Shown: positions 1-64,000 of the stretch, one piece after another
Numbering within the stretch: position 1 is the stretch's first letter
Layout: every line of letters begins with the position of its first letter
Assembly: GCA_020853525.1 (NCBI GenBank)
Contig: JADYYS010000023.1
Coordinates: 1 to 64,000 of the forward strand
Source of the DNA: Ardenticatenales bacterium
GTDB taxonomy: Bacteria > Chloroflexota > Anaerolineae > Epilineales > Epilineaceae
Length of the DNA stretch: 64,000 nucleotides
Reading direction: 5' to 3'
The notes under the pieces: generated by a model
What the model was told of the DNA's origin: nothing
The model's database searches: none
The model's input: only the letters and a program-made list of their open reading frames with translations
Program-made: the position numbers and the translations under genes

Positions 1-2
1 AT

Positions 3-809
3 TTGCAGGACGAGGCGGCACAGGTCTCGGGACGATTGATCCGCCTCGTGACGGGCGCAAGCCTTCCGGTCGCGTTCAACCGGACCACCATGATCAAGAA
101 TCCGCAGCATGTGTCAGAGCAGCCGGCTCCGCCGATACTTTCCGCGATCAGTTCTGATTCCGTGTGCTTCTACGTCGATCGGACCCAGGCGATCGCCGGA
201 ACGGGCATCGCTCGGTACTGCGCAGTGGCGCCTCCGGAATCACCGCTTGCCGTTCGCTCCCAACATGAGGCGATGTATGGCGAACTGGTTGATCAGCTGA
301 GCGAGACCATTTCGGTAACCATGGCTGCCGGTTGGTTGGACTCCGACACCGTCGATTTGGACCGCACAATCAGCGAGGCCGAAAGTGAACGGCAGATCGA
401 CCTGTGTGCGGTTCCTGTGGCGAGCCCTAGCGGGTGCCATGCCGAATTCACCGGCGCGCCCATCGGCTCATTTTGGCAAGACTATGCACGTGCGAAGAGC
501 CAGGTTGGCGGCAATTCGTTCTTCGCAAGCGCCGCGGTAATGAAGGTCCATCAAACCATGAGCCTTCCGAACAACGTGACGATTGCTCCTGGGGACTACG
601 TAGTAGACTATTGGTACCAGGCCAATGAGACGTTTATCGGAGCAACGATCAGCGGTACGACCACAACAGGGGCGCCAGTCATAGGCAAGCAGATCCCTGC
701 GGTCGCGGCGACTTATACGAACCTGACTGGTGTCACCGAGATCGTCTCGTACATCAGCGCATGGGATGTGTATGTCGTTTGTCTCTTGAATCAGTCCAAC
801 TGTCCGTAG
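3..809 (+). CDS. Hypothetical protein, 5' end outside window
   Basis: The frame is open from the left edge of the window and stops with TAG at 807-809, so this is probably the C-terminal part (at least 268 residues) of a longer protein. I do not recognise a family. The visible part has scattered cysteines (SVCFYV, RYCAVA, DLCAVP, SGCHAEF and a final CLLNQSNCP) and a beta-rich C-terminal half with many Thr, Gly and Val. No clear membrane segment is seen. The next gene begins 11 bases after the stop, or overlaps it if an upstream ATG at 761 is used, so the two are probably co-transcribed. Codon use is less G+C-rich than in most of the window, as in the next two genes. It may be a partner of the SIR2/kinase and SIR2/caspase proteins; this rests only on position. 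Confidence 0.6.
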   Translation: MQDEAAQVSGRLIRLVTGASLPVAFNRTTMIKNPQHVSEQPAPPILSAISSDSVCFYVDRTQAIAGTGIARYCAVAPPESPLAVRSQHEAMYGELVDQLSETISVTMAAGWLDSDTVDLDRTISEAESERQIDLCAVPVASPSGCHAEFTGAPIGSFWQDYARAKSQVGGNSFFASAAVMKVHQTMSLPNNVTIAPGDYVVDYWYQANETFIGATISGTTTTGAPVIGKQIPAVAATYTNLTGVTEIVSYISAWDVYVVCLLNQSNCP

Positions 810-820
810 GAACCATCATC

Positions 821-3415
821 GTGGCGAGGAAAGATGGAGATAATGTGCTGCCCATCGAATTTATTGAGCAAGTGGAACGTGGTCGGTGCATTGTATTCGC
901 CGGCCCTGGGATTTCCGCTCCTGCCGCTGACCGACTTGGACCGCCCGGATCGGCGCTCCTTGCGCTGGAACTGGCCACACGACTCGGAAGCCAGCTTGAC
1001 AACTACTCACTACCTTCGTGTGCTCAGTTCTATGCGAACCGCAGAGGTTCTCATGCCCTGAAAGAGTATGTCTCCAGCCGGTTGAGCAACGCCGAGTATC
1101 GGCCTTCAGCTGCCCAGCATGTGTTGGCGCGATTGCCATTGCCGCTGATCGTCTGCACGGCGCAGGATGGACTGCTGCTCCAGGCGTTCCAACACAACAG
1201 CGTTGGTGTGTCCGGTGTCTTGCCGGACGGAACACTTAACTTCAGCGCGGAGCGGTCCGTCGTCCTGCTCTACGGCGTCGTGTCCCAGCCGAGCACGCTT
1301 CGTTTGACCGAAGATGAGTGCTGGCAAGTACTGAGAAACGAATCCAAGCTCGCGCTCTCCCTGCGCGACCGTGCCGATTCGCACACGCTGCTGTTCGTGG
1401 GACACTCATTGAACGACTGGTACTTTCGCGAGTTCTACTTCAGTTTGAGGTCGAAGACAGGAAGCGACACACCGCGCGCTTACTTGGTGCCTACCGAGTC
1501 GGAGGATGCGGATGCGCAATTCTGGCGGGAACGAAATGCCTCAATCCTTGATTCGGATCCCCTCGGTGTCCTTGTCGAGCTCGCCGACCAACTGACGCGC
1601 AGGCGAAATGTGCCCGTGCTGGGAGCCACCGCCTACGATGAGCCCCCGTTGATCAGCAGTAAGGAGCGGCTTGGCCGCCTTCAGGTAATTGAAACGTTCG
1701 CGCGACAATTGGGCATGCCCTCGCCAGATGCAAACAGGTCGCTTCCCATACCGAATAGTAACGGTCTGGTCTGCTTACGCGAGGCGATCGCAGAAGTGGG
1801 ACTGGTGCGTGCAGACAATCACGACCACACGCCGCCAAGCAATGGTGCGGACAACGTCGTCAGCTCGGGGCACATCCTACTGCAACTAGGCAACATTGAA
1901 TGGGCGGAGGGCAATCCGGATCGTGCGCGGGAACACTTCGAGGAGGCGATCAGCCGAACACCTAGCCTTATCGATGCGCGTCTCAGCCTGTACTTCCTCC
2001 TGATTGAGACAGGCGACTTCAATCTGGCAGAAGATGTGTATTCCGATCTGATACACGTGGCGCCCGAGCAGGCCTTTCTACCCGCTCATATGCAAATCCG
2101 AAAGATTCTAGGGCAGTCCGATGTTGGCGTCCGCTACTACGTGGAGGATGCAGTCGCGCAACGTTCGGTCACGGTCACAATACTGAGACGAGCGGTAGCC
2201 CTGCAAACAGAGGCACTGGATCGGTGGGTAGACCTGGTTGGTAGACTGCACGGCCCGCGCATCGACACAGTGCTGGGCCATGATCGGTACCGTGGCCGAA
2301 GCTATCTGGTGACGGAGCTTCATGAAGGTGTGACCCTTCAGCAACGGCTGGACATGGCCCCACGCTTGTCGTTGCGCAATGCCCTAGGAATCGCTGACGA
2401 GGTTGCCGAGGCTCTGGAGAGTGGCCAAGAACAGGGAGTGCCACATCTAGACCTGCGGCCCGAGAACATTGTCATCGGCACCGAAGGGGCTGTCCTCATC
2501 AACTATGGTTTCGCGCGCCTTGTGCGGTTGATTCACCCGTCATTGCGGAGCATGGCACGATTGGGCTTGGAGTACCAACCGCCGGAGCAGCGCGCGGGTG
2601 AGACCGGCGATGAACGCAGCGACGTGTACGCGCTTGGCACCATCCTCTATCAAATGTTGGCGGGACGGCCACCGGGGGTGGGGACGAAGCAGATGATCGG
2701 TGAGCTGTACCCACAATACGGTGAGGCAATCGATGTCCTGATCGATCGTGCCCGCGCCGAGTATCCAGAACGCCGGTTCGGCGCAATGACCGAAATGAGG
2801 AGTGAGCTGCAGCGCATCATGATGTCGCTTCGTACAAAGAGAAAGGGGCGCTACCTCCGGTTGGCGCTGTCGTACATCTCGAAGGTCTACGCTGCGGCGT
2901 TCTCCCGCCGCGGAGCACTCTTGTTGGCCGCAGTGGCGGTGGCTGAGGTTGGGGTGGAAGTTCTTGGCCAAGACCAATTTCATGAGGCGCGAGCACTGGT
3001 GCGGACCGCGTTCTTGCTTTGCTTGAACAGTGTCGTCACCAGCACGCTGGGCTACTACGTGGTTCGCGAGACAGCCCGCCAGCAAGGGCTTGGATCGCTC
3101 ATTTCTGGCGGACGTGGCATGGGTGCGAGTCTTGGTTTGTTGATCATGTTCTGGTTGTGGCGGATTATCGACTGGCGTGCATCAAGCCTGGGCGAGATCG
3201 TGACTTCGGACTTTGTAGGACTTATTGTCATTTCCATGGCGTCGACTTTCGCGCTCTCATATGGCGCGCTTTTCGTCATTCGCCAGTGCGGCCGACTAGC
3301 ACAACGCATTTGGAGTCAGTACACGCGCGGATTTCACCTGGGCTTCGTAATTGTCTGCATCACGATTCTCGCGCTCGCCGTGCTGCGAATTCCTGCTCAT
3401 CAAGTCCGATTCTAG
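821..3415 (+). CDS. SIR2-like / TPR / pseudokinase / multi-TM protein
   Basis: The predicted protein has 864 residues. Residues about 10-260 resemble a SIR2_2-type NAD-binding domain: a glycine-rich loop (FAGPGISAPAA) and a late FVGHSLND motif. The usual TTNxD is TAQD, however, and the usual HG is YG, so the catalytic Asn and His appear lost. TPR-like repeats follow (about 350-425), then a protein-kinase fold (about 430-680) with HLDLRPEN and SDVYALGTILYQML. In that fold DFG reads NYG and no VAIK lysine is visible, which suggests a pseudokinase. Five hydrophobic segments fill about 700-864, so the C-terminus is likely in the membrane. I chose GTG at 821 because AGGAA lies 8 bases upstream; an in-frame ATG at 761 would overlap the previous gene. 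The SIR2/caspase gene starts 24 bases downstream. Domain calls are from motifs only; a conflict-system role is inferred. Confidence 0.8.
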   Translation: MARKDGDNVLPIEFIEQVERGRCIVFAGPGISAPAADRLGPPGSALLALELATRLGSQLDNYSLPSCAQFYANRRGSHALKEYVSSRLSNAEYRPSAAQHVLARLPLPLIVCTAQDGLLLQAFQHNSVGVSGVLPDGTLNFSAERSVVLLYGVVSQPSTLRLTEDECWQVLRNESKLALSLRDRADSHTLLFVGHSLNDWYFREFYFSLRSKTGSDTPRAYLVPTESEDADAQFWRERNASILDSDPLGVLVELADQLTRRRNVPVLGATAYDEPPLISSKERLGRLQVIETFARQLGMPSPDANRSLPIPNSNGLVCLREAIAEVGLVRADNHDHTPPSNGADNVVSSGHILLQLGNIEWAEGNPDRAREHFEEAISRTPSLIDARLSLYFLLIETGDFNLAEDVYSDLIHVAPEQAFLPAHMQIRKILGQSDVGVRYYVEDAVAQRSVTVTILRRAVALQTEALDRWVDLVGRLHGPRIDTVLGHDRYRGRSYLVTELHEGVTLQQRLDMAPRLSLRNALGIADEVAEALESGQEQGVPHLDLRPENIVIGTEGAVLINYGFARLVRLIHPSLRSMARLGLEYQPPEQRAGETGDERSDVYALGTILYQMLAGRPPGVGTKQMIGELYPQYGEAIDVLIDRARAEYPERRFGAMTEMRSELQRIMMSLRTKRKGRYLRLALSYISKVYAAAFSRRGALLLAAVAVAEVGVEVLGQDQFHEARALVRTAFLLCLNSVVTSTLGYYVVRETARQQGLGSLISGGRGMGASLGLLIMFWLWRIIDWRASSLGEIVTSDFVGLIVISMASTFALSYGALFVIRQCGRLAQRIWSQYTRGFHLGFVIVCITILALAVLRIPAHQVRF

Positions 3416-3439
3416 GCAAGAACGATTGCAGCTTTTTCC

Positions 3440-5050
3440 ATGAATGTCCACAGCCAAGGTGATCCATACGTGGACCTGAAGGCAGGACTTGCCTCCGGCA
3501 ATGGGGCAGCCTTCGTGTGCGCCGGCCTCTCAGTGGATGCCGGCCTTCCTAGTTGGTACAGCTTGATTGCCGAGCTGGCGACTCGTGCCCAGATCGATGT
3601 CGCGCCGGAGCAGTGGGTCACGGGCGAGGCACTCGTCGACGCGGCGCAGGCGTACATCAACAAGCGAGGACTGCACAGTCTGATTGCCTACGTCAAGGAA
3701 CAATTTGACACCATCGGCATCGCGCCGACCGAAGCGCATCGTGCGCTGGCACGCCTGCCCATTGGCACGGTGTTCACGACGAACATCGACAACCTGCTCG
3801 AACTGGCGTACCGCGAGGCCGGGATGCGCGTGCGGGTGGTCGTCAGGGACCAGGAAATTCCTTTCGCCGGCGCGGATTCCGACTGTGTCACGATCGTCAA
3901 GCTCCGTGGGAATCTCGACCAACCTGATACGCTCGTCCTTGCCAGGCAACAGTTTGACGAGCTTTACCTCCAGCGACCGCAGATGTTCAAGCTGCTTGAG
4001 ACGGAGCTCGGGCGCCGCGACATGCTTTACCTTGGTATGAGCCAGGCCGATCCATACTTCAATCGGATCGTCGGCGAGGTGATGAGCCAGCTTGGTCCGT
4101 TCATGCGCACCGGATACGCCCTGCTGTGCGAGGCGACGGAAGCACGCCGCCTCGAGCTCGCCCGCAGTCATATACAGATTGTCGAGTTCGGCGCGGACGG
4201 AGACTGCTCGCAGCGAATGGCAGCATGGTTGAACGAACTGGCCCCGCTTGAGCCCGCTCGGCCTGCACCCGTCATTCCGCCACCCGTGTCGCAGTACGTC
4301 TTGAACAGCGGCCATTCGTGGGCCGTATTGGTCGGGATCAACGACTATCACGATCCGAACATCCCTAACCTTAGAGCCGCGGTCGGCGATGTTGTTGCGC
4401 TGGGCCAAGTGCTGAGTGGTCACTACGACGCGGTCCGCGTCTTGACGGACGCCACGCTGGGTCGCGAACCCACGCGAGCCAACATCCTCGCCGAACTTGC
4501 GTCGTTGGCGCAGGTTGCTGCCGCCGATGACCTCATCCTCCTGCACTTCAGCGGACATGGCGTCGAGGAGCATGGAGAGAGTTTTCTCGTCCCGAGTGAC
4601 GCTCGATTGCCGGCCCTGTCGGACACCGCGATCGGCATGGCGCACATACGGACCGTGATGGAGCGCTCACCGGCGCGAGCCAAGGTGATCATCCTGGATG
4701 CGTGCCACGCAGGAGCGGCTATCGGTAGTGGGCGCGATGCCGGCACGATGACCGTCGACTTTATTCGACGAGTGTTTGAGCAGGCAGAAGGGATGGCTGT
4801 GCTGGCCTCATGCAAACAGGGTCAGAAGTCATGGGAGCGAACGGATACGGGACACGGGGTGTTCAGCGAATTCCTCTTGGAAGCGCTCGGCGGCCGGGCC
4901 GATTTCGATCAGAAGGGCTTCGTGACCGTGTCCGACGCGAGTCGGTACGTAACCGATGGCGTCCGGCGGTGGTCCGTGGAGAACGGCGCGCCCCAGACCC
5001 CGACGTTGCAGTACACAGTGGCTGGCGACATCGTCTTGATTCGCCTGTAA
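3440..5050 (+). CDS. SIR2-like domain fused to caspase (peptidase C14)
   Basis: The protein has 536 residues. The N-terminal half (about 10-255) is SIR2_2-like: AGLSVDAGLPSW near residue 30, TTNID at about 113-117, and LYLGMSQADP near 200. The position that is His in most SIR2 folds (KxHG) is Arg156 (KLRG). After a Pro-rich hinge (about 270-285), the C-terminal half is a caspase/metacaspase p20-like domain. It starts at WAVLVGINDY and has the His373 motif HFSGHG and the Cys422 motif DACHAG, so the catalytic dyad is intact. No signal peptide or membrane segment is seen, so it is probably cytosolic. It lies 24 bases after the membrane SIR2/pseudokinase gene, in the same low-G+C stretch. SIR2 and caspase domains are both common effectors in bacterial conflict systems. 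The likely reading is an NAD-ligand-responsive protease, which is inference. Confidence 0.88.
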   Translation: MNVHSQGDPYVDLKAGLASGNGAAFVCAGLSVDAGLPSWYSLIAELATRAQIDVAPEQWVTGEALVDAAQAYINKRGLHSLIAYVKEQFDTIGIAPTEAHRALARLPIGTVFTTNIDNLLELAYREAGMRVRVVVRDQEIPFAGADSDCVTIVKLRGNLDQPDTLVLARQQFDELYLQRPQMFKLLETELGRRDMLYLGMSQADPYFNRIVGEVMSQLGPFMRTGYALLCEATEARRLELARSHIQIVEFGADGDCSQRMAAWLNELAPLEPARPAPVIPPPVSQYVLNSGHSWAVLVGINDYHDPNIPNLRAAVGDVVALGQVLSGHYDAVRVLTDATLGREPTRANILAELASLAQVAAADDLILLHFSGHGVEEHGESFLVPSDARLPALSDTAIGMAHIRTVMERSPARAKVIILDACHAGAAIGSGRDAGTMTVDFIRRVFEQAEGMAVLASCKQGQKSWERTDTGHGVFSEFLLEALGGRADFDQKGFVTVSDASRYVTDGVRRWSVENGAPQTPTLQYTVAGDIVLIRL

Positions 5051-5133
5051 TTGACACTACGTTCCGAGAAGGCTCGCGGCCGTCGCGGCGATCTTAGGTG
5101 CGCAGCATCGAACCTATCGACTCGACGCGAGTC

Positions 5134-5475
5134 CTAGGGTGCGAACATCTCCTGCAACACCTCAAGCACCGCCTCCATCGTCCGCGCCGGAACGCGCCCA
5201 AGCCGCTCCTTCAGCCGCTCGCGATCCACAGTACGGATCTGGTCGAGGACGATGTGGCCAGCGCGCCCTTGAAACCGACACGGCACGCGAAATGGATAGC
5301 CGTGGCCGCCCGACGTCAACGGAGCGACGATGAACGTTCGCAGTTGCGCGTTCAACTCGTCGGGCGACACGACGGCGCAAGGCCGCGTCTTGCGGATCTC
5401 GCTGCCGCGCGTCGGATCGAGTTCAACGACGTACACATCCCCACGCCGCGGGGTGCCATCGACTACCACTCCCAT
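5134..5475 (-). CDS. mazF: MazF/PemK-family endoribonuclease toxin
   Basis: This 113-residue protein matches the MazF family in length and motifs: RRGDVYVVELDPTRGSEI, KTRPCAVVSPDELN and TSGGHGYPFRV, followed by a helical C-terminus. MazF toxins cleave single-stranded mRNA at short sequences and are held inactive by MazE. The start codon lies inside the last codons of the upstream antitoxin gene (13-base overlap), the normal antitoxin-first order. All conserved family blocks are present, so it should be functional. A decayed second copy of part of this gene lies about 3 kb away at 8331-8471. Confidence 0.93.
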   Translation of the reverse strand: MGVVVDGTPRRGDVYVVELDPTRGSEIRKTRPCAVVSPDELNAQLRTFIVAPLTSGGHGYPFRVPCRFQGRAGHIVLDQIRTVDRERLKERLGRVPARTMEAVLEVLQEMFAP

Positions 5476-5711
5476 TCCTCGTCATCGAAGCGCGTGGCCG
5501 TCGGCGGGTCGAGGAGCCCGAAGTCACCGAGAGCGGCCAACTCCGCCGCGGCCTCCGCCCAGCGCTCTCGCGGCCGCCGCAGGCGCGCCACCACGATCGC
5601 GCCGTCGGTGACCCGAAGCTCGACGTCGTCGCCCAAGCCCGCCTGTTCGATGAGCGGCTTTGGGATACGCACACCCCTTGAGTTGCCGATGCGGATGAGT
5701 CGCGTCTTCAT
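5463..5711 (-). CDS. mazE: MazE/AbrB-type antitoxin
   Basis: The 82-residue product begins with a SpoVT/AbrB swapped-hairpin DNA-binding domain (RIGNSRGVRIPKPLIEQAGL, with DDVELRVTDGAIVV after it). It ends in an acidic tail rich in Asp, Glu and Trp (DDEEWEW), the type that wraps around MazF. It overlaps the toxin gene by 13 bases. A -10-like TAACAT lies 20 bases upstream of the ATG, inside an inverted repeat, which fits the autoregulation known for this family. Confidence 0.92.
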   Translation of the reverse strand: MKTRLIRIGNSRGVRIPKPLIEQAGLGDDVELRVTDGAIVVARLRRPRERWAEAAAELAALGDFGLLDPPTATRFDDEEWEW

Positions 5712-5718
5712 TCGTGCT

Positions 5719-5745
5719 CCATGTGGTCACAATGTTAGCACATGG
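5719..5745 (-). promoter_or_regulatory. Palindromic operator/promoter of mazEF
   Basis: CCATGTG (5719-5725) and CACATGG (5739-5745) form a perfect 7-base inverted repeat with a 13-base spacer. On the minus strand the spacer holds TGCTAACAT, an extended -10-like element. The ATG of mazE is about 20 bases further on. A MazE dimer would be expected to bind such a site and repress the operon. No good -35 was seen. Confidence 0.5.
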
Positions 5746-6149
5746 CCTCTCGAAGGGTCGAATCACGCCTCTCGACCCCTTCGCACCCCTTCCATCCACC
5801 GGCCCTGATGAAGAGCCCCAAGAACTCGCCCCGCCCCCATCACCGCCAGCCGCCAGGTCGCCGTTCCCCGGTCTCCAATCCGCGGTGCCCGCCACCATTC
5901 CGCCAACAGTCGCCCACGAATGCTCAAACAGGAGTACACTGCACCCTCGACATCCATTCAGAGAAGGTCGCCAACACCCTTTGGAGAACTGCCTGTGATT
6001 TGCATGGAGCGTTACAGAAATTGTCGCAACTGTAACAGTACGCATCGCCGACTCGCCATCTATTAGCATACCGATCCGAAACGTCAGCAACACCGTCCTC
6101 GACCCGAAATCGTCATCGCCACCCTCTTCCTGATCACCGCGGCATCGCC
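5746..6149. other. Non-coding stretch between mazE and the DUF4386 remnant
   Basis: No convincing gene was found in these roughly 400 bases. The last 40 or so bases can be read in another frame as ATLFLITAA, which resembles the N-terminal membrane segment of DUF4386 proteins. They may belong to the decayed gene that follows. Confidence 0.4.
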
Positions 6150-6404
6150 GTGTTCGCGTACCCGCTGCAGCCGAAGCTCGACGAGGTCCTGGCGGTCGAC
6201 TACCTGACCACACGGATCGTCGAGGGCGCAGTCATGACGTTCGACCTCGTGGACGCCTCGCCGGGCTGCGGCGCCACGATCACGGCCGCGCCGGTCGCAC
6301 TGTTCGAGATCATCCTCCTGCCGTTCTGGCTGTTCTTCAAGGGATTCAAGATGCCGGACATGATGCCGGAAGAGAACCCCATCCCCCCACGGAGCACGTC
6401 ATGA
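6150..6404 (+). pseudogene. Truncated DUF4386-family gene remnant
   Basis: The frame encodes about 84 residues. Its first third (DEVLAVDYLTTRIVEGAVM) matches the middle of DUF4386 membrane proteins. Its last third (ALFEIILLPFWLFFKGFK) matches their C-terminal membrane segment. The intact neighbour has the same two blocks about 140 residues apart, so this copy has lost an internal stretch, and its N-terminal part is missing or in another frame. The stop overlaps the start of the intact DUF4386 gene. Confidence 0.5.
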
Positions 6405-7120
6405 CAACGACCGCCATCCCAACCCCAACAACGACACGCACCCCGATGACCTCGCTGCGGAAGACCGCACTTGTTGCCGGCCTGTTCTACGTCCTCACCT
6501 TCGTCTCGATCCCGACCCTCGCCCTCTACGGACCGGTGCACGATCCGAACTTCATCGTCGGCTCCGGCCCGGACGGCGGCGTCCTCTTCGGCGGCGTCCT
6601 GGAGATCATCGTCGCCCTCGCCGGCATCGGCACCGCCGTCACGCTGTACCCGGTGCTCAAGCGGCAGAACGAAGGGATGGCGCTGGGCCTCGTCAGCGCG
6701 CGGGTCCTGGAGGGCACCCTGATCTTCGCCGGCGTCGCCAGCCTCCTGACGATCGTGACGTTGCGCCGGGCGGGCGCCGGGGACGAAGCGTTGATCGCCG
6801 GGCAGGCGCTGGCCGCCCTGTACGACCGGACGTTCTTCGTCAGTCAGAGCCTGATTCCGGCCGTGAACGGCCTGCTGCTGGGCACGCTGATGTACCGTTC
6901 GCGCCTCGTGCCGCGGTGGCTGCCCGTGCTCGGGCTCATCGGCGCAGCGCTGCTCACGTCGTCGAATGCCGCCATCCTGTTCGGCGTCTGGCCGGCCATG
7001 TCCGCGCAAGCGGGGCTGGCCGCACTGCCGATCGCGATCTGGGAGTTCTCGCTGGGCGTCTGGCTGATCGTCAAGGGGTTTGGGCCGTCGCCGATCACCG
7101 CGGGCATGGACGGAGCGTAG
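6401..7120 (+). CDS. DUF4386-family integral membrane protein
   Basis: The 239-residue product has about six hydrophobic segments and the DUF4386 hallmarks SLRKTALVAGLFYVLTF, TLYPVLKRQNEGMALGLV and, near the C-terminus, WEFSLGVWLIVKGF. The function of DUF4386 proteins is not established. I use ATG 6401, which has GGAG seven bases upstream. An ATG at 6446 is possible and would remove a Thr/Pro-rich leader. A broken paralogue lies directly upstream, suggesting a former tandem pair. Confidence 0.82.
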   Translation: MTTTAIPTPTTTRTPMTSLRKTALVAGLFYVLTFVSIPTLALYGPVHDPNFIVGSGPDGGVLFGGVLEIIVALAGIGTAVTLYPVLKRQNEGMALGLVSARVLEGTLIFAGVASLLTIVTLRRAGAGDEALIAGQALAALYDRTFFVSQSLIPAVNGLLLGTLMYRSRLVPRWLPVLGLIGAALLTSSNAAILFGVWPAMSAQAGLAALPIAIWEFSLGVWLIVKGFGPSPITAGMDGA

Positions 7121-7261
7121 CCTTCCCGCTTGCCGCCCTCACGCCCCGGCCGCGGCCGCCCCGCGCCGTCACCTGGAAGCGGGTGGCTTACGTGTATAGG
7201 GCTGCCTTGGTTCATTCACGGGTGGGTTGGTCAAGACGGCAGCGTCAGCGTTTGAGTTGGG

Positions 7262-8113
7262 TCAGAACGAGCGCGTTGCGAACCCCCCTGGGGTGGTGGG
7301 CTGCGCCCAGAACTGGCGCACCAAGCGGTTGAAAGCGGTCGGCGCCTCGAGCGGCAGGAGGTAGGCAGCGTCGTCCACGACGGCGCTGGATCCTTGGGGC
7401 AGCCGGGCGGCCGCGGCCCGCGCCTGCTCGGGCGACCAGTCAGGGTGCGCGGAGCCGGTGAGGAACAGGGTGGGCGCGTGCACCGAGCCCAGCAGGGGGG
7501 TGAGATCCTCGCGCCTCAGCGAGATGGACACGACCGCGTTGGCCATGCGTGCCCGGTCGGATCCCGTGAAGCACTCCCGCACCAGGCCGGTGGCGGCTGC
7601 GTCGTGGGCTCGGGTCGACTCCGACAGCAGCGCTTCGACGACCGCGGTGGTGAGAGAGCCGACCGGTCCGACGAGTCGGTAGAGCGGCAGCATTCCCAGT
7701 TGCATCTGCAACCGCGCTGGCAGCTTGTAGGGGTGGACGGGCGTGCCCGCGGTGATGAGGGTGCGGACCAGCTCGGGTCGTCGCGCCGCCAGGACGAGCC
7801 CGACGTGGCCTCCCCACGCGTTGCCGACCCAGTCGACCGGGTCGGTGATTGCGCAGGCGTTGAGCACGGCGATGGCGGCTTCGGCGCAGTCCTCCATGGT
7901 GTAGCGGCGGCCGGGGTCGCCGCTGGCGCCGTGTCCCGGGCCGGTGATGATGACCAGCCGCCTGTCCTGGGCGAGGTCGGGTACAACCCGATCCCACGTC
8001 CGCTCGTCGACGAACAGGCTGTGCCACAGCACCGCGGTCGCCCGGCCCGGCGCGTCGCCCTCGACGCGAACCTTGAGGCCGCCGACGGCGGTCTCGATCA
8101 TGCGTACGGACAT
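7262..8113 (-). CDS. Alpha/beta-hydrolase fold protein, catalytic residues lost
   Basis: The 283-residue product has the alpha/beta-hydrolase layout: TAVLWHSLFVDERTWDRVVP (oxyanion region), GPGHGASGDP, a nucleophile elbow, and TLFLTGSAHPDWSPEQ (acid loop). The elbow reads VGNAWGGH, with Ala99 where Ser is expected. The usual catalytic His near the C-terminus is Tyr251 (DDAAYLLPLEAP). Both changes are clear in the DNA (GCG and TAC). It is therefore probably not a classical hydrolase and may bind a ligand or be decaying, although the frame is intact. ATG 8113 is chosen because GAGGAGG lies seven bases upstream. It converges on the DUF4386 gene. Confidence 0.8.
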   Translation of the reverse strand: MSVRMIETAVGGLKVRVEGDAPGRATAVLWHSLFVDERTWDRVVPDLAQDRRLVIITGPGHGASGDPGRRYTMEDCAEAAIAVLNACAITDPVDWVGNAWGGHVGLVLAARRPELVRTLITAGTPVHPYKLPARLQMQLGMLPLYRLVGPVGSLTTAVVEALLSESTRAHDAAATGLVRECFTGSDRARMANAVVSISLRREDLTPLLGSVHAPTLFLTGSAHPDWSPEQARAAAARLPQGSSAVVDDAAYLLPLEAPTAFNRLVRQFWAQPTTPGGFATRSF

Positions 8114-8330
8114 CCCGGCGTCCTCCTCGGCCGGCAGGGCCAGGGCAGTGGTCAGGTGCAACCATGTTGAACAATCGCATCGTGCATTCATTGTGTGAGG
8201 GTGTCAATGGCTCCCCGGGCGTACTGGATGCAGGGGCGTGCCGATGCCACCGACGTCTCGCTGGCCGACGCGGACCGGCCGCTGGGCGGCGTGATGATCG
8301 CTGCCCCGCTGGCCGCTGCCGAGTTGCCGC

Positions 8331-8471
8331 GTGGCCGGAAAGCGTCTGAAACCGGCACTGCACGCGAAACGGACAGGCGTGACCGCCCGACGTCAACGGC
8401 GCGTCGACGAACGTCTGCAGCTGCGCGTTCAGCTCGTCGGGCGACACGTCGGCGCAAGGCCGTGTCTCACG
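8331..8471 (-). pseudogene. Internal fragment of a mazF toxin gene
   Basis: Read on the minus strand, this stretch encodes RETRPCADVSPDELNAQLQ followed by APLTSGGHACPFRVQCRF. This corresponds to the middle of the intact mazF at 5134-5475. A hand alignment of about 126 bases shows roughly 18 mismatches. The N-terminal beta strands and the C-terminal part are absent, and there is no adjacent antitoxin. It is a dead remnant that overlaps the 3' end of the next minus-strand gene by a few bases. Confidence 0.75.
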
Positions 8472-10314
8472 GACGATAGACCTCGTTCCGCATCAACCAC
8501 ACCGCCCCGTCCGTGTTCAACGCCGCGCTGCGCAACCCCGCCCCCTCACCCCCCTCCCCGCCCCACACCGCGACCGCCGCCCCATCCGCCGCCTCGATCG
8601 TCAACGTGAACCCGTCGCCCTCACGCACGCCCCCGTTCGCGGCCAGGGCCCCATCCTTGTCGACATCCACACCTACCCACACCGGCCGCGGCCGCGCCTC
8701 GCCGTACCACGGACGTTCGCGCGTGACCGCGACGGGTAGCCACTTGCCTCCCACCGGCAAATCCTGCGCTTCGTCCGCGCCGTCTGCCCCTTCCCGGTTA
8801 ACGCTCAGCCGCACCCGCCCCGCCGCCTGCACCACAATCGGCACCTCGATCCGCCGCAGCCCGTCCATCCGCGCCAGCGCCGCCTGCACCGCCGGCGCGC
8901 CCTCGGTGACGGTTGCCACGACGCGCCATCCGGTGGGCAGATGGCGGACGATCGTCGCGCCGACCTCGGTCGGCGGATCCGGCGGATACGCGCGCGGCAG
9001 CACAACGCCCAGCATCCCCACGTGCGTCGCGAGGCCGACGCCCAGCGCGGCAGCGGCCGCCATCCCTCGCCGGCGACCGACGGGCAGCGCCGCCCAACCC
9101 GCCGTGAGGAGCAGCGCGGCGGCCGGCAGCGCCGGAAGCAGCAGCCGGCCCTGCGGCTGTGGATCGGCCAGCGCGCTGACGATGAACGCCGCGACGGCCG
9201 TGGCCGCCAGCGCCGCAGCGGCCAACACGCTGGCGCGCTGGCGACGGGCCACGAGCGGCAGGCAGGCCGCCGCCAGCACGGCCGCGAGGACGACCGGGTC
9301 GAGCAGCACCGGCGGGACGTCGACGTTGGCCCAGCCGAAGCGCGCCCAGAAGCTCGTGAGCGTGTCGGCCGCGAACGCCGGCGGCAGTGCCGCGGCCGAG
9401 CGCGCGCTGCGAACGAGCACCTGGGCGGCCAAGGAGCGCAGCGCGGTCGGTGCGACGAGGGCGAGGCACGCAAGCGCGGCGCCGGCCCCGGCCAAGGCAG
9501 CGGCGGCAGCGGCGGCAGCGGCGAGGCCGGATGCGCGCCGTCGCCCGTGACGGACGGACGCGATCGCCCCCACACCCACCACCACGGGCACCAGCACGGC
9601 CGCGTTCAACTTCGTGGCAACGGCCAACGCCGCGCCGACGAACGCGGCACCGGCGGCGAAGCGCAATGATCGCACGCCGACGCTGCGCCATATGGCCGAC
9701 GCATACGACCAATATGACCCATATGACCCATATGACATATCCGACCTATCCGACCGCGCAACAACCGCCCGAACCAACCCAAAGAGGAGCACCGCCCCCG
9801 CGGCCGTCGCCAACCCGTCGTTGGACACCGTATGCCCCGTGAAGACGAACTGCGGCCACACCGCGACGAGCACCGCCGGCGCCGCCGCCGCGCCGCCTCG
9901 CCAGCCCGCAACCCGTGCCGCGGCGAACGTCAACGGCACCGTCAGCACGGCCAACAACGCCCCCCACGTGCGAATAAACGCCACACGCCCGACCAGCGGA
10001 TCGCCCGGCGGATGGCTGAGCGCCGCCGCCGCGAACGGGTAGCGCGGGTTCGAATCGCCCAGCGGCAGCGCCCGGATGCCCGCGAGTCGGATGCCGAGGG
10101 CATACCACGCATACGCCAGCGGCGGGTGGTGGTGCTCGTACGTCTCGTCGGCCGTCGGCAGGCGGCCGTCCGCCAGCGCCACCGCATACGCCGCATGCCA
10201 CGGCTCGTCCGGCGCCTCCCACGGCGGGACGGTGCGGGCGTAGGCGGCGCCGAGGAGCAGATAGGCGAGGATCGCGGCGGCGATGGGGAGACGGCGGACC
10301 ACGCGGGAAGACAT
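8467..10314 (-). CDS. Multi-TM glycosyltransferase-like protein (GT39/DUF2142 type)
   Basis: This 615-residue protein has an N-terminal membrane anchor, a first outer loop with APDEPWHAAYA, then many hydrophobic segments. A soluble C-terminal domain of about 150 residues follows. The Asp-Glu motif in the first loop and the block PQFVFTGHTVSNDGLA resemble polyprenyl-phosphate-dependent mannosyltransferase-like and DUF2142 proteins, which move sugars across the membrane. A polar loop after residue about 185 is a low-complexity run (SYGSYGSYWSYAS) encoded by short tandem repeats. It is a single gene, divergent from the aldolase gene. The substrate is unknown. The stop codon lies inside homology to a mazF fragment. 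Confidence 0.72.
   Translation of the reverse strand: MSSRVVRRLPIAAAILAYLLLGAAYARTVPPWEAPDEPWHAAYAVALADGRLPTADETYEHHHPPLAYAWYALGIRLAGIRALPLGDSNPRYPFAAAALSHPPGDPLVGRVAFIRTWGALLAVLTVPLTFAAARVAGWRGGAAAAPAVLVAVWPQFVFTGHTVSNDGLATAAGAVLLFGLVRAVVARSDRSDMSYGSYGSYWSYASAIWRSVGVRSLRFAAGAAFVGAALAVATKLNAAVLVPVVVGVGAIASVRHGRRRASGLAAAAAAAAALAGAGAALACLALVAPTALRSLAAQVLVRSARSAAALPPAFAADTLTSFWARFGWANVDVPPVLLDPVVLAAVLAAACLPLVARRQRASVLAAAALAATAVAAFIVSALADPQPQGRLLLPALPAAALLLTAGWAALPVGRRRGMAAAAALGVGLATHVGMLGVVLPRAYPPDPPTEVGATIVRHLPTGWRVVATVTEGAPAVQAALARMDGLRRIEVPIVVQAAGRVRLSVNREGADGADEAQDLPVGGKWLPVAVTRERPWYGEARPRPVWVGVDVDKDGALAANGGVREGDGFTLTIEAADGAAVAVWGGEGGEGAGLRSAALNTDGAVWLMRNEVYRP
9703..9756. repeat. 9-base tandem repeat (ATATGACCC type) inside a coding region
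   Basis: Three consecutive units ATATGACCC, ATATGACCC and ATATGACAT (9712-9738) are flanked by looser copies. They keep the reading frame of the minus-strand membrane protein and encode a Ser-Tyr-Gly-rich loop. The tract is A+T-rich compared with its surroundings. Confidence 0.7.
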
Positions 10315-10352
10315 CGGTCGATTGTACGGGAGAGCCGATCGGGAGAGACGCC

Positions 10353-10380
10353 TTGCCCCCCCTCACCCCCGTGGTATCAT
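10353..10380 (+). promoter_or_regulatory. Promoter with extended -10, probable leaderless start
   Basis: TTGCCC (10353-10358), a 16-base spacer and TGG-TATCAT (-10 at 10375-10380) precede the ATG at 10388 by only seven bases. No Shine-Dalgarno sequence is present. Transcription would start at or next to the start codon. Confidence 0.45.
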
Positions 10381-10387
10381 CGCCCCT

Positions 10388-11101
10388 ATGCCACCCCCCG
10401 CCGTGCTCGACGAACCGGCCCGCGCCATCGCGCGTGTCGGACAGACGATGCTCGCTCGGGGGATGACGGACGTGGCAGGCGGGAACATCAGCGTGCGCGA
10501 CGGCGATGACATCTACATGACGCCGCGCTACGCCGGTCACCGCTGGCACTGGGACCTGTCTTCGAGCGACATCATGCGGTTCAACCTCGCCGGCAGGCGC
10601 GTCGATGGCTACAACGAGCCGTCGCGCGACTTGGACGTGCACCTGGCCGCCTACGCCGCCGCGCCCGAGGCCGGCGCGGTCGTCCACGCCCACGCCCCCC
10701 ACGCCCTCGTGTTCGCCGCGGCCGGTCGGGCGATCCCGCCCGTGACGCTGGCCGCCGAGGTGCTCGGCCGCGTCGAGGTCGCAGGAGGTCCAGGCGACGA
10801 CGCGATCGACGAGGTCGAGGCGATTCGCGCCTTCGCCGCCGGCGCCCGCGGTCGCATCTTCGCCTTCGCCGCCGCCATCCTCATCCCTCGGCACGGCATC
10901 GTCGTCATCGGCCGCGACCTGGCGCACGCCTACGACGGCCTCGAGCGGGCCGAGTCGTGCGCCCGCGCCGTGCTGCTCGGGCGGCTGCTGGATCGTCACG
11001 GCCGCGACGCGCGCGGCGCCGCGCCGGACCGCGCCCAGAACATCGATCGCCACCCGGCCACGACGTCGCCCGTGAACGGGTCGGCGTCGGCCCCCGTATA
11101 A
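10388..11101 (+). CDS. Class II aldolase/adducin-family protein
   Basis: The 237-residue product has the class II aldolase fold signature. GGNISVRDGDDIYMTPR lies near residue 30, the metal-binding pair HAHAPHALVFAAAG lies near 100, and a further His follows in LIPRHGIVVIG. Family members are zinc-dependent sugar-phosphate aldolases, epimerases or dehydratases such as fuculose-phosphate aldolase. The exact substrate cannot be read here. The C-terminal 30 residues are poorly conserved in type. The start at 10388 is preferred because the promoter sits directly upstream. The oligopeptide-binding protein gene starts 34 bases after its stop, so the two could share a transcript. Confidence 0.82.
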   Translation: MPPPAVLDEPARAIARVGQTMLARGMTDVAGGNISVRDGDDIYMTPRYAGHRWHWDLSSSDIMRFNLAGRRVDGYNEPSRDLDVHLAAYAAAPEAGAVVHAHAPHALVFAAAGRAIPPVTLAAEVLGRVEVAGGPGDDAIDEVEAIRAFAAGARGRIFAFAAAILIPRHGIVVIGRDLAHAYDGLERAESCARAVLLGRLLDRHGRDARGAAPDRAQNIDRHPATTSPVNGSASAPV

Positions 11102-11135
11102 CCCGTCGACCCATACTGTCCGAGGAGGAACTGAA

Positions 11136-13133
11136 GTGAAATCACCGTTGCGCTCATCCATTGCGGCCGCAGCCGCCCTGTTGCTCGCCGTCGGCGTCGG
11201 TGCCTGCGGCGACAGCGCCGAGCCCGGCGCCGACTCCGGCCAGCCGGCCGGCGACGCCACGGCGGTCGTCACCGAGACGACGGACGCCGGCGCCGCCAAT
11301 GCGTCCAAGGTCCCGGCGGATACGCTCGTCCACGTCAGCATCGGCGAGCCCGAGAGCTTGGATCCGGCCTGGACATACGAGACGACGGGCTCGATGTTCG
11401 AGATGAACCTCTATGACAGCCTCGTCTTCTACAACCGCGAGAAGTACGACGCGTTCATCCCGGTCCTGGCCACGGAGTGGCAGACGTCCGAGGACGGCCT
11501 GACCTACACGTTCAACATCCGCGACGGCGTCACCTTCCACGCCGGCGGCACGCTCGAGCCGCACGACATCGCCTACAGCCTGCAGCGGGCGATGCTCCAG
11601 GACCGCGTCGACGGGCCGATGGCCCTCTACCTCGAGCCCGTCCTGGGAACGAGCTCGCTCATGGGCGAGGCCCTCGGGCGCGCCAACGTCACGAAGGAGG
11701 GCGCGACGCTGGCCGACGTGCCGGCGGACGTGTCCATCGCGCTGTGCGAAGAAGTGATGGCGGCCGTCACGGCGGACGATGCCGCCAAGACCGTGACGAT
11801 CAAGCTGAAGACCGCCACGCCGTGGTTCATGCAGCTCCTGGCCCAGCCGTGGGGCGGGGCGATGGACCAGGAGTGGATGGTCGAGCAGGGCGACTGGGAC
11901 GGGAAGTGCAAGAACGACGCCGGCGAGGCCACTTGGACGGCGTGGAACGGTCCCGACGCCCAGGAGTCGAAGCTGTTCGAGGTGGCCAACGGCACCGGTC
12001 CCTACAAGCTCGAGAGTTGGAAGCATGGCCAGGAGATCGTCCTGGTGGCCAACGAGTCCTACTGGCGCACCGAGCCCATGTGGGAGGGCGGCCCGTCCGG
12101 CCCGCCGGCCCTCAAGCGCGTCGTGTTCCAGAAGGTCGATGAGTGGCCGACCCGCCTGGCCAAGCTCCAGGCCGGGGAGGCGGACGTCGTCGACGTGCCG
12201 CGCGACCAGGTGACGGCCGTCGAAGACATGGTCAGCGTCACCTACAACGGCGGCGACGCGATGGCGCCGTCGACGCCGGGCGCGGCCGACGGCATCCTGC
12301 AGGCGTTCGTCGGCTACCCGCTGGCCCAGATGACGGCGGCGATGTTCACGTTCGACATCGCCAAGGACAGCCCGTTCATCGGCTCGGGCCAGCTCGGCGA
12401 CGGCATCCCGACGGACTTCTTCACGGATCTCGACGTCCGCCAGGGCTTCAACTACTGCTTCGACTGGGAGACGATGATCCGCGACGGGCTGCAGGGCGAG
12501 GCCGTGCGGGCGCGCGGGCCGATCATCGCCGGCCTGGCGGGCTTCAGCGACACCTCGCCCGTCTACATGCTCGACCCCGACAAGTGCGGCGAGCACCTGG
12601 CCAAGGCCTGGGGCGGTCAGGTCGGCGAGAAGGGCTTCAAGATGACGCTGGCCTACAACGAGGGCAACGAGGCGCGCCGCACGGCGGCCGAGATCCTGGC
12701 GGCCAACGTCGCCACCGTCAGCGACAAGTACGTCATCGAGGTCCAGTCGCTGGAGTGGGCCACGTTCCTCGAGGCGCGCCGCCTCGAGCAGCTGCCGATC
12801 TCGATCTCGGGCTGGTCGGCCGACTACATGGACGCCTCCAACTGGGTCCACCCGTTCATGCACAGCGCCGGCGCCTACGGCCGCGCGCAGAGCTTCCCCG
12901 CTGACATGCAGGCCGGCTTCGACGCGCTGATCGACCAGGGCGTCACCGAGGCCGACCCGGCGAAGCGCGCCGAGATCTATGCGCAGCTCCAGCAGCAGGC
13001 GTACGACAACGCGATCGACATCTTCCTCTACCAGGCCACCGGCCGCCACTACCAGCGCAAGGAGCTGAAGGGCTGGTTCGCCAACCCGCTGATCCCCGAG
13101 GAGTACTACTACGGGCTGTCCAAGCAGCCGTAG
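11136..13133 (+). CDS. Oligopeptide ABC transporter substrate-binding lipoprotein
   Basis: The 665-residue protein begins with a lipoprotein signal: a positive N-terminus, a hydrophobic stretch and a lipobox ending GVGAC. An acidic Asp/Gly/Thr-rich tether comes next, then the SBP family 5 body (VSIGEPESLDPAWTYETTGS, then YTFNIRDGVTFHAGGTLEPH). It would capture peptides or similar solutes at the outer face of the membrane. GTG 11136 has a strong GAGGAGG seven bases upstream. At 665 residues it is longer than the common 500-550. A long stem-loop follows the stop, and then the two permease genes. Confidence 0.92.
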   Translation: MKSPLRSSIAAAAALLLAVGVGACGDSAEPGADSGQPAGDATAVVTETTDAGAANASKVPADTLVHVSIGEPESLDPAWTYETTGSMFEMNLYDSLVFYNREKYDAFIPVLATEWQTSEDGLTYTFNIRDGVTFHAGGTLEPHDIAYSLQRAMLQDRVDGPMALYLEPVLGTSSLMGEALGRANVTKEGATLADVPADVSIALCEEVMAAVTADDAAKTVTIKLKTATPWFMQLLAQPWGGAMDQEWMVEQGDWDGKCKNDAGEATWTAWNGPDAQESKLFEVANGTGPYKLESWKHGQEIVLVANESYWRTEPMWEGGPSGPPALKRVVFQKVDEWPTRLAKLQAGEADVVDVPRDQVTAVEDMVSVTYNGGDAMAPSTPGAADGILQAFVGYPLAQMTAAMFTFDIAKDSPFIGSGQLGDGIPTDFFTDLDVRQGFNYCFDWETMIRDGLQGEAVRARGPIIAGLAGFSDTSPVYMLDPDKCGEHLAKAWGGQVGEKGFKMTLAYNEGNEARRTAAEILAANVATVSDKYVIEVQSLEWATFLEARRLEQLPISISGWSADYMDASNWVHPFMHSAGAYGRAQSFPADMQAGFDALIDQGVTEADPAKRAEIYAQLQQQAYDNAIDIFLYQATGRHYQRKELKGWFANPLIPEEYYYGLSKQP

Positions 13134-13161
13134 GGTCCGGTTGATCGAGGCGTGAGCCCAG

Positions 13162-13209
13162 GGCAGCGCAGCCGTCGTTCGCCGCTTGCAGCGCGACGGC
13201 TGCGCTGCC
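13162..13209 (+). terminator. 16-bp stem-loop between the binding protein and permease genes
   Basis: GGCAGCGCAGCCGTCG (13162-13177) is perfectly complementary to 13194-13209, with a 16-base loop. No T-run follows, so it is more likely an mRNA-stabilising or attenuating hairpin than a full terminator. This would fit higher expression of the binding protein than of the permeases. Confidence 0.6.
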
Positions 13210-13326
13210 TTCCGGGACCACATCGCCGCCCCGACAGCCCCGACCGCCCGGACCGCCTCGACTCCCGCGACGCCGGGCGACGTCCGTTCGCCCGCCCCGC
13301 ACCGCGCACCGTGTGAGCGTGCCTCC

Positions 13327-14367
13327 ATGACGAGCTACATCATCCGCCGGCTGCTGATCCTGCCGATCATCCTGCTCGGCGTGACGATCCTCATCTTCGC
13401 GATGCTCTCGCAGCTCTCCCCGGGGCAGCGCGTGGCGATGTACACGCGCGAGGTCGCATCGCAGGAGAACATCGAACGGCTCATCGTGCAGCATGGGCTC
13501 GACAAGCCGATCTATGTCCAGTACTTCCACTGGCTGTCGAACGTCGCGCGCGGCAATCTGGGATTCTCGAAGACGGGCGGCGAGCCGGTCTTCGAAATGT
13601 TCGTCCGCCTCTTCCCCGCGACGCTCGAGCTGGCGCTCCTGTCGACGATCCCGCTGATCGCCCTCGGGATCTGGCTCGGGATCCTGGCGGCGCTGAACCA
13701 CAACAAGTGGCCGGACCAGATCCTGCGCGTCGTGTCGATCATCGGCACGAGCTTGCCGCTCTTCGTGTTCGCGCTCCTCTTGCTCATGTTCTTCGCGGCG
13801 CGGCTGCGCTGGTTCCCGCCGGGCGATCGGCTGTCGCTGACGAACCAGGCGCTCGTCGACAGCGCGGCATGGCGCGCCGGCTGGGCGCCCGTGACCGGGA
13901 TGTACACGCTGGACGCGCTGCTGCGCGGGAACGTGGCCGTCTTCCTCGATGCGCTGCATCACCTCGTGCTGCCCGTGACATCGCTGGCCGCCTTGAACTG
14001 CGCGGTCCTGCTGCGCGTGACGCGGTCGAGCATGCTCGACACGCTGCGCCAGGACTACATCCGCACGGCACTCTCGAAGGGTCTGTCATACCGAACCGTG
14101 GTCCGCAAGCACGCGCGTCCGAACGCGCTGCTGCCGGTCGTGACGGTCGGCGGGCTGATGCTCGTGGCGCTGCTGAACGGCGCCGCGATCACCGAGACGG
14201 TCTACAACCTGCCCGGCGTCGGCAAGCGCTTCGTTGCCGCCGCGGCCAACCTCGACGTCGTGACGGTGCTCGGCTTCGTCCTCTTCGAGGGCGTCATCCT
14301 GATTCTCGGCAACCTCGTCGTCGACATTCTGTACGCCACGATCGACCCGCGAATTCGGTTGGGGTAG
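13327..14367 (+). CDS. Oligopeptide/dipeptide ABC transporter permease, DppB type
   Basis: The 346-residue integral membrane protein has the N-terminal MTSYIIRRLLILPIILLGVT of DppB/OppB proteins. It has six predicted membrane segments and the cytoplasmic EAA loop (DYIRTALSKGLSYRTVVRKH, then ARPNALLPVVTV) that contacts the ATPase. It ends in DILYATIDPRIRLG, typical for the family. Only weak ribosome-binding sequence is seen before ATG 13327; longer in-frame extensions upstream lack family features. It works with the next gene as a heterodimeric channel. Confidence 0.92.
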   Translation: MTSYIIRRLLILPIILLGVTILIFAMLSQLSPGQRVAMYTREVASQENIERLIVQHGLDKPIYVQYFHWLSNVARGNLGFSKTGGEPVFEMFVRLFPATLELALLSTIPLIALGIWLGILAALNHNKWPDQILRVVSIIGTSLPLFVFALLLLMFFAARLRWFPPGDRLSLTNQALVDSAAWRAGWAPVTGMYTLDALLRGNVAVFLDALHHLVLPVTSLAALNCAVLLRVTRSSMLDTLRQDYIRTALSKGLSYRTVVRKHARPNALLPVVTVGGLMLVALLNGAAITETVYNLPGVGKRFVAAAANLDVVTVLGFVLFEGVILILGNLVVDILYATIDPRIRLG

Positions 14368-14419
14368 CCCTCCTGCAGGACTGCCCGCCGCACGCCGCTG
14401 CCAGCCAAGGACGACGCCG

Positions 14420-15442
14420 GTGCCAGACGACGAAAAGATCGCGCGCGAGAGAGCGTTGGCGGACGCACACGACAAGCAGGTCGATCCGCCGCCCCATCGT
14501 GCCGTCAACCGGCGTTCCGTGCGCTACGTCGTCGGCCGCCTGCTCGGCACGCCGGCGTCCATCCTCGGCACGCTGCTGCTCATCGCGTTCGGCGCCATTG
14601 CGCTCGCGGCCCCGGTGCTGGCGCCCTGCCCGCCCGACCAGAAGATCACATGCCAGCAGCACGTCTACAAAGTGCCCCGCTACGGCTTCAAGACCGAGCC
14701 CGAGGCCCCCAGCGCCGCCCATCGCTTCGGGCTCACGCCGCAGCGCAACGACATCTATTACGGCGTGATCTGGGGCACGCGCACCGCCTTCAAGGCCGGC
14801 GTGACGATCATCTTCCTCGCGCTCGTCCTCGGACTGACGGTCGGCTCGATCGCCGCCTATTACGGCGGCTGGATCGACGAGGTCCTCATGCGGATCGTCG
14901 AGATCTTCCAAGCCTTCCCATACCTGCTCGCCGCGCTCACGTTGGCCACCGTCCTGCGCGGCGGCGGCGGCGACTGGCTGGAAGACCTGATGGGCCCGAA
15001 CTCCATCGCGCCCGCGATCATCCCGCTCGTCGCGTTCGGCTGGATGGGCTATGCGCGCCTCGTGCGCGCCGACATCCTGTCCGTGAAGGAGCGCGACTAC
15101 GTCGCCGCATCGCGTGCGCTCGGCGCCGGCGACGGCCGGATCATCCTCCAGCACATCCTGCCGAACAGCATCTTCCCGGTCCTCGTCGTGGCGTCGCTGG
15201 ACATCGGAACGGTCGTCCAGTCGTTCGCCGCGCTGGCCTTCTTCGGCCTCGGCGTCCCGAAGGGCTACGCCGACTGGGGCCAGATGATCGCCTCCGCCCG
15301 CAACGTCATCCCGACGATCGGCCGCGACTGGTACATCGTGGTGTACCCGGGCATCGCGCTCGTCCTGTTCTCGCTCGCCTGGAACCTGATCGGCGACACG
15401 GTGCGGGACATTCTGGATCCGCGGCAGTCGCGGGAGGGGTAG
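14420..15442 (+). CDS. Oligopeptide/dipeptide ABC transporter permease, DppC type
   Basis: The 340-residue protein has a charged cytoplasmic N-terminus (about 45 residues), a first membrane segment and an outer loop with two Cys. A five-segment core follows, with the EAA loop YVAASRALGAGDGRIILQHI, and the end DTVRDILDPRQ is typical. GTG 14420 has AAGG about ten bases upstream. The ATP-binding DppD and DppF genes normally follow, but here the next genes are on the opposite strand. The importer must use ATPases encoded elsewhere. Confidence 0.92.
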   Translation: MPDDEKIARERALADAHDKQVDPPPHRAVNRRSVRYVVGRLLGTPASILGTLLLIAFGAIALAAPVLAPCPPDQKITCQQHVYKVPRYGFKTEPEAPSAAHRFGLTPQRNDIYYGVIWGTRTAFKAGVTIIFLALVLGLTVGSIAAYYGGWIDEVLMRIVEIFQAFPYLLAALTLATVLRGGGGDWLEDLMGPNSIAPAIIPLVAFGWMGYARLVRADILSVKERDYVAASRALGAGDGRIILQHILPNSIFPVLVVASLDIGTVVQSFAALAFFGLGVPKGYADWGQMIASARNVIPTIGRDWYIVVYPGIALVLFSLAWNLIGDTVRDILDPRQSREG

Positions 15443-15480
15443 CCGCCGCGGGGAAGGTCAGCTGCCGCGTGCCGCGCCCG

Positions 15481-17343
15481 TCACCCGTCGATGTGCGGCA
15501 CCTCGTGCGCCGCCAGCCATAGGCTGCCGCCCACGACCGCGGCCGTCGTGCCGAGGCCGATCGTCAGGCCGGCCAGCCAGTAGAGCCAGACGTGTTCGAG
15601 GGTCGGGAAGCGGCTGATCGCGCCCGGCACGGCCAGGGCGAACAGCGCGATCACGGCGTACAGGCCGTAGAAGATGATCGACAGGCAGCCGACGTCCGGC
15701 GTCATCATCTCGTGCGGACTGTCCCACTTCAGGTTCGGCCGCGCCGTCCCGATCGCCAGGCTCACGGCCACGACGCCGGCGCCGACGACGATGGAGACGA
15801 ACCAGGCGTACAGGAGGATCGGAACGTCGACGAGGCCGAGCGCTGCCGTCAAGCTCAGCTGAGCGTCGACCGCGGTGCGGATCAGGCGAGCGCCCTCGAA
15901 CAGAACGATCAGCGCGCCGGACAGGACGCCGTACGGCAGGAGCGCCACGACGAACTTGGCGAGGACGAGCTGGCGCGGGCTGATCGGCGAGCTCTGGATG
16001 ATCCAGAAGTGCTTGCCCTCGACGCTCAGGCCCGTCAGGGCGACGCGCGAAAAGACCATCGCCGCAACGCCGCTGGCGACGAACGCCGCGAACATCGTCA
16101 GGACGGGCTGCGTGAAGGCCGTGCCGCTGTCGCCGCCGCCGATCCGCAGCGGGTAGAGGATCTGCTGGACGATGAAGAACACGCCGAACGCCAGCGGCGA
16201 GAGGATCTGCGCGGAGTTCGTCAGGTCGCGCGGCAGCAACCGGGCGTCCTTGCGCACGACGGCCACGACCGGCGGCGACAGCCAGGCCAGCACGCCCGAC
16301 GGCCGCCCGAGGTCGGCGGCCCGCTCCGGCCGTTGCCACCACAGGATGCCGCGGCGGATGGACTTCCGTAGGTTGGCGGACTGCATCCGGATCCAGCCGT
16401 CCTGATAGAGGCGGTCCGAGACGAGGTACAGCGGCACGAGCGCCGCGATCGAGACGCCGACGTTGATCAGCAGCCACGTCAGCGCGGTCCGCACGTCGTG
16501 CCGCCCGGCGGCGGCCACGAAGCGCGTCAGCCACTCCGCCGGCGAGTACGGGTGCCGCACGCGGCCGAGATAGTCCAGGATCTCGCGGAAGTTCATCGTC
16601 TCCTGCAGCCTGTTCGCGCTGCCGAGCAGGAGGACGATCGCCATCGTCATCGCCACGACGATCAGCCCGACGATCTCGCCGAGCCGGTGCGCCGGCATCC
16701 GCCGGACGATCAGGACGACCGCCACCGCGCCGAAGGCCGTCGGCAGGATGGGCAGCAGGAGCATCGCCACCACCAGCGCCGACCAGTAGGCCATGCCGTA
16801 ATCGTTGGCGATGCCGTGGCCGATGAGCGGCAGCACGGTCAGGATGCCGACGAGCGCGAAGCCGGGCAGGATGCCGCCGAGGAGCTTGCTGGCGAAGACG
16901 GCCCGGCGGGACACCGGCGACACGAGGAGCATGTCCAGGTCGCGCGCCAGGTACAGTGACGCCAGCGCCACGGTGAAGCCGACCATCACCACGAGGAGCA
17001 TCGCGCCGGACAGCGAGGTGGCGAGGATGACGTCGGTGGCCGCGCGCGCGTCGATGCCCAGCGCGATCTGCTCCGGCGTGAGATCCCGGGCCGTGAAGTC
17101 CCGCAGGAACCACGTCGCGAACCCGCCCATCACCGCCGCCGCGGCACCGATGACGACGAGCCCGCCGAGCACGATGGCGTACGTCAGCCGCCGCCAGCGC
17201 GCGCCGCGCGTGATCGTGTTCCAGGCGATCCACCACCGGGAGCGAACGAGCCAGCCGAACGCCGGTTGCGCGGGCCGGGAAGGCCGCGGCGGCCGCGGGG
17301 CGCTGCCGGGGGGGACGGCGGCGTCGCCCGTGGCGGCGCTCAC
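15481..17343 (-). CDS. ABC exporter permease (large ABC-2-like)
   Basis: The 620-residue protein has two sets of hydrophobic segments, about twelve in all, separated by a soluble part around residues 270-340. It starts with a Pro/Arg-rich cytosolic stretch. The start GTG at 17343 overlaps the stop of the ATPase gene by four bases (GTGA), which fixes the start and argues for translational coupling. With the ATPase it forms an exporter; the long two-block form resembles permeases of uncharacterised ABC-2 exporters. The substrate is unknown. Confidence 0.8.
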   Translation of the reverse strand: MSAATGDAAVPPGSAPRPPRPSRPAQPAFGWLVRSRWWIAWNTITRGARWRRLTYAIVLGGLVVIGAAAAVMGGFATWFLRDFTARDLTPEQIALGIDARAATDVILATSLSGAMLLVVMVGFTVALASLYLARDLDMLLVSPVSRRAVFASKLLGGILPGFALVGILTVLPLIGHGIANDYGMAYWSALVVAMLLLPILPTAFGAVAVVLIVRRMPAHRLGEIVGLIVVAMTMAIVLLLGSANRLQETMNFREILDYLGRVRHPYSPAEWLTRFVAAAGRHDVRTALTWLLINVGVSIAALVPLYLVSDRLYQDGWIRMQSANLRKSIRRGILWWQRPERAADLGRPSGVLAWLSPPVVAVVRKDARLLPRDLTNSAQILSPLAFGVFFIVQQILYPLRIGGGDSGTAFTQPVLTMFAAFVASGVAAMVFSRVALTGLSVEGKHFWIIQSSPISPRQLVLAKFVVALLPYGVLSGALIVLFEGARLIRTAVDAQLSLTAALGLVDVPILLYAWFVSIVVGAGVVAVSLAIGTARPNLKWDSPHEMMTPDVGCLSIIFYGLYAVIALFALAVPGAISRFPTLEHVWLYWLAGLTIGLGTTAAVVGGSLWLAAHEVPHIDG

Positions 17344-18131
17344 GCCAGGACCCGGGCGATCTCGGCGAACGCGGCGCCGCCCGTCAGCTCGAGGAAGATG
17401 TCCTCGAGCGACGTGTTCTGCGCAGCCAGCCGTCGCAGCTCGTCCATCGTCCCGAGCGCGATGAGCTTGCCGTTCTGGACGATGCCGATCCGGTCGCACA
17501 TCCGCTCGGCGATCTCGAGGATGTGCGTCGACAGGAAGATCGTCGCGCCGCGGGCCGCCAGCTGGCGGTAGACGTCGCGCATGAGCTTGGCCGAGCGCGG
17601 GTCGAGGCCGACCGTCGGCTCGTCCAGGAACAGCACCTGCGGATCGTGGACGAGGGCGGCGATCATCACCGTCTTCTGCCGCATCCCGTGCGAGTAGCCC
17701 TCGATCAGGTCGTCCGCGCGGTCGGCCAGCTCGAAGACCTCGAGCAGCTCCTCCATCCGCCGCGCGGCGATGTCGGGCGGCGTCTTGTAGAGGCCGGCCA
17801 CGAAGTGGATGTACTCGCGGGCCGTCAGCTTCTCGTACAGATAGGGCGTGTCGGGGATGAACGACATGATCGCGCGCGCCGCGAGCGGGTCCGTCGCCAG
17901 GTCGTGGCCGCCGATCCGGGCGCGGCCGGACGTGGGCTGGAGGAGGCCGGTGAGGATGCGGATCGTCGTCGTCTTCCCGGCGCCGTTCGGGCCGAGGAAG
18001 CCGAAGATCTCGCCTCGGCCGACGCGCAGCGTCATGCCGTTCAGCGCCTCGAACGTGCCGTAACGCTTGACGAGGTCGGTCGCCTCGATCATCCAGTCGC
18101 CGTCGGGTGCCGCTTCGTTGGTGGTGTTCAT
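17340..18131 (-). CDS. ABC transporter ATP-binding protein
   Basis: The 263-residue ATPase has Walker A GPNGAGKTTTI, signature YSHGMRQK, Walker B VLFLDEPTVGLDP and a switch His (STHILE). The order and the C-terminal half, with SLEDIFLELTGG, match drug or lipid exporter ATPases of the CcmA/NatA type. It pairs with the permease that overlaps it by four bases. It lies 81 bases downstream of secF, in the same direction. Confidence 0.92.
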   Translation of the reverse strand: MNTTNEAAPDGDWMIEATDLVKRYGTFEALNGMTLRVGRGEIFGFLGPNGAGKTTTIRILTGLLQPTSGRARIGGHDLATDPLAARAIMSFIPDTPYLYEKLTAREYIHFVAGLYKTPPDIAARRMEELLEVFELADRADDLIEGYSHGMRQKTVMIAALVHDPQVLFLDEPTVGLDPRSAKLMRDVYRQLAARGATIFLSTHILEIAERMCDRIGIVQNGKLIALGTMDELRRLAAQNTSLEDIFLELTGGAAFAEIARVLA

Positions 18132-18212
18132 GGCCGCGCGCTCAGCAAGCGACGTGCCCCGGCCGGCGAACGCACGGGGGTGCGGGCCGTCCGATGGCGG
18201 AGGCGGCGACGA

Positions 18213-19157
18213 TCAACCGGCCGTGACGAGCGAATCGTCCTTGCCGCGCCCGAACCAGCTCTTCCACTCGCGGTTCGCCCAGATCACGAGGATGGGGGCC
18301 GCGTTGGCGATGGACGAGTACGTCCCGCTGATCAGGCCGATGATCAGCCAGAAGAGGAAGCGCTGCAGCTGGCCGGTGCTGAACACGTAGATGGCCACGA
18401 GCGTGAAGAGCGCCGTGAGCTGCGTGTTGATCGACCGGTCGAGCGTCTGAACGATGGAATGGTTGACGATCCGGTCGTAGGCCATCCCGCGCAGCCGGCC
18501 GCTGTTCTCGCGAATGCGGTCGAACACGACGATCGAGTCATGGACCGAGAAGCCGATGACGGTCAACAGCGCGGTCAGGAAGAGCGCGTCGACCTCCCAG
18601 CCGAAGAAGTGGCCCATGAGCGACGCAACCCCGAGCACCAGCAGCACATCGTGCAGGAGCGCGACGATGGCGGCGACGCCGTAGCGCAGAGGGTGCTGGA
18701 GATGCCGGAACTGCACCGTAAGGTACAGGCAGATCATGATCGCCGAGAACAGCACCGCCAGCGTCGCGTTCTGCGTGACGAGCCGCCCGACGGACGCGCC
18801 GACGGACTCGAAGCGCAGCGTCTTGTGCGGGCCGATCGCCGTCACCAGGGCCGCATCGAGCGCGGCCTTGCCCTCCGGCAGGATCTCGGTCGATCGTACC
18901 TGGAACCCCGGCGCGGCACCCTCTTTGGCGACGACGGTCACGACCTGGGCGTCCTCGAAACCCTGCGCTGCGTACACCGCGCTGACGTCGGCGTCCGTCA
19001 CCGCGGTGCCGGCATCGAACTCCATGTAGTAGACCGTACCGCCCTTGTAGTCGATCGACACCGGGATGCCGTTCAGGACGATGCTGATCAAACCCGGCAC
19101 GAGGATGAGTGCCGAGAACGCGATGAACCAGTATCGCTTGCCGATGATGTCGAACAT
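18213..19157 (-). CDS. secF: Protein translocase subunit SecF
   Basis: The 314-residue protein has six membrane segments and the SecF signatures IPVSIDYKGGTVYYMEF (first outer loop) and GFSVHDSIVVFDRIREN (segment 4-5 region). SecF works with SecD to pull exported proteins through SecYEG using the proton gradient. ATG 19157 gives the usual MFDIIGKRYWF start; earlier in-frame codons lack family sequence. SecD is not adjacent: an ABC exporter and a CBS-domain gene lie between them, all in the same direction. Confidence 0.95.
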   Translation of the reverse strand: MFDIIGKRYWFIAFSALILVPGLISIVLNGIPVSIDYKGGTVYYMEFDAGTAVTDADVSAVYAAQGFEDAQVVTVVAKEGAAPGFQVRSTEILPEGKAALDAALVTAIGPHKTLRFESVGASVGRLVTQNATLAVLFSAIMICLYLTVQFRHLQHPLRYGVAAIVALLHDVLLVLGVASLMGHFFGWEVDALFLTALLTVIGFSVHDSIVVFDRIRENSGRLRGMAYDRIVNHSIVQTLDRSINTQLTALFTLVAIYVFSTGQLQRFLFWLIIGLISGTYSSIANAAPILVIWANREWKSWFGRGKDDSLVTAG

Positions 19158-19245
19158 GACGCACGGACTCCCTGGCGCGGGTCGAACGAACCGGGCGATG
19201 CTACCACAGGGGGCGGAGGCGGGCAAGGTGGTCGGGTCCGCCGCG

Positions 19246-20544
19246 TCAGGATCGCCCCATCAGCACCGCCACGCCCCGCCGCAGGTTGAACGCCTCCCCG
19301 GCCAGCAGCTGATTCGTCGCGAAGACGCGCGCTGCCAGCGCGAGCACGGCGGCCGCGCCGGCGATGAGCAGCGCCAGGCTGAGGGCGACCTCCCACGCCG
19401 GCACCGGTCCGCTGGACAGGCGCAGCATCATCACGAGCGGCGCCGTGGGCGGGAAGAGGCTCAGCGCGCGGCCGAGGGTGCCGTTGGGTTGGCGCATGAG
19501 CAGCTCGAGCACGAAGAACGGCAACCAGGCGGGCAGCAGCACGACGAACGTCAGCGGTCCGCTCTCCTGGAACGACGGCACGAGCGCACCGACCGCGCCC
19601 ATCAGGCTGGCGTAGAACAGGTAGCCGAACAGAAAGTACACCGCCGCCAGCATCAGCACCGTCGGACCGAAGCGGATCGTGGCCGCGGCGGCGATGAACA
19701 CGGCGCCGACGTTCAGCGACAGCAGTCCGAAGCCGCCCCAGATCAGCAGCTGGAGCCCGCCGAGCATGCCGAGGCCGGTCACCTTGCCCACCAGAAGCTC
19801 GAGCGGCGACACGGACGTCAGCAGGACCTCGATGACGCGGTTCTCCTTCTCGGTCGTCACGCTCTGCATGAGGTACGACGACGCCGTGAAGATCGTGGTG
19901 TAGAGCAGCAAACCGACGGCCAGGACGAGCATGAGCCGGGACGGGTCGTCCGCGCCGGCGGCCGCTTCGGCCTCGGCCGCCACGTTCGCCGGCGGCGCAA
20001 CGAGGTCGACGTCGATCCGCTGCTGCGGGCGCACCATGGCCGCGGTCACCGCGGGCGGCGCGTCCGGCCAGACGCGCAGGCGGAGCCGGTCCGTCACGGC
20101 GCCGACATCGCCGCTCGGCGGCGCCCACGAGCGCGCGAGGCGGACGACGTCGTGGCGGCGCGGGTAGTCGGACGGCACGACGAAGACGCTGTCGACCTCG
20201 CCGGCCGCCAGCGCCACACCCGCATCGTCGACGTCGGCGAACGCGCGAAACGCGTCGTCGGCGGCGGGCGCGGCCGCGTCGTCGGCGCCGCCGTCGGCCG
20301 CATCCACCCAACCGATCCGCGGCGCGTCGGCGCTGCGGCGCAGCTCGTCCACTTCGAGCGCCCGCCCGACCGCGGCACCGACCTCGACCGCCACGCCGGT
20401 GCCGACCATCAGCGTCGCTCCGCCGACGATGAGCCCGACGACCGGCAGGCCGAAGGTCGTGAGGAGGAACGACTTGCGGCGCAGGTGCCAGGCGAACTCA
20501 CGCCCGGCGATCGTCGCGACGCGGGGCCAGCGCGGGAGAGTCAC
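19246..20544 (-). CDS. ABC-2 family exporter permease (NatB-like), second subunit
   Basis: The 432-residue protein has one N-terminal membrane segment, a long acidic outer domain (about 50-215), and a five- to six-segment C-terminal block. The block contains SVTTEKENRVIEVLLTSVSP, the hallmark of ABC2_membrane_3/NatB permeases. GTG 20544 overlaps the previous stop by four bases (GTGA). It is paralogous in layout to the preceding gene, so a heterodimeric exporter with the upstream ATPase is likely. NatAB-type systems export sodium or antibiotics; the substrate here is unknown. Confidence 0.87.
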   Translation of the reverse strand: MTLPRWPRVATIAGREFAWHLRRKSFLLTTFGLPVVGLIVGGATLMVGTGVAVEVGAAVGRALEVDELRRSADAPRIGWVDAADGGADDAAAPAADDAFRAFADVDDAGVALAAGEVDSVFVVPSDYPRRHDVVRLARSWAPPSGDVGAVTDRLRLRVWPDAPPAVTAAMVRPQQRIDVDLVAPPANVAAEAEAAAGADDPSRLMLVLAVGLLLYTTIFTASSYLMQSVTTEKENRVIEVLLTSVSPLELLVGKVTGLGMLGGLQLLIWGGFGLLSLNVGAVFIAAAATIRFGPTVLMLAAVYFLFGYLFYASLMGAVGALVPSFQESGPLTFVVLLPAWLPFFVLELLMRQPNGTLGRALSLFPPTAPLVMMLRLSSGPVPAWEVALSLALLIAGAAAVLALAARVFATNQLLAGEAFNLRRGVAVLMGRS

Positions 20545-21722
20545 GGCAGGGCCGCATTGACGCGGCGACGCCACCGGATCGGAGGGCGGAGCATCGCCCA
20601 GCGGAAGACGGCGCCGGCGGCCCAGAGCGCGAGGACGGCCGTGAGGGCCAGGAGGGCGGCCGAGAGGACGGCCTGCTGGAGCGGCACGGCCGAGAGCAGG
20701 AGCCGGATGGGCATGGCCACCGGCGACGTCAGCGGGAGAATCGACAGCCAGACGGCGGCCGGGCTGGCGGGGCGGAACACCAGGAGACCGGCCAGGCTGA
20801 ACGGCAGGACGAGCCCCAGGCTGGCGAACCCGGCCACCTGCTGGGCCTCGCGCGGCTCACCGATCGCGATGCCGAGGCCGACGACGAGCGCCGCCTGCAC
20901 CAGGTAGCCGCCGATGAGCCAGATCCCGGCAAGCGCCACCGTCGGCCACGGCATGGCCGCCACCGTCGCACCCGGCACGCCCAGCCGCAGGCCCACGACG
21001 GCCGCCGCGGCGGCGCCGGCCGCCCAGATGCCGAGCTGCGTCAGCGCCAGGAGGCCGAGCCCGACCACCTTGCCGCCGACGAGGGCCAGCGGCGCCACCG
21101 ACGTGGCCAGGCATTCGATCAGCCGGTTCGCCTTCTCCTCCGCCACGGCCGTGACGAGGAGCGTCGTGCTGAACAGGACGGCCAACGTGAGGGCGAGCGG
21201 CACGGCGAAGGCGACGGCCAGCGTCGCCCACAGCGTGTCGGCTGAGCGGACGTGGTCCGGGGCGGCGGCCAGGGCATAGACGATCGTCGCCGGCTCGTCG
21301 AAGGCGGCGCGCAACGCGGGCGGTGCAGCGGACAGCGCCTCGGCGCGGATCGCTTCCGACAGCGAATCGGACACGCCGTCCGGCAGCGGCTCCCATGCCG
21401 TCACCCGGAAGCCGAGCGCCCCGTCGTGCGCCGCGTAGCCGCCGACGGTGCCGGCGGCCAGCGCGGCGGCCGCCGTCTTGACGTCGGTGAACGGACGGAG
21501 ATCGGTGGCCGCCAGCACGTCGGCCGCGGCCGGCGGCAGGCCGGCAGCGACGTAGCCCCAAGGGTGGGCGGTGGCGTTCTGCGCCGTGCTGCCCGACCAA
21601 GCTGCAAAGCCGCCGATGAGCAGCATGAACACCGGCATCCCGAACGTCGTGCCGAGGAACTGCTTGGAGCGCACGTGGCGCATGTACTCGAAGCGCGCCA
21701 CGCGACCGGCGGCGCGGATCAC
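20541..21722 (-). CDS. ABC-2 family exporter permease (NatB-like), first subunit
   Basis: The 393-residue protein has the same plan as its neighbour: a first segment after RHVRSKQFLGTTFGMPVFML, an outer domain (about 50-165), and a C-terminal membrane block with TAVAEEKANRLIECLATSVA. The GTG start at 21722 overlaps the ATPase stop (GTGA), and its own stop overlaps the next start. Three genes are therefore stitched together by four-base overlaps. Confidence 0.87.
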   Translation of the reverse strand: MIRAAGRVARFEYMRHVRSKQFLGTTFGMPVFMLLIGGFAAWSGSTAQNATAHPWGYVAAGLPPAAADVLAATDLRPFTDVKTAAAALAAGTVGGYAAHDGALGFRVTAWEPLPDGVSDSLSEAIRAEALSAAPPALRAAFDEPATIVYALAAAPDHVRSADTLWATLAVAFAVPLALTLAVLFSTTLLVTAVAEEKANRLIECLATSVAPLALVGGKVVGLGLLALTQLGIWAAGAAAAAVVGLRLGVPGATVAAMPWPTVALAGIWLIGGYLVQAALVVGLGIAIGEPREAQQVAGFASLGLVLPFSLAGLLVFRPASPAAVWLSILPLTSPVAMPIRLLLSAVPLQQAVLSAALLALTAVLALWAAGAVFRWAMLRPPIRWRRRVNAALP

Positions 21723-22717
21723 GCGGCGGCGCCCGTTTCGTCGGTCGGATCGTCGGTCGGATCGCCGGTCGGATCGGCGGTCGGATCGTCGTCGCCGGCG
21801 ACCTTGAGGAAGATCTCCTCGAGCGACGGCAGGTAGACCTCGAATCGCTGGACGGCCAGCTCCGGCTGCGCGGCCAGCGACGCGAGGAGCGCCGCATGCG
21901 TCGTGGTCGGGGCGAGGCGGAGCATGACGCCGTCCGCGCCCGGCACGGCCTCGGCCACGCCCGGCAGGTCGGCCAGCCGCGCCGACGCGGTCGCCTCATC
22001 GGCGAGGACGACGCGCACGCGGTCGCCGGAATGGGCGCGCCGGATCGCCTGCACGCCGCCGTACAGAACGCTCCGCCCGCCCTGCAGCATGAGCAGCCGA
22101 TCGCACAGCTCCTCGATCCGGTTCATCTGGTGCGTGCACATGACGATCGTCGTGCCCGCGGCGCGCAGGCCGAGCAGGAAGTCGCGCAGCACGCGTGTGT
22201 TCACCGGATCGAGGCCGCTGAACGGCTCGTCGATGATCAGGAGCTCCGGGCGGTGGACGACGGTGGCCAGGAACTGGACCTTCTGCTGCTGGCCGCGCGA
22301 GAGCGTCTTGATCACGCGGCGCTCGATGCCCGGCAGGTCGAGCGCCGCGAGGCCGACCGTGATCCGGCGCCGCGCCTCGGCGCGCGGCACGCCCTTCAGG
22401 CCGGCGAGATAGACCAGGCAGTCGTCGACCCGCACGTCGCGGTACAGGCCGCGCTCCTCCGGCAGGTAGCCGATGCGCGGCAGGACGCTCCGCACGTCGC
22501 GCGCGCCGAGCACCTCGATCTCGCCGTCCGTGGGCACGAGCAGGCCGAGGAGCATGCGGATCGTCGAGGTCTTGCCGGCGCCGTTCGGGCCGAGCAGGCC
22601 GAAGATCTCGCCGGACCGGACATCGAACGAGAGGTCGTCGACGGCGACGCTTGCGCCGTAGTGCTTGACGAGATGCGAAACCTGTACGGCGCGGTCGGGC
22701 GGAACGTCGCCGCTCAA
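21719..22717 (-). CDS. ABC exporter ATP-binding protein (NatA-like)
   Basis: The protein has 332 residues. An ABC ATPase domain (about 10-235) carries GPNGAGKTSTIRML, the signature LSRGQQQKVQFLA and Walker B ELLIIDEPFSGLDP. A C-terminal accessory domain follows and ends in a repeated Asp-Pro-Thr tail encoded by four 12-base repeats. The natural start appears to be TTG 22717, overlapping the CBS gene's stop by four bases (TTGA). No in-frame ATG or GTG lies closer to the ATPase domain. It energises the two overlapping permeases. Confidence 0.88.
   Translation of the reverse strand: MSGDVPPDRAVQVSHLVKHYGASVAVDDLSFDVRSGEIFGLLGPNGAGKTSTIRMLLGLLVPTDGEIEVLGARDVRSVLPRIGYLPEERGLYRDVRVDDCLVYLAGLKGVPRAEARRRITVGLAALDLPGIERRVIKTLSRGQQQKVQFLATVVHRPELLIIDEPFSGLDPVNTRVLRDFLLGLRAAGTTIVMCTHQMNRIEELCDRLLMLQGGRSVLYGGVQAIRRAHSGDRVRVVLADEATASARLADLPGVAEAVPGADGVMLRLAPTTTHAALLASLAAQPELAVQRFEVYLPSLEEIFLKVAGDDDPTADPTGDPTDDPTDETGAAA
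21741..21788. repeat. Four 12-base tandem repeats (NCGGTCGGATCG)
   Basis: Four direct units at 21741, 21753, 21765 and 21777 differ only at the first base. On the minus strand they encode the Asp/Pro/Thr-rich tail of the ATPase. Because the unit is a multiple of three, copy-number changes would not shift the frame. Confidence 0.85.
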
Positions 22718-23154
22718 TCCACGCCGCCGGCTCGTTCGGACAGGACGCGCACGAGGCCTTGGCGCAGGTCGGCGTTCGTCAGGATGCCGACGACCCGCCC
22801 GCCCTCGAGGACGGGCAGCAGGCTGATCTTCCGCTCGAACATCAGGTTGACGGCTTCCGAGATCGTGGCGTCGGGCTCGACCGAGGCGATGTCGCGGCTC
22901 ATGATCTCCGCCACCCCGACGCGCGCCATCAGCTCGCGCACCTCGGCCGGCTCGAGGTCGTCGAACGGCGACGGCCACGCCGCGAGGATGTCCGTCCACG
23001 TCACGACGCCGTGCAGGTTGCCGTCCACGTCGACGACGAGCAGGCTGTTCACGTCGTCCCGCTCCATCCGCGCCCGCGCCGCCGCGACGCTGGCGTCAGG
23101 CGTGCACGTACGCGGATCGCGGGTCATCCAATCGTCGACCTTTACGTGCGGCAT
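22714..23154 (-). CDS. CBS-domain pair protein
   Basis: The 146-residue protein is two CBS repeats. The first is WMTRDPRTCTPDASVAAARA to GVVTWTDIL; the second is IMSRDIASVEPDATISEA to GILTNADLRQ. Such pairs bind adenosyl ligands and regulate partner proteins. The ATG at 23154 comes one base after the secD stop. Its own stop overlaps the start of the exporter ATPase. It may sense cell energy state for the exporter or for secretion, but that is inference from position. Confidence 0.9.
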   Translation of the reverse strand: MPHVKVDDWMTRDPRTCTPDASVAAARARMERDDVNSLLVVDVDGNLHGVVTWTDILAAWPSPFDDLEPAEVRELMARVGVAEIMSRDIASVEPDATISEAVNLMFERKISLLPVLEGGRVVGILTNADLRQGLVRVLSERAGGVD

Positions 23155-23155
23155 C

Positions 23156-24934
23156 CTAGATGCCGAACATCGCCCGCAGGCGGCTGCTTTCCAGGACGCC
23201 GACACCGTCGTCGCCCTCGTGCAGGCCGAGGCTGTGGGAGGCCTTCAACAGGAGGCGGGTGACGATGATGGCCGTGAACATGGAGGTCAGCACGCCCAGC
23301 GCCAGCGTCACGGCGAAGCCCTTGACGATGCTCGCGCCGAACTGGTTGCCGAACCAGAAGAGGATGACGCACGTGATGAGCGTGCTCGCGTTCGAGTCAC
23401 GGATGCTTGGCCAGGCGCGCTCGAAGCCGCTCTCCATCGCCTTGGCGATCCGTCGGCCGGCCCGCAGCTCCTCTTTCATCCGTTCGAAGATCAGGATGTT
23501 CGCGTCGACGGCCATGCCGATCGAGAGCACGAAGCCGGCGATGCCGGCGAGCGTGAGCGTGACGGGCAGCATCCGGAAGATCGTCAGCGAGAACAGGGTG
23601 TACAGCAGGAGCGCGACGTTGGCGACGATGCCGGGCACCCGGTAGTACAAGAGCATGAAGAGCATGACGATGAGCAGCCCGAGCACACCGCCGTTCACCG
23701 CCGAAGAGATCGCCGAGCTGCCGAGCGTCGGGCCGATGGCGGTCTGACCGACGACCTTCAGCTTGAGCGGCAGCGATCCGGAGTTGATCTGGGCCGCCAG
23801 CGACTCGGCATCGGCCTTCGTGAACTGGCCCGTGATCTGGCCCTCCGCACCGATCGCGCCCTGCAGCGTGGGCGAGCTGATCACGGCGTTGTCGAGGATG
23901 ATCGGCATGACCTTCTGGAGATGCTGCGACGTGAAGCGCTGCATCCGCGCCGCGGCGCTCGACTTCACCTGGAACGAGACGGCGTACTGCAGGTTCTCGT
24001 CGAGCGTGACGGAGGCCGATGCGAGCTCGTCGCCGGTCAGGACGGTCGGGTAGAGCGTCTCGTCGGAGGCGATGATGCCGGTCGAGATCGGCTCGGTGGC
24101 GGTCAAGGCGTCCGTGGCGGTCACCGGCGTAGTGGCGTCGGCGGCGGCGGTGGACGTCGTCGGGAGCGTCGCGGTGGTGCCGGTCGTCGCCGTGGTTCCG
24201 TCGGTGGCCGTCACGCCTTCGGTGGCCGTCACTTCATCCGTCGATGCCGTGGTCGTCGTCGGCGACGTCCCGGTGATCGGCGTGGCGGCGCTTGCCGCCG
24301 TGGCGTTCGCGTCGGGCGTCGGCGCCAGGCGCGTCGGGTTGACGCCGCGGCCCGGCATGACGACGTCTTCGGGCTTGACCCACGACTCCGGAAAGTCGCG
24401 CGCCGGGTTGTCCGGATTGCCGAGGTACGGCTCCTGGTAGCCTTCCGGCAGGAGGTCGATCGTCAGCGGGTTCGTCGTTTCGACGATGGTGGAGGGCGCG
24501 AGCGCCTCGGTGCCGCTGTAGATGAACTCGAGGAGCGCCGTCTTGCCGATCGTCTGGATCGCCTGGTCCGGATCGCTGACGCCCGGCAGCTCGACGACGA
24601 TCTTGTCCTCGCCCTGTGTCTGGACGACGGGCTCGGTCACGCCGAGGCCGTTCACGCGGTTCTCGATGATGGCCTTGGCACGCTCAAGCAGTTCGGCCGT
24701 CACCGGGACCGCCCCCTGCTGCTCCGCCTGGAGGAGCACCTGCAGGCCGCCCTTCAGGTCCAGACCCTCGCGCAGGTGCAGCGAGCGGCGGGCGGGCTCA
24801 AGATGGGGCTGCAGGAGTCGCAGCAGCGCCGGAGGATGCTTGTAGCCGGACACGACGAGGTCGAGGTTGGCGACCACCGCGATCGTGGCCAGTATGAAGA
24901 TCACCACCGACCAGATGAGCGTTCGCTCGCGCAT
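23156..24934 (-). CDS. secD: Protein translocase subunit SecD
   Basis: The 592-residue protein has an N-terminal membrane segment (about 7-25), then LREGLDLKGGLQVLL (about 55-69), the large periplasmic P1 region, and five more membrane segments. Near the end is IGMAVDANILIFERMKEEL, the family core motif. An Ala/Thr-rich low-complexity stretch (about 205-285) splits the P1 region and is unusual. ATG 24934 gives the usual start and has GAGGTG just upstream. A promoter (TTGACC-18-TATAAT) lies about 120 bases before it. Confidence 0.95.
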   Translation of the reverse strand: MRERTLIWSVVIFILATIAVVANLDLVVSGYKHPPALLRLLQPHLEPARRSLHLREGLDLKGGLQVLLQAEQQGAVPVTAELLERAKAIIENRVNGLGVTEPVVQTQGEDKIVVELPGVSDPDQAIQTIGKTALLEFIYSGTEALAPSTIVETTNPLTIDLLPEGYQEPYLGNPDNPARDFPESWVKPEDVVMPGRGVNPTRLAPTPDANATAASAATPITGTSPTTTTASTDEVTATEGVTATDGTTATTGTTATLPTTSTAAADATTPVTATDALTATEPISTGIIASDETLYPTVLTGDELASASVTLDENLQYAVSFQVKSSAAARMQRFTSQHLQKVMPIILDNAVISSPTLQGAIGAEGQITGQFTKADAESLAAQINSGSLPLKLKVVGQTAIGPTLGSSAISSAVNGGVLGLLIVMLFMLLYYRVPGIVANVALLLYTLFSLTIFRMLPVTLTLAGIAGFVLSIGMAVDANILIFERMKEELRAGRRIAKAMESGFERAWPSIRDSNASTLITCVILFWFGNQFGASIVKGFAVTLALGVLTSMFTAIIVTRLLLKASHSLGLHEGDDGVGVLESSRLRAMFGI

Positions 24935-25060
24935 GAAGGCACCTCGGCACGGACAGCGGATGGGGCATGAAGCAAACCGGCTCGATCGACCGGCGGCGTC
25001 GGGCACCCGTGAGGATTCGGGCGCCGATTCGAAAACGGTTCGGCGCCCCTGCGGCGGGCG

Positions 25061-25090
25061 ATTATAAGTAGCCCGTCGGGCGTGGGTCAA
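25061..25090 (-). promoter_or_regulatory. Sigma70-like promoter for secD
   Basis: On the minus strand TTGACC (25090-25085) and TATAAT (25066-25061) are separated by 18 bases, close to consensus. The start would be near 25054, giving a leader of about 120 bases before secD. The same A+T island read on the plus strand gives TATAAG at 25063 with a weak TTCGGC 18 bases before it, which could serve pdxS. Confidence 0.65.
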
Positions 25091-25237
25091 GCCTTTGCGC
25101 CGTCGGCTTGGGGGACGGCGCGCGGCCATGGCACACTTTGGGCGCCCGATCCGGCCGCCCGGCAGCGGAAGCGGCGGTGGAATGAGGGCGCGGCGCGTGC
25201 GATGCCAGATGCGGTGCAGCCGCCAGGAGGTGGTCGG

Positions 25238-26125
25238 GTGGAACGTGAGACCGGAACGTGGCGGGTGAAGAGCGGCATGGCGCAGATGCTCAAGGGCGGC
25301 GTCATCATGGACGTGACGACGGCGGAGCAGGCCCGGATTGCCGAGGACGCCGGCGCGGTGGCGGTGATGGCCCTGGAGCGGGTGCCGTCCGACATCCGCG
25401 CCGAAGGCGGGGTGGCGCGCATGGCGGCCATCGAGAAGATCGAGGAGATCATCCGGACGGTGACGATCCCGGTCATGGCCAAGGCCCGGATCGGCCACTT
25501 CGTGGAGGCCCAGATCCTCCAGCAGCTCGGCGTCGACTACATCGACGAGAGCGAGGTGCTCACCCCGGCCGACGACGCGCATCACATCGACAAGCACGGC
25601 TTCACGGTGCCGTTCGTGTGCGGCTGCCGCAACCTGGGCGAGGCGCTGCGCCGCGTCAGCGAGGGCGCCGCGATGATCCGCACGAAGGGCGAGGCCGGCA
25701 CGGGCGATATCGTGGAAGCGGTCCGCCACGCCCGGTCCGTCATCGGCGAGATGCGGCGCCTGACGACGCTCGGCAGCGAGCAGCTCGTGGCCGCCGCCAA
25801 GGACCTCGGGGCGCCGATCGATCTGTTGCGCGTCGTGGCCGAGACCGGTCATCTGCCGGTCGTGAACTTCGCGGCCGGCGGCATCGCCACGCCGGCGGAC
25901 GCGGCGCTCATGATGCAGCTCGGCGTCGACGGCGTGTTCGTCGGCTCGGGGATCTTCAAGAGCGAACATCCGGACCGGGCCGCCGCCGCGATCGTCCGGG
26001 CCACCGCCCATTACGGCGATCCGGCCGTCCTTGCGGAGGTCAGCCGCGGCATCGGCGCGCCGATGCGGGGTCAGCAGGCGACGATGATCCCCGAAGCGGA
26101 CCGGCTGGCGACGCGCGGATGGTGA
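25238..26125 (+). CDS. pdxS: Pyridoxal 5'-phosphate synthase lyase subunit PdxS
   Basis: The 295-residue protein is a clear Pdx[56 protein letters not shown] (catalytic Lys) and [17 protein letters not shown]. PdxS condenses ribose 5-phosphate, glyceraldehyde 3-phosphate and ammonia into PLP. GTG 25238 is preferred because AGGAGG lies seven bases upstream and the length is standard; ATG 25202 lacks such a site. The stop overlaps the start of pdxT. Confidence 0.96.
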
Positions 26126-26751
26126 CGGTGGCGGGATCGACGTCGGCGCACCCCGCCCGACCGCGCGTCGGCGTGCTGGCCATCCAAGGCGACGTCGCGG
26201 AGCACCTCGCCGCCCTGTCGCGCTGCGGCGCCGAGGCCGTGCCGGTGCGTCGCGCGGCCGAGATCGACGGCCTCGACGGGATCGTCCTGCCCGGCGGCGA
26301 GTCGACGGCGATCGGCCTGATCGCGCGCGAGGACGGCGTGCTGGACGCGTTGCGGCGTTATGTCGACCAGGGCGGTGCGGTGTGGGGCACGTGCGCCGGG
26401 CTGATCCTTCTGGCGCGCGACGCCGGTCACGCGCAGCCGCTGATCGGCGCGCTGGATGTCGTCGTCGAGCGCAACGCCTTCGGGCCGCAGGTCTTTTCGT
26501 TCGAGACCGACGTCACGATCGCCGGCCTCGAAGGCGGTCCGTTCCGCGCCGTCTTCATCCGCGCCCCGGCGATCTCCGCCGCCGGCCCAGGCGTGGACGT
26601 GCTGGCCGCGCTGGACGACGATCGGATCGTCATGGTCCGGCAGGGCCGGCTGCTGGCGACGGCCTTCCATCCGGAGCTGACGGGTGACGACCGGCTGCAC
26701 CGGTGGTTCGTCGAGCTGTGCGGCGCGCAGTCATCGGTGGTGCACGCATGA
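26119..26751 (+). CDS. pdxT: Pyridoxal 5'-phosphate synthase glutaminase subunit PdxT
   Basis: The 210-residue class I glutaminase has the family motifs [23 protein letters not shown], the nucleophile Cys in [10 protein letters not shown], and the His-Glu pair in FHPELT. It supplies ammonia to PdxS in the 12+12 PLP synthase complex. ATG 26119 lies within the last codons of pdxS, so the two are coupled. The C-terminus overlaps the next gene by ATGA. Confidence 0.95.
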
Positions 26752-27608
26752 CGACGCCCGATGTCGCCCCCCACACCGACCCGACCGGCCACATGGAGAT
26801 CTACGACGCCCCGACGGACAGCCTGCTCGACAGCCAGCACCGCGATCCGCTCCTGCGCCACCTGACGCGCACGATCGTCGCAGCCGCTCGCCGCCACGCG
26901 CCGCTGCCGGGTCCCCCGCCGACGGCCGTCGGCGGCACGTCCGCCCGCGACTTCGACGGTGCGGCGATCGACATCGGCTGCGGCGTCGGCCGGACGTCCC
27001 TCGCGCTGGCCGAGGCGGGCTATGCCGTCGTCGGCGTCGACCCGTCGGCGCGGGCGGTGGAGCTGGCGGGAGCGACGGCGGACGCGCGCGGCCATGCGAC
27101 CCGGACGAAGTTCGTCGTCGGCGACGCGACGGCCGATCCGCCCTCCGCGTGGATCGACCGCTTCCCGCTGGCGGTGTGCTCGGAGGTCATCGAGCACGTT
27201 ACGGCGCCCGAGCGCGTCGTCGCGTACGCCCGGCACGTGCTCCGACCCGGCGGGATCCTGATCCTCACGACACCGCACGATCGCCGGCTGTGGACCGCCA
27301 TGGACACGTATGCCGGCCACGTGACGCGCTTCACGGCCGACGAGTTGCGCGCGCTGCTGTGGGACTTCGATGTGCTGGAGATCGGCACCGAGGGGTTCCC
27401 GTTCCAGCGATTCGTCATGCGCACGTACGATCGTGCACTCCGGCGAAGCGGGCAGCCCCACACGTTCGGGGCGATCGGCGACAGCGGCGCGTATCGGGCG
27501 TACACGGTGGTCATGCCGTGGCTGTTGCGGGTGGACCACTGGTTTCGGGGCACGGGCAAGGGCATGACGCTGGTGGTGGTGGCGCGGCGGCGGGTGATCA
27601 TGGGTTGA
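26748..27608 (+). CDS. Class I SAM-dependent methyltransferase
   Basis: The 286-residue protein has a Rossmann methyltransferase core with motif I AIDIGCGVGRTSLALAEAG (near residue 65), VVGVDPSARAVELA, and a post-core GGILILTTPHD. There is no sign of the substrate. The start ATG overlaps the pdxT stop (ATGA), so it is translated with the PLP synthase genes, although no metabolic link is known. It converges on the cca gene. Confidence 0.85.
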   Translation: MTTPDVAPHTDPTGHMEIYDAPTDSLLDSQHRDPLLRHLTRTIVAAARRHAPLPGPPPTAVGGTSARDFDGAAIDIGCGVGRTSLALAEAGYAVVGVDPSARAVELAGATADARGHATRTKFVVGDATADPPSAWIDRFPLAVCSEVIEHVTAPERVVAYARHVLRPGGILILTTPHDRRLWTAMDTYAGHVTRFTADELRALLWDFDVLEIGTEGFPFQRFVMRTYDRALRRSGQPHTFGAIGDSGAYRAYTVVMPWLLRVDHWFRGTGKGMTLVVVARRRVIMG

Positions 27609-27641
27609 GTGGGTAGGCGGCGTGGGCCCGAAGCTGGCCCG

Positions 27642-29216
27642 CTACCGCTCCGACCCCAACGCCCGCTCCACCCACGCCCGCGCCGCCTCGACCGTCCCGA
27701 CGTCCCCTGCCGCCTGGGCCTCGCGCAGCCCGGCCAGCAGTGCACCAAGACGCGGTCCGGGCGGCAGGCGGAACTCCGCCATCACGTCGTCGCCGGTGAG
27801 CAGGGGCGGCGGGGCGACGGCGACGTTCGGGGCGTCGTACCAGGCGTTCAGCAGCTCCGCGACGGTCTCGGAAACGCGCGCCAGGTCGGCGTGTCCGGGC
27901 TCGCCCTTGCTGGCGCGGTCGGCCAGGGCGTGCAGCGCCGTGTCGACGCCGGCGTCGCCGGTGGCTTGGAAGAAGCGATAGGTCGCGCGTCGGCTCAGCG
28001 GGACATCAGCCAGCGCCAGCGGGCGCAGGTGGTGGCGCACGACGGCGACGACGCGCCGGGCCTCGTCCTGGCCGAGGCGCAGACGTTGTGCGACCTCGAG
28101 CGCCATATCGGCGCCCAGCTCGTCGTGGCCCCGGAAGCGCCAGCGCTCGGCCGCGTCATCCCATACCGCGGATGCGGGCTTGCCGATGTCATGGAGCAGC
28201 GCGGCGAGTCGCCACCACACGGCCCACGGCCGGCCGCCGACCCGCCGGCCGAAGTGCGCGGCGAACGCGTCGCGGCGGCGGTCGATGAGGCGGTCGATCT
28301 CGGGCGGCAGGTCGGACGGCGCGGTGCCCGTCCGATCGTGCGCGGCGGCTGCTGCGGCACGCCGGGTCATGCGGCACGCGAAGTCGAGCACGGTCAGGGA
28401 GTGATCGAGGACGTCGGCACCCGGCGCGCCGACGCCGCGACATGCCGCGACCTCGGGCAGGACGACGACGAGCAGGCCGAGCGACTCGAGGCGCGCGATC
28501 CAATCGGCCGCGTCGTCGACGGCCAGCAGCCGCATCAGCTCGTCGCGCACGCGCTCGCGCGCCGGGCGGTCGAGCAGGCCGGCGCGCGACGTGATGGCGG
28601 CGGCCGTCCCGTCCTCGAGCGTGAAGCCGAGCTCGGCGGCGATGCGCGGACCGCGCAGCAGGCGGATCGGGTCGGCGTCAAGCGCGGCGACGCTGACCAT
28701 GCGGACGATCCGCGCGTCGAGGTCGGCGAGGCCGCCGGCGAGGTCGATCGTGCGGGCACGGACGATGGATCGGTCGACGGCGGCACCGGGCGCGTCGTCG
28801 TCGTACGCCTCATCGAGCGGCACGGCCAGCGCATTGATCGTGAAGTCGCGCGCCGCCAGGTCGGACGCCAACGTGCCGCCGACGAACTCCGTCAGGTCGA
28901 GGATCGCGTCCGCGGCCATGCCGTCGACGCCGACCCAGAACGCCGGATCGCCTTCGGCCGTCCCCTGTCCACGCGGCCAGACGACGCGCGCGATGCCGCG
29001 GTCGGGCGCGAGCGGGACGAACGCGCCACCGGACGCGCGGGCGATGGCGCGGGCCAGCCCGACGGCATCACCGGGGACGACGATGTCGACGTCGTTCAAC
29101 GGCCGCCCGAGCAACGCGTCCCGTACCGCACCGCCGACCAGCCAGCCGGGCACGTTGCGCGCGGCGAGGACGGCGCGGGCGGCGGTGAGGGGCGTGATCG
29201 GTTCGCGATGGCGCAT
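27642..29216 (-). CDS. CCA tRNA nucleotidyltransferase/poly(A) polymerase family with HD domain
   Basis: The 524-residue protein starts with the nucleotidyltransferase head: WLVGGAVRDALLGRPLNDVD (metal Asp pair), RDFTINALAVP and DADPIRLLRGPRIAAELGF. A C-terminal HD phosphohydrolase-like domain follows (LLHDIGKPASAVWD, then HDELGA). This is the class II CCA-adding or poly(A) polymerase architecture. It would repair or build the tRNA 3' CCA end; the split A-adding and CC-adding forms cannot be separated by eye. ATG 29216 lies nine bases after the sucD stop, so it is the third gene of a sucC-sucD transcript. Confidence 0.9.
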   Translation of the reverse strand: MRHREPITPLTAARAVLAARNVPGWLVGGAVRDALLGRPLNDVDIVVPGDAVGLARAIARASGGAFVPLAPDRGIARVVWPRGQGTAEGDPAFWVGVDGMAADAILDLTEFVGGTLASDLAARDFTINALAVPLDEAYDDDAPGAAVDRSIVRARTIDLAGGLADLDARIVRMVSVAALDADPIRLLRGPRIAAELGFTLEDGTAAAITSRAGLLDRPARERVRDELMRLLAVDDAADWIARLESLGLLVVVLPEVAACRGVGAPGADVLDHSLTVLDFACRMTRRAAAAAAHDRTGTAPSDLPPEIDRLIDRRRDAFAAHFGRRVGGRPWAVWWRLAALLHDIGKPASAVWDDAAERWRFRGHDELGADMALEVAQRLRLGQDEARRVVAVVRHHLRPLALADVPLSRRATYRFFQATGDAGVDTALHALADRASKGEPGHADLARVSETVAELLNAWYDAPNVAVAPPPLLTGDDVMAEFRLPPGPRLGALLAGLREAQAAGDVGTVEAARAWVERALGSER

Positions 29217-29225
29217 CGGCGTGGA

Positions 29226-30110
29226 TTATCGCCCCAATTGGCCCGCGACGATCTCCGCGATCTCATCCGGATGGCGCGCCACCGCAATGCCGGCTGCCTG
29301 CAGCGCCCGGATCTTCTCGGCCGCGGTGCCCTTGCCGCCGGAGATGATCGCCCCGGCGTGGCCCATCGTCTTGCCGGGCGGCGCGGTCTGGCCGGCGATG
29401 AAGCCGACGACCGGCTTCGTGACGTTCGCGGCGACGAACGCCGCCGCCGCTTCCTCGTCCGTGCCGCCGATCTCGCCGATCATGACGATGAGCTCGGTGG
29501 CCGGATCCGCCTGGAAGCGGGCCAGGACATCGACGAACTTCGTGCCCTGCACGGGATCGCCGCCGATGCCGACGGCCGTCGTCTGGCCGATGCCGCGGCT
29601 CGTCAGCGCGTGGAGCACCTCGTAGGTCAGCGTGCCGGATCGGCTGACGACGCCGACCGGACCCGGCGTGCAGATGTTGGCCGGGATGATGCCGACCTTC
29701 GCGCCGCCGGGCGTGATCATGCCGGGGCAGTTCGGGCCGATCATCGTGATCCCGCGGCTGCGCACCGAGTTCGTGACGCGGATCATGTCGTGGACCGGCA
29801 CGCCCTCGGTGATCGTGACGATGACGGCGATCCCGGCATCGGCCGCTTCGAGGACGGCGTCGGCGGCGAACTTGGCCGGGACGAAGATGCAGCTGACGTC
29901 GGCACCGGTGGCCTTGACGGCATCCCGGACGGTGTTGAACATCGGCACGCCCGCCAGATCGCCCTCCAGCGCCTGCCCGCCTTTGCCGGGCGTGACGCCG
30001 GCGACGACGTTCGTGCCGCTCTTCACCATGTGCCCGGTGTGGAACGCGCCCTCGCGGCCGGTGATCCCCTGGACCAGGACGCGTGACGACGCGTCGACGT
30101 AGATGCTCAT
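29226..30110 (-). CDS. sucD: Succinyl-CoA synthetase alpha subunit
   Basis: The 294-residue protein is a standard Suc[20 protein letters not shown] (CoA-binding Rossmann half), [13 protein letters not shown], and [18 protein letters not shown], which carries the phospho-His. With SucC it interconverts succinyl-CoA and succinate with nucleotide phosphorylation in the TCA cycle. Its ATG overlaps the sucC stop (ATGA). Confidence 0.97.
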
Positions 30111-31252
30111 GCTGCCCCCCGTTCGGCCGCCAGCTGGACGGCCTTCTGCGCCGCTTCGGCGAGTGTGGCCCCGGAGTGGAGCTTGGCGTCGGCCAGGATC
30201 GTCTGCGCCGCCTCGGCGTTCGTGCCGACGATGCGGACGACGAACGGGACGTCGGTGGCAATGTTGCCGAGCGCGGCGACGATCCCGCGGGCGACCTCGT
30301 CGCCGCGCGTGATGCCGCCGAAGATGTTGATGAGGACGGCCTTCACACGCGCGTCCGCCAGGATGATCCGCAGGGCCTTTTCGACCTTGTCCGCCTGGGC
30401 CCCGCCGCCGATGTCCAGAAAGTTCGCGGGCTCGCCGCCGAAGAGCTTGATCACGTCCATGGAAGCCATCGCCAGCCCGGCGCCGTTCACGAGACAGCCG
30501 ATCGAGCCGTCGAGATCGACGTAGTTCAGCCCGGCGTCGCGGGCGGCGCGCTCGGCGTCCGTCAAGTCGCCGTCGTAGCGGTCGGCCGCCAGCGCGCCCT
30601 GGCGATACAGCGCGCTCGCGTCGACGGTCACCTTGCCGTCGAGGGCCAGCATCTCGCCGGCGGTCGTCAGGATCAGCGGGTTCACCTCGGCCAGCGTCGC
30701 GTCCGCGGCCTCGAAGACGTTGTGGAGGCGCGTGACGAGGTCGGCGAAGGCGGCATGGTGCGGCGCGGGCAGGCCGATGCCGAACGCGAGCTGCCGCAGC
30801 TGGTACGGCTGCAGCCCGACGGCCGGGTCGATATGGACGCGGACGATCGCCTCGGGCTTCTCGACCGCCACCTGCTCGATGTCCATGCCGCCCTCGGCGG
30901 AGGCCATGATCAGCGCGCGGCGCGCCGCACGATCCAAGGTGATGGCGACGTAGATCTCGGTGGCGATGTCGACCGCGGGATCGACGAGAACGAGCTTGAC
31001 CGTGTGGCCCTTGATGTCGAGCCCGAGGATCGTGCGCGCCTTCTCGGCCGCGTCGTCGGGCGTTGCGGCGAGCTTCACGCCGCCGGCCTTGCCGCGGCCG
31101 CCCGTCAGGACTTGGGCCTTGACGACGACCGGGCAGCCGATCCGCTCCGCCGCAGCGCGGGCTTCGTCCGGCGTGCGGGCGACCTCGCCCAGCTTCACCG
31201 GGATGCCGTGGGCGCCGAAGAGACGCTTGGCTTGGTATTCGAAGAGGTCCAT
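30107..31252 (-). CDS. sucC: Succinyl-CoA synthetase beta subunit
   Basis: The 381-residue protein has the SucC ATP-grasp fold: [46 protein letters not shown]-type [14 protein letters not shown], and [16 protein letters not shown] 31252 has GAGGGA just upstream. It is first in the sucC-sucD-cca unit, behind a recognisable promoter. Confidence 0.97.
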
Positions 31253-31356
31253 GTTCCCTCGCGGTGGCGAACCGGACCGTGGACGGTCCGGCGGGTTGGC
31301 GTGCGGCGGCCAGACATGCCGCGGCCCGCGCACGGGTCCGGCGCGGGCCGCGGGGG

Positions 31357-31385
31357 ATTGTATCACCGGGTCGTTGGCAGGTCAC
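31357..31385 (-). promoter_or_regulatory. Promoter for sucC-sucD
   Basis: On the minus strand GTGACC (31385-31380), a 17-base spacer and TGA-TACAAT (extended -10, hexamer at 31362-31357) lie about 100 bases before the sucC start. Confidence 0.5.
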
Positions 31386-31413
31386 GACGCGCGGTTCACC
31401 TGAGCGGCAAGCC

Positions 31414-34400
31414 CTACGGTTTCGCCGCCTGTCCGAGCGTCGGGCTCGGCAGCGGCGACCCGCTCCCCCCGCCCGCGTCCCCGACATCGCCCGCCGTCGG
31501 GCTCGGCGACGGCGTCGCGACGGCGGGCGTCGGCGTCGGCGGTGTCGTCGATGCGGTTGCGGTGCCCGCGGTCGCGGCCCCGTCCGACGGCGTCCCCTCG
31601 CCTGGGACGAGCGGCGGTGGCCCGTCGTCCGAGAGCCCCGCCGCTGCACGCAAGCTCTCCGGCCAGTCATAGCGGGACACGACGTTCTTCTCGGAGCTGG
31701 CGACATAGATCTCGCCCGTCGCGCTCACCGCGATGCCGATGGGCTGCATCAGGCCGATGGGGTCGTTTTCGAGGTCGAGCGTGCCGAGGATCTTGCCCGT
31801 CGAATCGTAGATCCAGACGCGCGCGCCCTGCGGGTCGGTCACGAGGACCGTGCTGTTCGGGCCGACCGCCACATAGCCCTTGTGGGCGGCTTCCTTGCTT
31901 CCCCAACCGTCGACGGCCCACTCGCGCACGGGCAGGAGGTCCTTGCTGAACACCTGCACGCGCAGGTTCCAGAGGTCGGCCACGACCATCTCGCCCGTCG
32001 CCGGGTCGAACGCCACGGCCACCGGCTCGTTGAACTCGCCCGCCGCCGGACCCTCCTTGCCGATCGACCGCACGGCGGCCATCGCCGGGTCGAGGACGAT
32101 GATCCGCTTGTTGCCCGTGTCCGTGAAGAAGATCTCGCCGCCGGGCCCGACGGCCACGTCGCGCGGTCCGAAGAGCTTGTCCAGGTCCTTGTCCGCCCCG
32201 CCCTCCGGCACGCCGCCGATGCCGAACGACTTCTCCGTCCAGCGGTCGTCCCGGTAGAGCAGGATCCGGTTGTTCCAGGTGTCCGCCACGTACACCGAGC
32301 CGTCCGCGCCGACGCCGATGCCCCAGGCGCTCGGCTGCAGATCGGCGTCCTTCTCGCCGTACTGCAGGACGGGCGTGTCGATCACCGCGATCGTCGTCCC
32401 GTCCTCCGCCAGATGGGCGATCCGCTTGTTGCCGTGGTCCAGCACGTACAGGCTGCCGTCCGGCGCGAGCGCGATGTCCTTGGGCGCGCTGAACGGCACG
32501 CCGTTTGCCTCGCTGAACGCCTGGTCGACGTTGAACGGCACGCTGTGGTCGGGCGCCTGCGCCACCTCGACGTCCGTCATCCAGTCCGGCCAGCTCTGCC
32601 CCGTCGCGGCGAGCGCCTGGGCCGAGGACTTCTTCACCCAGAGCTTCATCTTGGCGTGGTAGAACCAGTCGTCCAGCGACTTCGGGACGAGCGGCCGCGC
32701 GGCGGGATCCGTCACGTACTCGCGGTGGAAGATGATCCGCAGCAGGTTCGCCCGCAGGTCCGGGTTCACGAACGTCTCGCGGATCCGCGGCCACGTGAGG
32801 CCCTTGTAGCCCTCGTTCGGCCAGTACATCCGGTTGACCTCGACCGCCACGAAGTCCTTGCGCAGGTAGGGCTCGAAGTTGCCGTAGTTCGGCGAGCCGA
32901 CGAGGACCGCGTCCAGCTCCTTCAAGCCGGCCACGTCGACGGTCTTGCCCTCGGCCAGGTACTTCGGGTCCTGGCGCCAGTCGCTGCACGTGTCGGCCGC
33001 CGGGCAGCCCTGGCCGAGCAGGCACAGGAGGTCGGCCGCGAGACCGCGAGCGCGGGGCGGGCAGATGTTGCGGAAGTACCACGTGTACGGCCAGCTCACC
33101 TCGTTGTCGAAGCCGAGCTTGAGCGGCTCGTCGGGGCGCGCGGTGTCCATCCGCTTCAGGAGGTCGTAGATCTCCTTGTCGTCCGGCGTGCCGTGCGCAT
33201 ACACCAGGTACTCCGTCCCGAGCTCACTGTTCTTGAAGTTGGCCTGCAGCGCGTAGCCCGCGCTCACCACGAGTCCGAACAGCATCGCACCGACGACGAC
33301 GGCCTTTCGCCGCTGCGCGGACACCAGGCCGGCGCCGACGGTGCGCACACCGACGACGAGCGCGATGACGATCACCACCGCCACGCCCCAGCCGACGGCC
33401 GCCGGCCGCGAGGCCTCGGCCGCGGCCAGCGACGTCGTGCGCGCGACGAGGCCGGCCAGCAGCGCCAGCGCCGCCACCGTCATCGCGGTCAGCTGCCAGC
33501 CCTTGGCGCGCCACGCCGCCACGTCGATCCCGGCCATCACGTCGGCCACGAACCGGGCACCGAGCAGGCACATCGGCACGGCCATGTGCGTGATCAGCCA
33601 CGGCATCTTCTCGCCGGCCCAGCTGAAGATCCACCATACGCCGAGCATCCATACGACGACCATCGGCACGAAGACCCACGCCGCCGGCGACGGCGACAGC
33701 GGATCGCCCGAGTCGTTGCCGCGATGGAAGCGGAGCGCCGGCCAGCGGCCGTACACCGCCAAGGCGCACAGGCACAGGATCATCGGCAGCCACTCGTAGA
33801 GCGGGCCGATGACGAGGATGTAGAAGTACCACGGCTGCCCGCCGCGCTGGACATCGTGCTGGCCCCACCAGTACTGGAGCGACCGGGCGAAGCCGTTCGC
33901 CAGGTCCGTCTCCTGGAACCACGTCGTGAAAAGGGCGATGTAGAGCACGACGAAGATCACGATGCCGACGAGCAGTCCCTCGTACGGCAGCCCGTTCAGC
34001 TGCCCGAGGACCGTGGGCTTCGGCCGGGCGGCGTGCAAGAGCGCCGCGCCGACGGCCAACGCCAGCAGCACGCCGGCTCCGACGGCCAGCGGCTCGGCCG
34101 TCTTCGTCAGGTGCGCGACGTCCGCCATGCCGAACGTCGTCGCCGCGAACGCCGCGAGGCCGATGGACACGCCGAGGAGCAGCGGCCAGAGCGCGTTCGT
34201 CCAGCGCGCGACGGCGCGGGCGCCGCCGCTCAGCCGACCCTGCACCTCCAGCGCCAGCGCCGCGAACCCAAGCGCGATCCCGACGCCGCCGACGATGGAC
34301 GCCTGCTGCCGGAAGCCGGCAAATCGCCCGGCGTCGGCGCCGTACTGCACGGCCAGGTCGAACACCAAAGCGGCCAAGCCGAAGACGGTCAGCAGCGCCC

Positions 34401-35811
34401 AGACCCGGTCGCGCGGCAGCATGGTGACCGCCCAGACCGCGAGCGCGATGAGCGCCGCCGCGGCCGCGATCTGCCAGGCGTAGTACGCGCTGTCGAAGGC
34501 CGTCGTCACGCCGTGATGGATCAACCCTTCGGCGACGACGATATAGAAGAGGGCCGCGACGGCGCCGCTCACGAGCAGCCCGAGGCGGCCGGCGGCGGCC
34601 GGCAGTTCGATGAACGATCCGACCGCGGCGATGGCCACGACGGGCGCACCGGCGACCAGCAGGCTGATGGCCACCTTGGCCATGTACCAGTTGAACGAAC
34701 CGGCCGTCGCCGCCGGGTCGAGGACCAAGAGGAGCACCGCGCCGGCGCCGATGAGGGCGAGACCGTAGCCCATCGGCGACCGCCAGCCCGGCGTCGATCG
34801 GACACCGAGCGCTTGCGCCACGAGCGGCACGGCGACGCCGAGGGCGATGACGAGCGCGACGCCGATCGCCGCGACCTGCCACGGCAGCAGCGTGGCCTCC
34901 GCCGGCGTCCCGGCGCCCATCGCCGCCGACTTGGCGAACGTGCGCACGGCGAAGCCGCCGAGCCCGAGCGCGAGCGCGAGGCCGAAGCGCTGCGCCCAAA
35001 GCAGCCAGTCGTCGTTCCGGCGCCCGGCCGACTCCACCCAGAGCGCGAGGGCGATGAACGCGACGAGCATGAAGCCGGTGATGTAGGACATTTCGGCGGA
35101 CGTGATGCCGATCAGGCCGCCGACGAACGCGGTCACGATCCACTTCGGCTGCCGATCGTCCAGATAGCGGACGAAACCGATGAGCATGAGCACGGTCGCA
35201 AGCTCGACCGGGATGTCGTGGCGGATGTAGCGCGAGTACATCATCACGCTCGGAGAGAGGAGCAGGAGGATGCCGGCGAAGAGCGCGCCCAGTCGGCCGA
35301 GCCACTTGCGCAGGAGGAGGGGCGTGGCGACGAGCACGATGCCCGACACCGCTCCGAAGAGCCGCGCCGTGAAGTCGCTCACGCCGAACAGGAGGTACAT
35401 GAGCGCGGTCCAGTGATAGAGGATCGGACCGTGCATCATCGGGTCGTGACGGTAGCCCTTGCCGACGGCCAGCTGCCACGAGTAGAACGTGTGCAGGCTC
35501 TCGTCGTGCGACATGCCGCGCTTGCCGAGGAGGTAGAGGCGCGTGGCCACCGCGGCGACGAGCACGAGCGCCCAGCCGACGGTCTCCCAGTCCCAACGCC
35601 AGCCGCCCAGCCGTTCGCGCACGGTCGGGCCGGTGCGGACACGGCGCGGCGGTGCGGCGGTTTCGGCCGGGGCGTCGGCGATGCCGTCGACGCCGTGCGG
35701 CACGCGCTCGTCTGCGGCATCGACGGCGCCCGTCGCCCCTCCCTCGGCGTCGCCCGTCGCCGTCGTCTCGTCGTCCTTCATGTCCGTCACATCGTCCATC
35801 TCTGCGTCCAT
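31414..35811 (-). CDS. TIGR03663-like membrane protein with C-terminal beta-propeller
   Basis: The 1465-residue protein has a cytosolic acidic N-terminus, then a GT39-like multi-pass region. The first outer loop carries [19 protein letters not shown], the hallmark of TIGR03663 proteins. More than twenty hydrophobic segments reach to about residue 870. A soluble region (about 870-1120) leads into six-bladed NHL-type repeats (about 1120-1410) with units such as [19 protein letters not shown] and [14 protein letters not shown]. The tail is Thr/Pro/Ser-rich. TIGR03663 proteins are linked to archaeal-type N-glycan or dolichol-linked sugar work, but the reaction is not established. It starts eight bases after the DUF2298 gene. 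Confidence 0.85.
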
Positions 35812-35819
35812 CTTGCGTG

Positions 35820-38354
35820 CTACTGCGGATCAGGGTTGAGGGCCCAGACCGTTGTCTGGCCCGATCGGAATGCCGGCGTCATGAACGTCGCCAGCCGGTC
35901 GTCGATGTCCGGGCCCATGTCCGGATACTTCGTGCGCTCCCACGCCCCGACGATGACATAGCGCACGGCGTACTTGTCGAGCATTTCCTTCATCGCGCCC
36001 GCCGGCATTTGGGCGTAAAAGGCGGCGACGTCGTCGATGCGCAGCCGGATCTGTTCTGGGGTGCGCCCCCACTGCGCCTCGTGGTTGTCGTTGCCCAACA
36101 CCGTCGGGAAGCCGGTGAGCATCGCGATCCGACCGGCGAGGTTGTAGGCGCCCGTGGCGGCCTCCAGGATCCGCGGCGTGCCGACCGCATTCGCGTCCAG
36201 CCAGCGTCCGGCCGCCAGATCGTCGGGGTTCTGCTGTTCCCAGTACCGGATGCCGTCCAGGTGGAGCCGGTCCGACCACGCCCGGTAGCCGCCGCTCCGG
36301 AAGGCCACCCAGCCGAGCCCGTCCGTGCGGTTGAACACGGCGGCGACGGGGGTGTAGAGGACCATCGCGGCCAGGACGACGAAGGCGGCCGTCCAGACGA
36401 GGCGACCGGCGCCCGGGTTCGGCACCCGCTGCCGGGCGCCGCCCGCCGTTCGGCCGCCGCCCGCCGGCCGCATCCGCGCGCGCGCCCAGACGGCCGTCAA
36501 CGCGTAGCCGCCGCCGATGCTCAACAGCACCCACGCCTGGAAGAAGAACTTGAAGATGGTGTTCATCCGGTCGTTGAACACGTCCTTCAGATAGATGAAC
36601 TCGGGCAGCGCCGCCATCGCCAGGCCGACGGCGATGCACACGAGCGCAAATGCGGCGGCGGCGTGGCCGGTGTCGTCCGCGGCGGCGTCCGCGGCGTTGT
36701 CCACCGCCCGGTCCTCGGCGTCCTCGTTCGCGTCGACGTCGGCGCCAACGCCGAGCCGCACGGCGTAGCGTCCGTCGGCGAACAGGGCGATCAGTGCGAC
36801 GGCGGCGAGGCCGACGACGAGCACCGGGGTGAGGGGCGTCCAATGCGTTTCGGCGCCGGCCGCCGCCCAGCGCGGGACGACGATGCTCCAGGCCGCGACG
36901 GCGCCCGTGGTGACGGCGACGGCGGTGAGGGCACGCGTCGGACCGCGCGCGCCGGCCGTCGTGCGAAGGCGCAGCGTCACGACGGTGGCCGCCAGGAACG
37001 CCAGGGGCAGGAAGTGCACGGACCAATGATCCAGCCGCGACGTGTGGAGCGCCATGCCGATCCCGGACGCCTGGGTGTCGAACGCAAGGTAGAACGGCAG
37101 ATAGAGCACGATCGCCAGGCCGAGCAGCCAGACGCCGAAGACCCCGATGTCCGCCAGCACCGAAGCGCCCCTGCCGCCCTGCCGCAGCCGCCACAGGGAC
37201 CAGCAAGCGCCCGTGACGAGCCCGTACGTCGGCAGGTCCCACGTGTTCAGGAAGCCGAGGGCGCCGATGCACAGCGGCACGAGCCACCACATCGGCGCCC
37301 GGAACCGTTGGTCCGTCCAACGCTCGCCGGCCCCGAGGAGGAGCGCAAGGCCGATCGCCAGGGCGAGGAGGGCGTAGGGCAGCGTCATGAGGTGCGGGTG
37401 GACGTCCGCCAGGAGGAAACTGAAGAACGGGTACTCCTGGATGACGTCCTTGCAGCCGTCCCGGATGACGCGCGACGTGCGCCACCACCACATGAACCGC
37501 GACGGGAAGATGCCGCCCATGCCGTAGCCGCTGCCGGGCTCACCGCACGCGTCGGCGACCACGGTGAGGTTCCGGATGTTCATGAAGTCGAAGGCGCGGG
37601 CCGGCAGCCAGCCGCGCATGTAGGCCAGCTCGAGGTAGCCGGCGAGGTTGCCGGCGACGGCCAGCATCGCCGCCGTCGTCGCGCCGGCCAGGATCCGCAG
37701 GCGGCGCGTCGTGCCGGGCGTGAGGACGGACAGCGCCCAGCCGAGGCTGAACGCGGCGGCCAGCGTCATCGCCCACGTCATCGGCACGACGAGGTTGTAG
37801 GCGACGAAGCGCGAGAGGCCGGTCAGCTTCACGAGCATCGCGGCGATCAGGTAGCCGAAGTAGTAATAGCTGATGCTGTGGCCGCTCATCCACGGGTCGT
37901 TCGGCGGGAAGTCCGGGCTCTTGTCGATGGCCGAGAGGAACGCCATCTCCATCATCTTCTCGCCGCCCGACTCCGTGATGTCGGGATAGAACGCGCGGTA
38001 CAACGCCCACAGCACGAGAGCGACGAGGTACAGCGTCTCGAGGCCGACGAGCAGCCGCCGCCGCGCGCGCAGCTCGGCCAGCCAGCCGGGCACGTCCCGC
38101 GCCACGAGCGCCGCCCCGCCGCCGCCGACGAGCGCGAGCGCGACGATCACGCCGACGCGCGAGTTCGGCAGCACGCCGGCCGTCACGAGGAACCACCACG
38201 TGTAGCCGACGAGGAGCAGCCCGAGCGGTCGCGCGAAGGCCAGCCCGCGGTCGGGCAGCGTCGGCAGCAGCGTCCGCGCGATCGGCGCGGCGGCGATGCC
38301 GACGACGGTCGTCGCCGCCCACCATGCCAGCGCCTGGCCGACAACCGTCGTCAT
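35820..38354 (-). CDS. DUF2298 (Chlor_Arch_YYY) membrane protein
   Basis: The 844-residue protein has about fifteen hydrophobic segments and the family motifs GGEKMMEMAFLSAID, DPWMSGHSISYYYFGYL (the YYY element) and FFSFLLADVHPHLMTLPYAL. The soluble C-terminal part ends in a domain like that of its fused paralogue (PRILEAATGAYNLAGRIAML, then TPEQIRLRIDDVAAFY). DUF2298 has no proven activity. The ATG overlaps the stop of the upstream fusion gene (ATGA). Confidence 0.92.
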   Translation of the reverse strand: MTTVVGQALAWWAATTVVGIAAAPIARTLLPTLPDRGLAFARPLGLLLVGYTWWFLVTAGVLPNSRVGVIVALALVGGGGAALVARDVPGWLAELRARRRLLVGLETLYLVALVLWALYRAFYPDITESGGEKMMEMAFLSAIDKSPDFPPNDPWMSGHSISYYYFGYLIAAMLVKLTGLSRFVAYNLVVPMTWAMTLAAAFSLGWALSVLTPGTTRRLRILAGATTAAMLAVAGNLAGYLELAYMRGWLPARAFDFMNIRNLTVVADACGEPGSGYGMGGIFPSRFMWWWRTSRVIRDGCKDVIQEYPFFSFLLADVHPHLMTLPYALLALAIGLALLLGAGERWTDQRFRAPMWWLVPLCIGALGFLNTWDLPTYGLVTGACWSLWRLRQGGRGASVLADIGVFGVWLLGLAIVLYLPFYLAFDTQASGIGMALHTSRLDHWSVHFLPLAFLAATVVTLRLRTTAGARGPTRALTAVAVTTGAVAAWSIVVPRWAAAGAETHWTPLTPVLVVGLAAVALIALFADGRYAVRLGVGADVDANEDAEDRAVDNAADAAADDTGHAAAAFALVCIAVGLAMAALPEFIYLKDVFNDRMNTIFKFFFQAWVLLSIGGGYALTAVWARARMRPAGGGRTAGGARQRVPNPGAGRLVWTAAFVVLAAMVLYTPVAAVFNRTDGLGWVAFRSGGYRAWSDRLHLDGIRYWEQQNPDDLAAGRWLDANAVGTPRILEAATGAYNLAGRIAMLTGFPTVLGNDNHEAQWGRTPEQIRLRIDDVAAFYAQMPAGAMKEMLDKYAVRYVIVGAWERTKYPDMGPDIDDRLATFMTPAFRSGQTTVWALNPDPQ

Positions 38355-41300
38355 GGCGCGGCCGCCGGGGCCGGTTCCGCCGCGCCGCACGGTGCACCGG
38401 CGGGATCCAGGGGGCGCCGGTAGATCGTCACATGTTCGTTCTGGAACACCGCTTCGATCTCCCCCGCCTGCGACCAGCGCGCGAACTTGTCCAGGCCGGC
38501 AGCGTCGTAGCGCATCGTCTCGAGCTGGCCGACGATGATCAGCTCGACCCCGTACGTGCACAACAGGCGCCGCGCCTCCGCGGCGTCCGTCGAACCATAG
38601 ATCGTCTCGACGTCGCGCATCCGGTTGCCGACGGGATCGTTCGTGATCGCCGCCTTCTGCTGCCGCTGGTGCCAGTCCCAGCCGATGACCGTCGGCAGGC
38701 CGGTGTAGATGCTGATCCGCGAACCCCAGTGGTAGTTGATCGGCCACGTGCCCTCGAGGATCGTCGGCGTGCCGTCGACGTTGGCGAGCAACCACTGGAT
38801 CGCCTCGTGGTCGGCGCGGAGCTCGAGCAGGTGCGGCGCCTGCGGGCTGTGCTCGTCGTACTCGATGTAGGCGGCGTGCGCCATGTAGTCGATGCCGGAC
38901 AGCCCGGGACGATGGAGCGCGGCCATGTCCGCCTCGGGGATCGAACGGTCGGCCGGGAAGCGGTCCTCGATCTTCGCGCGGGCGGCGGTGATCGTATAGA
39001 CGAGCCCGCAGCACACGAGCACCGCCATCGTCCCCCGCCACAGCCAGCGCCACTCGATGTTCGGGCGTCGGACGAGCCACTCGAGGAACGCCGCCAGCGC
39101 GACGCCGGCGCCGATCGACCACAGGATCCAGACGTGGATGTAGAACTTGAAGACGGTGTTCATCCGGCCGATGTCGCCGCTCAACACGACGTACTCCACG
39201 AAGCCCGTCAGCAGTGCGCCGACGGCGACGTACCAGCCGAGCAGACGCGCGCCCTGGCGTGCCGTCCGCCGCAACACCATCGACAGGCCGAGGACGACGA
39301 GGCCGAGGACGAGGAGCGGCATGAGCAGCTCGGGCCGCGGCACTTCGGCCGGCAGATCGGCCTGGAACGTCCGGAGCGACCAGCGCCAGAGCAACAGCGC
39401 GCCGGCGGCGGCGGCCGCCGCCAGCACGATGGTGCGGCCGAGGAAGGCGCGCCCCTCGTCGCGGCGACGGAGAGATGCCGTGACCTCCGCCGCGCCGAAG
39501 CTGACCAGGGCGAACAGGAAGATCCCGTGGATCGTGAGGTACGCGCTCGTCGGCGTCCGGAAGCCGATCCAGGGCTTGAACTCCGAGTACGGGGTGATGT
39601 AGTTCAGGTGGTACGGCAGGAAGAAGAGCAGGCTCAGGCCGAGCAGCAGGCCGCCGGTGGCCGCCACGAGCCCCAGCCAGGCGGCGTCCAGCCGGCGCGT
39701 CCGGGCGAAGGCGCCGAGCGCGATCGCGCCGGCGGCGATCAGGCCGTACGTCGGGTAGTCCCACGTGTTCGTCGGCCAGAGCGCGCCGATCGCCAGCGCG
39801 CCGAGCGCCATGCGGACGGCGGACTCGGGCGCCGGCCACGGCAGGCGGAAGGACGGGGCGCGGCCGGGCAACGCCCAGCCGAGAGCCACGGCGCACGCCA
39901 GCACCGCGATCGGCATCGCCATCATGTGGGCGTGCAGGTCGGCGTAGAGGAACGTGAAGAACGGGAACTCCGTGATCGGCTGGACGTCGCCGCTGACGGA
40001 CGGGATCGCGCGCGATGCGTTCCAGTACCACCAGTCGAGCGGGATCGGGAGGTTCTGCAGCGGTTGGGAAACGACGTCCCACAGCCCGACGAATGCCCGC
40101 GCCATGCCGCCGACCGAACCCCAGTTGTCCAGGACCGACGACAGCCGTTCGACGGCCCCGCCCCGCGACTGCGGTCCGAATTCCGCCAGCCGCGCCGCCA
40201 TCCAGGGCGCCTGATAGAGGTTGCCCATCAGGACAGCCATGATCGCCGCGACGACGCCGGACCGCCTCGCGCGTCCCGTCCGCACGTCAAGGCGCCCAGC
40301 CCAGCCGACGACGATCCCGTACACCCCGGCCGCGGTCATCGCGGCCAGCGTCGGAATCGCCAGGTTGTAGGCCAGCCACGGCACGATGCGCGTCAGCTTG
40401 ATCAGCGTGCCGATGAACACGAAGCCGTAGTAGTAGTAGTTCAGCTTGCTGCCGCTGAACCACGGGTCGTACGGCGGGTAGTGGACGCTCCGCAGCACGG
40501 CGTTCAGGTAGGCAAAGTCCATCGGCTTCTCGCCGCCCTTGGACGTGTGCCACAGATCCGGGTTGCCGTAGCGGATGCCGAGGAAGACGGCGAAGACCGC
40601 CAGGAAGACGAGCTCGACGCCGAGGACGGCCTCGCGGTTGTCCTTGAACCACGCCAGCGGACGGAAGCCGGCCCAGCGGGCGACAAGTGCCGAAAGCAGC
40701 GCGACGGCGAGCGCCGACGCGACGAGCAGCAGCCAGGTGTTCGGGATGAAGTCCGTCGAGGCGGCCAGCCACGAGACGTAGCTCGTGAGCAGCAGTCCGG
40801 CGGTCCGCGCCACCGACCAGCCGCGGTCCGGCAGGCGCGGCAGCGCAACGGCCACGAGCGGGAACGCGGCGAGACCGAGGAGCGTCAGGACGGCGTACCA
40901 CAGCAGGACGGCCAGCGCCGGAAAGCGGTTGATGGGACTGTCGACATGGAACATGGCGCGCCACGTGCCGCCGTCTCGCTGCCGGGCGGCGCGCGGTTCG
41001 GACAGGAGGATCGCGTCGACCGTCTTGTTCTTGAGCCCCGCGGCCGCCGGCTCGCCCGGCGCATCGGCGATCGGCGCGACCCGATCGACCGGAATCCGGC
41101 CGAGGATCGCATCGAGGAACCGGGTGATCGGGTTCGGCGAGACCGGCGGGAAGGACCAGTGCCGCGCCGCGTTGAGGGGCGCCAGGTAGGCGCGCAGCGC
41201 TGCGCCGTCGAACGGCTCCGGCCGCTTGAAGACGTCGACGGCCGGGTGGTCGTAGACGTGGTAGGCCTCCTCGGCCCCCTGATCGTCCACCGCCAGCGGC

Positions 41301-43795
41301 CCGAGGTTCGGGAACGAGCGGATCGCGGCGATGTGCTGCCAGCCTTGCGTCTCGCCGAACAGCACGTCCTGGTAGAACGCGATCGTCGCCGGATAGCGCA
41401 TCGGCAGCTGGGCCACCGCGCCGTACACGCGATTCGACGACGACACCCAGTAGTCCAGCTGCCCGATCTGCTCGATCGTCTGGTTCAGCCAGTCCGGGTA
41501 GTCCTCACCGTACATCTCCAGCTGCGTGACGCCGAACAGGCCGTCCGCCCAGTCCGTCTTCGCATCGTCGTAGCCGCCGTAGCCGTACATGCCGTCCGGG
41601 ACGATGTCGTCCCAACCGGTCTCGTATGCCAGGCGCGCGGGCCGGACGGTCACCGGACCGCCGTCGACGGCGACCCAGACATAGATCTCCTGACCAAGGC
41701 GAAGGTCGATCGGCGCGTCGAGCGGCACGACGACGTCGGCCGGCTCGGCGCCGATGCCGACCGCGAGACGGCCCTGCGCCACCGCCCGCTCCGGCACGCC
41801 GCCCGCCCCGAGCGACGCGCCGCTCGAGAGCACGACGCGCACCGTCCGTTCCCCGCCGGCGCTGCCCCGGGCGTACGCGAGCCGCACCGCATCGACCGTG
41901 ACCGCCGGCAGCGACTCGACATCCTCGAGGCTGCCGCGCTTGGGCGTCCAGAGATCGGGCCTGGCGCCGTACTGATCGCCGGTGTGGCGCTGCTGCCACG
42001 ACTCGTCCGGCAGCAGCAGCCGCATCGGCCCGGCCCACGCCGCGTCGAGCGGCCACTCGATGCCGCCGACCGTCCGCAACGCGCCCGGCGCCTGCGCCGG
42101 CAGCCACGGGCCGGCATACAGACCCTGGGCATCGGCGCTGATCCGCACGCCGACGGCCGTCGGCAGGTTGTGGTAGACCCAGTGGCTGCCCGCGACGCGG
42201 CTGTGATGGCGCGTGTACAGCCGGGAGAACATGAACCCCCACGCCACGGTGCCGACCACGACGACGGCGAGCGCGGCGACGGCGGCACGAGCAGCGAGCG
42301 GGCCGGGGACCCGCCCACGGCGAACGGCGGCGGCGTCGGCGGCGTCGGCGGCGCCCGCAGCGTCGGGTGCACCGGCGTGGACATCGGCGTCCGTTGCACC
42401 GGCAGCGGCCGTCGCCCGGGCGCGGTCAAGCCACGCCACCAGGCCCCACCCGGCCAGCACGGCGAGCGCCGGGTAGATCGGCAGCCCGTAGCGCATCGTC
42501 TTGCCCCACTGGATGCCGGTGTAACCGAAGTAGATCGTCACCCAGAGCCACAGCAAGAGGTGCCGCCGCCGCCCGCGCCAGATCGCCACCCCGGCCGCCA
42601 GCCAGCCGAGCCAGGCGGCAAGTCCGAGCGCCGGCCCCATGCCCCACAAGACCATGTTCCGCCACGGGAAGACGTAGGCCATCCGACCCCACCATTGGTG
42701 GTTCGGCGGCCAGTCCATCCCGAATCCGGTCACCTGGCTCTTGATGCGCTCCATGTTGCCCAACCAGCGCGGGTCGGGCAGGACGTACTTCTCCAAGCCG
42801 TCGGGGATGATCGTGCGCAGCGCCGTCCAGGTGTCGGGCGCCAGACCCATGACCTCGGTCGTCACCTCGGTCAGCCGGGTCGAATTGCCGACGACGTTCG
42901 GCCAGCCGGGTCCGGCCCACATGTCGGGCTGGGCAAATCGAAGCGCGACGTAGCTGACGAGGCCCAGGACGGCCACCTTGCCCGCCGCGACGTACAGCCG
43001 ACGCCAGGAAGCGTCCCGATCGAGCCCGAGCAGCCGCGCGTGGCGCAGCTCGCCGGCGGCGATCGCCAGGATCGCCACGGGGATCAGCAGGAACACCGTG
43101 ATCTTGCTGCCCAGCGCCATGCCGAGCCCGACGCCGGCAAGGACGATCGGCCACCACGATTCACGGCGAATCGCGAGGGCGAGTCCGAACAGGGTCAGCG
43201 TGACGAACGTCGTGAGCGCGGCGTCCACCGTGAAGAAGTGCGCCTGCTGGATGTGGAATGCCGTGAAGGACGTGAACAGCGCGGCCAACAGCCCGACGCG
43301 GCGGTCGTACAGGACGGCGCCGAGCCCGAAGACGAGGAGCACGGTCAGCAGGTCGAGCAGCGCGCTCATGTAGCGGCCGACGATGTAGACGCTCGAAAAG
43401 TCGGTCATGCCGAGGCCGAGCGGCCCGTTCGCATCGGCCATCACCCGGGCGATCGTGATCGGCCACGTGCCGTACGAGAAGAACGCCTTGCCCATGTTCC
43501 GTGGGTTCAGCGTCGAAGTGTCCGTGTCGAGATAGTGGAGGAGGTCGTTCGGCATCGCCAGCGAGCTGGCGACGTCCGTCAGGAAGCGCTCGTCCGGGTG
43601 GAGATGCTGCCCGGCGTCCCAGTCGATGCCGACGGTCCGCAAGTGGAACCCGCACAGGATGATCCCGACGAGCGCGACGGCCGTCGTCGCGTCGTCCAGG
43701 CGGCGGATGCGCCGGGCGAGGGCGGCCAGCCTGCCGGGGCGCTGCGTGACGGCGGGCGCAGGCACCGGCGTCATCGGGTCGGGCGCATCGATCAT
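38351..43795 (-). CDS. GT39-like / DUF2298 fusion membrane protein, 1814 residues
   Basis: The N-terminal half (to about residue 960) is a GT39/PMT-like multi-pass protein with the first-loop motif HLHPDERFLTDVASSL and about eleven hydrophobic segments, then a large soluble region. The C-terminal half is a complete DUF2298 protein: GGEKPMDFAYLNAVLRSVHY, then WFSGSKLNYYYYGFVF (YYY), then FFTFLYADLHAHMMAMPIAV. The DUF2298 half is paralogous to the next gene. Both of its junctions are four-base ATGA overlaps. The GT39 part would move a sugar from a polyprenyl carrier; this is inference. Confidence 0.9.
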   Translation of the reverse strand: MIDAPDPMTPVPAPAVTQRPGRLAALARRIRRLDDATTAVALVGIILCGFHLRTVGIDWDAGQHLHPDERFLTDVASSLAMPNDLLHYLDTDTSTLNPRNMGKAFFSYGTWPITIARVMADANGPLGLGMTDFSSVYIVGRYMSALLDLLTVLLVFGLGAVLYDRRVGLLAALFTSFTAFHIQQAHFFTVDAALTTFVTLTLFGLALAIRRESWWPIVLAGVGLGMALGSKITVFLLIPVAILAIAAGELRHARLLGLDRDASWRRLYVAAGKVAVLGLVSYVALRFAQPDMWAGPGWPNVVGNSTRLTEVTTEVMGLAPDTWTALRTIIPDGLEKYVLPDPRWLGNMERIKSQVTGFGMDWPPNHQWWGRMAYVFPWRNMVLWGMGPALGLAAWLGWLAAGVAIWRGRRRHLLLWLWVTIYFGYTGIQWGKTMRYGLPIYPALAVLAGWGLVAWLDRARATAAAGATDADVHAGAPDAAGAADAADAAAVRRGRVPGPLAARAAVAALAVVVVGTVAWGFMFSRLYTRHHSRVAGSHWVYHNLPTAVGVRISADAQGLYAGPWLPAQAPGALRTVGGIEWPLDAAWAGPMRLLLPDESWQQRHTGDQYGARPDLWTPKRGSLEDVESLPAVTVDAVRLAYARGSAGGERTVRVVLSSGASLGAGGVPERAVAQGRLAVGIGAEPADVVVPLDAPIDLRLGQEIYVWVAVDGGPVTVRPARLAYETGWDDIVPDGMYGYGGYDDAKTDWADGLFGVTQLEMYGEDYPDWLNQTIEQIGQLDYWVSSSNRVYGAVAQLPMRYPATIAFYQDVLFGETQGWQHIAAIRSFPNLGPLAVDDQGAEEAYHVYDHPAVDVFKRPEPFDGAALRAYLAPLNAARHWSFPPVSPNPITRFLDAILGRIPVDRVAPIADAPGEPAAAGLKNKTVDAILLSEPRAARQRDGGTWRAMFHVDSPINRFPALAVLLWYAVLTLLGLAAFPLVAVALPRLPDRGWSVARTAGLLLTSYVSWLAASTDFIPNTWLLLVASALAVALLSALVARWAGFRPLAWFKDNREAVLGVELVFLAVFAVFLGIRYGNPDLWHTSKGGEKPMDFAYLNAVLRSVHYPPYDPWFSGSKLNYYYYGFVFIGTLIKLTRIVPWLAYNLAIPTLAAMTAAGVYGIVVGWAGRLDVRTGRARRSGVVAAIMAVLMGNLYQAPWMAARLAEFGPQSRGGAVERLSSVLDNWGSVGGMARAFVGLWDVVSQPLQNLPIPLDWWYWNASRAIPSVSGDVQPITEFPFFTFLYADLHAHMMAMPIAVLACAVALGWALPGRAPSFRLPWPAPESAVRMALGALAIGALWPTNTWDYPTYGLIAAGAIALGAFARTRRLDAAWLGLVAATGGLLLGLSLLFFLPYHLNYITPYSEFKPWIGFRTPTSAYLTIHGIFLFALVSFGAAEVTASLRRRDEGRAFLGRTIVLAAAAAAGALLLWRWSLRTFQADLPAEVPRPELLMPLLVLGLVVLGLSMVLRRTARQGARLLGWYVAVGALLTGFVEYVVLSGDIGRMNTVFKFYIHVWILWSIGAGVALAAFLEWLVRRPNIEWRWLWRGTMAVLVCCGLVYTITAARAKIEDRFPADRSIPEADMAALHRPGLSGIDYMAHAAYIEYDEHSPQAPHLLELRADHEAIQWLLANVDGTPTILEGTWPINYHWGSRISIYTGLPTVIGWDWHQRQQKAAITNDPVGNRMRDVETIYGSTDAAEARRLLCTYGVELIIVGQLETMRYDAAGLDKFARWSQAGEIEAVFQNEHVTIYRRPLDPAGAPCGAAEPAPAAAP

Positions 43796-46080
43796 GGGCT
43801 TGGCTCCGCGGGCACGACGTTTGGCTCCAACCCGCCGCGGGCGGGGTCCGCCGGCACGACGACGGTCCAGAACGGCTTGTCGGGCGATCGGGCCGCCCCG
43901 GGCGCGACGACGGCGCCCGGGAACAGTTCACGCAGATAGGCGATGTTCGCCTCGGCCCGCGGGCCGGCGACGAGATAGAGTTGGCGCTCGGGATCGGCCA
44001 CATGGTCGTCGGCCTGGTTGACCGCGTCCGAGCCGTCGGGGGCGACGCCCCACAGCAGCCCGTTCCAGTCCGGTTGGCCGAAGCTGAGGCCGATGACGCG
44101 GTAGTCCCAGCCGTTCGACCACCCCACGAGGAAGACGCGGTCCAGCGCCCCTCCGTCGGCGAGGAACGTCCGCACGACGGCGACCCCGTCCGAGGTGTTC
44201 TGCGACGATCGGTCGTAGTTCTCACGGTACTCGACGAAGTAGCGCTTGGCCGTGTTGCGGTCCATCCCGACGAAGAGCACGGCGACGAGCGCCCATGCCG
44301 CCGCTCGGCCCGCCCAGCCGAACGCATGGTCGGCCGAGGCCACCAGGACCGCCAGCGGAAGCGCGCACAGCACCGCCACGAACGGCAGGGCGCCGGCCGC
44401 ACGGGCCAGGTGCGGCACTTCGATCGGGTAGGCCAGCGCCAGGATGCTGGCCAGGAGCATCGGCGGCACGGCCGCCAGCACGAGACCGGCCCGCCAGTGC
44501 CGCCGCCGCACCGCCCAGACCAGGGCCGTGACGGCGCCCAGGACGAGGAGCGCGCCGCCGATGGTCTCGAGCCCGGGCCGGCCGGGCGGGCTGTGGATCC
44601 ACGCGCTGTCGGCGGTGAAGTTGGCCATGCCCATCGCCTGGCCCGTGTTCCGCCAGAACCGCGGGTCCATCAGCAGCGCGACGGTCCGCCCGACGACCGG
44701 CACGGGCGCGAGAAGGCCCGCCAGCGGGGGCAGAGCGGCCGCCTCGTCGCCCGCCATGCGGGTGAGCGTTCGCGCCCAGAACTCGGGCCGGTCGACGGCG
44801 TACCGGATGAGCGGCGCGGCGACGAGGAGCGAGACGAGCGCCGCCGCCGCCGCGTTCGCCAGCAGGGGTGCCGCCGCGCGCAGCCCGTCGGCGACAGCGC
44901 GCGGCCCGCGCCACAGCGCGTGGGCCACGTGCACCCCCACCGCCATGCCGACGACGATCGCCATCGGCCGAAAGCCGGTGTAGCCGTACATGCCGGCGCC
45001 GAGCGCGATGCCGAGCGCCAGCCAGGCGTTCCGGCGGCCCGTCGACAGCGCGAGGATCAGACAGGCCAGCGTCAGCGTGCTGAAGAACGGGGACCACGCG
45101 ATCCGCATCGCCGCGCGCGAGATCTGGATGTGCCACGGCGCCAGCGCCAGGACGGCCGCGGCGAGCCACCCGACGCGCGCCCCGGCGATCCGCTTGCCGG
45201 CGACGAACATGAGGGGCACGGTGGCGATCGACACGAGCTGCATGCCGAACTTCTGCGTCCAGAACCCGAACGGAAGACCGAGCTTGACGAGGAACGCGGT
45301 GAGGTAGAACTGGAGGGGCTCGCGTCCGGCGTTCTGGTCGAGGAAGACCGGGCGCGCACCGCCGATCACGTCCCAGATGTCGAGGAGCTTCTCGGTGTGA
45401 TCGCTCGACATGTCGAGCGGCAGGCGGTCCAGGTCCCACAGCCGAAGCACGGCCGCGACGGCCAGCACGACGCCGCCGGCGACGAGCTGGCGCACGGGCC
45501 AGCGCGCCGGCCGGTGCGCGGCGATCCAGGCGGCACGGCCGGTCGGCGGCGCACCGCGGGCCCGGCCCGTCTCGGCGCGCAGGGCCGCCACGACGCACGC
45601 CGTGCCGACGCCCCACAGGACGAGGCCGGGCCATGTCAGCACGTTGTTCGAACGCCACGGCCATCCCGGAACGTCCTCCTTGTAGCGAAGGATCGCGAGC
45701 CCGCCGCTGCCGGGCGCCACGAGCAACGGCATGACGACCGTCGTTGCGAGCACCGCGGCGATGCCGATGAGGAACAACCGGAGCCGGCGGCCGGACAGGG
45801 CGGGCGCGGCCTCGGGCGGCGCGTCGGGCGGCGCCTCGAGCGGCGCGTCGGGCGGCGCCTGGACGTCGCCCGCATCCGGCAGACGCCAAAGCGCGACCGC
45901 CCAGCACACCGCCGCCACGACGAACCACATCCCGCCGCGGCGGATCGCCGCGCCCGGGTCCGGGCTGCCCCATGCGGCGAACGGAACGCGGTCGATCACG
46001 GCTTGCGCGTACAGCGCCAGCATCAGTGCGCCGACCACGAGGCCGAACGTCGTCGCCGCCCGGGCGTCGCGCGCGTTCAC
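43792..46080 (-). CDS. GT39/ArnT-like membrane glycosyltransferase
   Basis: The 762-residue protein has about fourteen hydrophobic segments and the PMT_2-like first-loop block DMSSDHTEKLLDIWDV with QNAGREPLQFYLTAFLVKLG. A soluble C-terminal domain of about 120 residues follows. GTG 46080 overlaps the methyltransferase stop (GTGA) and its stop overlaps the next start (ATGA). It would transfer a sugar from a lipid carrier at the outer membrane face; the acceptor is unknown. Confidence 0.85.
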   Translation of the reverse strand: MNARDARAATTFGLVVGALMLALYAQAVIDRVPFAAWGSPDPGAAIRRGGMWFVVAAVCWAVALWRLPDAGDVQAPPDAPLEAPPDAPPEAAPALSGRRLRLFLIGIAAVLATTVVMPLLVAPGSGGLAILRYKEDVPGWPWRSNNVLTWPGLVLWGVGTACVVAALRAETGRARGAPPTGRAAWIAAHRPARWPVRQLVAGGVVLAVAAVLRLWDLDRLPLDMSSDHTEKLLDIWDVIGGARPVFLDQNAGREPLQFYLTAFLVKLGLPFGFWTQKFGMQLVSIATVPLMFVAGKRIAGARVGWLAAAVLALAPWHIQISRAAMRIAWSPFFSTLTLACLILALSTGRRNAWLALGIALGAGMYGYTGFRPMAIVVGMAVGVHVAHALWRGPRAVADGLRAAAPLLANAAAAALVSLLVAAPLIRYAVDRPEFWARTLTRMAGDEAAALPPLAGLLAPVPVVGRTVALLMDPRFWRNTGQAMGMANFTADSAWIHSPPGRPGLETIGGALLVLGAVTALVWAVRRRHWRAGLVLAAVPPMLLASILALAYPIEVPHLARAAGALPFVAVLCALPLAVLVASADHAFGWAGRAAAWALVAVLFVGMDRNTAKRYFVEYRENYDRSSQNTSDGVAVVRTFLADGGALDRVFLVGWSNGWDYRVIGLSFGQPDWNGLLWGVAPDGSDAVNQADDHVADPERQLYLVAGPRAEANIAYLRELFPGAVVAPGAARSPDKPFWTVVVPADPARGGLEPNVVPAEPSP

Positions 46081-47006
46081 CGTTGCGCCGCCCCGTCCGG
46101 CTTGCGGGCGCACAGGCCGATGATGAGGAACGGCTCGTCGGCTCGGGGCGGCAGGACATCGTTCAGGCGGTCGACCGCGTTGAAGGCGGCCAGTCCCCAG
46201 CGGATCGGGTTCCGCCATCCGCCCGCATCGGACGAGGTGTCGAAGCGGTCGGCGGCGGCGGCCATCGACGCAGGCAGGCGGCCGGCGACGAGGAGCTCCT
46301 TGCCGAGGCCGTACACCAGGTTGTGGATGAACGGGAACGCGAAACGAGTGAAGAACCGCACCTCTTCCACGATCAGTCCGGCCTCGGCCACCTTGGCCGC
46401 CAGATCCTCGGGCGTGTAAAGCCGCTCGTGGTTCGCCCAGATCCCGGACAGGACGCCGCGGCGGATGGGACGGCCGATCGTCGCCTCGAGTACCTTGTTG
46501 ATGGGATCCCATGCAAACGGGTAATCGGCATTGGGCGTGGTGATCGCCAGCCGGCCGCCCGGAGCCAGGACGCGCGCCAACTCGGCGAGCGCGGCGCGGT
46601 CGTCCGGGATGTGCTCGATGACCTCGGAGAACAGGATCCGCGTGAACGCGCCGTCGGCGAACGGCAGGGTGTACACGTTGCCGTTCACGACCCGCGCGCC
46701 CGGCACCTGTGCACGCGCCGTGTGCAGCAGCGGTCGATCGAGTTCGACGCCGACGACATCGGCCATCGGGTAGAGGTCGCGCGTGAACTTCAGGTAGAAG
46801 CCGCGCCCGCAGCCCATGTCCAACACGCGGTCGTCCGGCCCGATCCGCAGGAAGTCGTACACCGCTTCCGCCCGCCGTTTGAACGACATGTCGGCCTCGT
46901 TGGCCAGCATCCGCCGCAGCCGCGGCGCGTCGAACCCCCACCCCGTGGCGTTGGTGCGCAGCCGGGCTGAAGGCTCGGTTGGGGCGGTCGTGGGGTCCTC
47001 GACCAA
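46077..47006 (-). CDS. SAM-dependent methyltransferase, first gene of the envelope operon
   Basis: The 309-residue protein has motif I VLDMGCGRGFYLKFTRDL (near residue 60), VVGVELDRPLLHTARAQV, LFSEVIEHIPDDRAAL and GGRLAITTPN. It is of the UbiE/COQ5-like or sugar-methyltransferase type. The start TTG 47006 is supported by AGGAG six bases upstream; no better start was seen. Being first in the five-gene operon suggests it methylates a glycan or lipid intermediate there, which is inference. Confidence 0.85.
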   Translation of the reverse strand: MVEDPTTAPTEPSARLRTNATGWGFDAPRLRRMLANEADMSFKRRAEAVYDFLRIGPDDRVLDMGCGRGFYLKFTRDLYPMADVVGVELDRPLLHTARAQVPGARVVNGNVYTLPFADGAFTRILFSEVIEHIPDDRAALAELARVLAPGGRLAITTPNADYPFAWDPINKVLEATIGRPIRRGVLSGIWANHERLYTPEDLAAKVAEAGLIVEEVRFFTRFAFPFIHNLVYGLGKELLVAGRLPASMAAAADRFDTSSDAGGWRNPIRWGLAAFNAVDRLNDVLPPRADEPFLIIGLCARKPDGAAQR

Positions 47007-47318
47007 GGCGCGCGCTCCTACGAGGCCTGAGAATCCCGGCCGGCAGGGAATCGCGGGGCGATGACGTCGAGCCGCCGGTGCCCAGTTCCCTGCCGCGAGG
47101 TCTTCGTCGGCGCTCTGCAGGCCGCATCACGCGGCCGATGTTGGGGTGGCGTCGGGTCGCCTGGCGCAAAGCCGCGCGAGTGTAGCAGACCACCCCCGCG
47201 ACCGCAACGCCGCGGCACCGCACGGCACCCGTATGGACGACGCCGGGTTACGGGCAGCCATCGACGGCGCCGGGGCGCAAGAAGGGACGCATCGCGCACC
47301 GGGCAGGCAAACACCGGG
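47007..47318. promoter_or_regulatory. Leader and promoter of the five-gene envelope operon
   Basis: On the minus strand TTGCGG (47207-47202), a 17-base spacer and TGC-TACACT (-10 at 47184-47179) form a promoter with an extended -10, about 165 bases before the methyltransferase start. Within the leader CGGCAGGGAA (47041-47050) pairs perfectly with TTCCCTGCCG (47086-47095). No gene is seen in this stretch. Confidence 0.5.
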
Positions 47319-49184
47319 CTACGGGCACGGCAGCGCGCCGCCGACCGCGCGGAACGCGCGCACGAAGGCATCGCCGTCGCCCGCATCGAAGACGCGTTCG
47401 GGCGCGCCGGTCACGGCCTGCAGGAGCGCCAGCGCGGCATAGGGGCCGACCGCCACGGCGAAGCGCTCGGCACCGGCCTGGCCGAGTGCCGCCGCGGCAT
47501 CGAGCACATCCTGCTCGGTGGCGCCGAACACCTGCCCATCGCTTACGAGCACGACGGCGCGTCGCCGAGCGGCATCGGGCGGGCCGAGCTGTTCGGCCGC
47601 CGCGCGGAGCCCGAGATCGATCCGCGAGCCCTGTTCGGCGTCGATCGGCGCCGTCAGGGCCGCCCGCACTGCCTGCAGATCGCCTGTGAGCGCGATCCAG
47701 ATCGATGCCGCGGCATCGAACCGGACGAACGCCACCCGGACATCTCGGCGACCGTCGAGGCCGTCGACGAGCCGGCGGATGCCCTCGACAGCCACGTCGA
47801 GCTTGCGTCGCCCGCTTGCCGTCATGCCTTCCATCGTCGTCGATGCATCCAGGACGACGACGAGGTCGAGCGGTGCCGCACCGGGCAGACACCCGCCGGC
47901 AAGGGCGATCGGGAGGTAGATGCGTGCGGCGCCGGCAGGCGTCGAGGGCGTCGGGATGCGGGTCGTCGTTGCGGTCGGCGTCGCCGCCGGGGTGGCGGGC
48001 GTTGCCGGCGTGGCGGACCCCGTCAGCCGGCGCGTCGGTGATGCCGAGGCCGTCGGCGTGACGCTCGGAACCGCGGTGGGCGACGGCATCTCGGCGACGA
48101 CGTCGAGCACCGGGATCGGGATCGCGACCGAGCCCGGGCGGCCGAGCGCATCCTCGAACGTGGCGACGGTGAAAGCGCTGACCGGCCAACGGCCGGTCGC
48201 GCTCGGTGCGAGGCCGTATGTGATCGTGATCGGCTCGCCCGCCGCGGCAGGGATCGTCCAGCGCTGCGCGTCACCCACCTGGGTACCCTCCGGCACCGCC
48301 GAGCCAGGCCAGGCGGACAGCGTCGCGCCGATCCGGTCATCGATCGCCAGCTGCCGCACGCCCAGCCGCTGCAGCCGTTCCGCGATCCGGATGTAGACGC
48401 CGGCCAGGTCCTCCGCCGTCGAAACGCGCCAGTGGTCGGATGGCGTCGCGGCGATCGCGGCCAGCAGCGCTGCATCGGCGCGCCGGCCGAGCGCCACAGT
48501 CGTCAGATGGACGTCGTTCCCGCGCTGGACGGCCGCCTGCTGTCGGACCGCATCGGGACCGCGGTTGTTCACGCCGTCCGACAGCAGGACGATCGCCTGA
48601 ACGCGGCCCGTCCGGCCGTCGTCCGCGCCGGCGGCCAGCTCCTGCCCGGCCGCACGGAGCGCCCGGACGATATCGGTCCCGGCCGCCGGCGGCACCTCGA
48701 TCCGCGCGATCGCGCTGTGCAGGCGACTGCGGATGCTCGACAGCGGCACGAGGACGGTCGCCGTGTCGTCGAACGCGACGAGCGCGACCCGCGTCCGGCC
48801 GAGCTCGACCCGATCGACGAACGCGCCGGCGGCTGCCTTGGCGAAGGCCAGCGACGCGCCGCGCATCGACGCCGACCGATCGATCGCCAGCGCGACATCC
48901 ACCGGGCCGGGCACCTCCGGGCACGCGATCCGAATCACCGCCGTGACGGTGACGCGGGTGCCGACGGTCACCGGGCTCGGCGCGACCGATCGTTGCGCGG
49001 TCGCGGTGCACGACGTGGGCTCGTCAGCGGCCATGCGGGCCTGCGCGATGTGCCGCCATCCGACACCGGCGAGCATGATCGCCACCGACAGCGCGACTTG
49101 CATGCCGGCACGTCCCCGGCCGGCCCCGGCGAGGCGGCTCCCTTCGGACCCGTCATTGAAGCGCCCGGGCGTACCGTGTGTCAC
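47319..49184 (-). CDS. Secreted/anchored protein with two VWA domains
   Basis: The 621-residue protein has one N-terminal hydrophobic segment (about 29-45). A Cys-flanked module comes next (SCTATAQRSVAPSPVTVG, ending with RIACPE) and runs into VWA domain 1 (MIDAS DRSAS, 102-106). A DUF11-like beta-domain follows, then a Thr/Pro/Ala-rich linker, the motif IYLPIALAGGCLPG, and VWA domain 2 (DASTT). VWA domains bind metal and partner proteins. GTG 49184 overlaps the cytochrome c stop by four bases; an in-frame ATG at about residue 28 is an alternative. Confidence 0.85.
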   Translation of the reverse strand: MTHGTPGRFNDGSEGSRLAGAGRGRAGMQVALSVAIMLAGVGWRHIAQARMAADEPTSCTATAQRSVAPSPVTVGTRVTVTAVIRIACPEVPGPVDVALAIDRSASMRGASLAFAKAAAGAFVDRVELGRTRVALVAFDDTATVLVPLSSIRSRLHSAIARIEVPPAAGTDIVRALRAAGQELAAGADDGRTGRVQAIVLLSDGVNNRGPDAVRQQAAVQRGNDVHLTTVALGRRADAALLAAIAATPSDHWRVSTAEDLAGVYIRIAERLQRLGVRQLAIDDRIGATLSAWPGSAVPEGTQVGDAQRWTIPAAAGEPITITYGLAPSATGRWPVSAFTVATFEDALGRPGSVAIPIPVLDVVAEMPSPTAVPSVTPTASASPTRRLTGSATPATPATPAATPTATTTRIPTPSTPAGAARIYLPIALAGGCLPGAAPLDLVVVLDASTTMEGMTASGRRKLDVAVEGIRRLVDGLDGRRDVRVAFVRFDAAASIWIALTGDLQAVRAALTAPIDAEQGSRIDLGLRAAAEQLGPPDAARRRAVVLVSDGQVFGATEQDVLDAAAALGQAGAERFAVAVGPYAALALLQAVTGAPERVFDAGDGDAFVRAFRAVGGALPCP

Positions 49185-49933
49185 GGCACGCCAGCCGAAG
49201 GATCGGACGATTCCGGTGCCGTCGTGAGGAACGACCAGAGGTGCTCGGCGATCGCGGCGACATCCGACCCTCGATCGGTGGTGCCCGCGGTGCGTGCGCT
49301 GGATTCGGGGTGGCTGCGCACCAGTAGATCGACGAGCTGCGACCGCGTCAGTCGGACCCAGTCTGGCCGGACGAGTGATGGCGTCCGGGCGGTCGCGTCC
49401 GGCACGCCCGCCGTCCCGTGGCACGCCGCACAGTCGCGCGCATAGTCTCTCGCCCCGCGGCGCAGCATCTCCGGCTCGACCCGCAGCTGCCACACGTGGA
49501 ACACGACATCCCACGTGGCGGGCGGATCGAGAAGGTGGTCGAAGCGTTTCATGGACGACCCGAGCACGCCCCGGCGAATCGCTTGGAACAGGACGGCCGG
49601 CGATCGGTGCTGCAGCGCATCGTCCGCGGTCCAGTCCGGCGGCGGTGGTTGCAGTCCGGCGGACAGCGGTCCATCGCCGGCGCCGTCGGCGCCGTGGCAG
49701 GCGGTGCAGTGCTCGCCGTAGCGCCGCGCACCGGCAGCCGGATCCGCCGCATAAGCCGGCACGGGCGCGCCGGCCGTCGTCACGGTCGGCAACGCACGTC
49801 GTACGCCGTGTTCGGCGGTCGGAGCCGTGCACGCCGCAAGGCCGGCCATCCAGACGACAGCAACCACCGCCGCCCGACGCAGTCCGATCCTCGTCGCCGC
49901 CTCGTGCCGGCCCGCCGTCACGTGTTTCGTCAT
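49181..49933 (-). CDS. Diheme cytochrome c lipoprotein
   Basis: The 250-residue protein has a lipobox (MAGLAAC, Cys35) and two heme sites, CTACHG (76-81) and CAACHG (168-173). The first domain has Met128 as the likely axial ligand. After the second heme there is no Met at all, so that heme must use another ligand (His209 is one candidate) or be five-coordinate. It should sit on the outer face of the membrane and carry electrons. A -10-like TAGAAT ends six bases before ATG 49933, so the transcript may be leaderless. It is coupled to the two-VWA gene. Confidence 0.88.
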   Translation of the reverse strand: MTKHVTAGRHEAATRIGLRRAAVVAVVWMAGLAACTAPTAEHGVRRALPTVTTAGAPVPAYAADPAAGARRYGEHCTACHGADGAGDGPLSAGLQPPPPDWTADDALQHRSPAVLFQAIRRGVLGSSMKRFDHLLDPPATWDVVFHVWQLRVEPEMLRRGARDYARDCAACHGTAGVPDATARTPSLVRPDWVRLTRSQLVDLLVRSHPESSARTAGTTDRGSDVAAIAEHLWSFLTTAPESSDPSAGVP

Positions 49934-49970
49934 CGCCTGATTCTAGGCCCCGCGGCCGCGACGCGCGCGG

Positions 49971-49999
49971 TTGCGGCGCCACCGGGTCGTGCCTACAAT
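49971..49999 (+). promoter_or_regulatory. Promoter for the MaoC-like gene
   Basis: TTGCGG (49971-49976), a 17-base spacer and TACAAT (49994-49999) precede the MaoC-like gene by about 55 bases. The -35 hexamer and spacing match those of the envelope operon promoter. Confidence 0.6.
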
Positions 50000-50053
50000 C
50001 CACGGCCCAGTCAGGCCGGCGAGGCGACCGCGCCACCCAACCGCGAGACCGAG

Positions 50054-50593
50054 ATGCGCGTCGAAGGGCCGCAAGGCATGTGGTTCGAGGACTTTTCGGC
50101 CGGCTTCAGCGGCCGCAGCCCGTCGCGGACCGTGACGGACCACGACATCATGGCGTTCGCCGGCCTTTCCGGCGACTACAACCCCCTGCACACCGACGAC
50201 AGCTATGCCGCGACGACGCCGTTCGGTCGGCGCATCGCGCACGGCGTGCTCGGCCTGTCGATTGCCACCGGACTCGCCGCACGGATGAACATCATCGACG
50301 GCACGACGCTGGCCTTCCTCGGCCTCGACTGGAAGTTTCGCAAACCGGTCTTCGCCGGCGACACCGTGTTCCTGGAGATCGACGTTCTCGAGGCTCGCAT
50401 GGCCCGCGCGCTGGGCGGCGGGCTCGTGACGTTCGGCATCAAGCTCATGAACACGTCCGGCGACGTCGTGCAGCGCGGGCGCTGGGAGATCTTGTTGAAG
50501 AGCCGCGCCTTGGCCGGTGAGGACAGCCAAACGTCCGATGCTCGGCCTGGGTCGGCGGTCGGCTCGTCGGCGGTCGAAGCGGCACCCGACTGA
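50054..50593 (+). CDS. MaoC-like (R)-specific enoyl-CoA hydratase domain protein
   Basis: The 179-residue hot-dog-fold protein has the catalytic block FAGLSGDYNPLHTDDSYA and RRIAHGVLGLSI. MaoC-like enzymes hydrate enoyl-CoA in fatty acid or polyketide-type pathways. ATG 50054 is used; ATG 50078 (MWFEDFSAGF) is an alternative that starts at the conserved region. The C-terminal 30 residues are Ser/Gly-rich and poorly conserved in type. The MBL-fold gene begins 19 bases later. Confidence 0.88.
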   Translation: MRVEGPQGMWFEDFSAGFSGRSPSRTVTDHDIMAFAGLSGDYNPLHTDDSYAATTPFGRRIAHGVLGLSIATGLAARMNIIDGTTLAFLGLDWKFRKPVFAGDTVFLEIDVLEARMARALGGGLVTFGIKLMNTSGDVVQRGRWEILLKSRALAGEDSQTSDARPGSAVGSSAVEAAPD

Positions 50594-50612
50594 CGGCAGC
50601 CTGCTGGAACGC

Positions 50613-51659
50613 GTGCCGAGACCCGCCCCGTCCGCGGAGCGCTCCTCCGTCGTTCGCATCGTCGTCCCGGCGCCGAGGGGATCCGAGCCGCGCAACGCCT
50701 GGCTGATCCCGGGGCCGCCGGTCGTGCTCGTCGATCCCGGTCCGGCGACGGATGCGGCGTACGCCGCCGTGCGCGACGCCATGGCCGCGCTGAGCTTGGG
50801 ACTGCACGACATCCGGCGCATCGTCCTCACGCACGCGCACGGGGGCCACGCCGGGCTGACGGCACGCATTCAGGCCGACAGCGGTGCGCACATCCTCGCC
50901 CATCCCGACGCGCTTCCCGCGTTGGCCGACCCGTCGGCGGCGGCCGCGCAGCGCCTCGATCGCGCGCTCCGCGCAGCCGCCGCGGCCGGCATGCCGGCGG
51001 ATCTGGCTGGGTCGTCGGCGGACGGATGGCATGCGCGACTGGCGGCCGAGCTGGCCGAAGAGCCGCTCGGCGTGTCCCCGTCCGCATGCGCGGCGCTGGC
51101 CGACGGGGAGCCGCTCGACCCGCGCGCCGACGATCCAGAAGGCCTGCTGTCGTGGTCTGCTCACCACACCGGCGGCCACAGCGCGGACCATCTCGTCCTC
51201 GTCCACACGCAACGGGCGACGGCGATCACCGGCGACTTGATCGATCGGCGGCGATCGACGCTTGCGGACATCGTTCCGACCGGGCCGGGGGGCGTGCGTG
51301 CACCGCAACTCGCCCGGCTCGTGGAGGCGTGGCGTATCTTGGCTCGACGGCCGGTCAACCTCTGGCTGCCCGGCCACGGCGAACCGATCCGCGCGCCGCG
51401 GGTCCTCGTGGCCCGCCGCCTGGCCGAGTCACGACTGGCGCTGCAATCCGTCCGGCACGTGCTATCGGCCGAGCCGCTGACCGCCTGGGACGTGTGCACG
51501 AGACGCGGCATGGCCGGCGGCGCCCACGACGCCGGCCGCGCTCTGACCGCGACGATCGCCCTGCTGGATTGGCTGGTCGCCCGCGGCCATGCCGCGCGGA
51601 CGGTCCGCGACGGCGCCTGGCGCTTCGTGCGAACGGAGCGGCGCGGGCGCGGTCGCTAG
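50613..51659 (+). CDS. Metallo-beta-lactamase-fold protein, altered metal motif
   Basis: The 348-residue protein has the MBL fold: a first strand region SEPRNAWLIPGPPVVLVDPG, THAHGGHAGL (His74, His76, His79), HHTGGHSADHLVL, TGDLIDRR and LPGHGEPI. A winged-helix-like C-terminus follows, as in LACTB2-type enzymes. The Asp of the usual HxHxDH motif is Gly78, so the second metal site may be lost. GTG 50613 is preferred, since longer in-frame starts lie inside the maoC gene. The function could be hydrolase-like or degenerate. Confidence 0.82.
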   Translation: MPRPAPSAERSSVVRIVVPAPRGSEPRNAWLIPGPPVVLVDPGPATDAAYAAVRDAMAALSLGLHDIRRIVLTHAHGGHAGLTARIQADSGAHILAHPDALPALADPSAAAAQRLDRALRAAAAAGMPADLAGSSADGWHARLAAELAEEPLGVSPSACAALADGEPLDPRADDPEGLLSWSAHHTGGHSADHLVLVHTQRATAITGDLIDRRRSTLADIVPTGPGGVRAPQLARLVEAWRILARRPVNLWLPGHGEPIRAPRVLVARRLAESRLALQSVRHVLSAEPLTAWDVCTRRGMAGGAHDAGRALTATIALLDWLVARGHAARTVRDGAWRFVRTERRGRGR

Positions 51660-51880
51660 CGAGCCGCGACCACGCGCCGCACCCGCCCGTCCGGCCCGAC
51701 GGTCACGCGGACGACGAGCGCCACCGGCGGGCCGGAGCCACCGGCGGCACGCGCCGACTTGAACGTGAAGACCGAGCCGTCGCCTTCCGTCCGAACGGTC
51801 GGCTGGACGTTCGCGAGCGCCGGGTACTTGCGCCACGCCGCGGCACAGGCCGTCGCGCGATCGCCGGCCGCGTCGCTCAT
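51656..51880 (-). CDS. Small hypothetical protein
   Basis: A 74-residue frame ends four bases into the MBL gene's 3' end (convergent) and lies 30 bases downstream of the coiled-coil gene. It ends in a beta-hairpin-like stretch (VALVVRVTVGPDGRVRRVV) and has no signal peptide. I do not recognise a family. Its reality rests on position and on a plausible domain-like C-terminus. Confidence 0.5.
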   Translation of the reverse strand: MSDAAGDRATACAAAWRKYPALANVQPTVRTEGDGSVFTFKSARAAGGSGPPVALVVRVTVGPDGRVRRVVAAR

Positions 51881-51910
51881 CGTCCGCCGCCCGGCACCGC
51901 CCGGCGCCCG

Positions 51911-52537
51911 TCAGGCGGTCGGCGCATCGTCGGAAGCGCCGCTCGGTGCGGGCTGAGCCGCAACATCGACGACGGCGGCCGGCGGCTGAAGCTGGCCGGC
52001 CAGACGATCGAGCGCGCGGTTGAGTCCGCGGAGCGCATTCGCCAGCTCGGCGCGCACCGTCGTCGCCATGCGCTGGGCGGACGGCGTGGACGGCACGTCG
52101 GCCACGCCCTCGACGGCCGGAACGTCCGTATCCCCGCCGTCGGCGGCCGCGTCGGTCCGGCCGCCCATCTTGCCGATCGGCGACGCCTTGATCACCGCCT
52201 GCAGCTCGTTGACGAGGCGCTGCGCGCCCTCGCGGATGTCGCCCTTCAGGTTCTCGGCTTCCGGCGTCGAGGCAGCGGCCTGCAACGCCGCGGCGAGGCG
52301 GCTGCCGATCCCGCGCAGCTCGTCGACGACGTTCTCCGCAGACTGACCGGCTCGCTCGCGCACGTCCTCCGCCTCGTCGCTCAGGCGCTCGAACGCATCG
52401 CCAGCGACGGCGGTGGCCTTGTCAAGCCGCGTCTGCGCTTCGTGGACGATCTTGTCGGCCGCCGCGGACAGTCGTTCGCCCGGCGTCTGGACCGGTGGCG
52501 TCTCGGGGCCGCTGTCGACCGGCGTTTGCTCACTCAT
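51911..52537 (-). CDS. Alanine-rich coiled-coil protein
   Basis: The 208-residue protein is mostly helical and Ala/Glu/Asp/Arg-rich ([39 protein letters not shown]). It resembles apolipoprotein- or YtxH-like stress proteins in composition, though this is not a family match. The ends are Pro-rich. ATG 52537 has AAGGAG nine bases upstream. The role is unknown. Confidence 0.75.
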
Positions 52538-52719
52538 CGCCTGCAACTCCTTCTGTGGTCAGGTTTCCCTGCATGGTCAGATTGCCTGCATGGTCCGAAT
52601 GTACGGGAAGCCCGGGGAAGGCGGGTCGTCCCGGCCGGCTCAAGTGTACGCTTGTGGCCGTCAAACGGTTGCACGGTCCGCCCCGTCGGCACCGCCGCGT
52701 CGCGGCCGGCGGACCGCTG

Positions 52720-52728
52720 TGCTATACT
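52720..52728 (+). promoter_or_regulatory. Extended -10 element upstream of lepA
   Basis: TGC-TATACT, an extended -10 motif, lies about 130 bases before the lepA start. No good -35 was seen, which extended -10 promoters may not need. Confidence 0.45.
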
Positions 52729-52860
52729 CGGGCGCTTCCTGGTACGCCCCGCCCGAGTGATGGGACCCTTTTCCGACAGAGGTGGGTGTCCGCAGCCACC
52801 GGCCGCCGTTTCCCCCGACACGTTTCGCCGGCCCGCCGGCGCGCAAGCCGAGCGTCGCCG

Positions 52861-54675
<1,815 letters not shown>

Positions 54676-54781
54676 GGCGGACCGACATCAACCGTCGCTG
54701 GCGGATGTCGAGCGCCATCGATGGCTCGGGCCGTTCCAAGTTGTTCGGTTCGGAACGGCATCGGTCCGCTCCGAAGCGCCT

Positions 54782-54860
54782 CTAGTACTCTGTCACTGGA
54801 CACGCTTCGGGTATCCGACAGAGGTAGGCATCCGTAGACTCTGCAGTGACAGAGTACTAG
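54782..54860. mobile_element. MITE-like inverted-repeat element (79 bp)
   Basis: CTAGTACTCTGTCACTG (54782-54798) and its exact reverse complement (54844-54860) enclose 46-47 bases. TA steps next to both ends suit a TA target duplication of IS630/Tc1-mariner type. No transposase is present. The TAG stop of the VWA gene on the minus strand (54859-54857) lies inside the right arm. Confidence 0.65.
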
Positions 54861-56332
54861 CGGTAGAACCCGAACCGCAGCAGCGTGTTCCGGAAGTTCA
54901 CCGGGCGGAAGTCGCGCAGCGTGATCGTGCGCTCGCGCCAGGCGTTCGGGCACAACTGGTAGCCCGCAAGTTCGGTCGTCACGAGGCGCAGCTTGTAGGG
55001 CGGCGCCTGGCAGACGCGGATCGGCAGGAACTCGTCGACGCGGCCGGGGCCCTGCACGGCCGAGCCACGGAAGAGCTCCTTGGTGCCGCTTCCGTCCGTC
55101 AGGACGTACTCGAGCTGCGGAAGGCGGTACGTCGTGCCCGTCGCCCAGTCGCCGGAGTCGAACCGGATGTTGCAGCCCTGCGGCCGGACCGACGACACGC
55201 CGACGCTGTCCGGGAAGCTGTGGACGTTGATGCTCCATCCGCGGCCGTCGGAACACGCGCGCGTGTTCGGCGGGTCGAGGACTTCGATCTGCGGCTGCTC
55301 GAAGACGAACTCACGCTCCTGGCCGTCGATGTCGAGGTAGCGCGCCGCGGTGCGGTCGGCGGCCGGGTAGATGCCGACCTTCGTCGGCTTGATCTGGTAG
55401 ACGTGCTCGACCGGCGTCTCGGTCAGCGTGTCGACGGCCCAACCGAGGACGTCGCCCGCGACGGCCGGCGCCGGTGAACCGGATCCGGCGACGAACGGCC
55501 CGTTCACGCCGAGATCGTCCCCGAGTCCGACGCTGCGCACGGTGAAGTTGGCGACGACAAGCGCGATCTGCTCGTAGATCGCGTTCAGCTGGTCGTTGCT
55601 CGGCGCGAAGTAGTAGTACTCGGGGCCGGAGGCGATCTGCTTGAGCAGCGTCTCGGCCGCGCCGCTGCCCAGGCCGATCGTGTAGATCGTCGTACCGGCC
55701 ACCTTGGCGGCGTTGGCGCTGAGGATCGCCTGCTGTTCCGGTCCGGCGGCGGGCTCGTTCGGCGCGCCGTCCGTGATGAGGATGATCACGGGCCGGGCGT
55801 CCGCCCGACCGTTGCGCGTCAGCTCCTCCTGCGCCACGTCGATCGCGTTGGCGATGTTCGTGCCGCGGTCGATCGGCATCGCGTCGATGGCGGCATCGAT
55901 CGCCGCCGGATCGCTCGACAGGCCGATGACCATTCGGGCGCTGCTGTAGAAGCTCAGGATCGCCATCTTCTGCAAGCTGAAGTCGAGCCTATCGACCATC
56001 TTGTGCGCCGCCGCCTGCGCCGCCGCCAGCTTGCCGCCGCTCGTCATCGAGAGGCTCGTGTCCACCGCGGCGACCATGTCGGCCGAGCGATACTGGGCCG
56101 GCGGGCACTGCGCGGACAGCGTGAGCCGGATCTCGACGGTCTCACCCAAGCGGATCTTGGCCGGTGATGCCGTCTTGGTGCCCGTGATCGTGCACTGCAG
56201 CGCTTCCTGCGCCTGCACGGCGCTCGGGCCCGGCGCGGCGACCGTCGCGGCCCCCGCCAGCAGACCGACGAGCAGCGTCACGACGCCCGAGCGCATTGCG
56301 CGCAAGGTTCCGTCCATCACCGGACCGTTCAT
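54857..56332 (-). CDS. Secreted VWA-domain protein, single VWA
   Basis: The 491-residue protein has a signal peptide (MRSGVVTLLVGLLAGAATV region). The Cys-flanked module follows (LQCTITGTKTASPAKIRLGE, closing Cys at 76), then a VWA domain (MIDAS DTSLS, 91-95). A DUF11-like beta-domain and a C-terminal region of about 150 residues with several Cys complete it. The stop codon comes from the adjacent MITE, so the C-terminus may be altered. ATG 56332 has AGGAG eight bases upstream. It is divergent from the next VWA gene. Confidence 0.87.
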   Translation of the reverse strand: MNGPVMDGTLRAMRSGVVTLLVGLLAGAATVAAPGPSAVQAQEALQCTITGTKTASPAKIRLGETVEIRLTLSAQCPPAQYRSADMVAAVDTSLSMTSGGKLAAAQAAAHKMVDRLDFSLQKMAILSFYSSARMVIGLSSDPAAIDAAIDAMPIDRGTNIANAIDVAQEELTRNGRADARPVIILITDGAPNEPAAGPEQQAILSANAAKVAGTTIYTIGLGSGAAETLLKQIASGPEYYYFAPSNDQLNAIYEQIALVVANFTVRSVGLGDDLGVNGPFVAGSGSPAPAVAGDVLGWAVDTLTETPVEHVYQIKPTKVGIYPAADRTAARYLDIDGQEREFVFEQPQIEVLDPPNTRACSDGRGWSINVHSFPDSVGVSSVRPQGCNIRFDSGDWATGTTYRLPQLEYVLTDGSGTKELFRGSAVQGPGRVDEFLPIRVCQAPPYKLRLVTTELAGYQLCPNAWRERTITLRDFRPVNFRNTLLRFGFYR

Positions 56333-56671
56333 CTCTGAGGCTCCTGGGGCACGGTGGCCGCGATCGGCCCCGAACGCGGATGATCGAAAGTCGTTCCTCG
56401 CCCGTTGTTTCGTCGCCGGTCGTTCCTCGCCGGTTGTTCCTCGCCCATGCACGCACCGCAACGACGGTCGATTTCCCCCGCCCTGTCCGAAACGGCGCGC
56501 CCACGGGTTGTTAACGCTGGAACGGATACGGCGATAGCCGAATCCGGTCCGATCGAGACGATCTCGCCCGTTTTTGGAGACGTTGGGCCGGCCGATCGCC
56601 CGTCGCACGATCCATCGCACTGTAGGACGACGGCCGCGCGGCGGCAAACGTGACCAAACACTGACGAGTCG
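56333..56671. repeat. Intergenic region with two 20-base direct repeats
   Basis: GTCGTTCCTCGCCNGTTGTT occurs at 56390-56409 and 56419-56438, with a third partial copy after. The stretch lies upstream of the minus-strand VWA gene. No gene or clear promoter was seen for that gene. Confidence 0.55.
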
Positions 56672-56701
56672 TTGACAACTTGCTGGCGGCGGGCCTATAC
56701 T
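56672..56701 (+). promoter_or_regulatory. Strong sigma70-like promoter of a VWA gene
   Basis: TTGACA (56672-56677), an 18-base spacer and TATACT (56696-56701) predict a start near 56708. This gives a leader of about 185 bases. The leader can form a hairpin from GGCCACC and GGTGGCC around 56828-56849. Confidence 0.75.
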
Positions 56702-56891
56702 GCCGCCCAGGCGCCGCTCCGCGGTGGCGCCGGCTCGATCGGCTGCGCGTTTGCCCTTCAGGCGCGTGGTGGACGAGCGAGCCGTGTGCGGATCCGCGGC
56801 GATCCGAGCAGCTTCGTTCTTCGGATGGGCCACCTGTGCACCGGTGGCCGACGGTTGGGCGAAGGTCGCTCAGGAAGACGGGAGTAAGGAG

Positions 56892-58826
56892 ATGAGGGGT
56901 ATGCGCCGGTTACGATCGATGGGGGTGGCGGTCGGCCTTGGGCTGATCGCGTTTGCAGGCTTGGCGATGGTCCATGAGGGTCCGGCCAAGGCCAGCCCGG
57001 CACAGGCCGGGCTGCAGCAGGGGACGCTCAAGAGTTCGTGCGTCGCCATTCAGAAGAAGACGGCAGATCCGCAGATGGTGCTGCTCGGTGAAACGGTCGA
57101 CGTGACGTTGACCGTGACCGCGTTGTGCGCCGGCGAGTCGTTCCCGTTGCACATCGTGCTCGTGCTGGATTCGTCCGGCTCGATGGCCGGTGAGCCGAAC
57201 CAGCAGCTGCGCAAGGCGGGGCGCGAGCTGATCGACCGCTTGGACATGAAGGACAACCCAGGCACCCAGGTCGGTGTTGTCTCCTTCGCATCGGCCGCCA
57301 AGGTGCTCTGTCAGCTCACGAACCGCGAGAGCCAGGCGTCAAGCTGCGTCGGGCGCGTCGGCGCCGCCGGCGGAACGTGCATCGACTGCGGGATCAAGAC
57401 CGGCCTCGGCGTGATGAACCGCGGCCGCTCGGGCGCCGGCGACCGCGACTCGATCCGCGAGGTGATGGTCGTCGTCTCGGACGGTGAGAACAATGCCGGT
57501 TGCCCGCCGGTGATTGCGGCGGCCGGTCAGGCCAAGGGACAGGGCATCCTCGTCATCACGGTCTGCGTCGGCGGCGGCTGCGACGTGCAGTGCATGCGCT
57601 CGGCGGCGACGAGCCCGCGCTACTTCTTCGAGGCGCGCCAGTCCAGCCAGCTCGGGCAGATCTTCGATACGATCCGCCGTCAGTTCCAGAACATCATCCT
57701 CAAGCGGCTGACCGTGATCGACAACATCCCCGACAACATGCAGTACATCGAGAACTCGGCGCTGCCGGAACCGAACGGACACGGGGCGAACTGGGAGTAC
57801 CTCGAGTGGGCCCAGACGCACATTCCGAAGGAAGGCGTCACGTTCTCCTTCAAGCTGCGCCCGCTCGAGCTTGGCTACCACCCGACGAACAACGGCGCGT
57901 ACGGCACGTACACGGACAACAAGAACCGCAGCGGCGAGTTCACCTTCCGTGACCCGTGGGTGCTCGTGCTGAAGGCCGACCCGCAGGCCACCAGCACCGC
58001 CCCGCCGCCGCCGCCGCCGACCCCGACCCCGACCCCGACGAACACGGTCGGCCCGACGGTCACGCCGACGAACACACCGACGGTCACTCCGACCCCGCGG
58101 CCGGGACCGATCTACCTGCCGATCTCGGTCAAAGAGTACTGCGAAGACGAGTTCATCGACGTCGCGCTCGTCATCGACATGTCGACGAGCATGAACCGAC
58201 CGAGCGAGGACGGCGGACAGAAGAAGGCCGCCGTGATCAGCGCCGCCAAGGCGTTCGTCAACATGCTGCGTCTGACGCCGGACCACCTCGGGCACCACGA
58301 TCAGGTCGCCATCGTCGGATTCAACGACGACGCCTGGATCGAAGCCAAGCTGACCAACAACCGCGCCTCGATCCTGGCCGCCCTCGACCACCTCGAGCGG
58401 CGCCAGAAGGAAGGCACGCGCCTGGACAAGGCGTTCGACAAGGGCATGGAGGCGTTGCCGCCGGCCCTGCGCCACAGCTACAGCACGCCGATCATGGTCA
58501 TGCTGACGGACGGCTTGCCCAACCGCGTGCCGATCCATCCGGTGACGGGCAACCAGGAGGGCACGGTCATCGATGCCGCCCAGCGGGCAAAGGACGCCGG
58601 CATCACGGTCTACACGATCGGGTTCGGTCGGGCCGATGCGCCCGAGCTGATCGATCGGGTGCTGCCATCGCTGCTCCAGACCTGTGCATCGCGCCCGAGC
58701 ATGAGCTTCATCGAGCCGCGCGGCGATCGCATTCAGAGCATCTACGCTCAGATCGCCGACACGTTCTCCTGCAGCGGTCGCCACGACTGGGGCCAGCCGT
58801 GGCCGCCTGATGGGCCGAGCGACTGA
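56892..58826 (+). CDS. Secreted protein with two VWA domains and a TPT linker
   Basis: The 644-residue protein has a signal peptide (RSMGVAVGLGLIAFAGLAM). The Cys-flanked module is SSCVAIQKKTADPQMVLLGE, closing Cys79. VWA domain 1 (MIDAS DSSGS, 93-97) is followed by a DUF11-like domain (DNIPDNMQYIENSALPEP). Next come a Pro/Thr linker (about 365-405), PIYLPISVKEYC, and VWA domain 2 (DMSTS). ATG 56892 has GGAG seven bases upstream; ATG 56901 with AGGAG nine bases upstream is equally good. Confidence 0.9.
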   Translation: MRGMRRLRSMGVAVGLGLIAFAGLAMVHEGPAKASPAQAGLQQGTLKSSCVAIQKKTADPQMVLLGETVDVTLTVTALCAGESFPLHIVLVLDSSGSMAGEPNQQLRKAGRELIDRLDMKDNPGTQVGVVSFASAAKVLCQLTNRESQASSCVGRVGAAGGTCIDCGIKTGLGVMNRGRSGAGDRDSIREVMVVVSDGENNAGCPPVIAAAGQAKGQGILVITVCVGGGCDVQCMRSAATSPRYFFEARQSSQLGQIFDTIRRQFQNIILKRLTVIDNIPDNMQYIENSALPEPNGHGANWEYLEWAQTHIPKEGVTFSFKLRPLELGYHPTNNGAYGTYTDNKNRSGEFTFRDPWVLVLKADPQATSTAPPPPPPTPTPTPTNTVGPTVTPTNTPTVTPTPRPGPIYLPISVKEYCEDEFIDVALVIDMSTSMNRPSEDGGQKKAAVISAAKAFVNMLRLTPDHLGHHDQVAIVGFNDDAWIEAKLTNNRASILAALDHLERRQKEGTRLDKAFDKGMEALPPALRHSYSTPIMVMLTDGLPNRVPIHPVTGNQEGTVIDAAQRAKDAGITVYTIGFGRADAPELIDRVLPSLLQTCASRPSMSFIEPRGDRIQSIYAQIADTFSCSGRHDWGQPWPPDGPSD

Positions 58827-58882
58827 TCGGACTGCCTCGGCACGCATGAACGCGTAGCCGAGTCGTCCACCGGACGTGTATC

Positions 58883-58916
58883 GGAGGGCCGACCCTGGTG
58901 ACAGGGTCGGCCCTCC
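58883..58916 (+). terminator. Hairpin terminator after the VWA gene
   Basis: GGAGGGCCGACCCTG (58883-58897) and CAGGGTCGGCCCTCC (58902-58916) form a perfect 15-base stem with a GTGA loop, 57 bases after the stop. The following bases (GTCGTTGCATTGG) are only moderately T-rich. Confidence 0.75.
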
Positions 58917-58982
58917 GTCGTTGCATTGGTTCGGGCGGCCCCGGTTCCGCGCAGCCCGGTGACGGGCAAATGTGCAGACGTG

Positions 58983-59012
58983 GTTCGCATCGCGCTCGCG
59001 TCCACCTATAAT
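58983..59012 (+). promoter_or_regulatory. Promoter of the next VWA gene
   Basis: TTCGCA (58983-58988), an 18-base spacer and TATAAT (59007-59012) predict a start near 59019. This leaves a leader of about 120 bases before ATG 59140. Confidence 0.6.
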
Positions 59013-59139
59013 CTCCATCAGAAGGGGGAGCCGGTCGATACGGGCGACCGGCCATCTGTGTTGACGCGCCTCCAAATGCTTGCAGCACCAGGACGGTGAG
59101 GCCGATGCGCGTCGGCACGTCACAAGGAGTCGATGATCG

Positions 59140-61422
59140 ATGCGCCACGTTCGTCTTTGGGGGCTGCTAGCCGCCCCACTCGGTGTGTTGTTCTTGTCGA
59201 TGGCAGCGTTGACCCATGCCTCGCCGGCGAAGCAGGCCGGGGTCACGCTGCCTGCCAACCAGTGTTCGGCCGCCACGTACAAATCGGTCGAACCCGGCGA
59301 GATCATCCTTGGCCAGAGCGCCGATGTCACGATGGTCTTCACCCAGACTTGTGTCGCCAAGCGCGCGCCGATCGACATCGTCATTCTGGCCGACGAGTCG
59401 AACTCGATGACGCGTGCCGAGGACAGGGGCGGCCGCCTGCCGACGCCCGGCGCGACGCTCGACCCGCGGGTCACGCCGCCCATTGAACGCACGCCGGAGC
59501 CCAGCGCCACCCCCGGTTCGGGCAACCCCGGGGGCGGCGGTCCAGGGGTCGGCCGTGACAACACGGAGCCGCCAGGCTGCATCGAGACCCCGCCGGGCGG
59601 CGGCGGTATCCGCCCCACGCTCGAACCGAAGGCGACGCCGACCGAGAAGTTGCCGCCGCCGCCATTGGTGAACGACGGTGCACCGTTGCAGGATCCGTTC
59701 CCGACGCGGACGACGGAGCCCAAGCCGCAGCCCGGCATCCCGGTGCCGACGCGCGAACCGGGCGGTTCGGATCTGACGGACCCGGAGCCGGCCGGCAGCG
59801 AGGACCTTCTTCGCGAGGTTTCGATCTTCATACGCGACTTCGTCAAGGACCCGGTGATCAGCGGCGACATCGAGTCGGGCGTCCTGCGCCTCGGCCTCGC
59901 CGCCTTCGGCAGCCGGGGCCGAACGATCCTTACGCTCCACGACGGTGAGCTCGGCAAGAAGGTCGGATCGAGCGGCAACCGACTTAAGGGCGAGGGACTG
60001 TCGCGGATCGACCTCGGCTTGCGCGCCGCGGAGACCGAGCTGAACAAGCGCCCGAGGAGCGCCGAGGGCGAGCCCGTCCGTCGCAAGGTCATCCTGATCC
60101 TGTCCGACGGCGGCTTCTGCTCTCGCGATCTCAACCGGGCGAAGGTCGGCCGGGACATCGAAGTCGTCACGGTGTTCATCGGACGCGGCGGTTGGAAGCG
60201 AAGGCTTGATCAGCTGGCGACCGATGGTCGCTACAAGTTCACCCAGCGCGAGCTCAAGCAGCTGATCGGGCTCTATCAATCCACCCTGGCCGTTACGATC
60301 CCGACGAACATGGACCAGCTCCTCATCCGCGACACCCTCGCCCCGGAGATGGCGCTCGTCGACGGCTCGCCGTCACCCGCCCTTTCGGTGCGGAAGGATC
60401 CGCACATGGAGTGGTGGGGCGTCCACCCGATGCTGCCTCTGACCACGACCGACTGGCATTGGGCCCATTCCGTCATCTCGCCGGCCACAGGCATCGACGT
60501 GACCGACCTCGTGACCGTCTCCGAGAGGATGACGCTCACCTACACCGTCCGTCCGCTGGAGGCCGGCACGCTGCCGATCAGCCAGGACGCGTGGGCGGCG
60601 TGGCACGAGTCGTCCGGAATCGACGGCAACATGCTCTTCCCGTCGGCCTATGTCGACGTCCTGGCACCGACCGCGACGCCGACGAACACGCCGACGAACA
60701 CGCCGACCTCGACGAGCACGCCGACGTCGACGCCCACGAACACGCCGACCCCGGAAGCGCGCTACTTCCCGATCGCGCTCAACCGCTGGCCGGAACCGCT
60801 GCCGACGGCCACGCCCGACCCGTGTCCGCCGGAGCTGCAGCGGGTCGACATCGCGCTCGTCGTCGACGCTTCGACGTCGATGAGCGGTACGGCCGGCGGT
60901 ACGCAGACGAAGTTGCAGGCAGCCATCGTCGCCGCCAAGACGATGGCGGGCCTCCTGCAGCTGCGGTCGGACGGCACGAGCGACCAGGCGACCGTCATCG
61001 CGTTCAGCCGTACGGCCACGGTGCTCGCCGAGCTGACCGGTGATCGTCCGACGATCGACGCGGCGCTCGATCGCCTGCCCACGCTGCAAGGCACGGGAAC
61101 GCACATCGACGAGGCGCTCCAGGCGGCGCTCGATGAGCTGAACAGCCCGCGCCGCCGGCCGGGCAGCACGCGGTCGCTCGTCCTCGTGACGGACGGCGTG
61201 AACAACGGCGACCGGGCGCGCGTCGTGGCGCTGGCCGCACAGCTGCGGGCCGCCGACGTCGCCGTGTTCACGGTCGGCCTCGGCGCGGACGTCGACACGG
61301 TGCTGTTGCGCGAGATCGCGACGACGCCGGCAAACTTCCGACAAGCGCCGACCACGGACGACCTCGAGCTGATCTATCGTGAGATCGCGGCGTTGATCCC
61401 GTGCCCGCGCGACCGACCATGA
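59140..61422 (+). CDS. Secreted two-VWA protein with Pro-rich insert inside VWA 1
   Basis: The 760-residue protein has a signal peptide, the Cys-flanked module (NQCSAATYKSVEPGEIILGQ, closing Cys71) and VWA domain 1 (MIDAS DESNS, 85-89). Right after the MIDAS loop, about 125 residues of Pro/Thr/Gly-rich sequence (about 95-222) interrupt the domain, which then resumes (GLAAFGSRGRTILTL, LILSDGGFCS). A DUF11-like domain, a Thr/Pro/Ser linker, RYFPIALNRWPEP and VWA domain 2 (DASTS) follow. AAGGAG lies ten bases before ATG 59140. Confidence 0.88.
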   Translation: MRHVRLWGLLAAPLGVLFLSMAALTHASPAKQAGVTLPANQCSAATYKSVEPGEIILGQSADVTMVFTQTCVAKRAPIDIVILADESNSMTRAEDRGGRLPTPGATLDPRVTPPIERTPEPSATPGSGNPGGGGPGVGRDNTEPPGCIETPPGGGGIRPTLEPKATPTEKLPPPPLVNDGAPLQDPFPTRTTEPKPQPGIPVPTREPGGSDLTDPEPAGSEDLLREVSIFIRDFVKDPVISGDIESGVLRLGLAAFGSRGRTILTLHDGELGKKVGSSGNRLKGEGLSRIDLGLRAAETELNKRPRSAEGEPVRRKVILILSDGGFCSRDLNRAKVGRDIEVVTVFIGRGGWKRRLDQLATDGRYKFTQRELKQLIGLYQSTLAVTIPTNMDQLLIRDTLAPEMALVDGSPSPALSVRKDPHMEWWGVHPMLPLTTTDWHWAHSVISPATGIDVTDLVTVSERMTLTYTVRPLEAGTLPISQDAWAAWHESSGIDGNMLFPSAYVDVLAPTATPTNTPTNTPTSTSTPTSTPTNTPTPEARYFPIALNRWPEPLPTATPDPCPPELQRVDIALVVDASTSMSGTAGGTQTKLQAAIVAAKTMAGLLQLRSDGTSDQATVIAFSRTATVLAELTGDRPTIDAALDRLPTLQGTGTHIDEALQAALDELNSPRRRPGSTRSLVLVTDGVNNGDRARVVALAAQLRAADVAVFTVGLGADVDTVLLREIATTPANFRQAPTTDDLELIYREIAALIPCPRDRP

Positions 61423-61430
61423 GCTAGACG

Positions 61431-64000
61431 ATGAAGGCAGAAGGACGGCCCTGGCGCCGCACGTGCGCCGTCGTACTTCTCGCCGCTTGGACGGTTTCGA
61501 TCGGCCGCGCCCCGGCGGGGGCGCGGCCGATCGTTCAGTCCGGCCAGCAACGCGAGGCGTGGGTCCGCGTCGCCACCTGGGCGTCGCAGGCCCAGCCGTT
61601 GCCGCCCACCGCGTTCCAGCGCCCGACCGGCATCACCGTCGACCCGTTCGACGACACGGTGCTCGTCGTCGACAGCGGCAACGACCGCGTTCAGGTCTTC
61701 GCCCGCGACGGGCGCTACCTCGCGACGATCGGCGCGGCAGGCCCCCCGCCGGGCGGCCTGAGCAACCCCACCGGCGCCGCGATCAGCGGCGGACGCGTGT
61801 ACGTCGCGGACAACGGCCACGATCGCATCGCCGTGTTCAGCATCGACGGCGTGTACCGCAGCCAGTGGACCGGGCTGGGCGGCCCGCACGGCGTGGCCAC
61901 GTCCGCGGACGGGCGCGCCGTGTTCGTGACCGAGAACCGCACGAGTCAGGTGGCGTGGTTCAGCGCCAACGGGGCGCGCCTCGGGACAATCGGGCGCTTC
62001 GGCAACGGGGACCTACTGAATCGCCCCGAAGGCCTGACCGTCCTCCCCGACGGGCGTGTCGTCGTCGCCAACACCGGCAACCAGCGCCTGACGATGTTCG
62101 ATCCGTCCGGCGTTCCGATCGACTCGACCGGCCCGCTGCCGGCCGGCGCCAGCCCGCACGACGTCGTCGCCGGCCCGAACGGCACCGTCTGGTCCACGGA
62201 AACCGGTTCAACGACGAGGCCGGACGCCGTCGTCGGTCGCGACCTGACGCCCGGGCTGCCGGAGCGCGGCATCCGGCTCGCCGCACCGGGCGCGACCGGA
62301 GTGGCCGTCGCCCGCGACGGCACCGTCCTGGCAACGGTGCGCGACGACAACCGGCCGCTCCACGGCGTACGGCTCTGGCGGGGCACCCAGCTGCTGGACG
62401 AGTGGGGCACCGTGCCGGCGCCGCTCGGCCTGCTCGATCGCCCCTCCATCATCGCCGGCCGCAGCACGATCACCGTCGTCGATCGCTGGCGCCGCGCACA
62501 GCGATTCGACCTCGACGGGCAGCCGATCGACCAGAGCCCGGTGGGCGACGTGAACGACGTCAGCGTCCTGGACGACGGGCTCGTGCTGGTGCGCGACACG
62601 CGCGTCGAACGGCTGGGCGTGGACGGGACGCCCACGTGGCGCCGCAACCTGCCGCAGGGCACCGAGTACCCGTGGGCCCGCGCCGTCGACGTCGACGGCG
62701 GGACCGGTGCCGTAACGGTGCTCGATCTCGGTCGTCAGCGTTTCCTGCGGTTCGGCGCCGACGGCACGCCGGCCGGCGAGACGACGTTTCAGCCCGGGCC
62801 CGGGGCGTTCGCGGCGCTCTGGGACTTCGCGCCGGGCGCCGGCGTCTGGTGGACCGTCAACCGCAGCGCCGGCACGCTCGAACGTCGCCACGCCGACCGG
62901 CTCACCGTCGAGGCGGCATGGCCGGTGCCCGGCCAGCCCCTGCGGGTGGCGTCCGATCCCGCAGGCGACGCCTACGTTCTCAACCGCTTCGGTTGGGTGT
63001 GGCGCTACCGACCCGACGGCACGCTCGTGGCCGCGTGGTCCGTGGCCGCTGCGGGCGACGACAGCTCGGCGCCGGCCGACCTGAGCGTCGACGCGCGGGG
63101 CCGGGTGCTCGTCGTCGACAACGGGCGCAACGAGGTGACGGCTTGGGCGCCGGATCCCCTGCTGCGCCCGGCCGACCTGCCGACGTTCGAGCCCAGCTGC
63201 GCGCCCGGCGGCGACAAGCGGGCGGCGCCGGACCGGCTCGTCCTCGGCGAGCAGACGACGGTCACGCTGCACGTCGAGGGCACGTGCCCGGCGACGCGGA
63301 CCGCCAACGACATCGCCCTCGTGCTCGACGTGTCCGGCTCGATGGTCGGACCGAGTCTCGATGCCGCCAAGGCAGCCGCCATCGCGTTCCTCGATGCGAT
63401 CGACATCGTCGACACGCGCATCGCCCTCGTCTCGTTCAACCAGGACGCCGTCCTCGAGGTGCCGTTGACCGGAAATCCGGTGACGGTCGAGGCGGCGATC
63501 ACCGGGTTGCAGGCCGGCGGCGGCACGGACATCGCCCGGGCGGTCGGGGCGGCACGGCGGGAGCTGACCGGCCCGCGGCGGCGTCCGCAGGCCAACGCCG
63601 TCGTCATCCTCCTGACGGACGGCGGATCGGACGCCATGAACGCGATGCGCGAAGCCCAGCTGACGAAGCTCGAAGGTGCACGGATCTTCACGATCGGATT
63701 CGGCATGGGCGTCAACGAGCCGCTCCTGCGCGACATCGCCTCCGCCCCGTCGGACTATGCATTCGCCCCCGGCGCGGACGAGCTCGCCGCGATCTATCGG
63801 GACATCGCGCAGCGCCTTGCGGCGACGGTTCTGTTCCGCAGCCTCACGATCGTCGACGAAGTGCCGTCGAACATGCGCTACATCGACGGCTCGGCGAACC
63901 CCGCGGCAGCCTTCGACGGCCGCCGGCTCGTCTGGCAGCTGGCCGACGTGCCGCTCGCCGGCCTCGACCTCACCTATCTCCTCGAGCCGACCCAGACGGG
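61431..64000 (+). CDS. Secreted propeller/VWA protein, 3' end outside window
   Basis: From ATG 61431 the frame is open to the right edge (at least 856 residues), and I translated it directly from the sequence. A signal peptide (about 1-32) leads into NHL-like propeller repeats (about 45-580) such as DDTVLVVDSGNDRVQVFARD and VVANTGNQRLTMFDPSG. The Cys-flanked module then appears (about 589-620), followed by a VWA domain (MIDAS DVSGS from residue 633; LLTDGGSDAM) and the start of a DUF11-like domain (DEVPSNMRYIDGSANP). It begins eight bases after the previous stop, so the two VWA genes form an operon. Confidence 0.88.
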   Translation, partial: MKAEGRPWRRTCAVVLLAAWTVSIGRAPAGARPIVQSGQQREAWVRVATWASQAQPLPPTAFQRPTGITVDPFDDTVLVVDSGNDRVQVFARDGRYLATIGAAGPPPGGLSNPTGAAISGGRVYVADNGHDRIAVFSIDGVYRSQWTGLGGPHGVATSADGRAVFVTENRTSQVAWFSANGARLGTIGRFGNGDLLNRPEGLTVLPDGRVVVANTGNQRLTMFDPSGVPIDSTGPLPAGASPHDVVAGPNGTVWSTETGSTTRPDAVVGRDLTPGLPERGIRLAAPGATGVAVARDGTVLATVRDDNRPLHGVRLWRGTQLLDEWGTVPAPLGLLDRPSIIAGRSTITVVDRWRRAQRFDLDGQPIDQSPVGDVNDVSVLDDGLVLVRDTRVERLGVDGTPTWRRNLPQGTEYPWARAVDVDGGTGAVTVLDLGRQRFLRFGADGTPAGETTFQPGPGAFAALWDFAPGAGVWWTVNRSAGTLERRHADRLTVEAAWPVPGQPLRVASDPAGDAYVLNRFGWVWRYRPDGTLVAAWSVAAAGDDSSAPADLSVDARGRVLVVDNGRNEVTAWAPDPLLRPADLPTFEPSCAPGGDKRAAPDRLVLGEQTTVTLHVEGTCPATRTANDIALVLDVSGSMVGPSLDAAKAAAIAFLDAIDIVDTRIALVSFNQDAVLEVPLTGNPVTVEAAITGLQAGGGTDIARAVGAARRELTGPRRRPQANAVVILLTDGGSDAMNAMREAQLTKLEGARIFTIGFGMGVNEPLLRDIASAPSDYAFAPGADELAAIYRDIAQRLAATVLFRSLTIVDEVPSNMRYIDGSANPAAAFDGRRLVWQLADVPLAGLDLTYLLEPTQT

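Follow-up and report, generated by a model that had tools for sequence, protein, structure and literature searches.

A conserved Chloroflexota operon of predicted GT-C membrane glycosyltransferases joins the DUF2298 and TIGR03663 (Agl23) families

Genetic and in-vitro work on Haloarcula Agl23 has tied this membrane protein to hexose-phosphate-dolichol and to the translocation of lipid-linked oligosaccharides; the purified Haloarcula hispanica protein translocates M5GN2-PP-lipid in liposomes, and Agl23 suppresses the loss of yeast rft1 (PMC11182771). The corresponding NCBIfam model, TIGR03663, is named 'flippase activity-associated protein Agl23'. Neither TIGR03663 nor TIGR03662, the model of the DUF2298 (PF10060) family, is named in the papers of the literature searched. 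A preliminary description of the locus studied here held that the reactions of both families are not established, which is outdated for TIGR03663, given the in-vitro data for its Haloarcula member (PMC11182771), and still holds for TIGR03662/DUF2298, which carries no assigned reaction. Here we analyse a window of 64,000 nucleotides from the Chloroflexota genome of an Ardenticatenales bacterium (contig JADYYS010000023.1, positions 1 to 64,000), in which members of the two families are encoded side by side.

Five genes on the minus strand, at 31414-47006, encode in transcription order a methyltransferase, a GT39-like protein, a fusion of PMT and DUF2298 modules, a stand-alone DUF2298 protein and a TIGR03663 protein with an NHL domain (Table 1). 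They are linked by three 4-nt overlaps (46077-46080, 43792-43795 and 38351-38354) and, between the DUF2298 and TIGR03663 genes, by an 8-nt gap (35812-35819), in agreement with the spacing and coordinates first described. Third-position GC is coding-like in all five genes (0.89-0.95), and an RBS-like AGGAG precedes the TTG start of the methyltransferase. Long shadow ORFs run across the region on both strands. Downstream, past a 161-nt gap, lie sucC/sucD and a polyA-polymerase/tRNA-nucleotidyltransferase-like gene, which we rejected as members of the system; a VWA protein is encoded 312 nt upstream, and the flanking genes look unrelated to the operon. Promoter and terminator scans gave no signals above chance.

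Table 1. Genes and modules of the operon in the window.
Feature	Position	Strand	Details
Methyltransferase	47006-46077	-	309 aa, TTG start; alternative ATG at 46910; class I SAM-dependent, Methyltransf_11 type
GT39-like GT-C membrane protein	46080-43792	-	762 aa, GTG start; 4-nt overlap with methyltransferase
PMT+DUF2298 fusion, two GT-C modules	43795-38351	-	1814 aa, ATG start; 4-nt overlap
Fusion, N-terminal PMT-like GT-C module with HPDE motif (H66 P67 D68 E69)	41876..43795	-	
Fusion, C-terminal DUF2298 / Chlor_Arch_YYY module	38417..40915	-	
Stand-alone DUF2298 / Chlor_Arch_YYY	38354-35820	-	844 aa, ATG start; 4-nt overlap
TIGR03663 (Agl23) + C-terminal NHL beta-propeller	35811-31414	-	1465 aa, ATG start
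TIGR03663 GT-C part, H102 D103 E104 and GEKMPW 733-738	33067..35571	-	
NHL beta-propeller domain	31552..32544	-	Pfam NHL

Both DUF2298-containing proteins pass the TIGR03662 cut-off of 300.25 bits (fusion, 529.6; stand-alone, 462.1), and the fusion matches both PMT_2 (3.3e-12) and DUF2298 (4.3e-105) in Pfam. The HPDE motif of the fusion is 98-100% conserved in 66 sequences; in its DUF2298 module E1089, D1286 and H1288 are 100%, H1290 98% and D1110 95% conserved (65 sequences), and in the stand-alone protein Y163-Y165 (the YYY motif region), E132, D153 and H319 are nearly or fully invariant (68 sequences). When the DUF2298 profile was compared with PDB sequences, all of the matches were spurious, for example triosephosphate isomerase and a chemokine receptor. 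Foldseek, given an AlphaFold2 model of the stand-alone protein (pLDDT 88.8, pTM 0.93), found DPY19, STT3/AglB (including the C-terminal globular domain of AglB) and ArnT as the best matches. Against known GT-C enzymes this model reaches modest global TM-scores (0.28-0.44), so that the class is supported, but neither a donor nor a product. In this high-confidence model DUF2298 has a predicted GT-C fold, nearest to those of DPY19, STT3/AglB and ArnT.

The last protein of the operon scores 203.1 bits against TIGR03663 (cut-off, 126.25). It ends in an NHL beta-propeller (Pfam, 8.5e-25) that went unremarked in the preliminary description. Its HDE motif (residues 102-104) is 100% conserved in 38 sequences and HGP is present at 127-129, with motif conservation of 94-100%; DE and HGP are the motifs of TIGR03663 in NCBIfam. 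Within the AGL+NHL group, HDE and an ArnT-like GEKMPW motif are 97-100% conserved, with G733 at 92%. The TIGR03663 profile has one clear match in PDB, ArnT (5EZM, 3.8e-9), with its DE aligned to that of ArnT, and Foldseek matched the model (pLDDT 71.6) to AglB, to Pmt1/2/4 (3.3 A, about 212 columns) and to ArnT; its TM-scores against known GT-C enzymes are lower than those of DUF2298. Profile, fold and invariant residues together indicate that this protein is a predicted GT-C transferase of the ArnT/PMT kind.

The methyltransferase matches Methyltransf_11 (1.1e-20) and keeps its SAM-binding glycines in 34 homologues. In the GT39-like protein D227, R322 and P423 are conserved in 42 homologues, and there is a weak match to archaeal STT3 (7.3e-5); its PMT_2 match (9.5e-5, 23.1 bits) lies below the 26.1-bit Pfam cut-off, whereas the fusion and the TIGR03663 protein pass the PMT/PMT_2 cut-off. 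The locus had been described as four giant proteins from two families, a count that stands for the fusion, the stand-alone DUF2298 protein and the TIGR03663 protein and not for the GT39-like protein, with its sub-threshold PMT_2 match. Acidic residues are invariant or nearly so in each GT-C-like module, and the conserved D/E is the predicted catalytic acid of the first outer loop. Because the profile and fold evidence places TIGR03663 and DUF2298 in the GT-C class, the cluster therefore consists of five GT-C-like modules and a methyltransferase.

Gene order is conserved well beyond the window. The core of fusion, DUF2298 and TIGR03663 was found again at 50 other Chloroflexota loci, 17 of them with the complete five-gene order; DUF2298 is followed by TIGR03663 at 63 of the 72 named loci with room, and a PMT+DUF2298 fusion beside a stand-alone DUF2298 gene is the common arrangement in the phylum. 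In a phylum sample of 201 genomes, 132 of the 133 that bear DUF2298 have TIGR03662 and TIGR03663 together and none has TIGR03663 alone; among 14 control genomes the same two (H. volcanii and M. acetivorans) exceed both cut-offs. The recurrence of the core order and the co-occurrence of two rare families argue that the cluster is no chance juxtaposition, and the order conserved across the phylum supports one functional unit of the five genes, as the description of a coupled operon had implied. Scattering in relatives had been named as evidence to the contrary; the genes are mostly not scattered, but some families of the window's class have the TIGR03663+NHL gene at another place. In relatives, AGL+NHL genes also encode the NHL domain, and neighbouring genes are of glycosylation type (PF03706, GT4 and NDP-sugar epimerases); on a Pseudobutyrivibrio plasmid, DUF2298 sits inside a polysaccharide cluster. 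For archaeal synteny, searches of plasmids yielded a single unannotated haloarchaeal fragment with uninformative neighbours.

The operon probably supplies the outer-face steps of a lipid-linked glycosylation pathway that uses polyprenyl-phosphate sugars. The GT-C folds, the ArnT profile match and the glycosylation-type neighbours support the link to lipid-linked glycans proposed earlier. We infer that the modules are active, which type of donor they use, that they face outwards, that they act stepwise and what is methylated: the one module of the GT39-like protein, the two of the fusion and one each of the DUF2298 and TIGR03663+NHL proteins would each take sugar from a flipped polyprenyl-phosphate-sugar at the outer face, and each enzyme would form one defined linkage on a surface glycan, either still growing or already finished. 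Acceptor binding would be the task of the soluble domains (NHL and C-terminal), and in the cytosol the methyltransferase would place an O-methyl group on a sugar or an intermediate. Genes elsewhere in the genome would charge the sugars, make the carrier and carry out the flipping. The locus is not the complete machine once suggested: the operon contains neither a charging enzyme nor a carrier synthase, and it has no ligase and no known flippase (MOP and ABC types included). Candidate partners lie within 12 kb on contig C11 (a dehydratase, a polyprenyl synthetase, GT2, GT4, PF03706 and PMT); GT2 genes occur outside the operon, and no GtrA-type partner was found in the genome.

The purified Haloarcula relative moves lipid-linked oligosaccharide in vitro, so translocation might be the role, or an additional role, of the TIGR03663 protein. 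On that basis Agl23 could be the pathway flippase and the DUF2298 and PMT proteins the transferases, with the operon coupling translocation to transfer. The NCBIfam name, the liposome translocation and rft1 suppression (PMC11182771) and the absence of a MOP or ABC flippase from the operon all favour such a division, yet we consider it unlikely: fold and profile point to GT-C, and a pure scramblase would need neither of the conserved catalytic-type motifs HDE and GEKMPW. The paralogue that has lost the Asp, the short AGL, is absent from the window, and a weak search of the genome (the L090 copy as query, no positive control) did not find it elsewhere. The predicted fold gives no support to a MOP-type flippase (WzxE: E 0.7, probability 0.08 in Foldseek).

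Polymerase-type assembly of a long surface polysaccharide, in which the fusion and DUF2298 proteins polymerise and TIGR03663+NHL caps or anchors the chain, seems to us quite improbable. The presence of several GT-C modules in a single operon is reminiscent of the arabinan enzymes of mycobacteria, the PF03706, GT4 and epimerase neighbours would fit, and both models show weak Foldseek similarity to AftD/Emb; that similarity is, however, lower than to DPY19, STT3, PMT and ArnT, and the sequences do not discriminate processive from single additions. STT3-dependent N-glycosylation we reject: Pfam STT3 (PF02516) has no match in the whole genome, the window proteins show sub-threshold archaeal STT3 traces, and strong cases number 4 in the 201 genomes; the many weak matches across the sample we take to be GT-C cross-matches. 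DUF2298 might instead replace STT3 in Chloroflexota as an oligosaccharyltransferase or C-glycosyltransferase of bacterial protein glycosylation, an unlikely reading that draws on the nearness of its model to DPY19 and STT3/AglB, on a C-terminal domain like that of AglB, and on strong STT3 occurring in only one of the 133 genomes with DUF2298.

The chemistry of the Chloroflexota surface layer is little known. Two large families whose reactions are absent or disputed are here joined in one phylum-wide operon with a methyltransferase and PMT-like partners, and an 'unknown membrane protein' becomes a testable proposal of GT-C transferases that would use lipid-carried sugars at the cell surface. 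Because full-motif and Asp-less Agl23 copies are adjacent in many relatives, the cluster is suited to deciding whether Agl23 flips or transfers.

Among known systems, the TIGR03662/DUF2298 family has in common with the window modules both the YYY motif region and the acidic residues that are invariant, and DPY19 and STT3/AglB resemble DUF2298 in predicted fold but not in sequence, as judged by the PDB profile search. Unlike Haloarcula Agl23, the window protein has an NHL propeller and an operon with DUF2298; its host lacks an STT3 match, so it cannot supply an AglB-type oligosaccharyltransferase in the Haloarcula manner. ArnT (GT83) and the GT39 protein O-mannosyltransferases share the profile match, aligned DE and predicted fold of TIGR03663, but sequence identity is low, and their lipid A and Ser/Thr acceptors have no demonstrated counterpart in the window. 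Whereas the operon clusters several GT-C enzymes without a charging GT2 or flippase, it resembles Gtr-type three-component systems in pairing GT-C enzymes with polyprenyl-phosphate sugars, predicted here, outside the membrane (PMC11127046).

The five minus-strand genes are a real and conserved glycosylation operon made of known families, which run in the order methyltransferase, GT39-like, PMT–DUF2298 fusion, stand-alone DUF2298 and TIGR03663 with NHL repeats. Their positions, the four-base overlaps and the eight-base spacing before the TIGR03663-like gene, all claimed in the preliminary description, were borne out. Gene calling by codon usage, with the window itself as training set, recovered the same five genes, favouring a later ATG at 46910 for the methyltransferase, the TTG start of which is preceded by AGGAG. 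Family profile searches assigned the proteins in turn to Methyltransf_11 (1.1e-20), PMT_2 (a match under the cut-off), PMT_2 plus DUF2298 (3.3e-12 and 4.3e-105), DUF2298 (4.4e-99) and TIGR03663 (203 bits) with NHL repeats. The operon genes are probably co-transcribed. Elsewhere in the window, a pair of SIR2-like genes resembles a defence or cell-death island.

Coordinates of operon junctions and other features (unprefixed positions, window; L numbers, retrieved loci; C11, another contig of the window's own genome, of which L182 is a stretch)
Feature	Position	Remarks
Operon overlaps	46077-46080, 43792-43795, 38351-38354 (-)	4 nt each
Gap before TIGR03663-like gene	35812-35819 (-)	8 nt
Two adjoining SIR2-like-domain genes	761-5050 (+)	one with TPR and protein kinase, the other with caspase (Peptidase_C14); GC lower, 0.585-0.59
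SecD and SecF genes	15481-24934 (-)	ABC transporter ATPase and membrane genes between and behind
Four close-set von Willebrand A proteins	47319-49103 (-), 54857-56332 (-), 56919-58826 (+), 59185-61422 (+)	
NHL-repeat-like frame	61428-63998	after the von Willebrand A genes
Short TIGR03663-like paralogue	L083:12650-14434	example from L041-L160; after DUF2298
DUF952 gene	L049:11284-11805	12 similar
Carbohydrate-gene run	about 20.9-32 kb of C11 (L182:932-11954)	GDP-mannose dehydratase-like, polyprenyl synthetase, GT2, GT4, PF03706, PMT-like
DUF2298 gene	L165:7917-10172	Pseudobutyrivibrio xylanivorans plasmid pNP95 (Clostridia); among polysaccharide genes

Among 201 Chloroflexota genomes, 133 had a strong TIGR03662 (the DUF2298 family) match and 132 a strong TIGR03663 match, always together with TIGR03662; the sole genome without TIGR03663 is a fragmented assembly (Fisher P 1.6e-53, a figure that overstates independence because the genomes are related). 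This joint occurrence is mentioned in the NCBIfam notes and is therefore, taken by itself, probably no new finding. Gene order was followed in 40 stretches, selected in part for closeness of both families, and in 80 loci retrieved by the DUF2298 profile only, without selection for synteny. In the latter, a TIGR03663-like gene followed DUF2298 in 63 of the 72 loci that had room, in 46/69 a fusion or DUF2298-type gene lay upstream, GT39 preceded the fusion in 20/34 and the methyltransferase lay upstream of GT39 in 16/17. Across both sets, the synteny check proposed in the preliminary description, run here within Chloroflexota, found fusion, DUF2298 and TIGR03663 in that order in 50 loci beyond the window, and all five genes in 17. 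The TIGR03663–NHL gene is located elsewhere in some families belonging to the class of the window, for instance that of the relative G005. Because the operon is widespread in Chloroflexota, the window itself is unexceptional. A DUF952 gene adjoins the cluster in 13 loci; where fusion and stand-alone DUF2298 gene both occur (L048, L049, L052 and L104), it separates the two.

The suggestion that the operon is a complete machine did not hold; it is part of a pathway. PF03706 membrane proteins, NDP-sugar epimerases and, identified by reading sequence, GT4-like transferases are recurrent neighbours in relatives, as are housekeeping genes such as cytidylate kinase (also by reading). The C11 run, interrupted by a TatD gene and two others, is a plausible candidate carrier and donor locus. 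In the window's own genome, GT2 matched 16 times at 1e-10 or better, and neither a GtrA-type protein nor STT3 was found; STT3 was strong in only 4/201 phylum genomes, only one of which also has DUF2298. We found no description of this combination of families: our literature search returned neither TIGR03662 nor TIGR03663 by name, and DUF2298 in passing mentions only.

The AlphaFold2 model of DUF2298 is good (pLDDT 88.8, pTM 0.93). Its structural matches are DPY19, AglB/STT3 and ArnT, and the AglB C-terminal globular domain matches separately; TM-scores are modest, so our claim stops at the GT-C class and does not extend to orthology. The residues E132, D153, D317, H319 and H321 vary hardly or not at all (n = 68), and their fusion counterparts are 95–100% conserved. 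HPDE is kept at 98–100% in the PMT-like half of the fusion.

Sequence and fold evidence says that TIGR03663 is a putative transferase. ArnT (PDB 5EZM, 3.8e-9) is the single clear match of its profile, aligning hDE over ArnT pDE and GEKMPW over SKLPGY, and H102, D103 and E104 are 100% conserved across 38 TIGR03663–NHL sequences. The model, middling overall (pLDDT 71.6) and good in the first 200 residues and at 550–830, matches AglB, Pmt1/2/4 and ArnT; the flippase WzxE matched at E 0.7 only. Many relatives carry an extra short TIGR03663-like gene right behind DUF2298, which keeps E104 (94%), with the Asp below the 70% listing threshold, and is perhaps an inactive partner; it is absent from the window, and none was found in its genome with the L090 copy as query.

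Haloarcula Agl23 was reportedly tied to use of hexose-phosphodolichol (Lu, 2020, cited in PMC11182771). This namesake of TIGR03663 was reported in 2024 to translocate M5GN2-PP-lipid when purified and to suppress yeast Rft1 loss (PMC11182771). The transferase evidence and Agl23 translocation might be reconciled if Agl23 is a strong binder of lipid-linked sugars that moves them upon overexpression.
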